A stretch of 64,000 bases of DNA from Cymodocea nodosa. Lineage: Eukaryota; Streptophyta; Magnoliopsida; Alismatales; Cymodoceaceae. Below are positions 1 to 64,000 of this stretch, in pieces (positions within the stretch are counted from its first letter, which is position 1; every line of letters begins with the position of its first letter). The stretch covers positions 565,501-629,500 of the forward strand of contig CM072339.1 in the NCBI GenBank assembly GCA_036874045.1, written 5' to 3'. The notes under the pieces were generated by a model. It did no database searches. It had not been told where the DNA came from and saw only the letters and a list, made by a program, of their open reading frames with translations. The position numbers and the translations under genes are program-made.

Positions 1-681
1 GAAAGTCATCTATATATCTTTAATTTCCTGTAAATATGTGCAAGCTTAGTTTCTTTTAATTCCCACTTTAAATCCACGGATCAACTTGCTCGCACTGTGG
101 ATCTACAGGTAGGAGGTTTGTCTGCCCCAAGTTTCTTTTGCGCGCAATCAATCATATATATACATATACATGTTCATGTATATATGGTGATTAGTGCGGG
201 GCATGGGTGGTATAATTAAATTAACGATCCAGGACTACAGAAGGTCTCCCTTAATTCGTAGATCAATCACCATGCCATCGATTATATGTATATTAATTCA
301 CGTACGTACAATCTACTATTTTATGGTAGTGCGCCGGCCGCGTCGTTCATCATATACATATATATTTATATATATAGATATATATATGTGGGGTTTCAAA
401 TTTAAGGTCAAACATTGAAATGGTCGTTATGTACTGTGTTTGTAGGATATGTATGTAAGTAAACATGCAGCAGCAAGCAAGGGTGAGTGGTGGGTCTCAG
501 CAGCGGTGCCCATGGTGCGCTGCTGATGCATGATTATAGATTCTAGTCTAAGAAAGACAAATAGAAGGAAACCCAAGCCTCCCGCTTTTCCTTTTTCTTA
601 ATTCCCCCGTCTTTTAAAAATAAAATAAAATTGAATGATGTCTTCCATTAATTTTCTTCCTCGATCTTCCCACTTGTCCTT
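1..681. other. Upstream region of the MYB gene
   Basis: No coding region is supported here. The stretch is AT-rich with short runs of TA dinucleotides (about 150-190 and 350-385). It presumably contains the distal promoter of the MYB gene that starts at 784, but I could not assign particular cis-elements with confidence. Confidence 0.5.
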
Positions 682-690
682 GTATATATA
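682..690 (+). promoter_or_regulatory. Probable TATA box of the MYB gene
   Basis: A TATATATA run lies about 95 bases before the MYB start codon at 784. Transcription starting some 30 bases downstream would give a 5' UTR of roughly 65-70 bases, with no intervening ATG that would compete except the short out-of-frame one at 717. The assignment rests on position and sequence only. Confidence 0.4.
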
Positions 691-783
691 TTGATCCCAA
701 ACTGAGCAAGCAAGCTGTGTTGGCGATCAGCTCCACATACATAGAAGCTAGAGAAGAGGGAGTACCACAGGGAAGGATCAACG

Positions 784-2068
784 ATGGGGAGAGCGCCATG
801 CTGCGACAAGGCCAATGTCAAGAAAGGTCCGTGGTCGCCGGAGGAGGATATGAAGCTCAAGTCCTACATCGAACAGCACGGCACCGGAGGCAACTGGATC
901 GCTCTTCCACAGAAGATCGGTAGGCTTTCCTTTTGATCCCGGTCGATCATGAGCTGCTCCTTCCCCATCTTAATCGAATCGATTAATTGATCACCACAAT
1001 CTCGATTAATTAATTAATTAGCTCTTTCATTTTTCATCAACCAACAAGATGATGATCTACCATATATATAAATATGTGTGTGTGTGTGTGTGCATATGTT
1101 AATTTGTGTGCGTATAAATTAATTCCTGCAACTTGGCAATACACGTTGACCAAGCTCAGGCCTCAAGCGGTGCGGAAAGAGCTGCCGTCTCCGGTGGCTG
1201 AACTATCTCCGTCCGAACATCAAGCACGGAGGCTTCTCGGAGGAAGAAGACAGCATCATATGTAGCCTCTACATCAGTATTGGAAGCAGGTGATACTTAA
1301 ACCATTCGTATAGGAAGCAAAGAAATATCTATTATATATGTGCAGTGTGAGATACCTGTGAATGGCCTGGTCAGGTGGTCCATCATAGCAGCCCAGTTGC
1401 CGGGGAGGACAGACAACGACATAAAGAACTACTGGAACACAAGGCTGAAGAAGAAGCTGTTGGGGAAGACGAGGAAAGCTCAGCATCAGCCCGGCCGTCG
1501 GGTTGGACTGAATGACGTGGATTCCAGCTTCATGAGCCCGGACGTCGGCAGCAACCGGAATTGGCCCCATCCGCCGCCCGTGCCGGTGGCCATGTACTCA
1601 AACCAAGCCGACATTAATATCAATCTTGGTCGTGCCCACGATGATCATACCACCATCAGGAAGCTTCTAATGAACATCGGCGTTGCCCACACCTACAACA
1701 ATGCCCCGGTCGATCACACGGCGGCCATGTCTTCGTCCAGCGCCATGTCGATGAACGGTTCTTTCGATCTCGACGCCGGTGCGCAGGTGGCCGTCTCCGC
1801 CGGAACTGGACTGGAAGGCACAAGTCTCTTCCCAACCGAGCTCGATGAGATTCTTTACGGGAGCCAAATGAAATTAGAAGGCGTGGATGGTCTGTACGGG
1901 GCGGACACCGCGACGGACGGCACCTGCGGGGCCACGTCAACCTCGTTGGAGAGCTTGAGCTGGAACGGGGAGGTCAACCCATTAGCCTGCCCACCTGTGG
2001 TCTCCAACTATCCTACACTAATGTATCAGCAGCAGTACTACTGTGATATCTTCGGCACACTCCAGTAG
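784..2068 (+). CDS. R2R3-MYB transcription factor, RAX/MYB36/MYB84-like (subgroup 14)
   Basis: Three exons: 784-919, 1160-1289 and 1375-2068, giving 319 residues. Introns are 240 and 85 bp with GT-AG ends. The N-terminus [17 protein letters not shown] is typical of plant R2R3-MYBs. The R2 repeat covers about residues 12-62 and R3 about 65-116, with regularly spaced tryptophans and the R3 sequence [13 protein letters not shown]. The segment [19 protein letters not shown] is characteristic of the RAX/MYB36/MYB68/MYB84 group, whose known members control axillary meristem formation and endodermal differentiation. The intron positions are the usual two for R2R3-MYBs. The C-terminal region is Ser/Gly/Thr-rich without a recognised repression motif. 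It would act in the nucleus as a DNA-binding regulator. The exact orthologue cannot be fixed without a tree. Confidence 0.93.
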
Positions 2069-4440
2069 TGGTGGAGATCGACGTACGGGTCCGTCGATCG
2101 ATGCTCTTGATTTTTCAAGTATCATGTAAATTTTGTTGAATGTCGTGTAAAATTTTCTGTGTTGAGGCGATGGTAGTGTTGTCCTTGTCATTGCAAAATA
2201 ACCTACAATTTAATGAAATCCATGCATACTTTTTTACTTCCGATCGAGCTCGTTCATTGATTTAATTAATGGTACGTGTTGATCCTTCGTGTTCTTGGAT
2301 TCCTTTTCTCCATATATAACACTAGTATTGATCAAATCAAATCGCTGCCATTAGCTTATTTTATTACTGCATGCAGTCGACTGTGTGTTAATTCTTGTTC
2401 CTCGAAATTCATGTTCAAGTCTGTGGACGCTAACAATTAATATCGTCCTTGCACGACAGTGGTAAGAATTTTTGCGTCTTTTGAAAAATTGATTTATCAG
2501 ATCGTCCATCCGCAGGTGATTGGAGGACGTGGAGTTTTATATTGCATGAGTTGATAGCTTCTCCCCTCGCTCTGTAAAGTTCTCTTGGGAAAGTACCCAA
2601 ATCGAAGAGGTCTTGCCCCTTTGCCTTTTGGCACCGTCTTCCCAAGCTTCGTTCTTTCTTAGGGATCTTCCTGTCTCCAATCAAACTCGGATCTGGAAAT
2701 GTACCAGGTTAGAGCGACCTTGATATTTTTGTTAATGATACCATTAGATTATAGTTTATAAAGTATAATTAATTAGTAGCAACAGCTGGTTTCATGATTG
2801 ATGTACGCACTTAACGTAATGAACCACCAATTTCGCAGCTTCTTCCGCGACGGACCTGTAACTTGATCAATTAACATTTCTGTTTTTTTTTTTTTCCATA
2901 ATATATACTAATGTCTTCCTTTTGGGTTCATCTCGTTTCGAAAGTAGAAGATCGGTCGTAATGTCATTTAACGTTGGTAATTTAAACAATTTCTGTTGAA
3001 TTGTGAAGTGGGTGATTCCGATAAAATTGACTCCTGACATTAATTTTAGGGTACGTACAATTAAGTTGAAGATGGACTGTTATGCTGAATATGTACTCTT
3101 CCTTTGTGCGTTGCATTTTGAACCGACATTTTTAGTATTTAGCTCAAGTACTTCATCATGACTAAGTAATTAATTACGACATGCCTTATCTGTGAATTAA
3201 TGGAAGCTGATTATGAAAAGAAACTTGAAAGAGCTTCAGACACACGTTATCATTAATTAATTAAGATGTTTCTTGATTAAATTGCATTGTATGGGTTTTT
3301 ACAATTATAATTATATTTGAAATTTTCTTTAAGGCATCACTCTACCAATCAAATAGAAGTTTAAATGGGTAGATTGATTCTTTGCATTATCTTATGAATA
3401 ATTCATATTTAATCATCATTTATTGCAGTTCGCTTCCTAAGTAATGTGATTGTGGCTAAACAAACACTTTATTGTAATCTGTGAGTAGTGCAGCACATGC
3501 TCGGTTTGGCCTAAGTTTATCTGCACCAAGTTCATTTCTTATCTACCATGTCCCAAGGGACATCATATGGAAATCGTATTCCACTTGGCCACAACATGTC
3601 AAGATTTATCAAAGTTTTATTGTACAAGAAGTCGACAATCAAAAGAGACGAAAATAGAGTGGATCTATGTCATGTCTACTCGAAAGTAGGAGATAAAAGA
3701 TTACTGGCACTTTAGGCTATCACAGCCAGATTTACCTGAAACTTCACTTGTAATAGAATTCAATCAATTAAAAGATCCATTTCCAGTAATACCACACAAC
3801 AAATATATTGAAAGAAATGTCTTTCAAAACCAAACTGGATTGACTGGTTTGAAGAGTTCAAAACAACACGAGTAGATTAATTGATGCGAACCAACATAGA
3901 TTAGGCAGTTCAATCGATTTGCCCAGTCATGGTCCAAACATCAGATTCAACTATAAGGTATTACTCGACAAACAAAAATCTGTCCTAACCCTAAATGAGG
4001 TTCTTAACTTGATCACTTATTAATAATCTCATCATTAATTCATTATTAGGTACTCTAATTTATTTTTGACGATGATGATAACGTTTGATAACTTCGGCAA
4101 TCATTGACAATGACAACATCCCAAGCATACTTCGTCAATCGGCTAGGCCATGATTTCCATTATCGTCTATCGTACGTTAGAATTAAGCAAAGGGTGCTCT
4201 TGTGTGAGTTAGATCTTACATTCTAGAGTCCTGCAAGAACCATGAAACCCACCAAACACTACTAAAAGATCGGTATAACATGATTAGTATTTTAATAATT
4301 TAATTTTTGATTACATATTTCATATTTATAATGTTGTCATGCTGCCGTTAGCATCAGTTTAACCATGGTTAGGATGACAAAAAGGCCAAACCAGAATCGA
4401 AGTAATTATGATAAGGTAATCGTTCAATATGCCTTAACAC

Positions 4441-4441
4441 A

Positions 4442-4472
<31 letters not shown>
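4441..4472. repeat. Compound (TA)n(TG)n microsatellite
   Basis: An uninterrupted TA run changes directly into a TG run. A similar shorter TG run sits at about 1075-1092 inside intron 1 of the MYB gene. Confidence 0.9.
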
Positions 4473-7400
4473 GATTTGTGTGAGAACCAACAGCTAGGAG
4501 ACTAGCAAACAATTGAGTAAGAGCTTCAGTCTATGCGTGTCATTAATATAAAAGATTGGTGAGGTTGACAACAACAGAAACAAAACAATCTTAACTGTCA
4601 TTCTTCCAATTAAGCTAAATTTTCAAATAACCTTGTAAGCTTGACCTGGACCTCTGGACTCTCTGGTCCCTCCATGTTTGTGTTGCAATCACACATATAT
4701 GCAAACAACGTTCATCAATACTTTTTATATATATACATCTCTAGTTTCTCATCCACCAGCCAAGTGTACACACATTCAACCAACGATAATGTATCACTAG
4801 TCTTTTATTTCATTGCAAAGGGAAGAGGTTCTCGACGTTAATCGATACAAAATTAAACACTACCATTATCAAGATCTGTTCGCATGGGTACGTAATCATC
4901 CATGTTTCTCTGCATCTTCAATGGTTTCTTCGCTCAATGCCCAGTAAATCAACTATTTTCAAGTAAAATGGGTTTTTTTTTTTTTAACCTTTTCGTCAAA
5001 AAGACTTCTGAAAAAGAAGAAGATATTTTTAATTACAGCTTTCGTATATATATTTATTCTTCATGGGCATTGAGTTTGGAGAAATTCTACTAACATATGT
5101 TAAAAATATTAAATCTTGTAGGGTTATGAGGGTAGTAATTTCTAGATTGATCTACAACATTCATGGTGGTGAAACCTATACCACCTACCCCTGTTTGGGT
5201 GCCATTTCGTTTTACTACGATTATTCTTGGTTTCGGTTGAAAAGCAGCAAGGTTGACTTCTCTTATTTTTCTCCCCAAGTGGACAGACCTATGGCTTGCA
5301 TAATTGGTCCGGTAGGTCGCGCCAACTGATTACGATCCCTGAGAATGGGTTGACATGATTTAAAAATCTGTAGGTGGTCACACCCCTCGACATGTTATTC
5401 CACACCAAACCCATCTTGATCTCTCGGTCAACTTTGTAAATTTGCTATTATTCAGTTGTCATTTTGCAAGAAAATCATGATTTAAGCGGGCCTTAAGATT
5501 GACCCCAACACCAATAAATAACACGCCAAAATTCGAGCGTCATACGTCACACGAAAATGACAGCATTATTCGTAGGTCTGTGCGTGCTGTTTGCATTGGT
5601 TCCAACAAACCTTCTTTTTAATTTGCATCAAGGTCAACAATAATTATCACCAGTAGAACATGTTGACGTTGTGTTATGTTCTGTATAATTGGGCTTCAGG
5701 AAAAGGAGAGCATCTGAGTCTTGCATCCCCATTCACACAATGGTGGCCCGAACGTAAAAAGGACAAGAATATATGACAACAGACGAATGGTATATGATTA
5801 ATTTCACATGTTCAAACATATCATGTAAAATCAAAAGGCAAGACAGGTGAATTAGTATCCCTTCTGAAATTGGCTTATTATTGGATTATACGGTCAAACT
5901 AATCTATATGCTTTATATATAGACTAATTAATAGTTCATATTTTGACAAAGGAGCCCTTAGTAGATCCATTTGGAAGAACCTTTTTTCCAGAATATAAAT
6001 TGGCAGAAAGAGCATAATTTGAGTATAAAAACAAAGAATAAAGGCACGTAATGTAGAGGCTGCAACAACTCAAATGAATAAGGCAGAGACCCACACAGGC
6101 ATCTAAAACAGCAGGTCAAAAGGGAAGGGAAGAAAGATCATCACCCCCCTCCCCCACACCATAAAACAAAGCAAACCCACTTTTACAAGTCATCTTCAGG
6201 AAATCTTCAACAAGATAGACATCCAAGTGAAACACGGCTATTTCAACAAAGGAAAAGTAGGAGTCATGATGCAACAGGTTGATCCCATCACATACAAGAG
6301 TCTTATTATATATTTATATAGACAATCACAAAGTTGAAGACATATATGTCAACTTAATCAATCATCAAACACAAACGTCACCCCCATTAAATCCAGAGAG
6401 TCGAGAAAAAGGAACGCCTTCATTATTGAGGAACCTAACTTCATCTCCATGCCATTCACTTGCAGTTCAATGCAAGATGTCAAAAAACTAGCTATTTATC
6501 CATCTTGTAGGTTAGAATTGAAAAGTAGAAAGAGTTTCCCTTTTTTTTTTCGCTTTTCTTTCTCCATACATGTTCAGAGAAGACTTTTTTACTTGTATAT
6601 GAAGCCCTAAAATATACACCTGATAATGGCCCGCTTGATTAGGTGCATCAAAATATTCTAAATACAGATCAACGCACCATATTCTTCCAAATACCCAGAA
6701 GAGAAATTAAGAAGATGGATATCTTGCTAGCAAATACCCTTAACCATATGCATAAAGAGATGGAACTTTCAGAACCTCAACACCTTCATTCCTGGTACAC
6801 GTATAATGTTATGTAAGATCCCAACATCTTGTCAATTGTCAGGTATGATCATCCACCATGCTGGACATAGATGGTTGTCGGGAATGAAAATACTACAAAC
6901 GACAAGTTCTTAATCAAACAACTAAGTTCACAGCTAGGTCATGATCATGTCATCCCTCCTCACAGTCCCCTCGACACCTGCGACATATTTTCACCACGTC
7001 AGAAAGGCATGAAGTCACAGGGAGAAAAGGTTAACGGACATGGAGTTACTTTCATGACCAGAGCTCCAGCCACCCTTGTCTTCGAAATTTGAATGTGATC
7101 GATGCTTCTCAGGAATTTCAGCTACGTATGTATTGAAAAAGATGTCAATTCTGACGGCTACATGCAATTAAAGACCACTGCTGTGTAAAGGAATACGACC
7201 AGGAAAACAAATTGCGCTTGATAGAAAACAGGACAACCTAGCTGGAAACCCAGCACTTGATTGCGTCCCTCCTCGCTTTCAAATCTCAACCGACCTTCTT
7301 TTTCTTTCCTGCGTGTTCCTTATGAATGAAGTCAGAATTAATTTTTCCCCCGATTCTCACGCCACTTGTCGATTACCACCTTCGATCAAAGAAGGGACCC

Positions 7401-9647
7401 GAACGCCATTATGACTGTAAAGTGGCATGGAATATCCTAAACAAGAAGTGTTATGGGAGAAAGAGCCCCATGCAAAACGTCAAAACCCCTTTCCTTTGGA
7501 CCAAAATCGCTGCTTCACATCAAGACAATAACCAAGAGACGGTAGTCACAGCCTTGCCTTCCTCCTCATTACACCATATATGTATATATCCACCCAGACC
7601 CATGCATTAGTTTATCCAATTGATGGTGACAGTCACTAATGTGGGGACGTGCCCCATAAGCTTTACCTGGTCATTATTTTATTTAGACCATATCAATGTC
7701 ATATCATGCATGAATTTAGAGGTCTGCTTGCTGTTAAGGCCTGTGATTCCATTTCCAAGGAGAAGATGTCGGATATGGCTCTGATTTAGTTGTCAAAGGT
7801 CGAAGGATTAGCAGGGGCAAAGATGGTCCAGTCAACTTTATCTCCTCCATATGTTTTCGCTGCCAGATTAATTAGTTTTGTTTGATAAAGATTGTTCGCT
7901 TATGTGTTTGGTACGTATCTTTATTTTTTCTTTTCGTTTGTTGTGAAAGAAGCAACCATGTCATGGTAATCATGTGCACATTATGAAGGAATTGGAATCA
8001 GAATTTGTTGCTTACGCTTCTGACCAGCTTTGTAGCAAGGATGCAAATAATTCCAGACTAAATTAACACTTTCTTCACTTTGTAAGTACATAAATTCTGC
8101 CCTGCAATACATCCAACACTGTCAATATTTCAACATAGATTAAATTTGATTGCCCCCATTTGAGATAACGTACTGTGTACCACATTACCTGTCTGTCTTC
8201 AAAGAAATCATCGTCCAGATACAATCTATGGCACTTCCATACCAATTTAGCTTCTCAACGTTGATATTGGCATAACAACCTGTATATGTAACTAGGGTTG
8301 ATTCCACATCAATGTCAGATATATACATATACGAATTAAACTACTCTCCCATGACACATTGTAGACCAAACTCATGTGCCACTTGAGAGATCTTCTTCAA
8401 TGTAAGGATGCAATGAGTCGATATTGAGATGTCAAGTGACTATTGGTAAGAACTCTTGGGAACCTGTTATCACCTTCGATTTGCTGAGCGAGTCTTTCCT
8501 CATAGGACCCCCGACTCCTACATCACTATGGCTGACTTTTTTTGTTTGACCGACCATTCTCACAAAGGCCCGAACACTTCACACACATCTCTACCCACTA
8601 CTCTTTAGAAGGCATCTGCCTTACATAGACAATCCACCTAAATGTGTCCCACCTATTGGGTTCAGTGGTGACCAGTGCGGCTTGCATCTGTCAAAAAAAA
8701 AGTCGCCTTTCAAGATTAATAGCTAAGCATCACCTCCTAGGCTCCTCCTACTATCATACATACTCAGAGACGATTAACAACGCAACCTATAGTCATATGG
8801 TACATGGATCTTAACAGCCATCCATTGGTACCCTACATCTTCATGGTGACTTCAACTTGACTGGGTATATGTTGGAGACAAGATGATGATCATGATACAT
8901 GACATTCTTGCAAATTACTCTACTTGAGTAATATTTAGAATTTTAATCAATTACAATAACTTAACTGATCAAAGAAAACAATATTCATATTTTTCGTTAA
9001 GATTCGAAAACTGATGTACGCAAAAATCATTACCATTATTATTAAAAAAAAGATATATAAGACCCTCAATTCATCTACGTTTGAGTTGAGTATTTGGAAT
9101 ACATCTACTACATTAAATAAGGTTGAAATGAACCTTAAATGGTGCTTTATTCTAATCCTAGCTAATCAAGTGAAGGCATTCTACAACTTTCTTAAATGCC
9201 ATTCTTTTCATAGTCAACTCAAACATGAACGAAACTTTTTCCATAAGACTACCAAAGTTTTCCTACAAAAATATCCAAGGTGGCATCATTGATTTTCGGC
9301 AAAACTATCAATGGTGGCGCCATGCTGAAGGTCATTGATGATGCTGGCATCCATGATTGAATTTATCAATCATTTGTTTCGGATGCCCTCACAATTCATT
9401 TCATTTTTTTTTAATGTATGCTTGACCTGTTTATTCACGGTGGATGATATAATTAAATGTTGATGAAATGCCTAAGAGAAATATGGCTCTCAACTAAACA
9501 CTAACCACTACAAGACCAACTCCCAATACAATCAAAGAAACACCAATAGTTGTTGGTGACATATATTGACGATGGCTGCAGAAAATTCAAACAGTTCAAG
9601 ATGGAAGAGGCAAATTCGTCAACATCAATATATGTTAATAGAGTAGG

Positions 9648-9793
9648 CAGCCACAAGTACAGAAAAATCAAAATTAGATTTCACCAATTTTCAAGTAATT
9701 GCATTTCCAAAATGAAATATCAGCTACAAGTACAAAAAAATCAAAATTAGATTTCAACGATTTTTAAGTAATTGTATTTCCAAAATGGAGATA
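9648..9793. repeat. 73 bp tandem duplication
   Basis: Two adjacent copies (9648-9720 and 9721-9793) share the order CAGC-ACAAGTAC, AAATCAAAATTAGATTTCA and AAGTAATTG-ATTTCCAAAATG, with about ten differences. No gene context. Confidence 0.8.
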
Positions 9794-11637
9794 GTGTTGA
9801 GATAATCGGATTGCATAGTTTAATGTAACATTGTAATCAGTGGACAAATGTGATTGACAAGTGTTTAAGTAAAGACATACATGACTTACATCAAACTTTT
9901 TAGAGATACCTCTTATTAAAAAGAACTGATTATGACTTTATTACCCACTTATGGCATAAACATCACAACAATGTAAACTTGGATATCAGTAGCAAACCGG
10001 GCATTTGACAAAATTACTTCCAAATGAATCAGCATTGGAATGGGTAAGGGATGATGTAATTGCATGTTTGATCCAATTGACAAGCTTGCTTCCTAGTAAT
10101 AATCAAACACGATATTTTATGACAGAGATGTAATTGCATCTGTCCAGGTCGGAGTTAAGCAAACATGACATACCGCCTGGGCCTTAACATCTAACAAGGA
10201 CCAACTTGTTCTTCATCTCATGTAAAATGGATCAGTTTACAGAAGTAGACTCCATGATAATGGTAATCAATCTCCAGTTACTGGATGAAATACATGATAA
10301 ACATGGGTAACAAAAAATTTATACTGGACAAAAATATGAAGCAAAACAGGCAACCACGCGTATATACATTTTTGTTTACTCAACGTACCTATATTTTGAG
10401 GGTAAGCCTTAACAAAATGATAACGTGGCTCCACTGTAATATGAAGGATACATATTTTAATTTTAGGAAATATACTTTTCATTTCTTAGAGGTAAGACTG
10501 CATACAATTAGTCTAGATTTCATATTGGTGAAGATTTCGTGCTCTAGATTTACCCTTTTACCATGCCAATATTTTACAAGATATTCAAGTTCAATAGTAA
10601 ACAAGAGTGGAGGAATGAGTCATCATTTACAAAAAAAGGCATGCCAGATGGATTGAACTGATTATTTTGCCTTGAAAAAGTAGGTCTTGATACTGCTTAC
10701 CCAGTTTATACAATACCATGAAGCATTTCGTTATCTACATCATAATGTCTAAACTGGCCCTTGTACCTTAAAAGAAAACCTCTGAGGCAAATGTGTATAG
10801 CCATCATGAGATCAATTATGCCAAGGGATTGAACCATGGCTGGATAACATCAATTACTTAACAGAAGTGCAGTGACCTCAAGTCTCCATACTGTCTCTTA
10901 CTTAACATCTCATTATCAAAATTGAGTTTTCTTTGTTGTGTAACTACCTTAATTCTTACCAAAGACAGTACAATCAATTTTACAAGAAGCAAACAAATCT
11001 CTCATTGTAAATGTCTGACCTAATGATGAGGTGTGACCCAAATGGGAAGTTATTTTCCATTTGTTGTATATTTTTTCAATCCCATCAATGGAATGGGATC
11101 CAAAAAAATTTCAAATACCTTCTAATTTCCATGCCTGAAAAAAGCTACAAGAATGACTTTCAAGAGAAAGGGGGATAGAATTTTAACGGCACTACTAAAG
11201 TAAGTGAGATTGGTCAAACACATATATATCCACCAAAATTTATGTGTCTTATCTGTCTGCTTCTTAGGTGTAAGAATCTAGTTTTTTCTGTCATCAGGAA
11301 ATCTGCATGGTTCAGCTACCGTCAGATTTACACCAAGACCTTGGACAAAAGGTTATCACAATTGCTGGGTTTATTTTGATTCAAGATTATTCTGGATGGT
11401 CAATTTCTACGTGACCTCCATTAACCCAATGATCGTCTACCCAAAATGTCCATCACTATGATGCTAAAAATATTGTTGAACAAAATATAAAAATAAATAG
11501 TATACATTACATTTTAATTGCTGAAAGGGTGGGTTGAACAATGAATGACTTGAACCAGTCAATGACACCAGTTTGACATCTGGTTCAACCAAAGCCCACT
11601 GGCTGAACCATGGAAATGGTCCAAAAGTAGTTTAATT

Positions 11638-11990
11638 CACCACAAGAAATCAGGGCTTTAGCCACGGCCGAAAACAGTGGCTAAATCGAAAAATGCATGG
11701 CTATGGTAATTTAGACACAACTTTTAATCTGGCTAAGACTGTTGCTAAAAATTCCGTATCTAAATTTTAGCCATTGAATTGTCCTTTGCGGCTACATTAG
11801 CAACAGACAAAATCTACGGCTAATTAATGGTGATGAAGGTATTTTCATCTCATGAATTCATGACTAAATCTGTGGCCATATCTGCCACAATATACTAGAC
11901 GTGGCTAAATTTCATGACAAAATCAGTGCTTGAGTCATGATGAAAAATAATCATGGCAGAAACAGTGGCTATATTTGCCACCTTACCATT
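11638..11990. mobile_element. Decayed CACTA (En/Spm-type) transposon terminus
   Basis: The segment begins CACCACAAGAAAT, one base off the CACTACAAGAAA terminus typical of plant CACTA elements. It is followed by repeated subterminal motifs in both orientations: TTTAGCCACGG, GTGGCTAAATC, GTGGCTAAATTT and GTGGCTATATTTGCCAC. Such clustered GTGGCTA motifs are the binding-site type arrays of CACTA ends. I found no matching opposite terminus and no transposase remnant, so this is probably a single-ended fragment or a deleted non-autonomous copy. The right boundary is approximate. Confidence 0.7.
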
Positions 11991-14084
11991 GGTGGAATAG
12001 GTACTAAGTTAATAAGTCATACTGTAAAATTATGAGAAATGGTAATTAAACAAAGACTAAGACATGTAACAAAAATTATAAAAAATCAATTTGAATTTAT
12101 GTTGGGTGGTCTAACAATAGAAATTATTCACTTAGACAATTCATATAAAATATTAAAGTTAAAAAAAAAGACCTCTACATGATTTTCATTGATTAAAAAA
12201 AAAACTTAGGATAAAGTACCTAGAAACCTATTATAGTGGATTTTGAAAAGAAAAAATACTTATAAGATATATTGATATTATAAAGGACATGATAAAAGAG
12301 TAATTATTAATATTAAAACTAAGAAATTTTCAATAGACATAAATTTAAACTAAAGATCATCTTTAAGTCTATATCTATTTGTCTTAGATAGAGATGAAAT
12401 AACGAAGAAAATTTAAGAAAAAATACCTTGGTGTATGATATTTGTTAATGACATCATTTTGGTTGACAAAAATAAGGTAAAAATTAATTCTAAATTAGAT
12501 TTATAAAGAGATACATTAAAGTATAAAGGATTTAATTGTCATTTTCTCATCTCTGCACACCACATGAGTTTGACACGCTGAAGTTGCTCATGTGTGTGAC
12601 ATCTGCGCAGCAGCCACTGTACTTCAGCATTTCATTTCTCCATTCTTCAACTTCAGCCCACAGATCTATTCATCCAATGGCTACCAAGTTTGAACACAAC
12701 CCATATCTTTTTTCCCCTTCATCCATTCACTCACCTGTAATATGACTTCTCATTGCCAGCACAACATCAACATTCATAGATTTCTGCAAGATGTCATTGC
12801 TAGCACATGCAAGTCTGTGAATGCAGAAAACTAAATTTGGTAACGAAATGCTGCAATCTTATTACATGAGCCTGTTACAGGTGCAGGCAGGGCTACTCGC
12901 ATGTTTCCATAAGAATCTCGTGTAAAGATTTGCCACAAATTTTCTTGTTTTCCCCACCGTCTGGCAGATGATTCTGAGTTGTTCTTGCCTTTCATGTCCA
13001 CCAGAGAGAAGACGGTAAGAAAGTGGACATGAGATCAATGATTGGGTCATGGCCACCAAGACGCAATAGATGGAGGTGCACTTATTGTGCACCCTGTGAG
13101 GAAATCCAGGTCCTTGTAGTTCCATGGTTCAGGGATGGAGTAAAGCATAGCTTCACTAAAAGAAATCAATCTCAACAACAATCCTAAACCGGCCACGAGA
13201 TATCAGACTTGCTGTTTAGTTCCACATTTTATACCAACTCTGACAAGTACCCTTCGCAATGCATGTTCCATCTTGCGATCTCCTTCTACACTTTTAACAC
13301 CTTAATTTCCACACAAAAGGCACGTTAAATTAAATCATTCCAAATGCATATGCAGAATCACTGAGAGATCCTAGATATAATTCAATGAACTTAAGCTTAG
13401 TTAAAGTCAACACTTGGAGTTACATCTGCATTGAATAGCTTCCAATTATTTTTTGAGATCTTGCAGGAAAAGCTTAGCACTGAAATGGATGCGAGGTACC
13501 CAACTCAAATCATATTTTCTTTTTTTGAAAATTTCTTGCACTGAACTTAGGTTTGAACTTAAATCTTTTCTTAAGAAACTTAGATCATGTTCAAGCAAGC
13601 ATATTTATTGTGCTAGACTTTATACTATCTTTTTTTTTGATGGAAATTGGCATTGAACTTGGAAGTTGGGACTCTTCTTAAGGAAGGCATGCCCATCTTC
13701 ATCGAGTTGCCCACTGTTATTAGAGATCACCGAACAACAAAAAAACCTCAAGTATCTTTTTTATGGCCTATCTTTTACTTTCTGTCTATTGCTAATTTTA
13801 CAGTATCCTCTCTCTATATATTTTCCAGGAATTGTTAATACCTTAAACATTAAGATATTATTTCACTTTGAAACTAAACAAAAACATTACCATTATTGAA
13901 AGAAAAAAAATTTCACAATCCAATATTAATATCATTTTGACTGGTTGCCAAGAGATTAGCCATTTTCTGCAGAATATGTTATACTTGTATCATATTGACT
14001 CCACATAGGCCATCATACACATTACTCTCAAGTTGTGCACTCAAATATGAGACCTTGAGGCATCCCAAGCACTTCGCAATGGAA
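11991..14084. other. AT-rich intergenic sequence
   Basis: No gene is supported. The part from about 12,000 to 12,530 is strongly AT-rich. Short open frames at 12.5-12.7 kb and 13.45-13.9 kb have no recognisable domain. The segment ends where similarity to the second copy of the tandem duplication begins. Confidence 0.5.
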
Positions 14085-15563
14085 TCTCAATTTTAAGAGA
14101 ATTACTTGATCGCCAAAGAGAATGAAATTTGATGTTTTCTCTAAAGCTCAAAGTTCATGAAATCAAAATCAGAATTGCCATAGCATCATTGCATCTAAAT
14201 AAGTAAACATCAGCTCAAAATTCAAAAAAATCGTTGCAAAATGATTGCATATTATTAGAATAACCTGGTTTCCAAAGGATCTCTTTGTTTGTATTTTGGA
14301 TTATTTTGGTGCTAATGGGGTATACTAATTGAAAAATTAAAACACCCATTACATGAGGTTTTTTCATTCTCTTGAAAAATAATAAAGGATCACTATCCTT
14401 ATGCAGTATAATGCACTCAAAAACTGAAAAAATGGACCCTTGATATATACGTGTGTAGCGCGTACACTGACAGTTATTATAGGAACCATCTATTTGTGTT
14501 TTATTTGCATGCTATGGCATGCCATGTAAATAGTTTTTCATTATTAGTGGTCAATGTATCTTTATTTGATCATGTCATTTATCTAATTAATTTGACAACA
14601 GTGACAACTGTATGCATGTAAATATATTTATATTAAATTTATAGCATTTTTTCAAAAAAAAACCATTTAAACCCCCATTTTTAAAAATTCTTTAATTTCC
14701 GATAGTTATAATGCCTTCTTTCCATTTTTACAACATTGGTTTAGATTAATCAAGTTTTGGACTGAAAAGACTAAGAACAACTTCAATTTAAGAATATTAT
14801 CATTTTATGCCTAAGTAGGTATAGGTTAGTTTGATCAAGGTTATTTCAAATGGTGCAAAGCATGAACCAATACAAAATGTAGAGACTAAATGCTACACTC
14901 GATGAATGGAAGCCACTTCTAAGTTTCCAAATCATCTGCTTGTGATGATGGGTTTTTACAAAGATGTTAGACGCCCAAATGAGAGAAACCGAAACATCCC
15001 AAGGTTTAATATCATATTTCACAGATTAAAGCGGTAGTCTTGACTAAATAAAGATTATGATCAACCACTATTACTAATATCAACTTCAACTAAAGCGATT
15101 TGATTGTTGAATTCGTGATTGGGCCTATGTTTAATTGTTATGAAATCAAGCACTAAAATTTGCTTGCTATCATGTTTAATGGAACGGACCTTGAAAACAC
15201 GACGTGGAGAAAGACACTAAAAATAAAAATGATGTCGAACATGCTAATTTCCATTCTATAAAGTTAGAAGTTTGATTGTTCCCTACTCATGGGACATTGT
15301 GCACACATATAACAAATTAATACGATGACAAACTAATTGAAAAGCACACCATAAGAGAACATGCTTCGCGATCTCTATTGTAGATTTTCATCACCGTAAA
15401 TTCTGCATAGAAAAGTTCGAAATGTCTACACACAGAGACCAAAATTTAAGGCATATCCAATAGTCCAGTGGAGACACGTTAAAACCAATTAAAATGCAAC
15501 AAGAGGAGGGGGCCAAGTCGGCAAACCTGGTTCTTCTCGCGTGATAGCAACGGAGCGTTCAGC

Positions 15564-16350
15564 TTAATGTTGTGTCCTCTGGATGCTCTTGATGTAGATG
15601 CCTATCGATCTCCTCCTCTGTTGTGAACCTCCCAATCCCAAGCCTTATCGATGCATGCGCCGTGTCCTGTTGCGACACCATGGCCCCTCAGGATACACAT
15701 AAGACAGCTCCAAGCTAGCAGTCATACTACAAGCACTGCCACTCGACATTGCCACCTCCTTAAGACTTAAGCCCCAACGGAAGATTCTCGCCATCAAAAT
15801 ATGCAAATGAAAATTTCAAATTTCTAGGGTACCTGTTATCAACACTCCTCCCATTGATCATAAGTTTTACGATCCCCTCCAACCTCATCCGAATCCCATT
15901 TAGAAGTCAGGAAAATCCGCTTGTTATCACATTCCATCGCTTTAACAGCCAATTTGCACGCCGCCCCCGTACCAACAGCCAACGGTGTCGGCACCGTCCC
16001 ATTCCTTATACCTTCTCTGTCATGCCCAAGGCCACTGTCCGTCAGTGCTCTACTCGGATGCCTCGGCCTCCTCCAACGCACCAACCTCCCTCGGCCCTTA
16101 AATCTTATGCCTGCGCATTGCCATCAAGATTTCGACAAGTTCAATATAGAATGGGATGGGTTTTCAGACTCATGCATTACGGGCTAAATTCGTGAAAAAC
16201 CTGAAATCTACCTGGTGGGAGATTAGAAAGTTTGGGAGATGGCATATACCATCTACCAGTTGCCAAGTGCGCAACAGCAGGAGTATCGTCCCTGATTGCG
16301 GCATTCTCTCTCCTATTTCTATCACGAACAAACAAGCTCTTTGTGAGAAC
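15564..16350 (-). pseudogene. NFS1: Broken, intronless NFS1 (mitochondrial cysteine desulfurase) copy, unit 1
   Basis: Reading the - strand in shifting frames gives conserved NFS1 pieces in the correct order: AAIRDDT, a match to the FNVPFHTD region, HKI-GP--VGAL, then GIRNGTVPTPLAVGTGAACKL, SSGSAC, ASLELSYV, IGRFTTEEEIDR and finally IKSIQRTQH followed by a stop at 15564-15566. These correspond to the C-terminal half of the plant enzyme, which supplies sulfur for iron-sulfur clusters in mitochondria. Several frameshifts and stops break it, and about 25 residues between EEEID and the C-terminal IKSIQ motif are missing. No introns are visible, so a retrocopy is likely. The 5' limit is uncertain because similarity fades beyond 16,350. 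Confidence 0.85.
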
Positions 16351-17009
16351 ATGGATATTAACAGGAAAATTGATAAAATAAAATGATGAGAAATGTAGAA
16401 TCAATTGATAAATCAATCCTTCAAGAACGGATACCCTTCTCTCTCGCCCCAAGCAAGTTAAACTCATGGTAACTCCCTCATCATTAAAAAGAAACATTCA
16501 ATGAAGAGGTCAATTCTTCGTGAGAATATGTGATGGTGAGGTAATTCCTTACTGCAATTTGATTGTGCCTGATCCGCTACAGTTGAGCAGGCCACGTTCA
16601 GTCGATTTGGATTGCGCTAATACAATCCAATTACAACCCATGTACTAACTAACATGGCATGATCACAACCCAAGTCTTGGCACGGCCCCAATCGACCCGT
16701 GAAAAGGCCTTTCCTCCCTAAAATGAAGTGGCTACGGCAGTCGTTTGTCTTCGGCAGCAAGCTGTCCAAAGGAACTAGGCAAATTTCCAGATCCCCATTC
16801 ACCAATCCCTGAACTCCGCCAATGTTCAAATCGAGCAGAGGAAGTCATCCCCTTTCGCCACCACTTCTCTAGCTTTCCCTTTCTCAGATTATTCAACTTC
16901 AACGAGACAGTGACTTGTACCTAAACCTTTTCTTCCTTATCTAGAGTCTTTGAGGTGGACTTCTTGTTCTACGTCTAACCATGTGCGCTCTGTTTGTACT
17001 TTTTTCTTT

Positions 17010-18010
17010 TTTTTTTATTAAAAATAAAACGATAAAAAATAATAATAATAGTAAAAAAATAAAGATGATAATATTATTTGTCTACTAAAAGAAATTAAGA
17101 AATAGGATGTTTTTGTAATTATAGTAAATTAAAAAGTTAATAATTTTTTTAAACAATAAATTAATAAAATAAATTAGAAAAAAATCATATATGAAAGTTA
17201 ATATTTTAAATATTATAATATACATTAAAATTTAATTAAATACAAATGTAACATGTGAAATAATATATTTGTAATTAACAAAAATAACATTGTTTATTGT
17301 AATTTAAATTTTTTAAAAAATAGACAACATACTACGTGAAAATATTATATTATATTATATGTTATATAAAGAACATAATTTGTTTATAAATTTCATCAGT
17401 TATTTATTTAACATTCATTTCATTAATGTAATATATTCCTTCTTCTTTGTTAATAGTAGAAACGTTGTTAAAATCATCAATATTCATTTTAACTGATTTA
17501 TTTATAAGATTTTTAAGTAAATATTCTTACGCAATGTTATTTATTTATTTAATGTATTATTTATGTTATGCTAGAATATGTTAACGTATTATTTAATATT
17601 ATTAAGTTGTGTTGAAATTAACGTTATTTATTTGATATATTATTAAATTGAATTAGAATATGTTAATGTATTATTTATTCTTGTAATGTTAACATTATTA
17701 TACTTTAACGCAATATAATCTTATATCATTTTTCAACATTATTTTTTATTTTAATCTATTATAATTATAATATGTTATTATTTATTTACTATTATAATCA
17801 TACTTCGTTGATATTATGTTAAAATATTATTATTTATTTTAATCTATGGTAACCATAATATATTATTTATTATTATAATTACAATTATTATATTTTAATT
17901 AATTATAATTATATTGATTATTATATTATAAATCGGTATCGATTTTTGTCGTTTTCAAAGTAATAAAGTGAAAAATAACAAAAAATATTTTATTTAATAC
18001 AAAAAGATGA
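17010..18010. repeat. Extremely AT-rich block
   Basis: About 1 kb composed almost only of A and T, with irregular short repeats such as ATTATTTATTTTAATCTAT and AGAATATGTTAA. It lies between the NFS1 pseudogene and the receptor kinase of unit 1 and has no obvious counterpart of this length in unit 2, so it was probably gained or expanded after the duplication. Confidence 0.8.
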
Positions 18011-18986
18011 TAAAAGCAATCTCTTTTCATCCCTGGAGGTACAGATTCCTACGTGGTTCTCAACACAATTCGTCTCCTTTTTTTTATGCCGAGTCTAAAA
18101 GGTAATGGGTCAACACAATTTGTTGACAAATCTGTTTTCCACATGGGAAAAAGGAAAGGCTCGTATGTAAGGTACGTCAAACGTCATTTGGGCTGAATGC
18201 GACCTAATCAATAAAATAATGGCCATCCAAGTTCTAATTTGCTTCTTTTGACGGTGACTTTTGGGTAAAATAATTCGTTTAGCTTTTATTTTAATTTTTT
18301 TGACACGAATTTTGAAAATTTAGTAGGAAACCCTTTACATGTATATTTTACAAAATCCGTAACATTTACGTATTCTCTTTGGACACATGCATGCAACAAA
18401 GTGTTTGGTTAACTGAAAGGCTTGATTAATCACCACCATATCTCACATTTAAATTTGACCCCCGCAACTTTTACATAAGTTAATCTCACCCAGTTTTCTG
18501 AAATACACTAATTGTTTTAAAATTAAAATAAAAAGGCCAGCAGAAGTTACATTTTCTAAAAAATATATTTAGATGAGAATCACTTGGAAATAAAACGACG
18601 ATGAAACGGTATCTTTGAAGACGCAAGCGACAAGTTTTTCAAGAAGGGACAGATCATCATCCGTCGTCGAACGTCGCTGTCGTACGACGACGTAATACGT
18701 ACACTTCTATTATTTTCCGGTACACGCCATCGACCTCTGGTCCGGTGTGTGTAATTAATTAGCGTTCTTGAAGACGTCCACCGGCAAACTGGTACCTACC
18801 ATTAATCATCTTTCTTCTCTACTTTGTCATTACATGCAATATGAAAATATAGAGTAATAGAATAATGACACTGCTTGTCTACAATCCATCATAAATAAGA
18901 ATCACCTCTACAAACGATCCACAAGATAAGAAACCTCGGTGTTCGATCTTCTTCCGACGCCATTGGAAACCAGAAGCGGTGTGGAC

Positions 18987-21014
18987 ATGTTTGGCATCAA
19001 CGCTACTTCGTCGTTCTTGTTCTTGTTCTTCTTCTTTGTATTCTTCCCATGGCATCATCAACTGGAAGCGGCCTCCGACGACACGTCCTTCACCTACAAC
19101 GGCTTCGATCATGAAATCTTCAATCTTTCTGGCTGTGCCACTATCAACAAGCAGAACGGGAGTCTCCTCCAGCTCACCAACACCAAACGCTGCAATGGCC
19201 TGGCCTTCCGCTCAATCCCCGTTCCTTTCCGGAGCTCGTCGCAGCCACGCGAAATCCTCTCCTTCTCCACCACTTTCGTCGTTGCCATCATTCCCAAGTA
19301 CGACTCCGCAATCTCGTTTGGGTTGGCGTTTGTTGTTTCCCCGTCCAACCATCTTCAGCCCAGTCCGAGGCCTCCTTTCTTCGGCATCTTCAACTCGTCC
19401 AACAACGGCAGCGCCTCCAACCACATACTTGCCGTCATCCTCAACGAGGTCAGGAACAGCCGCGTTGGAGTCCACGTCAACGCTGCCTCTCCTCAAGTAC
19501 AGAGAAGAGCTGCTTACTTCGAAGGAGGGCGTTTCAAGAACATCTCCTTCGCCGACGACAAGATCATGTACGTCAGCGTGGACTACAACGCCAAGGACAT
19601 GGAAATGAACGTGACCATGTCTCCGTTCAGCAAGGCAAAGGCAAATCTCACCGGCAACCGCCCCTTTCTGTCTACCAAGATCAATCTCACCGACGTAATA
19701 CTGGACACCATGTACATGGGCTTCTCCGGCATCTCCGCTAGCGCTCCGACGTCGCACTTCGTCCTTGGGTGGAGCTTCCAACTGAACGGCCGGGCTCCTC
19801 CGCTCGACTTTTCCAGACTTCAGCTGGACCAACTGCCGAAGACTACCACAGAAGGCAAACCTTCCGTTCTCAGGATATTGATACCTATTCTGTCGTCTCT
19901 GGCGGTACTTGTGGTAGTCGCGGGCGTCGTCTTGGCGGTGAGAAGAAGGATCAAGTTTGCGGAAGTTATCGAGGATTGGGAGATGGAATACGGACCTCAT
20001 CGGTTTTCCTACAAGGACTTGTACGTGGCAACCAAAGGATTCAAGGACAGCAAGCTTCTCGGAATCGGAGGGTTCGGGAAGGTGTACGAAGGGGTCCTGC
20101 CCAAATCAGAAAGCCAAGTTGCCGTCAAGAAAGTTTCTCACAACTCCAGACAGGGGATGAGGGAATTCGTGGCCGAGATCGTCAGCATGGGTCGGCTCCG
20201 TCATCGGAACCTGGTGCGACTCCTCGGCTACTGCCGCCGCAAGGGCGAACTCCTCTTGGTCTACGACTTCATGCCCAACGGGAGCCTCGACAAGTTCCTC
20301 TTCGACAGACCTAAGGCCACGCTCGACTGGAACCAACGGTTCCATATCATCAAAGGCGTGGCCTCGGGACTGCATTATCTGCACGAAGGGTGGGAGCAGC
20401 TTGTCATCCACCGAGACGTGAAGGCCAGCAACGTTCTCCTCGACGGCGCGCTCAACGGTAGACTGGGAGACTTCGGCCTCGCGAGGATGTACGACCATGG
20501 GACGAACCCACAGACAACCCACTTGGTGGGCACCTTGGGGTACATTGCACCGGAGCTAACGAGAACCGGCAAGGCCACGACATCGACCGACGTGTTCGCC
20601 TTCGGCACTTTTCTCCTCGAGGTTTCGTGCGGGAGGAGGCCGATCGAACCACGCGCACCGAACGGCGACGTCATCACGACAGAATGGGTCCTGAAAAATT
20701 GGACAAACGGAAACTTGCTTTCGTCCGTGGATCCTAGTTTGGACATGAACTACGCGGCGGAGGAGGCGGAGCTGGTGTTGAAGCTCGGGTTGCTCTGCGC
20801 CCACTGGATGGAGACCGCACGGCCGTCCATGAGACAGGTGCTGCAGTTTCTGGAAGGGGAGCAGCCGCTGCCGAAGCTGACGGCGGGGTACTGGAAGGAC
20901 GACGTGGCGTCGATGAGGTGGAACGAGAATTTCGACGACTACAACATGAGGTCCAACTCCACGTGGACGGTCGCGACGGCCACCAGCTCGATGTTTCTGT
21001 CAAGTGGACGGTGA
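18987..21014 (+). CDS. L-type lectin receptor-like kinase (clade IV/SIT-like), unit 1
   Basis: Single exon, 675 residues, the usual LecRK length. The open frame extends upstream to 18939, but without an ATG; the first in-frame ATG is at 18987. A hydrophobic signal peptide covers about residues 7-25, a legume-lectin domain about 30-276, a membrane helix 297-318, and a Ser/Thr kinase about 345-625. Kinase landmarks are the glycine loop from G359, Lys381, HRD with Asp477, and DFG with Asp495, so it should be catalytically active. The juxtamembrane EYGPHRFSYKDLYVATKGF is typical of clade IV receptors such as rice SIT kinases. In the lectin domain the metal-binding E-x-D near residue 151 is I-L-N, and the following acidic loop is missing. 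At the position of the paralogue's start codon this gene has TTG. Plasma-membrane location is inferred. Confidence 0.93.
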   Translation: MFGINATSSFLFLFFFFVFFPWHHQLEAASDDTSFTYNGFDHEIFNLSGCATINKQNGSLLQLTNTKRCNGLAFRSIPVPFRSSSQPREILSFSTTFVVAIIPKYDSAISFGLAFVVSPSNHLQPSPRPPFFGIFNSSNNGSASNHILAVILNEVRNSRVGVHVNAASPQVQRRAAYFEGGRFKNISFADDKIMYVSVDYNAKDMEMNVTMSPFSKAKANLTGNRPFLSTKINLTDVILDTMYMGFSGISASAPTSHFVLGWSFQLNGRAPPLDFSRLQLDQLPKTTTEGKPSVLRILIPILSSLAVLVVVAGVVLAVRRRIKFAEVIEDWEMEYGPHRFSYKDLYVATKGFKDSKLLGIGGFGKVYEGVLPKSESQVAVKKVSHNSRQGMREFVAEIVSMGRLRHRNLVRLLGYCRRKGELLLVYDFMPNGSLDKFLFDRPKATLDWNQRFHIIKGVASGLHYLHEGWEQLVIHRDVKASNVLLDGALNGRLGDFGLARMYDHGTNPQTTHLVGTLGYIAPELTRTGKATTSTDVFAFGTFLLEVSCGRRPIEPRAPNGDVITTEWVLKNWTNGNLLSSVDPSLDMNYAAEEAELVLKLGLLCAHWMETARPSMRQVLQFLEGEQPLPKLTAGYWKDDVASMRWNENFDDYNMRSNSTWTVATATSSMFLSSGR

Positions 21015-21420
21015 TCGGCCTCCGTTTGTGCTTGTTTTGAATATCGCCTTTTTGTCGACGCTTGTTTTGTGTATCTTATCCTCGTCCAAATCGACTTCGA
21101 AACGATAGATCTATTAAATTCCAACTTAAATACAACGTTATATAAGTTCAGGGCTTGGGGCTTGTTTCTTTTTCGTTTTCGTCCATGTAAAATTTTTCAC
21201 AACTTATCTTCTTACATGTTACTTATTTATATTTTATAAATATAAGTTTTCATAAATATACTTTAATATCGATTAAATTTTAATTCAAAACTAATTGATT
21301 ACGAGTCCAAAAATTGCGAGCCGATGAACCTTCCGCCAACAGGATCCTTGAACAGTACTCAAATCACCGGTGATCATGGTCCGTGTGGGTCAGCAATAAA
21401 TTTATTATCATAAATAATTT

Positions 21421-22606
21421 TGGATCACCTGTGCGACGTCAACAACCGCACCTGCCTTTTTCTTTGTTTTATTTTTTGGGCATGTGGACGGTGGACCGCT
21501 CTCATCTGCCGACAACACTTATTTATTTGTTCTGCACATCTGGACCTATTGACTTGTACAAGTTTTTATTTCTACGGCAAAGCGACACGTAAGTACAAAA
21601 CAAAACATGCGAAGGAGCTAATTCTCTCTTTACTTACTCGTCGACCTTATCACCCTGTCCACGAACGGTGGAGGCTCACTAAAGTTATCAACATTCGAGG
21701 TAATATTTAGTAGACCATTGACCGCTCCATCTTATAACTCATTTGACAAAAAATAATTACATCTAGCTTAATGGTTGCATTTAAAACATGTTAATTGGAT
21801 CAAACCTAATCATGCCAACTTGATCTAATGTAGTCAAACAATATCATCGATATATGATTTTTTTGAATTATACGGAAGTACAATTCGGTTAAACACAAAC
21901 CTGCCACAAGCAATATAATTGACATAACACGAGTGAGCCTTTTTTAAATCGTTATATAGTTTACAAAAATGATATGTCGAAAATCAGACCAAATTTTTAT
22001 ACTTTGATCGTACCGATTTCATTATATTGATTGCAAAATCAATACGACAAACTTAAAAAATTTAAAACTTTATGTGAAAATAAATATATCGTCTATAAAA
22101 ACAACATGCTAAATTTTACATTCACATTCAAGAGAGAATTTTTAACTTAGGTTAGGTTACCTTCTTGTTGACTATATATATTTTATTGTTGTCTACGTAC
22201 CATTAATTTTGAAAATAAATGATGACGTTCGATGTTGTCGTCTGCGAGCGATTTATTATTTTGAAAATAAATGACGCGCAAGCAGACAAACAATGAAATT
22301 TTGCTTACAAACGAAAACACGACTAATATCAATAAAATCGGTCAAATTGATCCTCGATGAATCAACGAGACCAATCAGCCGAACATGGACTGACATGTGA
22401 TCATGACATTATTACAATGTGTGGCATGTAGGTTTGATGCAACCACCAACTAATCATACAGATACTAAATTGTTGCCTATGTATTAATTACAAGGTCATG
22501 TGGTTCAATAGGATTCATAACCGCATTTACTATTGTTGATTATAAATACCACAGTAAAGAGCTTTTCCCAACTTCAAACCTAATTTACATCATTCATTCC
22601 TACAAT
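21421..22606. other. Spacer between the two duplication units
   Basis: AT-rich sequence without a supported gene. Short open frames at 21.4-21.7 kb have no recognisable domain. The second duplication unit begins near 22,607. Confidence 0.5.
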
Positions 22607-24245
22607 CTAAATTTCAAGAGAATTTCTTGACTACCAAAGAGAATGAAATTTGATGTTCTCTTTAAAGCTCAAAGTTCATGAAATCAATATCAAATTGCTA
22701 TTGCATCTAAGTAAGAAAACAAGTGCTCGAAATTTTTTTAAAAATAATCGTTGCAAAATGATTGCATATTATTAGAATAACCTATTAAAACCCCATTTTA
22801 AGACCCATTTCTAGAAATTCTTGAATTTCCATTATTTATAATACCTTCTTTACATTTTTACAACATTGGTTTGGATTAATCAAGTTTTGAACTAACATCA
22901 ACTTCCATTTAAGCATGTTGTCATTTTATGCCTAAGTTGGTATAGGTTAATTTGATCTAGATAATTACAGTTGGTGCGAAACATGAACTTATTATATATA
23001 CATTCTTAGTGGTATTGTATAGCATCATGTTATTGTTCGCCTTCCGCTCCTCTACATGATTACAGTCACAACTTCGTAAATTTTGTATTATTGTTTACCT
23101 GCAGTTTCTGTTCGTAGTCACGATAATAATCTCACGTGAATATTCACTTTTGACCTCTTTAATGCCACCATGGTGTTGTTTTTATTTATTTATTTTTGTA
23201 TATTTATCGTCATGTTTTTACAAGAAAATACGAAGAGAAAAGGAAATATGAAAGAAGATGAAAAACATAAAAAATATATATACATGTGAAATGATGAAAG
23301 ATAAGCGGAAAAGATAAATAATCGAATTGTGAATGAATGCAGGCATATATAAAAGATACATGGAGGACATATATGCAAAAATAAAATGACGATGAAGAAA
23401 TATATGACTGGGGCGTACTCTTGAGGCAACGGGCATTAAATATATGTGTAAGGAAATCAAATATATGTATGTGCAAAAAAAAAGTGGGATACGTATGTAT
23501 GAAATGACCTTATATACGTATCAGATAAAATATTCGAGTACATATATGATGAACTGATATATGCCGATTAAGACAAAATATAATATGTATATGTGGAAAA
23601 GATAAATATTCGTTAAAGAATAAATTATCAAACAGATTATTCGTATCATAATATGTATTTGATACGATTAATATGACGTAAATGAGACGTCCGATATAAG
23701 GTACAAAATTAATAATTAATTCTGGAAATGTCTTGCATATTACATATGTATATCTTTTAATATTCTTGCAACATTTCTAATATAAAAAAGCCCATGTTGA
23801 CAAATGACAAGACGACAATGCTTCGATAGAACGAAGGATAACGTGGAAAAAGTATTAAATGATGTCGAACATGCTAGTTTCCATTCTATAAGGTTAAAAG
23901 TATCTGCAATAATGATTGTTGTTCCCTTCTCACACCACATCGTGCACACATATAACAAATTAATACGAGGGCAAACTAATTGAAAAGCATGGCATAAGAG
24001 GACATGCTTCCCAATCTCTACTGTAGTTTTCCATCACTGTAAATTCTGCACAGGGAAGGTTCGAAATGTCTACACACACAGGCCAAAATTTGAAGCATAT
24101 CCGATAGTCCAGAGGAGATACAACAAAACCAATTAAAAAGCAATAAGAGGAGGGGGCCAAGTTGGCAAACCTGGTTCAGCTTCTTCTCATGAGATGGCAA
24201 TCGAGATCCCTAAACCGGTCTTCCTTCCCTTATTCGTTTGCCTCC

Positions 24246-24730
24246 TTAATGTTGTGTCCACTGGATGGCGATGTCTAAACCCTACCGCCCCCATCGATCT
24301 CCTCCTCCGTTGTGAACCTCCCGATCCCAAGCCTCGACGCCGATGCATTCGCCGCGTCCTGCTGCGACACCACGGCCCCTCCTCAGCATGCACATAAGAC
24401 GGCTCCAAGCTAGCAATCGTACTACGAGAACTCTCCTTAGGGCTCAAGTCCCATCGGAAGATTCTCCCCATCAACATATGCAAATGAAAAGTTCAAATTT
24501 CCAGTGTCCCTGTTCTCAATACTCTCCCATTGATCACAAGTTTCACACTCACCTCTATAACCTCGTCTGAATCCCATTCCAGAAGCCGTCCCCAAAGTCC
24601 CGACCTCCGCTTGCCATCACATTTTCATCTCTTCACCAGCCCGATTTGCACCCCGCCCCTGTACGAGCAGACTGTCGACGGCGTCGGCACCGTCCCACTC
24701 TTTATCCTTCCTCTCTCGGTATCCGATGCG
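24246..24730 (-). pseudogene. NFS1: Broken, intronless NFS1 copy, unit 2
   Basis: On the - strand, pieces of the C-terminal part of cysteine desulfurase follow in order: the SGTVPTP region, GNLNFSFAYVDGENLPMGL, a match to ASLEPSYV, IGRFTTEEEID, and DIAIQWTQH with its stop at 24246-24248. Frameshifts and stops separate them. As in unit 1, about 25 residues before the C-terminus are missing, which suggests the deletion predates the duplication. The copy keeps less 5' sequence than unit 1 and the similarity ends near 24,730, where AT-rich DNA begins. Confidence 0.85.
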
Positions 24731-26201
24731 GTTTATTTATGCTGACAAGACTTACACAATTCCTTTCCGCAGTAAAACTAAAATTACATTTAGGTAAATG
24801 TTTTATTTAAGTGCAAAGTGACATGTTATTAATAAAGTTAATGAGTAATTAGTAGTAGTAATTGATCGATATGTATTTATTATTAAAATTAAAATTATTA
24901 TAATACCTAATAATAAATGTAATTATTAAATATTATATTATATGATTAATTAACGTAGTTGTATTAAGATAATTTTAGTTGATATAATCACTTTTAACTA
25001 AAATGAAATTTCCTAGAGAAATATAATTTAAAGAATTTTTTTTTTAAGTTTAAATAATGGTGTAAATGTAGGTTGATGGTCTTGTAATCTTAATATGTTT
25101 TGTACGGTTATTTTGGAAAATAGGAATGCCACGCCTTCAGATCATACTTGAAAATACATTATAATCTACATTCGATATCTGTGGTCCGTGCTAACTAGCC
25201 ATAACGGACATTAAACGTCAAGCTGCCATAGATATTAAAGTTGGCCTTATTCTATTGTAAGGTACTCAATTTTTGAATTTTTATTTAATCGTTATTTTAA
25301 TAAATTTGTTTACTTATATAATATTAAAAACTTGATCTTTACTTAGATGTTATTTATAAATAATATTTTATGTCATCGTAAAAGTTCTTATTTTACTTTT
25401 ATAATGATAACGAGCTTTCATATATAAATTTTGTATTTATTTAGTAGCTATTATGGTACCTTTTGAATGAAATTTATTCTGCCCTTTTTTATTCCTGGAT
25501 TCTTACCCTATTATTTTATTGTCTTGTCATAAACTCCTCGTGGCATTTACACGAGGGCCACTAATTGTTTGCGTTATTTTATTCTTACGAAAGCATGTTA
25601 TTTATATGAGCAACCATTTAATATTTGCACTCGCACCGCTGATACTTTTAATGCGATCAATAACTATGTGATTTTAAAATATTTTTGTAAATTTTTTATT
25701 GGTTACGTTTTTTACGTGAAAAAAGAAATCATTGAATATTTACTGATAAAAAATGATTACTGCAATAAATTCTAATCACGTTTAATTGTATTTTTTGCTT
25801 GGTTTTAAAAAGCGATACCATAAAACAGTTGCCCTTGGACATTTGGTAAAGAGGTTAGCCATCGATTTAATATTATTTGGACATTTGGTAAACAGTTACT
25901 CATAAAATTTTATACAATTTAAATATTGGGTAAATATACTTTGCTGTAAGACAGATTTCTGATAACTTGCTTATCAAACAATAAACCGTCGGACATCGAT
26001 GTAAGTTTGGGAACGCCTGTCCGAACCCAACAACGAAAAACCACCGGAGCGCCATTACAATCGCTGCAACGATGGAGTAATGACACTTATCCACCACCAT
26101 AAATGACCGTCACCTGCCACAGACGGCATTACATCACGGTCCTCTATAACAAACGAGTCGCAAGGCAAGAACCCTCTGTGTACTTCTTTCCTCCGACGAC
26201 A

Positions 26202-28244
26202 ATGGAAACCAGCAGTGGAGCGCCGCACATGTTGTTGTTGTTGTTGTTGTTGTTCTTCTTCTTCTTTGTGTTCTTTCCGTGGAATCATCAACTGGAAGCG
26301 ACCTCCGCCGACACGTCCTTCACCGACGAAGCCTTCGATCCTGCCGGCTTCGATCTTTCTGGCTGTGCCAACATGAACAAGCAGCACGGTAGCCTCCTCC
26401 AGCTCACCAACTTCACCCTCCGCTGCAGTGGACTGGCATTCCGCTCTATCCCCGTTCCTTTCCGAAGCTCGTCACAGCCACGCGAAATTCTCTCCTTCTC
26501 CACCACTTTCGTCGTTGCCATCATTCCCAAGTACAAGTCCGTCGTCTCGTTTGGGATGGCGTTTGTAATTTCCCCGTCCAACCATATTCAGCTGAATCGG
26601 AGGCCTCCTTTCTTCGGCATCTTCAACTCGTCCAACAACGGCAGCGCCTCCAACCACATACTCGCCGTTGTCCTCAACGAGATCAGGAACAGCCGCGTCG
26701 GAGTCCACGTCAACGGTGTCGCTCCTCAAGTATGGAGAAGAGCTGCTTACTACGAAGAAGGGCGTTTCAAGAACATCTCTTTCGCCGACGACCAAATCTT
26801 GCACGTCAGCGTGGACTACGACGCCAAGGACATGGAAATGTACGTGACCATGTCTCCGTTCCGCAGGGCAAAGGCAAATCTGATCGGCAACCGCCCCTTT
26901 CTGTCTACCAAGATCAATCTCTCCGACGTGATACTGAACACCATGTACATAGGCTTCTCTGCCACCACCGGTAACGCTCCGACGTCGCACTTCGTCCTTG
27001 GGTGGAGCTTCCGACTGAACGGCAGAGCTCCCCCTCTCGACCTTTCCAGACTTCCGGTGGAGCAATTGCCGAAGACGACCACAGAAGGGAAACCTTCAGT
27101 TCTCACGACATTGATATCTTTCCTGTCGTCTCTGGCGGTACTTGTGGTCGTCACGGGCGTCGTCTTGGCGGTGAGAAGAAGGATCAAGTTTGCGGAAGTT
27201 ATCGAGGATTGGGAGGTGGAATACGGACCTCATCGGTTTTCCTACAAGGACTTGTACGTGGCAACCAAAGGATTCAATGACAGCAAGCTTCTCGGAGTCG
27301 GAGGGTTCGGAAAGGTGTACAAAGGGGTCCTGCCCAAATCGGAAAGCCAAGTTGCCGTCAAGAAAATTTCTCACGACTCCAAACAGGGGATGAGGGAATT
27401 CGTGTCCGAGATCGTCAGCATGGGTCGGCTCCGTCATCGGAACCTGGTGCGACTCCTCGGCTACTGCCGCCGCAAGGGCGAACTCCTCTTGGTCTACGAT
27501 TTCATGCCCAACGGGAGCCTCGACAAGTTCCTCTTCAACAGACCTAAGGTCGCGCTCGATTGGAACCAACGGTTCCATATCATCAAAGACGTGGCCTCGG
27601 GACTGCATTATCTGCACGAAGGGTGGGAGCAGCTTGTCGTCCACCGAGACGTGAAGTCCGGCAACGTCCTCCTCGACGGTGGGCTAAACGGTAGATTAGG
27701 AGACTTCGGCCTCGCGAGGATGTACGACCACGGGACGAACCCAGAGACAACCCACTTGGTGGGCACCTTGGGGTACATTGCGCCGGAGCTAACGATAACC
27801 GGCAAGGCCACGACATCGACCGACGTGTTCGCCTACGGCGTGTTCCTCCTCGAGGTTTCGTGCGGGAGGAGGCCGATCGAACCACACGCACCGAACGGCG
27901 ACATGATCACGACGGAATGGGTCCTGAAGAATTGGACAAACGAAAACTTGCTTTCGTCCGTGGATCCTAGTTTGGAAATGAACTACGTGGCGGAGGAGGC
28001 GGAGCTGGTGTTGAAGCTCGGGTTGCTCTGCTCCCACTCGCAGGAGACCGCACGGCCGTCCATGAGGCAGGTGCTGCAGTTTCTGGAAGGGGAGAATCAG
28101 CTTCCGAAGTTGTCGACGACGTACTGGAAGGACGAGGAGACGCCGACGAGGAGGAACGTGAGTTTCGAGGACTACATGATGTCCTACTCGCCGACGTCGG
28201 TCGCGGCGGCCACCAGCTCGATGGTTCTATCGAGCGGACGGTGA
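26202..28244 (+). CDS. L-type lectin receptor-like kinase (clade IV/SIT-like), unit 2
   Basis: Single exon, 680 residues. I chose the ATG at 26202 because it directly precedes a leucine/phenylalanine signal peptide (about residues 10-23). An in-frame ATG at 26103 would add 33 residues and bury the signal; a TATA-like CTATAAC at 26144 lies between the two. The layout is signal peptide, lectin domain to about residue 282, membrane helix about 303-324, and kinase about 351-631 with Lys387, HRD Asp483 and DFG Asp501. It closely resembles the gene at 18987. Differences are denser in the ectodomain than in the kinase. The lectin metal-binding segment is altered in the same way (AVVLNEIRNSRVG). A start-proximal leucine run is encoded by TTG repeats. 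Confidence 0.93.
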   Translation: METSSGAPHMLLLLLLLFFFFFVFFPWNHQLEATSADTSFTDEAFDPAGFDLSGCANMNKQHGSLLQLTNFTLRCSGLAFRSIPVPFRSSSQPREILSFSTTFVVAIIPKYKSVVSFGMAFVISPSNHIQLNRRPPFFGIFNSSNNGSASNHILAVVLNEIRNSRVGVHVNGVAPQVWRRAAYYEEGRFKNISFADDQILHVSVDYDAKDMEMYVTMSPFRRAKANLIGNRPFLSTKINLSDVILNTMYIGFSATTGNAPTSHFVLGWSFRLNGRAPPLDLSRLPVEQLPKTTTEGKPSVLTTLISFLSSLAVLVVVTGVVLAVRRRIKFAEVIEDWEVEYGPHRFSYKDLYVATKGFNDSKLLGVGGFGKVYKGVLPKSESQVAVKKISHDSKQGMREFVSEIVSMGRLRHRNLVRLLGYCRRKGELLLVYDFMPNGSLDKFLFNRPKVALDWNQRFHIIKDVASGLHYLHEGWEQLVVHRDVKSGNVLLDGGLNGRLGDFGLARMYDHGTNPETTHLVGTLGYIAPELTITGKATTSTDVFAYGVFLLEVSCGRRPIEPHAPNGDMITTEWVLKNWTNENLLSSVDPSLEMNYVAEEAELVLKLGLLCSHSQETARPSMRQVLQFLEGENQLPKLSTTYWKDEETPTRRNVSFEDYMMSYSPTSVAAATSSMVLSSGR

Positions 28245-28560
28245 TCGGCCTGGATGTGACAATCATGGTGTTAATTACTTTATTTACTCCTTTCTTTTAT
28301 GGTTTTGTCGGTTGGCGTTTCCTCCCCTGCGAACCACGTTCACGTAAACTACCTTTTATAAATACGTTGGTTGTATGGCTGCCCACGTATCGAATGCTGA
28401 TCAAAATATTTTTAATCATGGTATTAATCTTGGTGTTACTCTTCTCACTCTGGATTTGCGCTAGTTTTGCGTATCAAAATCGTCTTTGAAACAAACGATC
28501 CTTTCTCTTCAGCACCGGTGATTATCGTCCGTGGGTCATCTCCAAAATTCAGCGACCTCT

Positions 28561-30731
28561 TCGCCACCACGTCGACCGTTCCTTTCTCTTTTCGTTATCT
28601 AGAATTATCTAGAAATAGTTTCAAACCTTCATTTTCCAATTTTTTATTTAAATCTAAAGGTTTTGAGTATATATATATATATATATTTTTGGATTTAAAT
28701 CGTTACTTTTCAAACGAAAAAATATTAACAAATATATCTTGAATGAGATCAAAGCTTTTATACATAATAAATTATGCCATAGATTAACTATTTTATGCAA
28801 ATAGATTTTAATTTAAAAATAATTAACTGAAAATTGTTCTTGATCATGGTACCAGGAGAAACAATAGTTAAACTTATGGTAATTGCATTGTTTTAGATCA
28901 AGGTAAAATATTGTATTAAACTTATAGGAAAGAACATACGTTGATTGAAAATAACAAAACTTCAAAAGGATATTTCTAATATTATAAACACAAAACTATA
29001 TATTCAAAATTATTTTAACATAGAAGTTACTCTTACTAAACTCTAACAAAGAATAACTCTATAAATTTAAAGTAGAACTAAAAGTCACAAACAAACACCA
29101 CTTATATCTACCACCAGAAAGTTAGACCCTAATCCGATTGATTGACCGATTTGAACACATCATATCAGCTAAGTCTAACTCAACATGGAGGCAAAACTAA
29201 CATGATCGACCAACTCTTTTAGGGTTTCGCAGATTTATGCTGGCTATCATGGTTCAAATTTTAATGTCCATGTCTTCCTATTAATTGAAAAAATTATTCC
29301 AACAGTAACGTCTCTATTTAACTTTGAACATGATTTTCTTTCCCTTGAAAATTTAGAATGTAAGAACAATTACATCGTCCGTTGTTGGGTTACAACGATG
29401 GATAATGTAGAGCGTAATGTTTTCTGTCTGGTTTCTTTGGCAGGAGCTGAAATTGTGATGGTCCATTGACTTTGGGTACGCCACTCAATTAAGACGGAGG
29501 AAGAGGTTTGGAAGAACAAAATAATATTTAATTTTCTCTTGCCTGTGGGTGTGCCCAAAACAAGGTTTGGAGCTCTCCTCCCTGTCGACGAGCCGTCTAC
29601 CGAATACCGATGGCTGTTGCTCAGGACTGCCACAAAAGTGAACCGAACCTGGACTAAGTCGAAATACACGATTGCAGGACATGAACCAGAATTCAAGAGA
29701 ATGGATGGATGTTTCAAAGGCCATTGTCTACGAAATAATCCTAAATTAGAAAGATGCAACAACACTTGCATAGAAATATAATATATACAGAAGAATGACC
29801 TCTCCACTCGTAAGTAATTAATTAATTAATTAATTAATTTTAAGTTGAATGTTTTTACATTTCAACATTAAAATCAGGCAATAATGATAGAGAGATTTGC
29901 AGCATAATCGTATCATACTTTTATCTACCAACTCTATGTCAACAAAATAATAATGGATATTCAAGCTCTCAAATTTGGAGTATATATTACATATTTACAT
30001 GTCCTAGTGATTTATCAAATTACTTGCATATTTTCAGAAAGTGTTTTCAATGGATACAAGTAAGATTGAATTGTATACAAGTCATTTGATAATTTTTTGA
30101 AAGCTTTCAAGTAACATTTAACAAAAAATAAGGAACGCTCTGGGAAAACTGGAGGAGGTGTATATTAGATCATGCTATATTGAATTTCACTTAGATATAT
30201 GCTTTGGGAGAAGTTAAAAAGAACTTCTGTATCTTTCATATATAATATTAACTTATACATCCTTAAAAGCATAAAAATCATAACTGTGATACACTTCTTA
30301 TGACTGTTTGTAAAGACGTTAACAGCTGTAGTTTTAAGTATATATGAGATAATATTATATTTAAAGGATATACAAACTATTTCCAACTTTTCTACAGGCA
30401 TCCAAGAAAAAATCCTTGCCAATTTTATGTCCACTGCGTACCACATCCTAGGATTTTGAAAGCAAAAGTTAAGCAAACAGATTTACATAAATGCTACGTA
30501 GTTTTATAAGCAAAATACTTGAAACTAGGATCTTTCTTCTACATTGACCGAAAACCATTATAGAATTTTCAGATATTCAGCTGCTCCCATGCATTACAAG
30601 ACTTCTACCCAGGAAGCATAGCTGACGAGAAGACAAAAAATACAGATGCCATTCCTAATGGGTATGGTTGAGAAAAGCCATGGTAAACAACACTTAGCCG
30701 CACGCTTCATCTAGAAATGCAGGTAATGCAC
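28561..30731. other. Intergenic sequence
   Basis: No gene is supported. A less AT-rich island at about 29,370-29,810 is open for 145 codons on the - strand and 80 on the +, but neither translation resembles a family I know. An (AT)n run occurs at about 28,668-28,686. Confidence 0.5.
29815..29839. repeat. (TTAA)n microsatellite
   Basis: About six uninterrupted TAAT/ATTA units. Confidence 0.85.
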
Positions 30732-32111
30732 TTATTCTGCTGCAAATTCTTCAACCTTTGCCTTAGTTTCTGTTTCCGGTAAAGTCGAAAGATCTATGCG
30801 AGCATCATTCTCCTCTTCTGTGACTGTGTCCACCTTAGCCAATGGATCATTGGAATCAGCTTGAACTGCATTGTGACCCTTACTAGCATTGTCATCATCA
30901 TTATTGGTTGAAGATGTGGAAGAGTTCTCTTCTAGTTTCTCACCCTCATCGGTTGAGTCGGAATTCACAGTCCGTTCAATCAAAATTTTCTCTGACTTGG
31001 GGCTGCCATTATCACTTGTGTTATACACTTTCCATGCTCCAGTTGCAACCCCTCTCGCCCAAGTTTGGTCCTGACCTGAAATCTGAAAAGATGAGCTAGA
31101 ATTCTCAGAATTGGAAAAGTTAGTGGAATTATTTTGTATTCGCGTCAAAGCAAACCGGGGTTCTGCAGTTGAATTAGCTTGATTTTCCACTTGGTTGTCA
31201 TGCTCGGTTAAAATCAAATTTTCTTGAACCTCTGTCTCATGCTCCCTATCCAAATAAGAGGTATTGTTCATGGAAGTGTCGTTAGATAAATGGATCTCAC
31301 TTTTTTCTACGGGAGCACCAGATTCATCATGCTTGGTGTGGTTCGTTGAAGTGTCATTAAATAAACGGATCTCATTTGTTTCTACAAGGGCACCAGATTC
31401 ATCAACTTTGAGGCCATCCTCAGCTCCAGTTGTCTTGTTATTTACAACTAGATCATTCTCTACGTTCTTAATTTGCTCCTCAATATTATTTCTAGATTTG
31501 GATTCAGTCATCTCAGCATCTCGGACAACAGCACTTGAAGCATCATCTCCTTTGTAGTGTTCTTCCCTTGCCTCTTGAATGTTTGCTTCCGTGTTATCCT
31601 GTTCTTCATTGGCTGATAGACCCTGTTCATCAGATTGACCTTCCTTCTCCTCATCATCTTGTGCTTCCTCATTGTGCTCTCCCTCTTCGTCAGGCCCCTC
31701 TCCCTCTTCCTCCTGATCATTTTCATCAATCTCATCTTCTATTGCATCCTTGGCTTCTTCCTCATCACCCTCTTGAAGTCTATTTTCTGCTTCTTCTTCT
31801 GCCTCTTCATTTCCTTCATCATCATTGTGTGTTTCGGACCCCAAATTTGTTTCAACTGCAACCTGAGGGAGATCCTTCCTACCAAATCTCAGGACATCGG
31901 AATGACTATCCTCTACTACAGTTGAAATCTTAGTGTTGCTCTCTTCTAAGGCCCTTTTCTTGTCATGATAATGTTTCACCTGATACAGCAGCCAGATACA
32001 AACAGACACCAGTACAAACACCTGAAGGGCATGTTTGACTTTGAACCCTTTGGTTCTTTGAGTCCTGCCGGATGATTGCTTAAACATGGATGACAATGAA
32101 ATCAAACTCAT
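30732..32111 (-). CDS. Acidic single-pass membrane protein of unknown function
   Basis: Uninterrupted 459-residue frame. The N-terminal 27 residues are basic and Ser-rich (KQSSGRTQRTKGFKVKH), followed by one hydrophobic helix (about 28-44, HALQVFVLVSVCIWLLYQV) and then a long hydrophilic tail. The tail is extremely Glu/Asp-rich at about residues 95-190 and Ser/Asn/Thr-rich afterwards. This suggests a type II membrane protein with the tail on the luminal or extracytosolic side, since the positive residues precede the helix. It resembles widespread uncharacterised plant proteins with the same KGFKVKHxLQ anchor. The function is unknown. A 5' UTR intron is predicted upstream. Confidence 0.85.
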   Translation of the reverse strand: MSLISLSSMFKQSSGRTQRTKGFKVKHALQVFVLVSVCIWLLYQVKHYHDKKRALEESNTKISTVVEDSHSDVLRFGRKDLPQVAVETNLGSETHNDDEGNEEAEEEAENRLQEGDEEEAKDAIEDEIDENDQEEEGEGPDEEGEHNEEAQDDEEKEGQSDEQGLSANEEQDNTEANIQEAREEHYKGDDASSAVVRDAEMTESKSRNNIEEQIKNVENDLVVNNKTTGAEDGLKVDESGALVETNEIRLFNDTSTNHTKHDESGAPVEKSEIHLSNDTSMNNTSYLDREHETEVQENLILTEHDNQVENQANSTAEPRFALTRIQNNSTNFSNSENSSSSFQISGQDQTWARGVATGAWKVYNTSDNGSPKSEKILIERTVNSDSTDEGEKLEENSSTSSTNNDDDNASKGHNAVQADSNDPLAKVDTVTEEENDARIDLSTLPETETKAKVEEFAAE

Positions 32112-32154
32112 TCAAAAAATGACTAGCCAAGTTCCCTTACATGCAAACAGACTT

Positions 32155-32800
32155 CTGCATGATTAAAGAAAGAAAAAAAAAAACCGAGTTACCATTTAAG
32201 ATTGCGATTACATTAAAGATACAACATTATACACTAAGTAGAATCCAGGAACAATAACAAGGAAAGAAATGAAAATCAAGAGGACCGTGTACAAATCTAG
32301 GTACCAGAATCTTGACCCAACCCGTCCAATCGGAATCCCACTTCCTACGATCTTGATTTCACTGTATTACTTGTTCAGTCTGAATCACATAACTCGGAAA
32401 AGAAGTGCAAGATATCATTTCTAGAAACACTATCAAATCAATGCTTTTAGTCCAGCGGCGGGTAACAAAAGGAACCAAGGCATGCCAACATCATGTTGAA
32501 TCCCTAAACTCAAAACCTGCAACGCGCATCACCAAATCAGCGCACCCTGTACCGCCGCCCCCCCGCCCCCCCTCCTCTTTCTGAAACAAACACTTCCTCG
32601 AAACCCTACAAGCAAAACAGATCTACCAAACGCCACGATCCCCCATGGCATTCACCCACCTCAACAGCATGCAAATAAACAAGACCACGAAAAAAGGAGG
32701 AGGAATCGACCATTACAGAAAACCGCTGGAAAGATGGAATCACAGAGGAAACCAGCAGATCCACGAAGGGCAAGCCAAGTGAAAAGATCGGACATATTAC
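32155..32800 (-). other. Probable 5' UTR intron of the acidic membrane protein gene
   Basis: Read on the - strand, a donor CATGTCAG|GTAATATG at 32801/32800 and an acceptor with a strong pyrimidine tract, TTTAATCATGCAG at 32155, frame a 646 bp intron ending 43 bases before the start codon. The region between about 32,801 and 32,950 would be the non-coding first exon. Prediction from splice signals only. Confidence 0.55.
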
Positions 32801-33650
32801 CTGACATGAAGGGGACAAGTACAAGTCCAACCCTTGGAGGCCGAGCAACGTGCAGAGAAGGAAGTGGGAATGGGAGGACGCGAACAGAGAGGGTGCTCGC
32901 CACTTATGTATTAATCGAATGGAAGAGCCAGCTCCAGTTCCACTATGAGGGCTTATCGTAACCACGTATTTTTTCTAATGAAAATAACAAATTTAATTCG
33001 AAGTTCGAATTTAAAATTTATATTAATAATACGATAAAAAAAATTTATGTCACTAAAATATACTTTTAAGAGAGGATTCGTGTACGATGAGAAGAGATGA
33101 AAAATAAAGTAATAGAAAGTTAAAATAAAATGTATTTTTTTGTATGTTGATGGAAAGTAAAAAAAAAGTTTATCTACTTTTAATTTTCTTAAAAAAAAAA
33201 TCTTCGTACTTTCTTTTTAATCTTAAAATATGTAAAATAGTTGAAAAAGGATGACTTATCTCCGCTATATATGTTGACATTAAATGTAAGTTTTTCTTGG
33301 TTCTTTTTTTTCTCAAAATAAATGTATATTATTTTCATATGCGTCTTAAGGTGTGTGCATATATTATATATATATGTGTTAAATGATTTCTCAAAGATTA
33401 ACAACTAATCTTACACCTTGTACTTTCTAGATGCTTCATATATATTATGTCAATCATATCAAATATACCACATATCTTCAGATAAATCAATTTTCATTGT
33501 CAACTACAAATAAATATATAAGTTGATGTTATATAATGTAATTCTTATGAATAAAAAATATCTTAAATTTGTTGTCGATTTTTTTGTATCGTTACGAGAA
33601 GAGAAGACGTCAAATAACTTAAACTCTTACCAGGAATGTTTAATATTTTA

Positions 33651-33652
<2 letters not shown>

Positions 33653-33682
<30 letters not shown>
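33653..33682. repeat. (AT)n microsatellite
   Basis: Fifteen uninterrupted AT units. Confidence 0.9.
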
Positions 33683-33689
33683 CAATATA

Positions 33690-34700
33690 TATCATATAAA
33701 TAGTTTAGACTCTTATTTGAGAGTATTTTTATGTTTATAATAGTTTATACTCCTATTTAAGAGTATTTGTAATTTTAGCGTAAGTGAGGATATTTCGCCA
33801 AGTTTGCTTATGTATGAGAATATTTTCCTTATTCTCCTTTTATATATTTTAACATTATATATTTTTGTTATGCTAAAATAGATATATTTTCTAAATAGTT
33901 TAGACTTTTGTCCAATGGTATATTGGATTTTAACGTATTTTAGATAATTTAAACTTTTATCTAGGAGCAATTGATATTTTCATTGCTCAAATATATATTT
34001 CTACAATCAAGCCTTTCTAAATATAGATATATATATAGTTTAGATAATTTGGGCTCTTATTAGGTAGTTTAAGCTCATATATTAGAATAATTTAGTATTT
34101 TATATTTTATATCATCTATTTTTTTATAAACAATTTATACTAATATCTAAGAGTATTTGGTATTTTATATACATATATATTTTTAATATCTCATATTTTT
34201 ATTTGAGTCAAAATATAATTTTTCTAAATAGTTTATACTTCTACTTGAGAGTATTTGGTATTTTGTATACAAATATATATTTTAACATTTCATATTTTAT
34301 TTGAGTCAAAACATTATTATTATATGTATTTCAAATTTTACCTTGGGTCAGACCAACGCTAAATATGGCATGACCAAGTTCATATTTTTCCTTTTTTTTG
34401 ATATTTATGTTTCACATCTAAAATATTTAATTTCTTTTCCTCATTTTTTTGCTTTGGATATCCATATGTCACATCCAAAGTATTTTAATTTTCACTTTAG
34501 ATATTTATGTATTATATCTAAATTGTTTTAATTTTTCACCTTGAATATTTTATATCATGTCCAAAAGCATTTTATTTTTTTACTTTAGATACTTATATCT
34601 AAATAATTTTGATATTATATATTTCATATCTAAAATATATGAAATGCTTACTTTAGATGTTATATTCACTCATCTAAAAATATCTTTGAGTTTTTTTATA
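33690..34700. repeat. Degenerate AT-rich tandem repeat array
   Basis: Two related patterns recur. From 33,690 to 34,320 a phrase like AGTTTATACT-CTATTTGAGAGTATTTGG returns irregularly about every 100-150 bases. From 34,390 to 34,700 a shorter phrase like TTTAGATATTTATGT-ATATCTAAA returns about every 50-60 bases. The copies are strongly diverged. No coding potential. Confidence 0.6.
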
Positions 34701-35907
34701 TGAAATACTCTAATTTCGTCTGTATTTCCATCTTCTTCTTTTTTACTTTCATATTTTAGATGTAGGATATTATATCCAAAATGCTTAACCTTATATTATT
34801 TTCTTCGTCGTCACGGTCCGAATTCATCACTTAAGAGGAGTGTAACAGACATTTTCTTTTCAACTATCACTATAATTTGAACCTTTTGTTCTTAAAAAAA
34901 AAAAAAAAAAGTGCGTCACGACAAGTCTTCAACCGACGTCATCGTAGTACACTTCCTTCATTTGTTTTTTATTTTTTTATTTGTCGCAGTCGTGGACGGA
35001 GGACAGAGGTAAAAGCCGACAGCTTGGAGGGGAGATGAGATTTGGGTGATTGTGTGTACGTACTGAAGGTTACTAGTGATTATTATTATTATTTTTTTTT
35101 ATGAGGGACGAGGAATCGTTTATTTAATTTTCAAATGAATGCCTTCACATCTCACAATGACATCATAGATACTTTTGTTTTTAGATTGAGTGACATCTGT
35201 TTATTGAAATAATATTATTTATAAATTTTTAATCTATTTTTTAATGTTTTTAAAAATATAATGCAAATAATATTTAGTGAATCATTCACTCTTTTTACTG
35301 ATATTATAATGTTCTAAAAAAAAAAATATTATACAACGGTTAATTGAAAGAGAATATTTTAAAATAAAATCGTCCAAATTTATTATAAACATATTTTTCA
35401 GTGGTAAATGTCATTTATCGCGTTTACGTTAGACATAAGAAAAGGTGTAATCTTGATATATGTTATATAGATTGCAGTTCATCTATGCAACTTGAATTAA
35501 ACAATCAAAATACAAGTAAATATTAATGACCAGTGCATTAAGTAAGCCCGGATATCCTAAGCAATCTCAAATGTTTTTTTTTGACGATCTCAAATTTGAT
35601 TTCGATGAATTTATTTCTCTATTATTTTTCCTTTTTTATCATTTTTTTTTCTTCTTTTATTATTTTTCCTTTTACTTTTTTTCTTTCTTTCTCCCTCTTT
35701 TCTTCCCTAGCATCGTGAAAGAAGGTTTGGGCAGCAATGGCTCCAATACGTCGTCAAAAACTAAGGGAGCATTTTGATTCAATGGTGTTTCAATCGTGAG
35801 ATAGGGGAGCTAAGAGTGATTCGGATGTTACTTCTTGAATTTCAAAGGATGTTGTTGTTTCAAGCATATTGCTCAATTCTCGTTTCATCACCTTGAATGT
35901 TGTATCC

Positions 35908-36540
35908 TTAAGGGGTGTATGTGCACTTAGAAAATGGAAAAAAATGTCAGAAATGAAAATGGTGGAAAATTTTATGACATTTTTTGGGTGTTTATGCACT
36001 AGATGATTTTCCATCATTTTCCACCATTTTCTCTTGGTATATAAAAAAAATTTTCTTTTGTTTTCCTATATTTTGATATCTTAAACTGATGGAAAATGAA
36101 GTAAAAGAAAATATGAATTATCACAGAATATATTAACAATATGCAATTTTAATATAGAAATTATTTATGTCTTTAATAGATGAAAATTGATATTATGAGA
36201 GATATGTAGAATAATAAAGATGTGTAAAATATATTTTATATTGTAACAATTATTATAAATGACTTTATCTTATATTATTTATAATAAATTTTGTTATTCT
36301 CTATCTTATCTTATAGATAAATACAAAAAATATTTAATTTATTAATTTATTAATTTTTATTTTATAAATAAACATATATATTTTATATTTTATGATTTTT
36401 CATTATTTTATGTTATGTACACAAATATCTTGATTTCTTATTGATTTTTCGTTACTTTCTATCATTTTTCTTTCTATTATTTTCTTTGATATTTCGTCAT
36501 TTTCTTTTCACCATTTTATAGGTGTACAAACACTCCCTTA
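35908..36540. mobile_element. MITE-like element with terminal inverted repeats
   Basis: The left end reads TTAAGGGGTGTATGTGCACTTA and the right end, reverse-complemented, CTAAGGGAGTGTTTGTACACC, then both continue with AAAATGG-GAAAA. Between them lies about 590 bp of AT-rich DNA without coding capacity. An internal GGGTGTTTATGCACTAGATG at about 35,987 resembles the left end again, which hints at nesting or internal duplication. The terminal sequence is hAT-like in character, but I cannot identify a clear target-site duplication. Confidence 0.5.
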
Positions 36541-39227
36541 GAGTGCATGTTTGTTTGATTCCTCGAAAAATGAGAATTGTAATCATAATATCTTTACAAT
36601 GGAATTCTCTCTCAGATTGCTTGTGATATCAAAGAGTTGAAAATGTTCTTGGAATCTGGTACCATCATCAGAGACATTTCTTCGTGTCTTCCTACCTTTA
36701 TGTATGTATGAGTTTTGATAATGATTCTCGTATGTAAAGAAATGTAATGGTGGAAAACATCTAACATCACTTCCAGATTTTAACGGGACGATTAAACCTG
36801 TATCATACAACTGTTGTGTTGAACTTGCTAAGATAACCATATGTAGCCCACCAGTTTTCCGTGGGCCAGAATTTAAATACGACCCATCCGCAACAGCCCT
36901 GATATTAATAAAGGACGTCCGTTAACCGCGTTACATATGCGGCACATACCGTACTTTAGTTCGTATGAGTAATAGATAAATCATCCAACTTGTAAATAAC
37001 ACGTGTTGGCGCTTCACATACGGAGCTACCATTCATAATAAAGTGTGATTCATTTCAAATAGATATTCATCTAACTAATTTTAAGTTATAGTTATTTAAT
37101 ATTATTATTAAATCTTATATCTCATCTGACAGAAAAACCAGACCGTAGATTTAAAAAGTGCAGGATTTTTTTTTTTTTTTTTAAGATGATAACTTTTTTA
37201 TGTTTTCCAAAATTCGAATGGAAACTACCTTTAGGATATTTTTTTATAATGACAATTGTTTTATGTTTCTCTGAATTAAATAGTACCGTCTCCACTGATC
37301 AACTCAACCATCGCAACGGGTTCAGGAGTGCAACAATTGATTTGAAAATAAATTCAAATTCATTTCTGCATGGTAAAGAAAATGATTTTACAAAAGTACT
37401 GAATTCCTCCGTTTTTTAGAGTGTGCGGAAATCAAAATCCACTAATTTAAATCGGAAAATAGCAATTTTTAATCATCAGGTTTTGTAAACTTCCTTTCTG
37501 AGACGTTGAAACGTTTCTAAGACATTTTGAAACTTTTACGTCGTTAAATATTTTTTAATCATGCGTCTGTAGTAGCTTCTCTGTCGCATTTTATTTTTAG
37601 AATCAGCGTACACATGCGTTCTAAAAAGAAAATTATTTTCTTTGACAAATAAATACATTATTGAATGATTTTACAGTTTGGCAAGGGTTTGCGTAACCAT
37701 CTAATTTTGATGCAGAAATGTTTGTATATCATCTGTGAATACTTTCTGTTAAAACTTAAATTTTACCTCGCCTAATAGAAATAAAATGTAGACCCAAATA
37801 TTTCTGGTGGAACTTTTGCAACTTACGTTCGAAGAAAATTTAAAGGTTTTTGTTAGATTTAACTTTTATAGTAAGTTTTTTTACTAATTAGTTTAAAATA
37901 GTATTATTTTATATTATTCTTGAACCGTGCATATTATTATTGTTAGTGATGTATTTTGTTATTAATATTTGTTAAATAAGATTACTAATAAATTATATAT
38001 AAATATCTAATTATATCATTATATAACATGTTAATTGATTAATGTAATTATATAATATATTATATATTTATTAATTACTTTAATTCATTAATTAAGTACT
38101 TAACAATGAATTAATTACAGATAAATTATATTACATTATTATTATAACATAAATATAAATTTCAATTTTAGATAAATATTTAAATTTAAATTTTCGTCAA
38201 ATTTCTAAATTTATACAAATACTTGAATTTTAAATTTTATTTTCGTTTAATTCTATCAGATTAAAATTTTGTTAAAATTTAAATTTCTACCTTTTAGTTT
38301 TCGAGACCTTTTCTTGTTTAGAGTCTGGATCGGATCTCAAATTGACCGTTTATCCTCTGTAACCCGGCCGAATAAGTTCCCGTCCTTCTGTCGACCATGT
38401 TGCTCGGCTTTCCCCCGCCTGATTCTCTCACCATCTTTTCTTTCCTTTTGCACCCGCACCCAAGCGTGATGGCCAGAGCGACATGCACAGTTGCTACCGT
38501 ACGGGAACTCGAAGGTGAGTTGCTGTCAAAAGCAAGCGTGAGAACCAAGAAGGGGTCATGGCCTTGATGCATTTGTTTTTGAAACCCTAAAAGCTTCCTG
38601 CTAGGATTCTTTACAGTAGTGGCGTGCGTATAAACCAGAGAAAGAGATATGGAAGTACGATGGCACCCACCCACGCACGGTGTTGGGGTGTGAGCATATG
38701 GTCCTGCTCTTCTTTCTGCCAGATCTAGCGTTTCATTTTCGTCGATGCTTTAAGCCATGAAAAATCTTTCATCGAAGCTTGAACAGGGAAATGAAGAAAC
38801 AGTTGCGAGTCATATTCATCTTGTACCGCTACACGAAAAACACAGCTCATCACCTTCTTCATGCAATAAAGAAACACCATCCCAGTGGTGGATGTTGGAA
38901 CCGGAGACAAGAGGTGCAGGTCACAACCACAGAACAAGGATCTCTCTCCCTCTACTCTAATGGCGATCTCAAAAAACAGAAAACGGAAAACTCTAGTCGA
39001 AAACTTCAAGGATTCCTTCCGGTCGATCAAACAAACCGCGCATCGGAAAAATAGTTTCGTTAATTCAGCGGCATTGGAAGGGGATGGAAATTATTTCGAC
39101 GTGACCAGCACCAACCAAATTATGTACAAACCACCCCATATCAGCCGTAAATTAAGGTGAACAAAAAAAAAGAGGGATTACAGCACCGTCGTCGTCAACA
39201 CCGAAGGCTCAATCCAACCTCATTTGC

Positions 39228-40740
39228 TCACAATAACATCTCCTGCTGTTGGCCCGACTCCTTCCTAATCTTATGAGAGAACAATCTGCAAGCGTCCATG
39301 CTGAGATCGACGGCAGCTGCAAGAGCCACAAAGGCAGCGGCGTCCTCTGTGCAGCCAACGTTCTGCGCCCCGATCTCCACCCATGGCCGGCTACACCTTC
39401 CCTCTCCTTCCACCGTCGACGACATCACGAACCCCCTGTAGCTGCTGAACGGCCACAACCCATATCCGAAATCGCCGCTCCCGTTTGGGCTGCACCCTGG
39501 GGAGCACGACATCGACGACGCCGACCTCCCGGAACCGCCCCTGAGAATGTTGTTGCCGGTGAGGTCGATGGTGAACTTGCCGCCCTTGTGGGTAGCCAAG
39601 ATGGACTCCGCAAGTAGCACTCCGCAGCTGCTCATGTTCGTGTCGGGGAGGAGCTCGAACCGGTAGCCGACGCCGTCGCCGCTGCTGCCGCCCCCACGCT
39701 CGCGCCAGGCCTCGAGACGACCCCAGGGCTTCCAGGTGCCATCACCAGGTCGGAGGATGAGCCAAGCCCCGGGATTGGAGCGGCTAACGCGGTCGGAGCC
39801 CGGAGAGGCGACGAAAGGGGTGACCATCGATGCGAGCGCCACCGGGGAGCCGGAGAGATCGTGGATTGTGACCGACCAACCTTTGCGCTCTTTCACCTGG
39901 CGCTCTCTGTCGGAGCCGAAGGAGCTCAGCCAGCTCCGAGAGCAGCTGGGTTCCGATTGCATTGATCTGGGATGGGGGAAGAACAAGCTTTAGCATTAGC
40001 ATAAGAAAATCGACTAGAGCATGATGAATATGGTAAACCATAATCTCCGTTTGATTAATCATGGGAAATTTTACTCACAAGCATCTGCTGCTCCAGTCAC
40101 TGGGGTTCCGACAGCTAAACTTGCAGGTGAACACCGGCTGCCGCATGCTTCCTTGGACCTGGAACACCTGTGGGTCACATTCCGGCTGGCCGTCGAACTC
40201 AAATACAAACCTCGGGTCCGGCTCCGCCACCACCGTGAGATACACCTGGGCAGACGCAGACGAACTTGAAGAAAGAGACTTTCCTTTCCCTTCTTTACCA
40301 ACCGTAACCCATCCGTTGTGGAACACGCAAGCCCTCCCCCCCTCCACCCCCTTCATCTCGATCGGAATGGTGACCTTCCCCAGCAACCTGCCGGAATTGA
40401 GCCCGCATGTGGTACCCCTTCTCCCGGTGTAGAACGCCACCTTCAAGCACGTTCTCCCCCCGCCGAAGATGGATTTCTTCTTCCCCCCAATCCTCTCCAG
40501 GTCGGCCCTGCCGAGGTCGAAGCTAGCAGCCAGCGTCAGCGTCTGGCCCTCCGTCGGGAAAGCGTTCTCGGGGGGAATGAGCGGCACCACGGCCGTCTGA
40601 TACGGCATGTTGTTGATCCTTATCTTGCAATAGCATGGGGTGGTGGAGGGGTGCACCCCCGACCTCGCCGGCCGGGTGGCAACCGGGATCTTCAAGGCCA
40701 GGTTGCCGACGAGCACCCGCACGAACTGACACGGGTCCAT
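39228..40740 (-). CDS. DUF1005 family protein
   Basis: Two exons on the - strand: 40079-40740 and 39228-39966, joined by a 112 bp GT-AG intron, giving 466 residues. The start MDPCQFVRVLVGNLALKIP and the later segments FTCKFSC, GWSVTIHDLSGSPVALASMV and SNPGAWLILRPGDGTWKPWG are hallmarks of the plant DUF1005 family. The length and single intron agree with that family. No signal peptide or membrane helix is evident. A Ser run (SSSSSSASA) lies near residue 155. The biochemical role of the family is not established to my knowledge, so no function is assigned. Exons are GC-rich against AT-rich flanks. Confidence 0.92.
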
Positions 40741-42830
40741 CGTGGAAAGAGAGAGAGAGAGACTTTCAGGATGTGGTTGCCGTCTTTACCTTCCCTCTCG
40801 GAAGTTTGGGTTCTCGGAGTGGAGGTGGAGCTGTGAATATATCTGGGTGTGGAGGAGGAGGTGGGAAGGGGGTGGGGGCACTGGGCACAGCCTGGAATGG
40901 CTACGCAGGCGGCACCGCGATCACGGCATTGGATCCGCACACACGCAAGTGACAACGATGATGGTAATAATAATAAACCAGCGAAAATCCTTCGCATACA
41001 AATGTATCTATCGATGGCCCCCATCGGCCAACCGTGCTACCACTAGCCTTCGATCTAGCTGCTGCCAGCATAGTAGTTTTTACATTCTTTATTTTATTTT
41101 ATTTTGACTTTTCTATTGTTTTACACGAACAGAAAGTAAGTACAACCAAACCTCCACTTCGACACTCAAAAAAAATCGCAAATTTATAAAGTTAAATGAT
41201 AATAGTAATTTTCGTTTTTCATGACTCCTTCTTTAACAGGATCGCAACTTTAAATACGTATTTTTTCTGTCAACTACAGGTTTTGAATTTGAGACTTGCT
41301 CCGCCAGGATGGATGGTCCGTAGTGGTAAACGTGAGAAGTTTGAATCCATCGTCGCACATAAGTCGGCGAAAAATCAATGAATACCGCGGTGTCAAATAT
41401 AGAAAGCTTCAACTCGAAATCTATCACGTCGAAGCATGGTAATCACTCAACAATACGTGGCATTGGATTTAGCCGGAATATTTATATACTCATGTATAAA
41501 ATAAATATAAGCGAGATTAATTCGTTCGATCGCGGGCCGCTGCTCGGTGTTGTTGTCCTTCTGGCTCTCGGAATTTTAGCAATCGACGTGACGATGAGCT
41601 GGCGATGATCGTTCAACAAAAAGAAGAGACGAATTTGTTTTCGTTCGATTTGTGAGATGGACCAATGAAAGAACAGGGGTGGGGCCGCCGCATTGATGGA
41701 GTACAGCTGGTAACAGCCTGGGATGCCAGAGACGCCACGCCAGTGGTTGTGTGGACGGAGACCACGGGTGGGTGGTCCGGCTCCGAACGGCAATGGGGCC
41801 GGAGTTACCAACTATTCACGCCCTCGGGACCCACGTGCGTGGGATGGAGCACGGGCATGTACCCGAGTCCGGACACCCGAACCAGGTTCACGGCGGTCCA
41901 CAGCTACTTCGTCCGGGCCCAGTTGCGGGTCCAAAGTCGCTTCGGTTGGCAGGTCTCTTTTTCGATAAATTTCCTTCTCTTATTAGTTGAAAATAACTTT
42001 CAACCCTGCTAGCTTAATCACCAGTCGAACCCAAGTACGTTGATAAAAATAAAAATGTGCCTTTGGGAGACCTGCTTTATCAAAAACCTGAACCGAAGAA
42101 GATTTTAATTAAATTCGGCTGGATCATAGAAAGAGCCATTTTTCTTTTAAGGAGATGGACAGACCCACGTCTTAACTCGAATGATCGATCAAATGCTCCC
42201 AATATTAAATGGTTTGACCAACTCGACAGGACATGGACGTGTCAACTACCGATGGATTTGAGGATGGTGGCGCTTCAAATCTGATATCATTTCTCTTAAC
42301 TAATCTGAATCTCTACACTTTCGCACTCGTCAATATCACCAGTAAAAAACCCGGTCCGGGCTTCTGCCGCTGGGAAACCAACAACCAAACCGGTTCGGTC
42401 GGCTCTGCTCTTTTTTCCGCGGCAGCTTGTAGACATATCTACAACGACGTCTCGGACCGGAGACCTAATCCTTACTTATTACCAACATTAACCTGATCTT
42501 TTATAATTCCCTTGGTACGATTAGAAATCTCGTGCAGTTGTGGTTTTCATGGACTAAATATATTTATGTAATTAATTTTGGACTACATTCTATGTACATT
42601 TAAGTAATTAAAATTCGTAACAAAACTAGCAGGAAGATTAATCAATGTAAACTAAAATAAAATAAATAATATTTAACCATAGAATCGGCGCCTGCCAACG
42701 GAGATGGTAGAAGAAAGAATATTCAACTATTTTTATTGCTATCTCTTCTTCTTCCCCAGTTCATGCGTTGTTTAAAAAATAACATACAAATTAACATAAC
42801 TAAGGAGTGATTGTTTGTTAGGATAATTTT

Positions 42831-43110
42831 ACATCAAGAGAATGAGACAGGATCTGTGATTAATGTGGTATTGAATCCTTCCCACAATATCGGTTAGTTT
42901 CGAATTGCATTTTAATATGATATTAGAGCAAATTATACATACATTCGCTTGTTTGATGCTACACATAGATAAGCATATAAATAAGCTACAAATATGAATA
43001 AATACTGGCAAAATCTCACATTAAAAGAATAAGACAGAACCTGCAATTAATGTAACATTAGACCTTCTACTTAACATCAATTGATTTTACATTAAATTTT
43101 AACAGTAAAA
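42831..43110. repeat. Diverged direct repeat, period about 185 bp
   Basis: TCAAGAGAATGAGACAGGATCTG-ATTAATGTGGTATTG at 42,833 is echoed at 43,017 by TTAAAAGAATAAGACAGAACCTG-ATTAATGTAACATTA, each followed by TCCCAC or TACTTAACATC and TTTTAATATGA/TTTTAACAGT. The origin is unclear; it may be transposon-derived. Confidence 0.45.
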
Positions 43111-43285
43111 ATAAATAAAGCAAAAACAAAGCATGATATTGTTTCTTAATTTGCTCCCACCGAGTATTGAATTTCATGGTCTGCTTTACCGTGGCCCACT
43201 AAAAATATCAATCAGCAGGAGAAGAACATCGTCATGACAGTTAGAAACGAAGGGTATCCGACATATTCAGCCTCCCATCCTCATG

Positions 43286-43318
<33 letters not shown>

Positions 43319-43319
43319 A
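43286..43319. repeat. Compound (CA)n(TA)n microsatellite
   Basis: Seven to eight CA units run directly into about nine TA units, followed by a short GTGTGTGTG stretch at 43,328-43,338. Confidence 0.9.
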
Positions 43320-43814
43320 GTATATGTGCGTGTGTGTGCATATATAAATAGAGTGATTTATGTTCAGTGCCACCAAAGCCAGTGAATAAATATGGCATGT
43401 TGCTGCGTAGCTCAGAAGAGGTATTGAGGTGATGAAGAAGGCCGTGGGTCAACCACCACCGGTTCCTTGCAGGCTCAAGCGCGCTTCAGTTCAATTTGGT
43501 CTTCTTCTTGCTCTTTTCTTTTTTCAATTAATCGGGGACAGCTAATACCTCCGGCCAGCGTACACATGGACCAGACGGCAGAGCAGAGGCCATGAATGTA
43601 GAGCAGAAGCAGCAGCACTGGAGATGATGGCAATATTATTACGCACGTGTCACGATTCAGTCGAAGATGGTCACGATGGACATCAACCGAGGATGTGTTT
43701 ATGAATACGAGACAGATGCCAGACCATGTAATCATAATAGTGGGCTGTAAATATAAAATAAAGTATAAAATAAAATTGATCTGAATCCCCGGAGTAGGGA
43801 CGCAAGACGACCGA

Positions 43815-44686
43815 TTAGATGAATTCGCTGGGGAATGAGGCCTGACATGCGCCACCTGCAGCGCACGGGTCCGGAAAAGGATCCGAATACATGAAAGGAG
43901 CATCACTCGGTCCAGACCCGTTTGCAACACCGGTACCACCAGAACGGAAAAATCCGGAATCCGGATCAAGAAACCCGGTAGGGGGATCCACGAACCCGGC
44001 CTGGTTCAAATGGGCCGTCGGGACGCCGGCTTCCGGCAAGAACGGCAGCGACGTCGGCGGAGGCAGCGGCTGATTCAGATTGTCCCGTCGCATGAGCTCG
44101 TCGACTCGCATGGCCACGCGACACCTCAGTTGCTTTATTTCACTCTCGAGCCTAGATAGCCTGTCCAGGTTCAGGCCCTCGAAGTCTGGGCCGGAGTCGA
44201 CACCGATGCTTCGGGCCGCGTTCCTGGCCATCATCTCCAGCGGCGTTCTCCGGCCACGTTGTTGGTCCAGGAGAGAGCGGAGCTCCATCACCTGCCTGTT
44301 CAGATCCCGGGCTATCACGTTACGGTGGCAGGTGAGCATAAGGGTGGTGTTACGATGATGATAATATTCGTGCTCTTCGTTGGTGGGGTTGCACAGCAAG
44401 AACCGATCGAGGACTGTGTCCATGTCGGGGAGGCCAATGGAGTACGGCCTCCCAGCGGGGGAGAAGACGACTATGGCGACTTCGGCGCCGCAGAGGGTGG
44501 AGAGTTCACTGGCCTTCTTGAACAGACCGGTACGCCTCTTGGAGAAGCACACCTACATGCAGTATAATCATACTCCAATGCTAGACGCGAAATGCAAAGC
44601 GCAAGAGAGTAGTAGTTTGAGAAGAATTTCACCTGCAATGCTTCGTCGTTCTCAATCTTCTTCATCTGAATCTTCTGTCGACCCAT
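43815..44686 (-). CDS. Type I (M-alpha) MADS-box transcription factor, AGL62-like
   Basis: Two exons on the - strand: 44633-44686 (18 codons) and 43815-44552, with an 80 bp GT-AG intron, giving 263 residues. The MADS domain occupies residues 1-60: [18 protein letters not shown] from exon 1, then [21 protein letters not shown] and [16 protein letters not shown]. The absence of a K-box and the motif order [12 protein letters not shown] after the domain mark a type I M-alpha factor; relatives act mainly in female gametophyte and endosperm. Residues 95-165 could form a helix; the C-terminus is rich in Pro, Gly and Phe. The intron splits the MADS domain, unusual because many M-alpha genes are intronless. 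Without splicing the frame shifts and stops early. Confidence 0.9.
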
Positions 44687-46064
44687 ATATATTAGTTGTT
44701 GACCTTCTCTCTCTCTTTTTCAACAATAGTAGTGGTTTTACGGATTTGAATCGCTATATATAGAACGTAAGAGTAGCCACGATATCTTGGTGTTCTCTTG
44801 CATGTTGCTTATGGGGGTTCATATATATGTAATGATGCATGGGACGTGAGGATCTTCCGGCATTCACAAGGAGTCTCTTTGAAACCTTAATCCATACATA
44901 TGTGTGTGTGTTTCCTTTATTTCGTACATCTGGCTTTTCGATCGGATGCGTTGATAATTTACAGCAGTGCTTAATTAATTAGCGTGTGCATTTGCGTCTG
45001 TGACTTATGACTTGCCATGTTTGTAATCACCATAGGTCGATTCGCTCGTATTGCATTTGCAGATGTGTATTTTATCGTCCTTCGATGTGTAATTTTCTAT
45101 AGCATACGTCAAATATTTTATCTTTAAATTAATTAATAATGAATGAAATAATTTATCACTTTTATGAATTTAAACGTCTGTCACGTGAAATTATCTATCT
45201 GCGTTCCTTTAGAATTAATCCAAATAACACAATTGTATCCACGAAAACAAAACAGGGTATAATTTTGGTTGGCGTCTACCTTCCTACCTTTGTACGTGAT
45301 GCTTCTCGATCCTTAATTAAGATTTTTTGTGGGTATCAAAGCTAACAATCAAATGGCAGATTTCAATATTAACGTCAATAGCCTGTACTCACATCAATCA
45401 AACAAGACAAACTTTTTTCGATGCGAGTAGATAAACCTCAGATTGAAGTCGAGAGAAGCTCGAACCTTGAAGAAAGGGACACGTTGGTTCAAATGGAGGT
45501 GCACTTGTCTTGTCGAGGATACTGTGGTAGCATTTGAGATTGACGCAGTTTTTTTTTTTTTTTTTGAAATTATCCAAAATATCTTTGTAAATATTAGAAT
45601 TTTGGTTGACCCTAAATTTCGTATTTTTTTCAGCACTTTTTTTTTTTTTTTTCATGTATCTGACCGCTGATTTGTTTCGAACCTGTGGACAGCCGAAAAA
45701 GATGCTCCCGCCATCCAAAGACGCTGTTTCACCTCCACATTGTTCTTGGTTCTGAGTCTTGTATTTTCTGCTTTCCACCATTTCCGCTATCCATAGCACA
45801 AAGTTAGTGAAAGAGCAACTGGGAATGAAATTGAAAAAAGAAATCGCCTGGATAAATGGAATTGCGTTCTCTGGAAATCCATCTACAAGATAGATAGAAA
45901 GCCTACAAGAATGTGCATACGCCATGACTGAAGCCTGAAGAAGTTTCTCGAGACATCCTTTTGGTTTTGTCTCTTCATGTCCATCCTGCCCCGAACATGG
46001 TGCGTCAAACCGCATGATTGTTCCGGCTCGTAATCAGTAATCGAGAATAGTGGGACTAATGACT
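44687..46064. other. Spacer between the MADS and ITPK genes
   Basis: Includes the MADS promoter (CT-rich run at 44,705-44,720) and the 3' flank of ITPK. A minus-strand frame of 205 codons at 45,398-46,015 is probably chance: it is driven by poly-T/poly-A runs at 45,550 and 45,637 and resembles nothing known. The ITPK 3' UTR presumably lies within its upstream part. Confidence 0.5.
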
Positions 46065-49000
46065 TCATCCATCTACATTCAGGGGCTCGCTCTTGGCCAA
46101 GCTCAAGAGGAAATCTGTAAATATATGTTCATATCCTGGCATCTTTCCATATCCTGCACAAGAACAGAATCATGATTGTATCTCGTTAGAGAATTGTTGC
46201 AATGAACAATAATTGCTGAGAGGTGAGTGAGTTCCCCAAGGACATCATCTCTAGTACAATTTGATTGTAGAAAACACAGAAATATTTGATGCTCCTTAAG
46301 TTTCGCATCTATAATTTGAGAATGGATTGACTAAATTGCAGTTAAATAGAGAAAAATTAAAAGCATGGTGAAAGAGATTTTACATGCCTGGAAAATAATT
46401 TATATCGATAACATAATACCGATCCTTTGTCCCATGCTCTCTGATTATATCTATGTTGAATAGTTGGAGACCCTGAACAAGAAAGACAATGATAAATTAC
46501 GGCAAGTGGTTGTGCGGTTAATTTCACTTCATATTAGTTAAGCACCAATATTACCAATCGCCGATGAAGCTCCTTAGCAAGCATTTCAAGCAAAGGTTTC
46601 GGAGGATGCTCTGCAAATACATAAATAATAAACCGTGAAGATGGAGAAACTAAGATAATATAGCATACAAAGATATAAAGGGATGAAGTAAGACACAAAG
46701 ACATAAAGTGCAGCATGCGAAAGAAGAAATGATAACCCCACCCGCAATGCCAGGATCAAGATCTGCCTCATCTGCTGAGGCTGTAGCACATGAGACCCTT
46801 GGGAATCTTAAGACACCAGCTTTATTGGGAGGTCCGCGTTTATCAACGTCCGGAAGAGAAAACCGTCTGACTACCTTTATAGCATCCCCGACAATAAAGA
46901 CTTTAAAAAGAACTCCTCCTGTATAGATATAAGAAGTTCACGTGGCTCCAGTAGGACACCATAATTACAACATTGAAGACTTATATCACACAGATTAGGA
47001 TACCATGATTGACAAACTCTTGGAGAACCAAAGGAGGTTCAAGCTTTGACAAGGAGATTTGATCATAAGCAAGTGAGAGTTCATGTGATTTTGCACTTCC
47101 ATCTGCAACTAATGGCTTTGCAACTGCAGAAGATGATGAAATTTAACTGACAAAAATAATTTTCTTTTGTCAAGTATTCAACTACCACTACTATAAGAAC
47201 TCAAAGTAAAGAATAGCATTGTTATTCTCCTTTTCTATTCTTGATTCATCAGTTGATATTGCTGTATTAACATAAAAAGCCAATATTAAGTAAAAAAAAA
47301 AACATTCATCAAATTTCAGTAATTAGAAACTTAAATTGGATCCTGGGATACCAGATATAGTTAAAATGAACTACAGCAAGGACCTTCAGAACGTCACAAT
47401 CATCAGTCAATGTAAATAGCAGGCAACATGTTTGGCATATGCGTAAGTAGTCATAAACAACAAATAGCATCCCAACAAATTAGGTATTTTCACATCGAAT
47501 ATAATAAATAAAAGCAAAGAAGTTACAATAGATTCTAGTTTCAACACAACGATGAACCCAGATGTAATAATACAAAGATATATATAATTACTTTTCTTAA
47601 CATTGTCAATATCAGGAAAAAGAATTTACTGCATAAAATGACCACTCTGGAAACGAAGAACACCAAAAATGGAATATGACTAAACCACATGTTGACGTTT
47701 GACTTAATCAATGAAAGAGGAGAAGCATGCCTAATGGTAGATTCAGCCCAGCTTTGTTGACTGCATCTGGAATAGATGATGGATCTCTCATGATAACTAG
47801 CTGCCTAGGGACACCTACTTTCCCTGAAAAATAAACAGCTGACACATAAGATAACAAAGAACCGATGGTACAGTATGTAGTATTATAACTGAATACAATA
47901 ACAATAATTAAGACATAATCTCACTACGTGAGGTTGGTTACATAGATTCTTTTCTTTTATGTATTTCTGTGATCAAATCTTCAGTTAAATTACATAAATT
48001 TAAATCTTTTTTTTACAATTACTAACTAAGTAGTTTAAGTTTTCATCTACTTCTTCTGCATTAAATAATTGTTCTCTCCCAATTGGTGTATTCTTTAATT
48101 TCATAAGAATATGACTAAACTACTTAAGCCAATTTTCTTGTTTTATTTTCAATTAGTGCATCTTCTATTTATTCTTAATAAAATTATTTTTTAACTTATC
48201 CCTTATAATATTACCATTTATAAATCTAAACATATGTATCTTAGCAATACTAACATTTTATGTATGATTATACTTACTGCTTAGCATTTTGAGTCATAAA
48301 GTATGGCTAAGTAAATAATAATAATTTTATAAAATTTTCTTTCTAATTTTAAAGATATCACATAACACTCTAAAAGTATTTTTTTCATTTCATTTATCCT
48401 ACTTTAATCATATAAATAACATCTTTCATAAGTTCACTGTTGCTATTTATTATAGATTCTAAGTATTTAAAAGTCTTAATTTTATGAATTTTATGATTAT
48501 CTAAGTATATGGATCCTACTAGATAAATAGTAAGTTTTCATAAGTCCATTTAGATAAATCGTAATTTTATACAATTTTCCTTTTAATTTTAAAGGTATTC
48601 CTCTATCACATAACAGTCCAGAAGTATTTTTTCATTTCATTTATCCTACTTTAATCTTATAAATAACATCCTTTATAAGTTAACCACTGCTATTTATTAT
48701 AGATTTTAAGTATTAAGTCTTACTTTTATGAATATTATGATCATCTAATATATATCTTTCTTATTATTCTTATTTTCATTAAACTTACATTCTATATATT
48801 TTCATTCTGACGAACATAGAAGGCTAAAAATTCACAAAATTGATTATACACAATGGTCTTTTTAAATGAACTTTGAACCATAAAAGCATGGCAAAAGAAT
48901 TGTTCTGTAGGAGACAATCAAAGAATTGATTAAAGATGGTAGGCTTTATAAGTTCACCATAGCTATCTATCATAGATTCTAAATATTTAAAAGTATTACT

Positions 49001-52000
49001 CTTATGAATCTTATGACCATCTAAGTATATATCTTCATTATTATTCTTATTTTCATCGGATCTACATTCTATATAATTTCATTTTGCCGAACACGGGAGG
49101 CTAAAAAATCACAAAATTGATTAAACACAGTGGGCTTTTTAAATGAACTTTGAACTGTAAAAGCACAGCATATGAATCGTTCTGTAGGAGAAAGTCATTG
49201 AAAACTTGCCATAACAGTCGGATAAGTTGAGATCTGCCACATCCTGAAGCATTGATTGGCGATTATGCACATGCCTTACAGCATCTGGTGGGTCAAGCAC
49301 AGTTACTTCTGGATGTTGCTCCCGATAAACCTTTAATGAACGATGGAAGAATCAGAACATAAATCAAATTCACAGAAAGGGAAAACTAATTTCATCTAAA
49401 ATTTTTATTGGTGGGAAAATAGAAAGTAAATCCATTTGAATAGCCTATCATCAGATATATCAGTAAAATAGTTTACAAAGCCACTACTTAATGAGGAAGT
49501 ATATGTTAACATCAGATGTGTAACCAAATACAAAAAATGGCATTTGTCAAAGAAACAAATAGTAACATTTTTATCTGTTTCAAAGGAATTTCATATAACA
49601 AACCAAAATCTATAAAAAGGAAATGAATGAGAACAACCATTTTTCAGCTCATATCAAACATACTTTTTAAATTCATATACATGCACCAGCTAAATACACA
49701 CCTGTTCTTCCCCCCCACACAATCTAAGTTTTATGATAGCACAAAAGAAAGCAAACTAATAACTCTTTTTTTTAATTCATAAAATATCTATGACCATGAG
49801 ACAAGATAAATCCAAGATTATAAAATAAATTTATAATCATGTGCTTGATAATTGAAAATTAATTTATTTATAAGGCTCTGGAAACAATGTTTTCCAACAA
49901 AAATAACCAAGAAGTCTGCCAAAATGGATAAAACATTTGAGGAACAATTATTGTCACGTCACTTAATAGTTTGTAAGTTAGCATTATATTCTCTCATTTT
50001 GTGATTGAGTGACCTAAATTTCAACTAATTTGTTTTCTATTTGTCACTTTCTTTTTCTTACTCATCTTCTTGTCAAACATTTGAATTCATTGTTTCTTTC
50101 AAAATTACATTTAATTTTGAAAGCAATCAAAAAATTTTCTACACTTAAGATAGAAGATGGGTCAATATAATTGTAGAAGTTGCATGGTTGACCATCATGA
50201 ATGCAGCAATTGAGAAGGTTTCGATGGGTCAATACAATACTATGGTAGCATTTGAAATTGATTTTAGAAGTCTAGATTATGGTAAAATTGTAATTCTTTA
50301 TCAATTTCTATGTAATGAAAATCATGAGATTTTAGGTCACTGTATGAAATCTGTTTGAATCTTTCTTGATTCTATTTCAATTTAAAATCAGATTTTATGT
50401 TATGAAAGAGTATAATATGAAATTTTGAAAATCAATTAAAATTAAATTCTTTCTTGATTCTATGATTCTAGAAAAATAAACTATATAAAAATATTTAAAA
50501 TCTTTATGTTCTCCTACGAATTTATCATTTTAACAGATTTGGGAACAATTTTCTTAAAGTTGTGATTACACAAAATCCAAGACTTTTAAAATCAATTTCA
50601 AATGGAACCTAACATACCTGTTGATAATACAATTTAAGGAATTTGATAATGATACATATGAAAGAAGAATCTAAGGTATTTTATGAGTCTTGCATTTATA
50701 TCAACATGTTTGAATGAAACATTATCATAAATTGACAATACATTCAAATTTATTATTTCACAGATGATGAATGATGAGTTATCAACCTATATGTTACAGT
50801 AAAATTTTAATAAAAGGCAAACTGCTTCAAAAGTGATGTTTCTAGCAAATATGTTTAAAAAACTCACCTCAAGAATTTGGCACCACTCTTTTCCAGATAA
50901 CTAGAGAAAAATATAAGAAGAAAATGGTTAGAATAACAATGGTAGTTCTACAATAGTAGAGGTTCAAGCAACAAAATACATCTAAATTAACTGTAGCATA
51001 TGATTAACTTGCATTTTGTGGGAATGATCAATTGATAAGTAAGCCAACAAACTAGCTTTATTGATCATAGTTATGCACTAACACTGCTTGATTAATTAAA
51101 GAAAATGGAATAAAAATGTATAACCTTGTGCAGAACAATGTCAAAAGGTCCTTGATCTGAAAGAGGCTTGCTCAAATCTATTGCTATAAAAAGAATCCCC
51201 TTCTTCCTGTAACACGAATTTGAATTTTACTTGTAAAAATTCATGAAAAAAATATAGCACCCTGTAATGATCATCAACAGGTAATCAATTTGTGCTACCT
51301 GAGAACACGATCTATGGCTTTATGGGGGACTTATGAATTATGGATGTTAAATTGAATCATCTTGGAATTTTAAACTAAATAGCAAAAACACAATGAAATG
51401 GTACTTCAGCTCAAGAACATAAATAAGAACAATAAAAGCCCATAAACCCATGGCAAACCATGTAAAACCATGGGCTAAACACTAAACTAAGAAAAAACAT
51501 GAACTTCCTTGCTTGCTTTAGAAATTTTAAAAAAAGGAAGCTAGTGGTACATTGGAGGGTAAAAAAATTCATCATGCTTTTACGTATCCCACAGAGTTGA
51601 TGAGATCAGATAAGATGGAAAATTCGTCATTGACCATATGACGACAGTAGATGCATCATGCTTAAACTTTTAAGTGCTATTATTCGAGCTTCAATAAAAC
51701 ATTATTGAGTACAGAAGCCCAATGTCATTACCCTTGCTTCCTCGAATACAGAAGCCCAATGTCATTTTTAATTCATCACATGGTACTGATCCTGTATTTG
51801 TAATAGAATCTAAATTTATGAAGGCAGTATTAGTTAATGAAAAGACGTCAAGCAAAATGGCTTATCTAATTGATGTTGGATGGCATACAACAAATCGAGT
51901 CAACTTAAATAATACAGTTGCAATATTCTAAGGAGCACTCGTTAATCAAGAAAGTAGCTAGCCCATTCAATTACAAAGTAGGAAGACCCTTCACATCAAC

Positions 52001-52783
52001 TTCAAGAGATTCCCCCTTCCGTAGTATGATGGCAGATTGAAACGAAATTCATTCAACAAAAGAATCTAAAAGCAAATGGAATCTTGGATAGTTAAATCAC
52101 AAAACAAGAAAGCGTAAGGTACATAGTTGGGAAAGCGGGGAACGAACAGAAAGTACAAGCAAAGGACCACAAGAATTAACAGTGCATAAAAGTAAAAGAC
52201 TAGTCTTTTTTTTTCAATGAAAGTGACAAAAAAGGCCATTTTCCGCACACGACAGGTACGTACATCGTGGACGCACTATCCAAATAAAAATTGTACGCCT
52301 TATCAATATCTTCAGTGCGTATCCCTCAAGAGTAATCGCTATCCAGAACAAAGAAGGAAAGGTAGAAAACACCACCAACGCAGAGGAGAAAAATGCACAA
52401 AACACCGAAACCATCCTCCCTAACTACACGAGAAAATAGGAGCAACCAACTACACGACGAGACGTAATTTCCAGATTTTCATTAAAAACGCCCATCTCAC
52501 GAGCCAGACCACCAACAAATGAGTGACTCTTTCAACATGATCCTAAAAGCCGAACGAAAACGTAAAATTTATATCGCATACATTATCAATATCTCTCTCA
52601 TTCAAAAGCATACCTCGCCAATTTCTGAAGCTTCGGCTTGAGAAAACTCTTGACCTTCTTCGTCGTTAGAGCATATCCGACAACAAGCTTACTTCGCTGC
52701 TGCTGTTGCTGTTGTTGCTGCAGCTGTTGTTTCCCATCCTCATTCCCGAATGGCATTTCCCCTACGAATCTCAACGGTCCCAT
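46065..52783 (-). CDS. ITPK: Inositol 1,3,4-trisphosphate 5/6-kinase / inositol-tetrakisphosphate 1-kinase (ITPK)
   Basis: Ten exons on the - strand: 52614-52783, 51125-51206, 50868-50900, 49210-49330, 47731-47823, 47004-47123, 46742-46918, 46555-46610, 46388-46472 and 46065-46153. They total 341 residues with every junction in frame. The start is the first ATG after an in-frame stop. After a poly-Gln run come [59 protein letters not shown], the [17 protein letters not shown] segment and the metal-binding FNIDII and [16 protein letters not shown]. These are diagnostic of the plant ITPK ATP-grasp kinases that phosphorylate inositol phosphates on the route to phytate and inositol pyrophosphates. 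Introns 4, 5 and 9 appear to start with GC. The exon structure fits the ITPK2/3-like group. Cytosolic or nuclear location is inferred. Confidence 0.93.
48040..49190 (-). mobile_element. RTE-type LINE reverse-transcriptase relic in ITPK intron 4
   Basis: Translated on the - strand in broken frames, the intron gives pieces typical of the C-terminal part of plant RTE-like LINE polymerases: [15 protein letters not shown], then [20 protein letters not shown], followed lower down by [15 protein letters not shown], a match to CWA-----IHKM and finally ENWLK-FSHI with APIGR-like IGR. These follow the family order leading through the thumb to the C-terminus. Stops and frameshifts are frequent, so the element is dead. 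It is in the same orientation as the host gene. Confidence 0.65.
48672..49205. repeat. About 270 bp tandem duplication inside the LINE relic
   Basis: Segments 48,672-48,942 and 48,943-49,205 are direct copies: each runs from TTATAAGTT-ACCA through TATTCTTATTTTCAT and CTTTTTAAATGAACTTTGAAC to GTTCTGTAGGAGA. A partial third copy of the left portion begins near 48,430. The right copy ends just next to the GC donor of ITPK exon 4. Confidence 0.75.
52696..52732 (-). repeat. Poly-Gln-encoding CAG/CAA repeat in ITPK exon 1
   Basis: The coding strand carries a mixture of CAG and CAA codons giving [11 protein letters not shown] shortly before the conserved ITPK fold. Poly-Gln tracts of this sort vary easily in length between alleles. 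Confidence 0.9.
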
Positions 52784-54340
52784 ACAAACCGCATCCACAA
52801 AAGCAAACGAGAGACGAAGAAAAAAGCAATTTTATGCAATCCAACTATATCCAATCGACCTCAAATTGCAACCAACCGAACGGGAATCCGGATCGAACAC
52901 AATCATCGAAATTAGGGGAAAATCACGACTGCGAGCAGGAATTGCAAGACCCGAAAATTTTCAAACGACGACAAAGGCGGCGGAGGAGGAGGAGGGGAGA
53001 GGAGGAGAGAGGTGTTTAGCAAGGTGGGGGTGGCGAAGAAAGAGAAACCCAGGCTTCGGCGGGCCCATTTGTAGATGGTGGAAGTGAGAATCGTTTGACG
53101 AAAATGTTCCCATCCTCGCCAGAAAATTACACGTTTGGTGTCATTCGTCTAAAATACTTTTTAAATATAAAAAAAATGAAACGCATTTTTCAGTGTATAA
53201 CGACGCGTTTCTTATAATTTGCTTTCCTAATCGGAATCCCGAAGTTGAACTTATTCACATAATTCACGTGCAGCAATAACGCGAAAACAATCGTACAATG
53301 AAATCCCGCGGAAGTATCGCTGTACCCATGAATAAGTGGAAGAGCATGGGCAATTTCGTCCGCACATGGATAAGATCAAATGACCAAAACGCAATTCCCT
53401 TTTTGCCCTTCCCTTTCTATTTCTTCCGGGCTGTCATGCCCTTCTGCACCCCCCCCCCCCCCCCAACCCCTGCGCGCGCAAGCCGACCTCGTCCGCATGC
53501 ACGACTTGCACTTTGTTTAAACCCAATCATGACTATTAATGTTGAAACGTGCATCTTCAGTTTAAAATTAATCATGACTTTCCGGCAGAAAATCTTATTG
53601 AACATTGTCATCTTATTAAAATATAAAACTAATTAAATGGCGTTTTTCATTATCTGCATACAATAATGCGTCAAATGTCATTCCATTTCTGATACAAAAC
53701 TGTTCGAAGATTTAATTATCCAGAACAGTACAGGGTTGTGCGGATTTGCAGAGATATTTTTTTGGGCTGATGGGGGTGGACAATGGATTGTGATCTGCAA
53801 CCTGCAAGGGAGTGTGAGTGGATGAGCTTTCAGCGTAAGATATTGGGTCCATGTTCCTAGATTTTGTTTCTTGTTTAAATCAATTTGATCGCCATGGTAG
53901 AGAGAAGCTGTTTCGGTGTCACGTAGAAAGTGATATACGTATATATGTCAATTATCAATGCATACTTATCCAGTTATCAGACGTGTGTAATCTTATGACG
54001 TTCACCATGGCCATATCCTATCTTAACTGGTGTCAATTCGATCTTCTCAGACACAGACAAAGCAAGCTGCACGGCACAGCCCTCACATCAAATTCAAATA
54101 GCCAGAAACTAAATAGCTTTCTTTTTCAGCAACTTCTTGGTCGCTCATATTGATAATGCTTTTATCTGAATCTGAAGCCGAAACTTTCTTTCAAGGGTCT
54201 TGTTAGACGAGAAGATCCGGTACGTGCTGTTTTATATTTAATTACCAGCATCGTTGGTGAACCATCTTCCTTTCTGTTTATTCTATTGTTTTTTTTTTGA
54301 GCCCCCCATCCAAAAAAAAAAAAAAAAAGGCCACAAGCAT

Positions 54341-54341
<1 letters not shown>

Positions 54342-54371
<30 letters not shown>
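54342..54371. repeat. (CA)15 microsatellite
   Basis: Fifteen CA units preceded by a poly-A run at 54,312-54,328. Confidence 0.92.
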
Positions 54372-54375
<4 letters not shown>

Positions 54376-54889
54376 TGTAACAGTTCTTGCAGGTTTTTGG
54401 GAGGTGTAACAACAGTCTTATACCTTGTCAAGCTGTATCCGCAACAACATGCTCTTTTCGTCTAATATATATCACATATGAATTAAGAAGAAGAATCCGT
54501 AGGTCATGATGCGTGTGTCGATATCGATCCTAGATTCGTTCTCGTTCACATGCATCCAGATTTTGTCCTCCACCACCCCGTGAAGCCGTGAGCTGTGTGT
54601 CTGTACGTCCTTCAGAAACGGCGCAAGGCCAGAGGATGATTCCGTAACCCCAACCTCAAACAGCCAGGTCGATCAAGGACAAGACAAGTCATGACTGAGC
54701 ATGTGCCGTGCTCCGTCCGTTGATTAGATTCGCTTCTTGGCGTACATGCCATGGTCAGGAGCTGTCCGGCTTGGACATGACTCGATGAGCAGTGGAAAGA
54801 GAGTGAAATTTCTGAAACTACCGGCCCTCGATCGTACGTGTGGTGTAAGTAGGAGGGAGGGAAGAAGTAGATTTGATCTGTGAAGAGCA

Positions 54890-54950
54890 GCCGCCGGCCA
54901 TTAATCTCGGTACCGGCCGCCGGCCATTAATCTCGGTACCGGCCGCCGGC
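54890..54950. repeat. 26 bp GC-rich tandem repeat
   Basis: Two perfect copies of a 26-base unit (54,890-54,915 and 54,916-54,941) built from GCCGCCGGCC and ATTAATCTCGGTACCG, followed by the first nine bases of a third. The GC-rich part can pair with itself. It sits in a GC-rich island inside AT-rich DNA. Confidence 0.9.
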
Positions 54951-56502
54951 AGTCCGATCCCGACCATAAAACATATTGCCTTCATGTTACGAGTTTACGA
55001 ATACCTGATTTTTTTTCGTCTAATTAATTAACTCTGCAAAAATAATAAAAGATCTTAAATTTGAACTAAAAAATATTATCAATATAAAAATAGGTTATTT
55101 ATGTTAAGGTATATTTAGTTATTGGTAATTTTCACGGCCCTAAAGTCTAATTGAATTACGTTCTTTAATTAAACTATGATACTCCAATTTTTTATCATTA
55201 CAAACTTTAAAAGTTGAATATGTTTTTTTTTGGACGTCACTCAACTAACTACGTACGCATAAATTTAAATGATAAGATCAACTATTTATATAATCCCAAA
55301 ATTAGTTTACGTTTAATTACCAAATATTAAAATTTGGTTATGTAACATAATTCCATTACGTTAAAATTACAATCAACCAAATGAGATGTTACATGATCAT
55401 AATTTGGAAATTCCCTGCTATCCTTGGATGTCCTTAATCACTAAATTAATCCTCTCTGCGTTATAGATGTTCTTCATGCATGGAAATGTGTATGACCATT
55501 TACAGATATCAATATTAATTATGCACTTGAGGAGGCGTTAAAAATATTTTTAACAATAACATTAATAATTTTTTATGATAGTAAAAAAACGTTAGTACAA
55601 ACTGTACCGGTGACAAAGATAATGACCATTTTCTGCCAAATATAGTCCACCAGGGGATTTGACCAGGCATATTTTGTGAAATTCAAACTATTAGATCGTA
55701 ATGATTTATCCATAAGTTTTATACGTAGTGTACGATTTGGATGGTACAACAATTTCGAGGTTTTTTTATAAAATACTTTTCGTCAACTTGGATTATAATT
55801 GTATCGTAATTAATAGCAAGACATGGATATTTCGTAATAATTGCATGCGATCTATGTGTGGTTTACGCATTTTCTCATAGATAATATACAAGATAATCTT
55901 CACATGGAATGGCAGACGTACATAAGCATGGCATACATAAAACCCATCAATAATAGATAATGTAATTGATATTCTCTTATATTATAATACACCATAAAGT
56001 AAGAATTTTGGATTTAAATCTAATTAAAGAAATACAATAATATTATAAAAAAAAATTGTGAAACCCTATCATGCACGTGTGTTATATGAAATGCATTATA
56101 TATGTTTATATCACAATTATTAAATCGACTGAGAGCAGCTGTACCTGTAGTTCCATTGAAGTTCAAATCTTTGGTTTTAATATCATTCAATTCACTAATC
56201 AAGAACTCAATTCTGGTTGACATGGATTTAATTTCCCAAATTATGGGCATGAATGCTTAAAAACATATAATAATGTATTAATTAAATAGGAGAGAAAGAT
56301 ACCTTAAAAGAGAGGTTGTACATTTAAAATTTGAATTTTATAAAATTTAAATTTTGACAGAATTTGAAATTTAAATATTTATATATATTTAAAAATTTAA
56401 TAGAAATTAAAATTTAGATATTTATGCATATGATAGAATTGATTAAAATTGATTTTTATTTAATAAAATTTTTAAGTAATAAATTGAAGTAATTAGAGAA
56501 AG

Positions 56503-56782
56503 CTCTTTCTCTCCCTCTCTCTCTCTTTATCACACACACACTCTCTCTCTTTCTCTTCCTCTCTCTCCCTCCCTCTTTGTCACCCTTCCTCTCTCTCTCT
56601 CTCTTTGTCACCCTCTCTCTCTCTCCCTCTCCCTCTCCCTCTTCCTCTCTCTCTCTTTCTCTTCCTCTCTCTCTCCCTCCCTCCTTGTCACCCTTCCTCT
56701 CTCTCTCTCTCTCTCTCTCTTCCTTGCTCCCTCTCTCTCTCTTTCTCTTCCTCGCTCCCTCTCTCTCTCTCTCTCTCCTTTT
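56503..56782. repeat. 280 bp polypyrimidine (CT)n tract
   Basis: Almost pure CT repeats on the + strand, interrupted by CCCT blocks, one CA run (56,533-56,541) and three TTGTCACCC-like phrases that suggest internal tandem duplication. Open frames on either strand (Ser/Leu/Pro or Arg/Glu repeats) are artefacts of the repeat. Confidence 0.92.
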
Positions 56783-58190
56783 CCAACAATCTCATCGTAA
56801 CATTTTATAAAAGTTAAGCACATAAGTGAAAGATATAAGAGAGGGAATGACAAGCAAGATAAAATTTAATTTCTGACCTTTTGAGCTTAAAAAGTAAATT
56901 TTGAGATTTACTAAAGAGATAGAATGTACAAACAACTCTTTTGTAAAATTGGATGAAAAATATAAATTTTTTTTTCATTTCCGTCCAATTTCATGTGCAT
57001 AAACCCTTTCTAAATGGTTAGCTAACTTGATCTGATATATTATTTACATTTTCTCCATCTTTTTTTTGTGTTATCTAGATTTTTATTCACCAAAGTAATG
57101 TAAATAAATAACAAGTTATCATAATAATTTCTTCTGTCTTCAGAATTGTAACGTACGTACCAAGGGTTTTATCATGGACTTAAACCGTCTCCTCTAAGTC
57201 CATCTTCCACGTACTCTTAGAATTTAATTTCTCTACACTTTCTCTGTAATTAATGCCACCTCTACAAGCTAACATTAATGGCAAGTCTTTCATACACTTT
57301 GGTAAATATGTAAATGAGATCTTAAAGAAAGAGATGGCTCGGTTACTTCGGGTGAATGTTGGTACATCTACCTTTAATTAATTACTTGAGTAGTTATATG
57401 TCTCAAAAGGAACCGTTCAATCGTGTGAAAAAGAAGCTCCAAGATAGGGTGGATCGAATTAAGGAAGGCAAGCTAAAAACCCTTTCCCATGCAGGTAGGA
57501 CTAACCTAAATTAGGATGGCATCATTAAGTCAAAATTAACGTAAAAAGCTAAGTGCAATATTCTGATATTTCTTATGCATCGTCTGCCAAGAGTGAGTGA
57601 AAGGTTTGCTTGATGAATTGGAATATGTTGTCTTCCCTTAATTTACCCAGAATTTGAGAGACTTCGACATGGTAAATCCCGCTTTATTCACTGAAACATG
57701 CATGGTAGAGATTGTAATATCGCCCTACAATTAATTGATACTCTTCTGTTTCATCAATACATACTTGAGATTCAAAAAAAATGAGTTTGAGATCGTAACA
57801 AGGAACTCCCAAAGGATTTTACGAGTACTACGAGCACTTATGCTGCACCCAACCTCCTGCAGGCCATTTCCAACACTGCACTTATACTGCACAAAGAGTC
57901 ATTCTTGTTTGAATGCAAACTATCACATAATATTTAACCTACAAGACAAAGCTGAACAGATTTCTCAAACTTCCATCAATATCTTGCGTGTCATCTTGTT
58001 TCAATTCTTCGATTGCTGCTTTTGTACGTAATCATCTTGCCGCCCCATGCAGCCGTTCAATCGCCACGCCGGCTAAATAATAATAATAATTATTATTATT
58101 AATTTTTTCTTCGAAATCTCCATTTTTTATTAATTTCTTTCCACTCGCCGGGAGAATGGGATTCTGCGTTTGATCGCACGGAGGCCCAAA

Positions 58191-61100
58191 ATGGCGACCT
58201 TGCAGACCGGGAGGCTGGTGTTCTCCCCGCTCGTGGCCTTTCCGCGACCGGCGGTTTCGACCACGAGAGCCCCGTCTCTCCGCTGCAGACTCACCGATGA
58301 CGACGACGACGGCGCGGGCTCCACCGGTGAGCAGTTGGGACAGGAAGATCCGATTTTGATGTTGGTCGTTTGGTGTTCATGGTTGGATGTTGTTGCCGTT
58401 GCAGGGAAGGAAGAGCCAGCGGAGTCGCTGTTCATGAAGGAGCTGAAGAGAAGAGGCATGAGTGCGCGGCCGAGAATGGACGAAAAGACAGCGGAGAGGT
58501 TGGTCGAGGTGGAGATGGAGGGGGATCGAGGAGGTGAGAGAACAGGCGGCGGGGAGAAGGCGAACGGTGGTGTGGCCTCGGCAGAGTACGAAAAGGAGCT
58601 CGAGGGCCAGAGAGAGCGGTCGATGGGGCTAAACAGCGAGGGACTTGAGGTCCGTGGGGATTCGTTGGTTTATCTTCTGCAGATTTTGATTGATTAGGAA
58701 GGAATTTGAGGAGACTTTTTGCATTTGATATGCCCTGCGTGCTGAAATTTGGCGGCTGATGCTATTTCCTTGTAGGGTTTGATTCCGCGAGCGAAGTTGC
58801 TTCTGTCGCTTGGAGCGACATTCTTCTTGAGCTTTGGACCTTTGATACTGGTTACCGTCGGTGCCTTCTCGGCTCTCTACTTGGTAAGATTTTTCTTTTT
58901 GCTCGCTTCCTTCGCTGCAACTTTTTAGAAGAAGATTTGCTTCATTAGGTTCTCTGTAAATAATGGCTGTATATTATTTCTGTATGTCATTGAGTAAACC
59001 AACAAATCAATTGATGTCTTAGCCCTACCATGTCTGATTGGCATGGGAAATAGACAATGAAATGGAGCTCATAGTTAAAAAGGCAATCAACGGAGTTGGT
59101 ACTGTTGCAAATTCCCAATTTATTGAGAATCTAGCTTACAAGAGATCAGTAAAAATAAATTTTTAGATAGTCCTCAAGCCTTCGAAGAATTATTATCATC
59201 CGTGTATTTGGGGATTGTAATGCAAATGGAGAAGTAGGCTGCAAAGCCCACCATTTTCAGCACTTGAGATTTTAGATTTTATCACAGATGGTCTGGTTCT
59301 GTTAATCTAGTTAAGCATAATTGGAAACTTACGGACAGATAATATGATTCCAGAAAACAGTGTCCTATGCAATTGCTCAAAATTAGTTGCTACTAAAATT
59401 TGCTAATCTGCCGTAGGGAATAGGTTTATGGAGAAAACAATGGTGATATTGGTTGAACCTGCCATTAATATACCCTGCGGGCAAACAACATAAGTGGTTA
59501 CAACTTGCAATATGTTAAAGAAAAAGAGTCTTAGAAGAAGAAAAAAATATTGAAGAAGGAAAATGATTAAATGTGAAACTGCTATATAATTATGAAGATT
59601 TTGATAATGGTAATGTTTCTGCCTGGGTTCAAACTCAGGTATCCTTCCGTTGAAGTAGAGAGGAGGCAAAACCACACTACCATTCTTTCTTCTTTCATTA
59701 TTGTTATGAAGATTCACACTTCATTTTTCTAGAGCCACAAAATGCATTTTTCTAGAGCCACAAAATGCATTTTTCTACTTCAGTTGGGCATGCAACCTCC
59801 ATACCTCTACTTCTTTTTTGTGTATATGCATGTTTCCTTCCAATGTCAGGTAAATAAAATTTTATATTGACAAAATATTCTAGATCTCATGCACGTGGTA
59901 CCTTGGATTGGAATTTTTAATTGAATGACTATAACATATTCCCTTGAGGTTGTCATTGTTCTGTATCTTTATTTGACTTTCTGAGAACACCCTTGTGTTT
60001 TTGTCCTTTTGATCAAATTAAAAGCTAGTTTCTTAAGTATTGGCTTGCCTATTTGACGTATTTGTGTGTGGTAGTTGATAAGGATAACTTTAACTCTGTT
60101 GATTTTAATGCTTTCAATGATCAAAATCATCTAGATTTTTTTAACCAAACACGAGTAGTTTTAGATTTTGCATAAAAGTGTCGAGATTCCTAACTGTAAT
60201 TCACAAAAATCATATTTTTGTGAAGTGCATGGTCCCATGCTTTTTTTTATTCTCTTAACATAGCACAATCTATTGATTCTACTTTTTTTTAAGGAATCAC
60301 CTGCTAGAATCAGATTTTTACTCAAAATCATCTAAAGAGTCCATTAATGTACTAAAACTTGGCTAATGTTAATTTCATAGTTTCATAGTGGACTGAAGTG
60401 ATAAAGTGAGCTTTAATAGATGCTTCAGCTGCTTTTCCTATCACCCTTTATTTGATTTATTTATGCTTTATAAATAGATTTCAAGATAGACATTTTTGTG
60501 CTTGTTACTCACGAGTCTTAATGGACGTGTTCTAGGATTATTCAGACTGCTGGAAATTTTTCTCTATGTATTTTATGGTTGTCCATCCTATTCCTAACAT
60601 TTTTTTCACTTGATGTAAATTCTTTATCTCTTCCATAACAATCAAATGTAACATAGCACTCTCCAGTGAATTTGGATTACTCTTTCCTTTCGGTAATGGA
60701 AATGATGCTACCGGTTTTTTTTTTTTTTTAATTAATTTACTGTTATATTTAGATCATTTGATTTTTGAAAATGGATCATTGTCTAGTTTTTTTTTTTAAC
60801 ACGGGCTAACAAGTGAATGATGGATGTTGGGAAAAGATTCTAAAGATCATTCCCACATTAGGGGGGCACTGGTTTGCAATAGTGTATTAGTAGCCCATAT
60901 AAGCAGAATTAGGCACGTTTCATTCCTCTAGGTTCATGGATGGAAAGGTTTTCCTTGGATTAGAAAATGAGAAGTTTACATCACAATGAAGCAATCATAC
61001 CATTATACCGAAGTTTGCGTACAGTAAGCTATTTCTGAGTCGTATTAATTGCCCAGTGCCACTTATTTGTGATTGATTTACCTTCAGCACATTAGTTTCC

Positions 61101-61733
61101 AGATTTTTCTAGGTATCTATAGTTGCACTTAATTCTTCCATTGATATTTGTGTCAACACGTCCTAAGAAGAAACTGATACTTTTCCGAACTATCATGATG
61201 TAAAAATGCAGTCAAATTCAGGTCAAGAAGTTCTACTTGTAAGATTTCAATGAACATTGCCATTGAAACGTGATATGTACAGTTATTGGATTTGTAACCA
61301 CAGCCAACTGACGTGGACTACATCCATACTTCTAGGTGGTGTTTCAGATAATTGTCATACATCTTGCAGATTCATCTATAGCTCATTCCATTCTTGTTTA
61401 TAATGTTATGCTAAATTGACATTATTTGCAGTATTTGCTAAATTGTCACACATCTTGCAGATTCATCTATACCTCATTCCATTATTGTTTAGGATGTTAT
61501 TCTAAATTGACATTATTTGCAGTATTTGCTAAATTGTCACACATCTTGCAGATTCATCTATACCTCATTCCATTATTGTTTAGGATGTTATGCTAAATTG
61601 ACATTATTTGCAGTATTTTGGGCCAACCTTTTTGCATGGTGCAAGTAAATCGGTATCATCTCCACAATACATTGACCCGTATGCGCTGTTGGAAGATGAA
61701 GAAATATCACAAATGGCTCCGCCTTTGAACTGA
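58191..61733 (+). CDS. Probable plastid-targeted membrane protein of unknown function
   Basis: Four exons: 58191-58326, 58405-58649, 58776-58883 and 61614-61733, giving 202 residues. The N-terminus is rich in Ser, Arg and Pro without acidic residues until about 35 (MATLQTGRLVFSPLVAFPRP), typical of a chloroplast transit peptide. A charged stretch with ESLFMKELKRRGM follows, then one or two closely spaced hydrophobic helices (about 131-165, LLLSLGATFFLSFGPLILV) encoded by exon 3. The C-terminus SPQYIDPYALLEDEEIS ends in MAPPLN. It resembles uncharacterised plant chloroplast proteins; I assign no function. Intron 1 is 78 bp and open in frame. Intron 3 (2.7 kb) ends in a triplicated acceptor. 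The donor of exon 2 (GAG|GTCCGT) is weak. Confidence 0.82.
59723..59778. repeat. 23 bp tandem repeat in intron 3
   Basis: Two perfect copies of ATTTTTCTAGAGCCACAAAATGC-type units (59,723-59,745 and 59,746-59,768) plus the first nine bases of a third. Confidence 0.88.
61351..61613 (+). repeat. 91 bp repeat present three times, each with a splice acceptor
   Basis: Copies begin at 61,351, 61,442 and 61,533. Each runs from ATTGTCA-ACATCTTGCAG through CATTCCATT-TTGTTTA to GACATTATTTGCAGTATTT. The last copy's TTTGCAG is the acceptor used for exon 4 of the plastid-protein gene. The first copy is the most diverged; copies two and three are nearly identical. Confidence 0.92.
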
Positions 61734-62656
61734 AAAACCCGAACGCATTGGCCCTGGTGATAAGACTGTTTCTGCTTTACAGTGAAAACTTTGATGTATA
61801 TCCTTATACGTTCTATATTCTTTCACGCGTGTACATCTAAAACTTCGATGTATGACAGTGATATTCGTAGTTTTCTTTAAAATTCAAACTATACAGATCT
61901 TAAAAACACTACCCTTACAGTGAAAACTTTTAGATGTATATCCAGTAGTACTGACTGATGACGACATTATTTATTTATTTAGCGTTGGCAGATGGTCAAA
62001 CATATGGATTTACTGAATATTTGTATTTATCTTCGTCAACCTTCATATTCCGTAAATGTTTTCTTGTTGCTGCCCCATGGAGGGCTGTTTCCCGTTAGCA
62101 ACGGTGACAGACTTGCAGTTCTGCCTTTAAATCTCATTGTGCTCATGGGAATATCCTTTTTTCTTTGAACTGATTAGGAAAATGTAGTCTTATATGATTG
62201 CAGCGATAATGAAATCAAAACCAATTATAATTGGTTTGCGGTATTTGTAGCTTTAAAGATTCAAATATTGATCAACAGAAAAGAAAAATTGGTAAGTATA
62301 AAAGAAATTTAAAAAGTAAAAGCAAAATTAATTTGTTAGAAATTACGTAATTTAATCAAAGATTTTATGATAGAAATAAAAGATTCATCCATGTTGATCT
62401 TACATAATGAGATTTGTTGTTGATTGTGTAAAATACGTCGACGGTAATTATTAGACAAGCATGGTCTGAACAAAAATGAGCATCATGAAGGTCTCTATAT
62501 CACAAACATGATTTTTAATCCCATCAAGGACCAGAACATTCGTTGTTCATCTGTGCGTCGAACAACGCTTCGATCTACCGAGCAGGCACTCCAAACAAAC
62601 ATCAAACTCATACATCATGAAGAATTATGAGATGTACGTATACATGTAAACGCAAT
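61734..62656. other. Convergent 3' spacer
   Basis: Lies between the stop codons of the plastid-protein gene (+) and the SRO gene (-). It presumably contains both 3' UTRs. A phrase ACAGTGAAAACTTTGATGTATATCC at 61,780 recurs in altered form at 61,918 (ACAGTGAAAACTTTTAGATG). No gene is seen. Confidence 0.5.
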
Positions 62657-64000
62657 TCAAAGCCAGCCCCTTAGTTTCTTGATCGCGTGCACCAGCAGTT
62701 TCTTCCCCGCAATCGTTCGTAGTTGCCCGATGAAAACATCCTTCCCCATCTTCTTCGTCTGAAAGCAGAGATAACGTGCCAGTTTGAATAAGCAAGCCGA
62801 AAATGCTTATGTAGGTGTCTAAAGACAAAAAATTCTTTTTTAAAAAAAGAAAAAGAAAAGAAAAAGAAATAAAAAGATAATTTTATAGATAGTTAATCTC
62901 TGGTATAGTCCACTATTATTTAAAAATTGAATTTAATCTGAATTCTATTCTTTAATATTTTTGAATTTAAAAATGAATGAAACAAAAATTGATTAGTTTT
63001 AATACCAATACGTACGACTTAGGCTGCAGATAATTACCTTGTATCTATCGAAGAGTAGATCCAGCGTTCGCATGGTTGACGGAGGAAGCGCTTTCTCTAT
63101 CTCTGCAAGTAACTGCGAGAACGACATTCTCGCAGGAGAAAAGGGATTGCTTGAAGGAATGACTGTCGCCTTTCTCAACTGGAGACCTGCGGATTTAGGA
63201 ACCAACAATATATATTTAAGCCGAGGGACGTCACAAGTTGTTCAGATAAAAAATGGGTGTCCAAGTCCGGTACCTCGAGAATGATCTGATAGCCGAAAGC
63301 TCACGACACATTCTGGACTGATATGCGTGTTCATGTGTGTGCTCCACACAATGCACCATCTTGGACTCAGAACGTCGTCCACTCCGGAATCATACCGGCG
63401 GCTACTCGGTTGGCACTGGCTCGATCCACGCTCGACCTTCTCCGTTGAGCCGGCAATGACCCGGCAAAGTAAGACGTGCCTTTCGCCATCCTCGTTGGCA
63501 ACCAGACGATCGCAACTGAGATTCGCGGTTGTTAAAACTTCATCTTAAAATCAATTCATAATCAATGAAGAAAATCAACATATATAAATCTTGCACATCG
63601 AAACATATGTGATCAAGAAAATGATGCTTACATTATCGGCAGACTCACTGGCCGACCGAGCTGAACCCCCATTCCGTACACCTCGTCACCGGAATCCTCA
63701 ACATCCGGTTGCCCAAACCCATGTTCTAGAATACGGTTCACACCATCATCGGACGCCCCGAACCAGCAAAACGTGAGGTTGGCATTTCCTCGAGCAGCTT
63801 TCGTCGCCTGCACCATCGCCCAAAATCCCTTCCTCCTCGCATCCCCATTCGGACCACACTTTGAACCACACCTACTTATGGAAGTCACCGTGACATCGGG
63901 ATCCACCGTCCTCATCCCATTAAGAAACTCTCTCTCCACGTCTCTGTAGTACACGTCTCCACAACTCTCCGCCTCCCAAGACATCACCAAACTCGTTGCG
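62657..64000 (-). CDS. SRO (SIMILAR TO RCD-ONE) protein, 5' part beyond the window
   Basis: Four visible exons on the - strand: 63632-64000 (continues past the edge), 63274-63515, 63038-63186 and 62657-62758, coding for the last 286 residues. The first two carry a PARP-like fold: RKGFWAMVQATKAARGNANL, WFGASDDGVNRILEHGFGQ, YGMGVQLG, ERHVLLCRVIAGS and the segment YDSGVDDVLSPRWCIVWST with its HMNTHISPE continuation. The last two form the RST domain (MSFSQLLAEIEKALPPSTM through RTIAGKKLL), which in this family binds transcription factors. Order and motifs match plant SRO proteins, stress and development regulators. The PARP catalytic His is replaced (W-F-G instead of W-H-G), so ADP-ribosylation is unlikely. 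Whether a WWE domain precedes is not visible; short SROs lack it. Confidence 0.9.

Follow-up and report, generated by a model that had tools for sequence, protein, structure and literature searches.

A probable tandem duplication of an L-type lectin receptor kinase together with a broken NFS1 fragment in Cymodocea nodosa

Two intact L-type lectin receptor kinase (LecRK) genes lie in direct orientation in a 64,000-nucleotide stretch of the Cymodocea nodosa genome (the whole of which is referred to here as the window), each accompanied by a dead fragment of NFS1, the gene for mitochondrial cysteine desulfurase, on the opposite strand. This arrangement raises the question of whether a single block carrying both genes was copied once, whether NFS1 was already broken when this happened, as the original prediction proposed, and whether the pseudogene can serve as a neutral clock for the receptors beside it.

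Content and collinearity of the two units

Self-BLAST of the window (E up to 1e-8, rows > 100 bp) places unit 1 at 14083-21021 and unit 2 at 22604-28251 as a direct repeat, whose homology falls into four collinear block pairs (Table 1). Order and orientation are equal in both units, each consisting of a non-coding flank, a minus-strand dead NFS1 fragment and an intact L-type lectin receptor kinase, which bears out the predicted pair of direct units with the same three-part arrangement. The self-comparison, for which a dot-plot of 14-29 kb had been proposed, also reveals collinear homology outside the coding regions, in which 1165 bases align over three block pairs of non-coding or pseudogene sequence; these are in order but patchy. 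Blocks A and B are separated by 390 bp in unit 1 and by 3 bp in unit 2. The idea of unit-wide homology therefore holds for the four collinear blocks but is weaker than described, with homologous sequence making up 3329/6939 bp of unit 1 (48%) and 3374/5648 bp of unit 2 (60%), kinases included, and stopping near the kinase coding borders.

With low-complexity masking on, no homology was found between 16022-18909 and 24718-26148 or between 14868-15218 and 22989-23847 (edges at ~15200 and ~23829), and when parts of these intervals were compared with dinucleotide shuffles nothing exceeded the shuffles. AT-rich unmasked matches between 17.0-18.0 and 24.8-25.5 kb, the best of which (17860-18027/24869-25043) has E = 1e-10 and 66% identity, overlap one another, occur on both strands and were rejected as low complexity. 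Inverted repeats at both ends of an unaligned gap were found neither among the 25 listed of 38 pairs in 14000-19000 nor among the 13 pairs in 22500-26300. The first of the two interval pairs links the NFS1 and kinase blocks, and its lack of homology under masking would fit a duplication of the NFS1 fragment and the kinase in two separate events which produced the same order by chance. Such a coincidence is very improbable, since order and orientation are equal and the divergence of the blocks is equal within error.

The identity of the NFS1 fragments is supported by a 53-residue peptide of copy 1 that matches PDB chains named 'Cysteine desulfurase, mitochondrial' (E = 2e-6), presumably of human origin. 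Frameshift-tolerant alignment to E. coli IscS gives 76/167 identical residues for copy 1 and 59/130 for copy 2, with corresponding values against the mitochondrial enzyme of 115/249 (weak ends included) and 68/131. Frameshifts occur in both copies, and how many stop codons they contain varies with the alignment used (1 and 4 vs IscS). The predicted dead minus-strand NFS1 copies are thus corroborated by the PDB match, the identity to IscS and the frameshifts, and we see no function for the fragments. Apparent extensions of homology at 16140-16325 in copy 1 (alignment to the mitochondrial enzyme) and past 24717 in copy 2 were rejected, as 7/100 and 18/100 shuffles, respectively, were as good. 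For further NFS1 pieces in the window, the best tblastn match of full IscS outside the fragments has E = 0.89 and the first 135 IscS residues gave nothing better than E = 4.0, although heavily broken pieces could escape both searches.

Each unit also contains an intact receptor kinase, as had been claimed. Legume-lectin and kinase domains lie in one intact frame in both receptors, with PF00139 covering profile positions 2-247 and 2-248 of 250 and PF00069/PF07714 near full profile length in both proteins, which may also carry clade IV-like motifs. Receptor 1 has TTG at the position of the copy 2 start codon, and its signal peptide probably begins at a different methionine, encoded by an in-frame ATG at 18987 (18957-18989); both starts are predicted ones. 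Searches with the kinase proteins at E up to 0.01 gave matches at the two loci alone in the window.

Elsewhere in the window, two adjoining frames at 39228-40740 (-) correspond to the two halves of DUF1005 (PF06219; profile 1-209 and 209-434) and are probably two exons of one gene. Other frames encode a MADS-box (SRF-TF; 43815-44552, -, E = 3e-21) and the end of a MYB DNA-binding repeat (1340-2068, +, E = 1e-7). Taken with the LecRK genes, these DUF1005, MADS and MYB frames point to a plant. Tandem repeats occupy 48322-49197 (main period 277 bp, 1.9 copies, 84%, at 48671-49191, with a further 84% pair just upstream) and 61350-61618 (91 bp x3, 96% matches). Rfam at gathering scores gave no match over the whole window, and a tRNA search found none.

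Table 1. Coordinates of the paired blocks, genes and NFS1 lesions in the two units
Feature	Unit 1	Unit 2	Strand	Remarks
Block A pair	14083-14266	22604-22783		non-coding flank; 18/175 aligned bases differ
Block B pair	14657-14867	22787-22988		non-coding flank; 31/202 differ
Third block pair (NFS1 and 3' sequence)	15227-16021	23857-24717	-	self-BLAST; global alignment extends to 15200/23829
Sequence 3' of NFS1 stop codon	15200-15563	23829-24245	-	
NFS1 pseudogene copy 1	15564-16127		-	5'-truncated; from ~IscS residue 199 (~197 of mitochondrial enzyme) to stop codon
NFS1 pseudogene copy 2		24246-24717	-	breaks off at 24717, equivalent to mitochondrial-enzyme residue 234 and IscS residue 236
C-terminal loss junction, copy 1	15591-15615		-	74 nt missing (24.7 residues) vs mitochondrial enzyme
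C-terminal loss junction, copy 2		24270-24304	-	67 nt missing (22.3 residues) vs mitochondrial enzyme
Shared +3 insertion	15714-15731	24409-24426		NFS1 copies 1/2
Shared 7-nt frameshifting insertion	within 15756-15771	within 24433-24448	-	copies 1/2
Insertion of unequal length (copy 1, +3; copy 2, +2)	15835-15855	24512-24531		NFS1
Shared +3 insertion	16004-16018	24700-24714		NFS1 copies 1/2
Block D pair (kinases)	18910-21021	26149-28251	+	self-BLAST, Pfam
L-type lectin receptor kinase 1	18910-21021		+	probable ATG at 18987; reads to a stop codon ending at 21014
L-type lectin receptor kinase 2		26149-28251	+	probable ATG at 26202; reads to a stop codon ending at 28244

NFS1 lesions and the order of events

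Lesions were scored with E. coli IscS and the PDB mitochondrial enzyme as references, and the small in-frame insertions may be parental. The NFS1 frame would be broken both by the 7-nt insertion and by the C-terminal loss. This loss, predicted as about 25 residues before the C-terminus, is of the right size in both copies (Table 1), but the junctions are not identical and differ by a net 7 nt, the global alignment opening two gaps in copy 1 (10 and 1 nt) and one in copy 2 (4 nt). The simplest reading of the aligned junctions would be one ancestral C-terminal deletion followed by later small indels; two overlapping deletions are possible. Private lesions include an 18-nt gap in copy 2 and, when copy 1 is aligned to the mitochondrial enzyme, a stop codon at 16098 within sequence absent from copy 2.

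Because the 7-nt insertion and the C-terminal loss are common to both copies, NFS1 was most likely already a dead gene when the block was duplicated. The mismatch between the junctions leaves confidence in this order unaffected, as the order rests equally on the 7-nt insertion. Several indels of the two pseudogenes, which might have been unrelated, are shared, the 7-nt insertion among them, and together with the like divergence of the blocks they support the earlier claim that NFS1 was broken first, which is most likely correct.

The further claim that the fragments derive from a retrocopy fares less well. Retrocopies are often 5'-truncated with the 3' end kept, and both NFS1 fragments have this form, so that their truncation would also fit retroposition. 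As a possible poly(A) remnant, no T run of at least 8 is present 3' of the fragments in 13901-15560 or 22501-24250; T-rich 20-mers are confined to 23174-23186, where unit 2 shows no homology to the other unit, and the shared flank extends, with gaps, ~1.5 kb beyond the copy 1 stop codon. Missing introns are informative only where the parent gene has introns, and plant NFS1 is probably intronless. No statement on the intron state of plant NFS1 was found among the papers listed or in passages of PMC5791162 and PMC3764374. According to PMC7935947, poly(A) and 3' bias are non-discriminative in its plants, a moderate effect apart, and the absence of introns is by itself a poor means of telling a retroposed copy from a genomic duplicate of a retroposed paralogue. 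The 'retro' label is thus not borne out, the poly(A) remnant being absent even though this hallmark is non-discriminative in that paper, and the sequences are therefore called NFS1 pseudogene fragments here.

Divergence and the borders of kinase homology

Over the non-coding and pseudogene blocks, 164/1165 aligned bases differ (0.141; 18/175 + 31/202 + 115/788), corresponding to a K2P of 0.157 (0.133-0.183). The kinase gene, compared over codons 41 onward in the listed frame, has a dN of 0.083 and a dS of 0.126 (0.095-0.160), with 31/280 fourfold sites changed (0.111). The latter proportion does not differ from that of the non-coding blocks (Fisher p = 0.21), and with CpG positions excluded the counts are 123/1013 non-coding and 17/200 fourfold. 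The proposed comparison of synonymous receptor divergence with that of pseudogene and flank therefore gives like values (dS 0.126 vs K2P 0.157), an agreement which supports one duplication event. By domain, dN/dS pairs are 0.101/0.156 for signal plus lectin, 0.055/0.115 from hinge to juxtamembrane, 0.049/0.091 for the kinase and 0.229/0.198 for the tail, and the overall dN/dS of the receptor pair is 0.66 (0.47-0.89). The pseudogene was suggested as a neutral clock, and together with the flank it is usable only roughly as such: the 1165 aligned bases give wide intervals, and the kinase domain may have been homogenised later.

Homology of the kinases reaches little beyond the frames, extending upstream of the likely ATG by 77 bp in copy 1 and 53 bp in copy 2 and past the stop codon by 7 bp in both. 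For alignments just outside this block, 83/200 shuffles were as good at the 5' edge and 29/200 at the 3' edge, and relatedness of the sequences upstream of the two kinases was undetectable in the masked search and, for parts, against shuffles. A match between the kinase 3' flanks, equalled by 2/200 shuffles, was read as low complexity. Beyond the kinase stop codons, a small patch (21365-21392/28513-28538) has a score that was reached by 0/200 and 3/1000 dinucleotide shuffles but also by 16/600 real pairs of other window pieces, and is no more than suggestive. As the kinase edges are not above shuffles, a separate history of the kinases is possible.

In one such history the kinase pair would predate the duplication of the NFS1 block, and gene conversion would afterwards have homogenised its coding regions. 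Homology would then be expected to stop close to the coding borders and to peak in the kinase domain, as it does, and the idea agrees with flanks beside the kinase frame that cannot be aligned above shuffles, the small 3' patch excepted. Additionally, fourfold sites changed less in the kinase domain (7/123) than elsewhere in the gene (24/157, p = 0.012) or, in a post hoc comparison, than non-coding positions (164/1165, p = 0.007). However, the domain split was examined only after the values of a windowed comparison were known, the scan-corrected permutation p is 0.093 and the longest-run p is 0.13, the kinase gene taken over its full length shows no difference from the non-coding blocks, and constraint on the kinase domain could give an equal pattern. 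The low fourfold change in this domain is a hint of conversion or constraint, and an older, homogenised pair is unlikely. It is likewise unlikely that conversion acts on the coding region alone, and there chiefly on the kinase domain, keeping the pair alike as the lectin ends, the upstream regions and the flanks drift apart.

A probable single duplication and its meaning

The two units are probably the result of a segment with a broken NFS1 fragment and a lectin receptor kinase having been copied once in direct tandem. In this proposal, the minus-strand NFS1 fragment and the plus-strand L-type lectin receptor kinase would have sat on one ancestral segment, with the 7-nt insertion and the C-terminal loss already present before copying, an ancestral state that is the simplest reading of the shared lesions. 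Copying would most likely have occurred via unequal crossing-over or a similar DNA-level event. Private indels would then have accrued and much of the non-coding sequence may have lost its recognisability through insertion and deletion, with copy 2 changed at least at 24717, where its NFS1 fragment breaks off. Both kinases retained full reading frames. Against a single block duplication stand the kinase homology, which ends near the coding borders though other non-coding blocks align at ~85%, the two intervals that hold unrelated sequence in both units, and the C-terminal junctions with their net difference. The locus is probably an ordinary tandem duplication in which the order of events can be read from shared mutations.

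Tandem arrangement is common in this receptor family. PMC5322546 places 40% of L-type LecRK and lectin-domain genes, counted across all of its assemblies, in tandem arrays and describes nine head-to-tail arrays, with possibly stronger positive selection on tandem copies. The present pair is likewise direct and head-to-tail, but unlike those arrays it carries a dead NFS1 fragment, so that events can be ordered; the words 'pseudogene' and 'gene conversion' are absent from the main text of PMC5322546. Similarly to the plant tandem and duplicated pseudogenes of PMC7935947, the fragmentary pseudogene was copied with its flank, whereas unlike the failed duplicates described there the NFS1 fragment was most likely dead before copying and is a hitch-hiker. 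Literature searches returned no paper combining LecRK, tandem duplication, pseudogene and gene conversion, and none, with all four terms combined, on an NFS1 pseudogene in a plant genome.

The pair described here is an unexceptional example of such arrays that has a pseudogene as hitch-hiker, and knowledge of either family, LecRK or NFS1, is unchanged by it. The receptors are similar and their upstream sequences are not detectably related, which makes differing expression a sensible expectation. If the kinases were in fact kept alike by conversion within the coding region, the adjoining pseudogene pair would be an in-place neutral reference for dating it. With a single tandem duplication as the favoured explanation, the locus offers a tidy case in which events are ordered by shared pseudogene lesions and receptor evolution can be set against a linked neutral yardstick.
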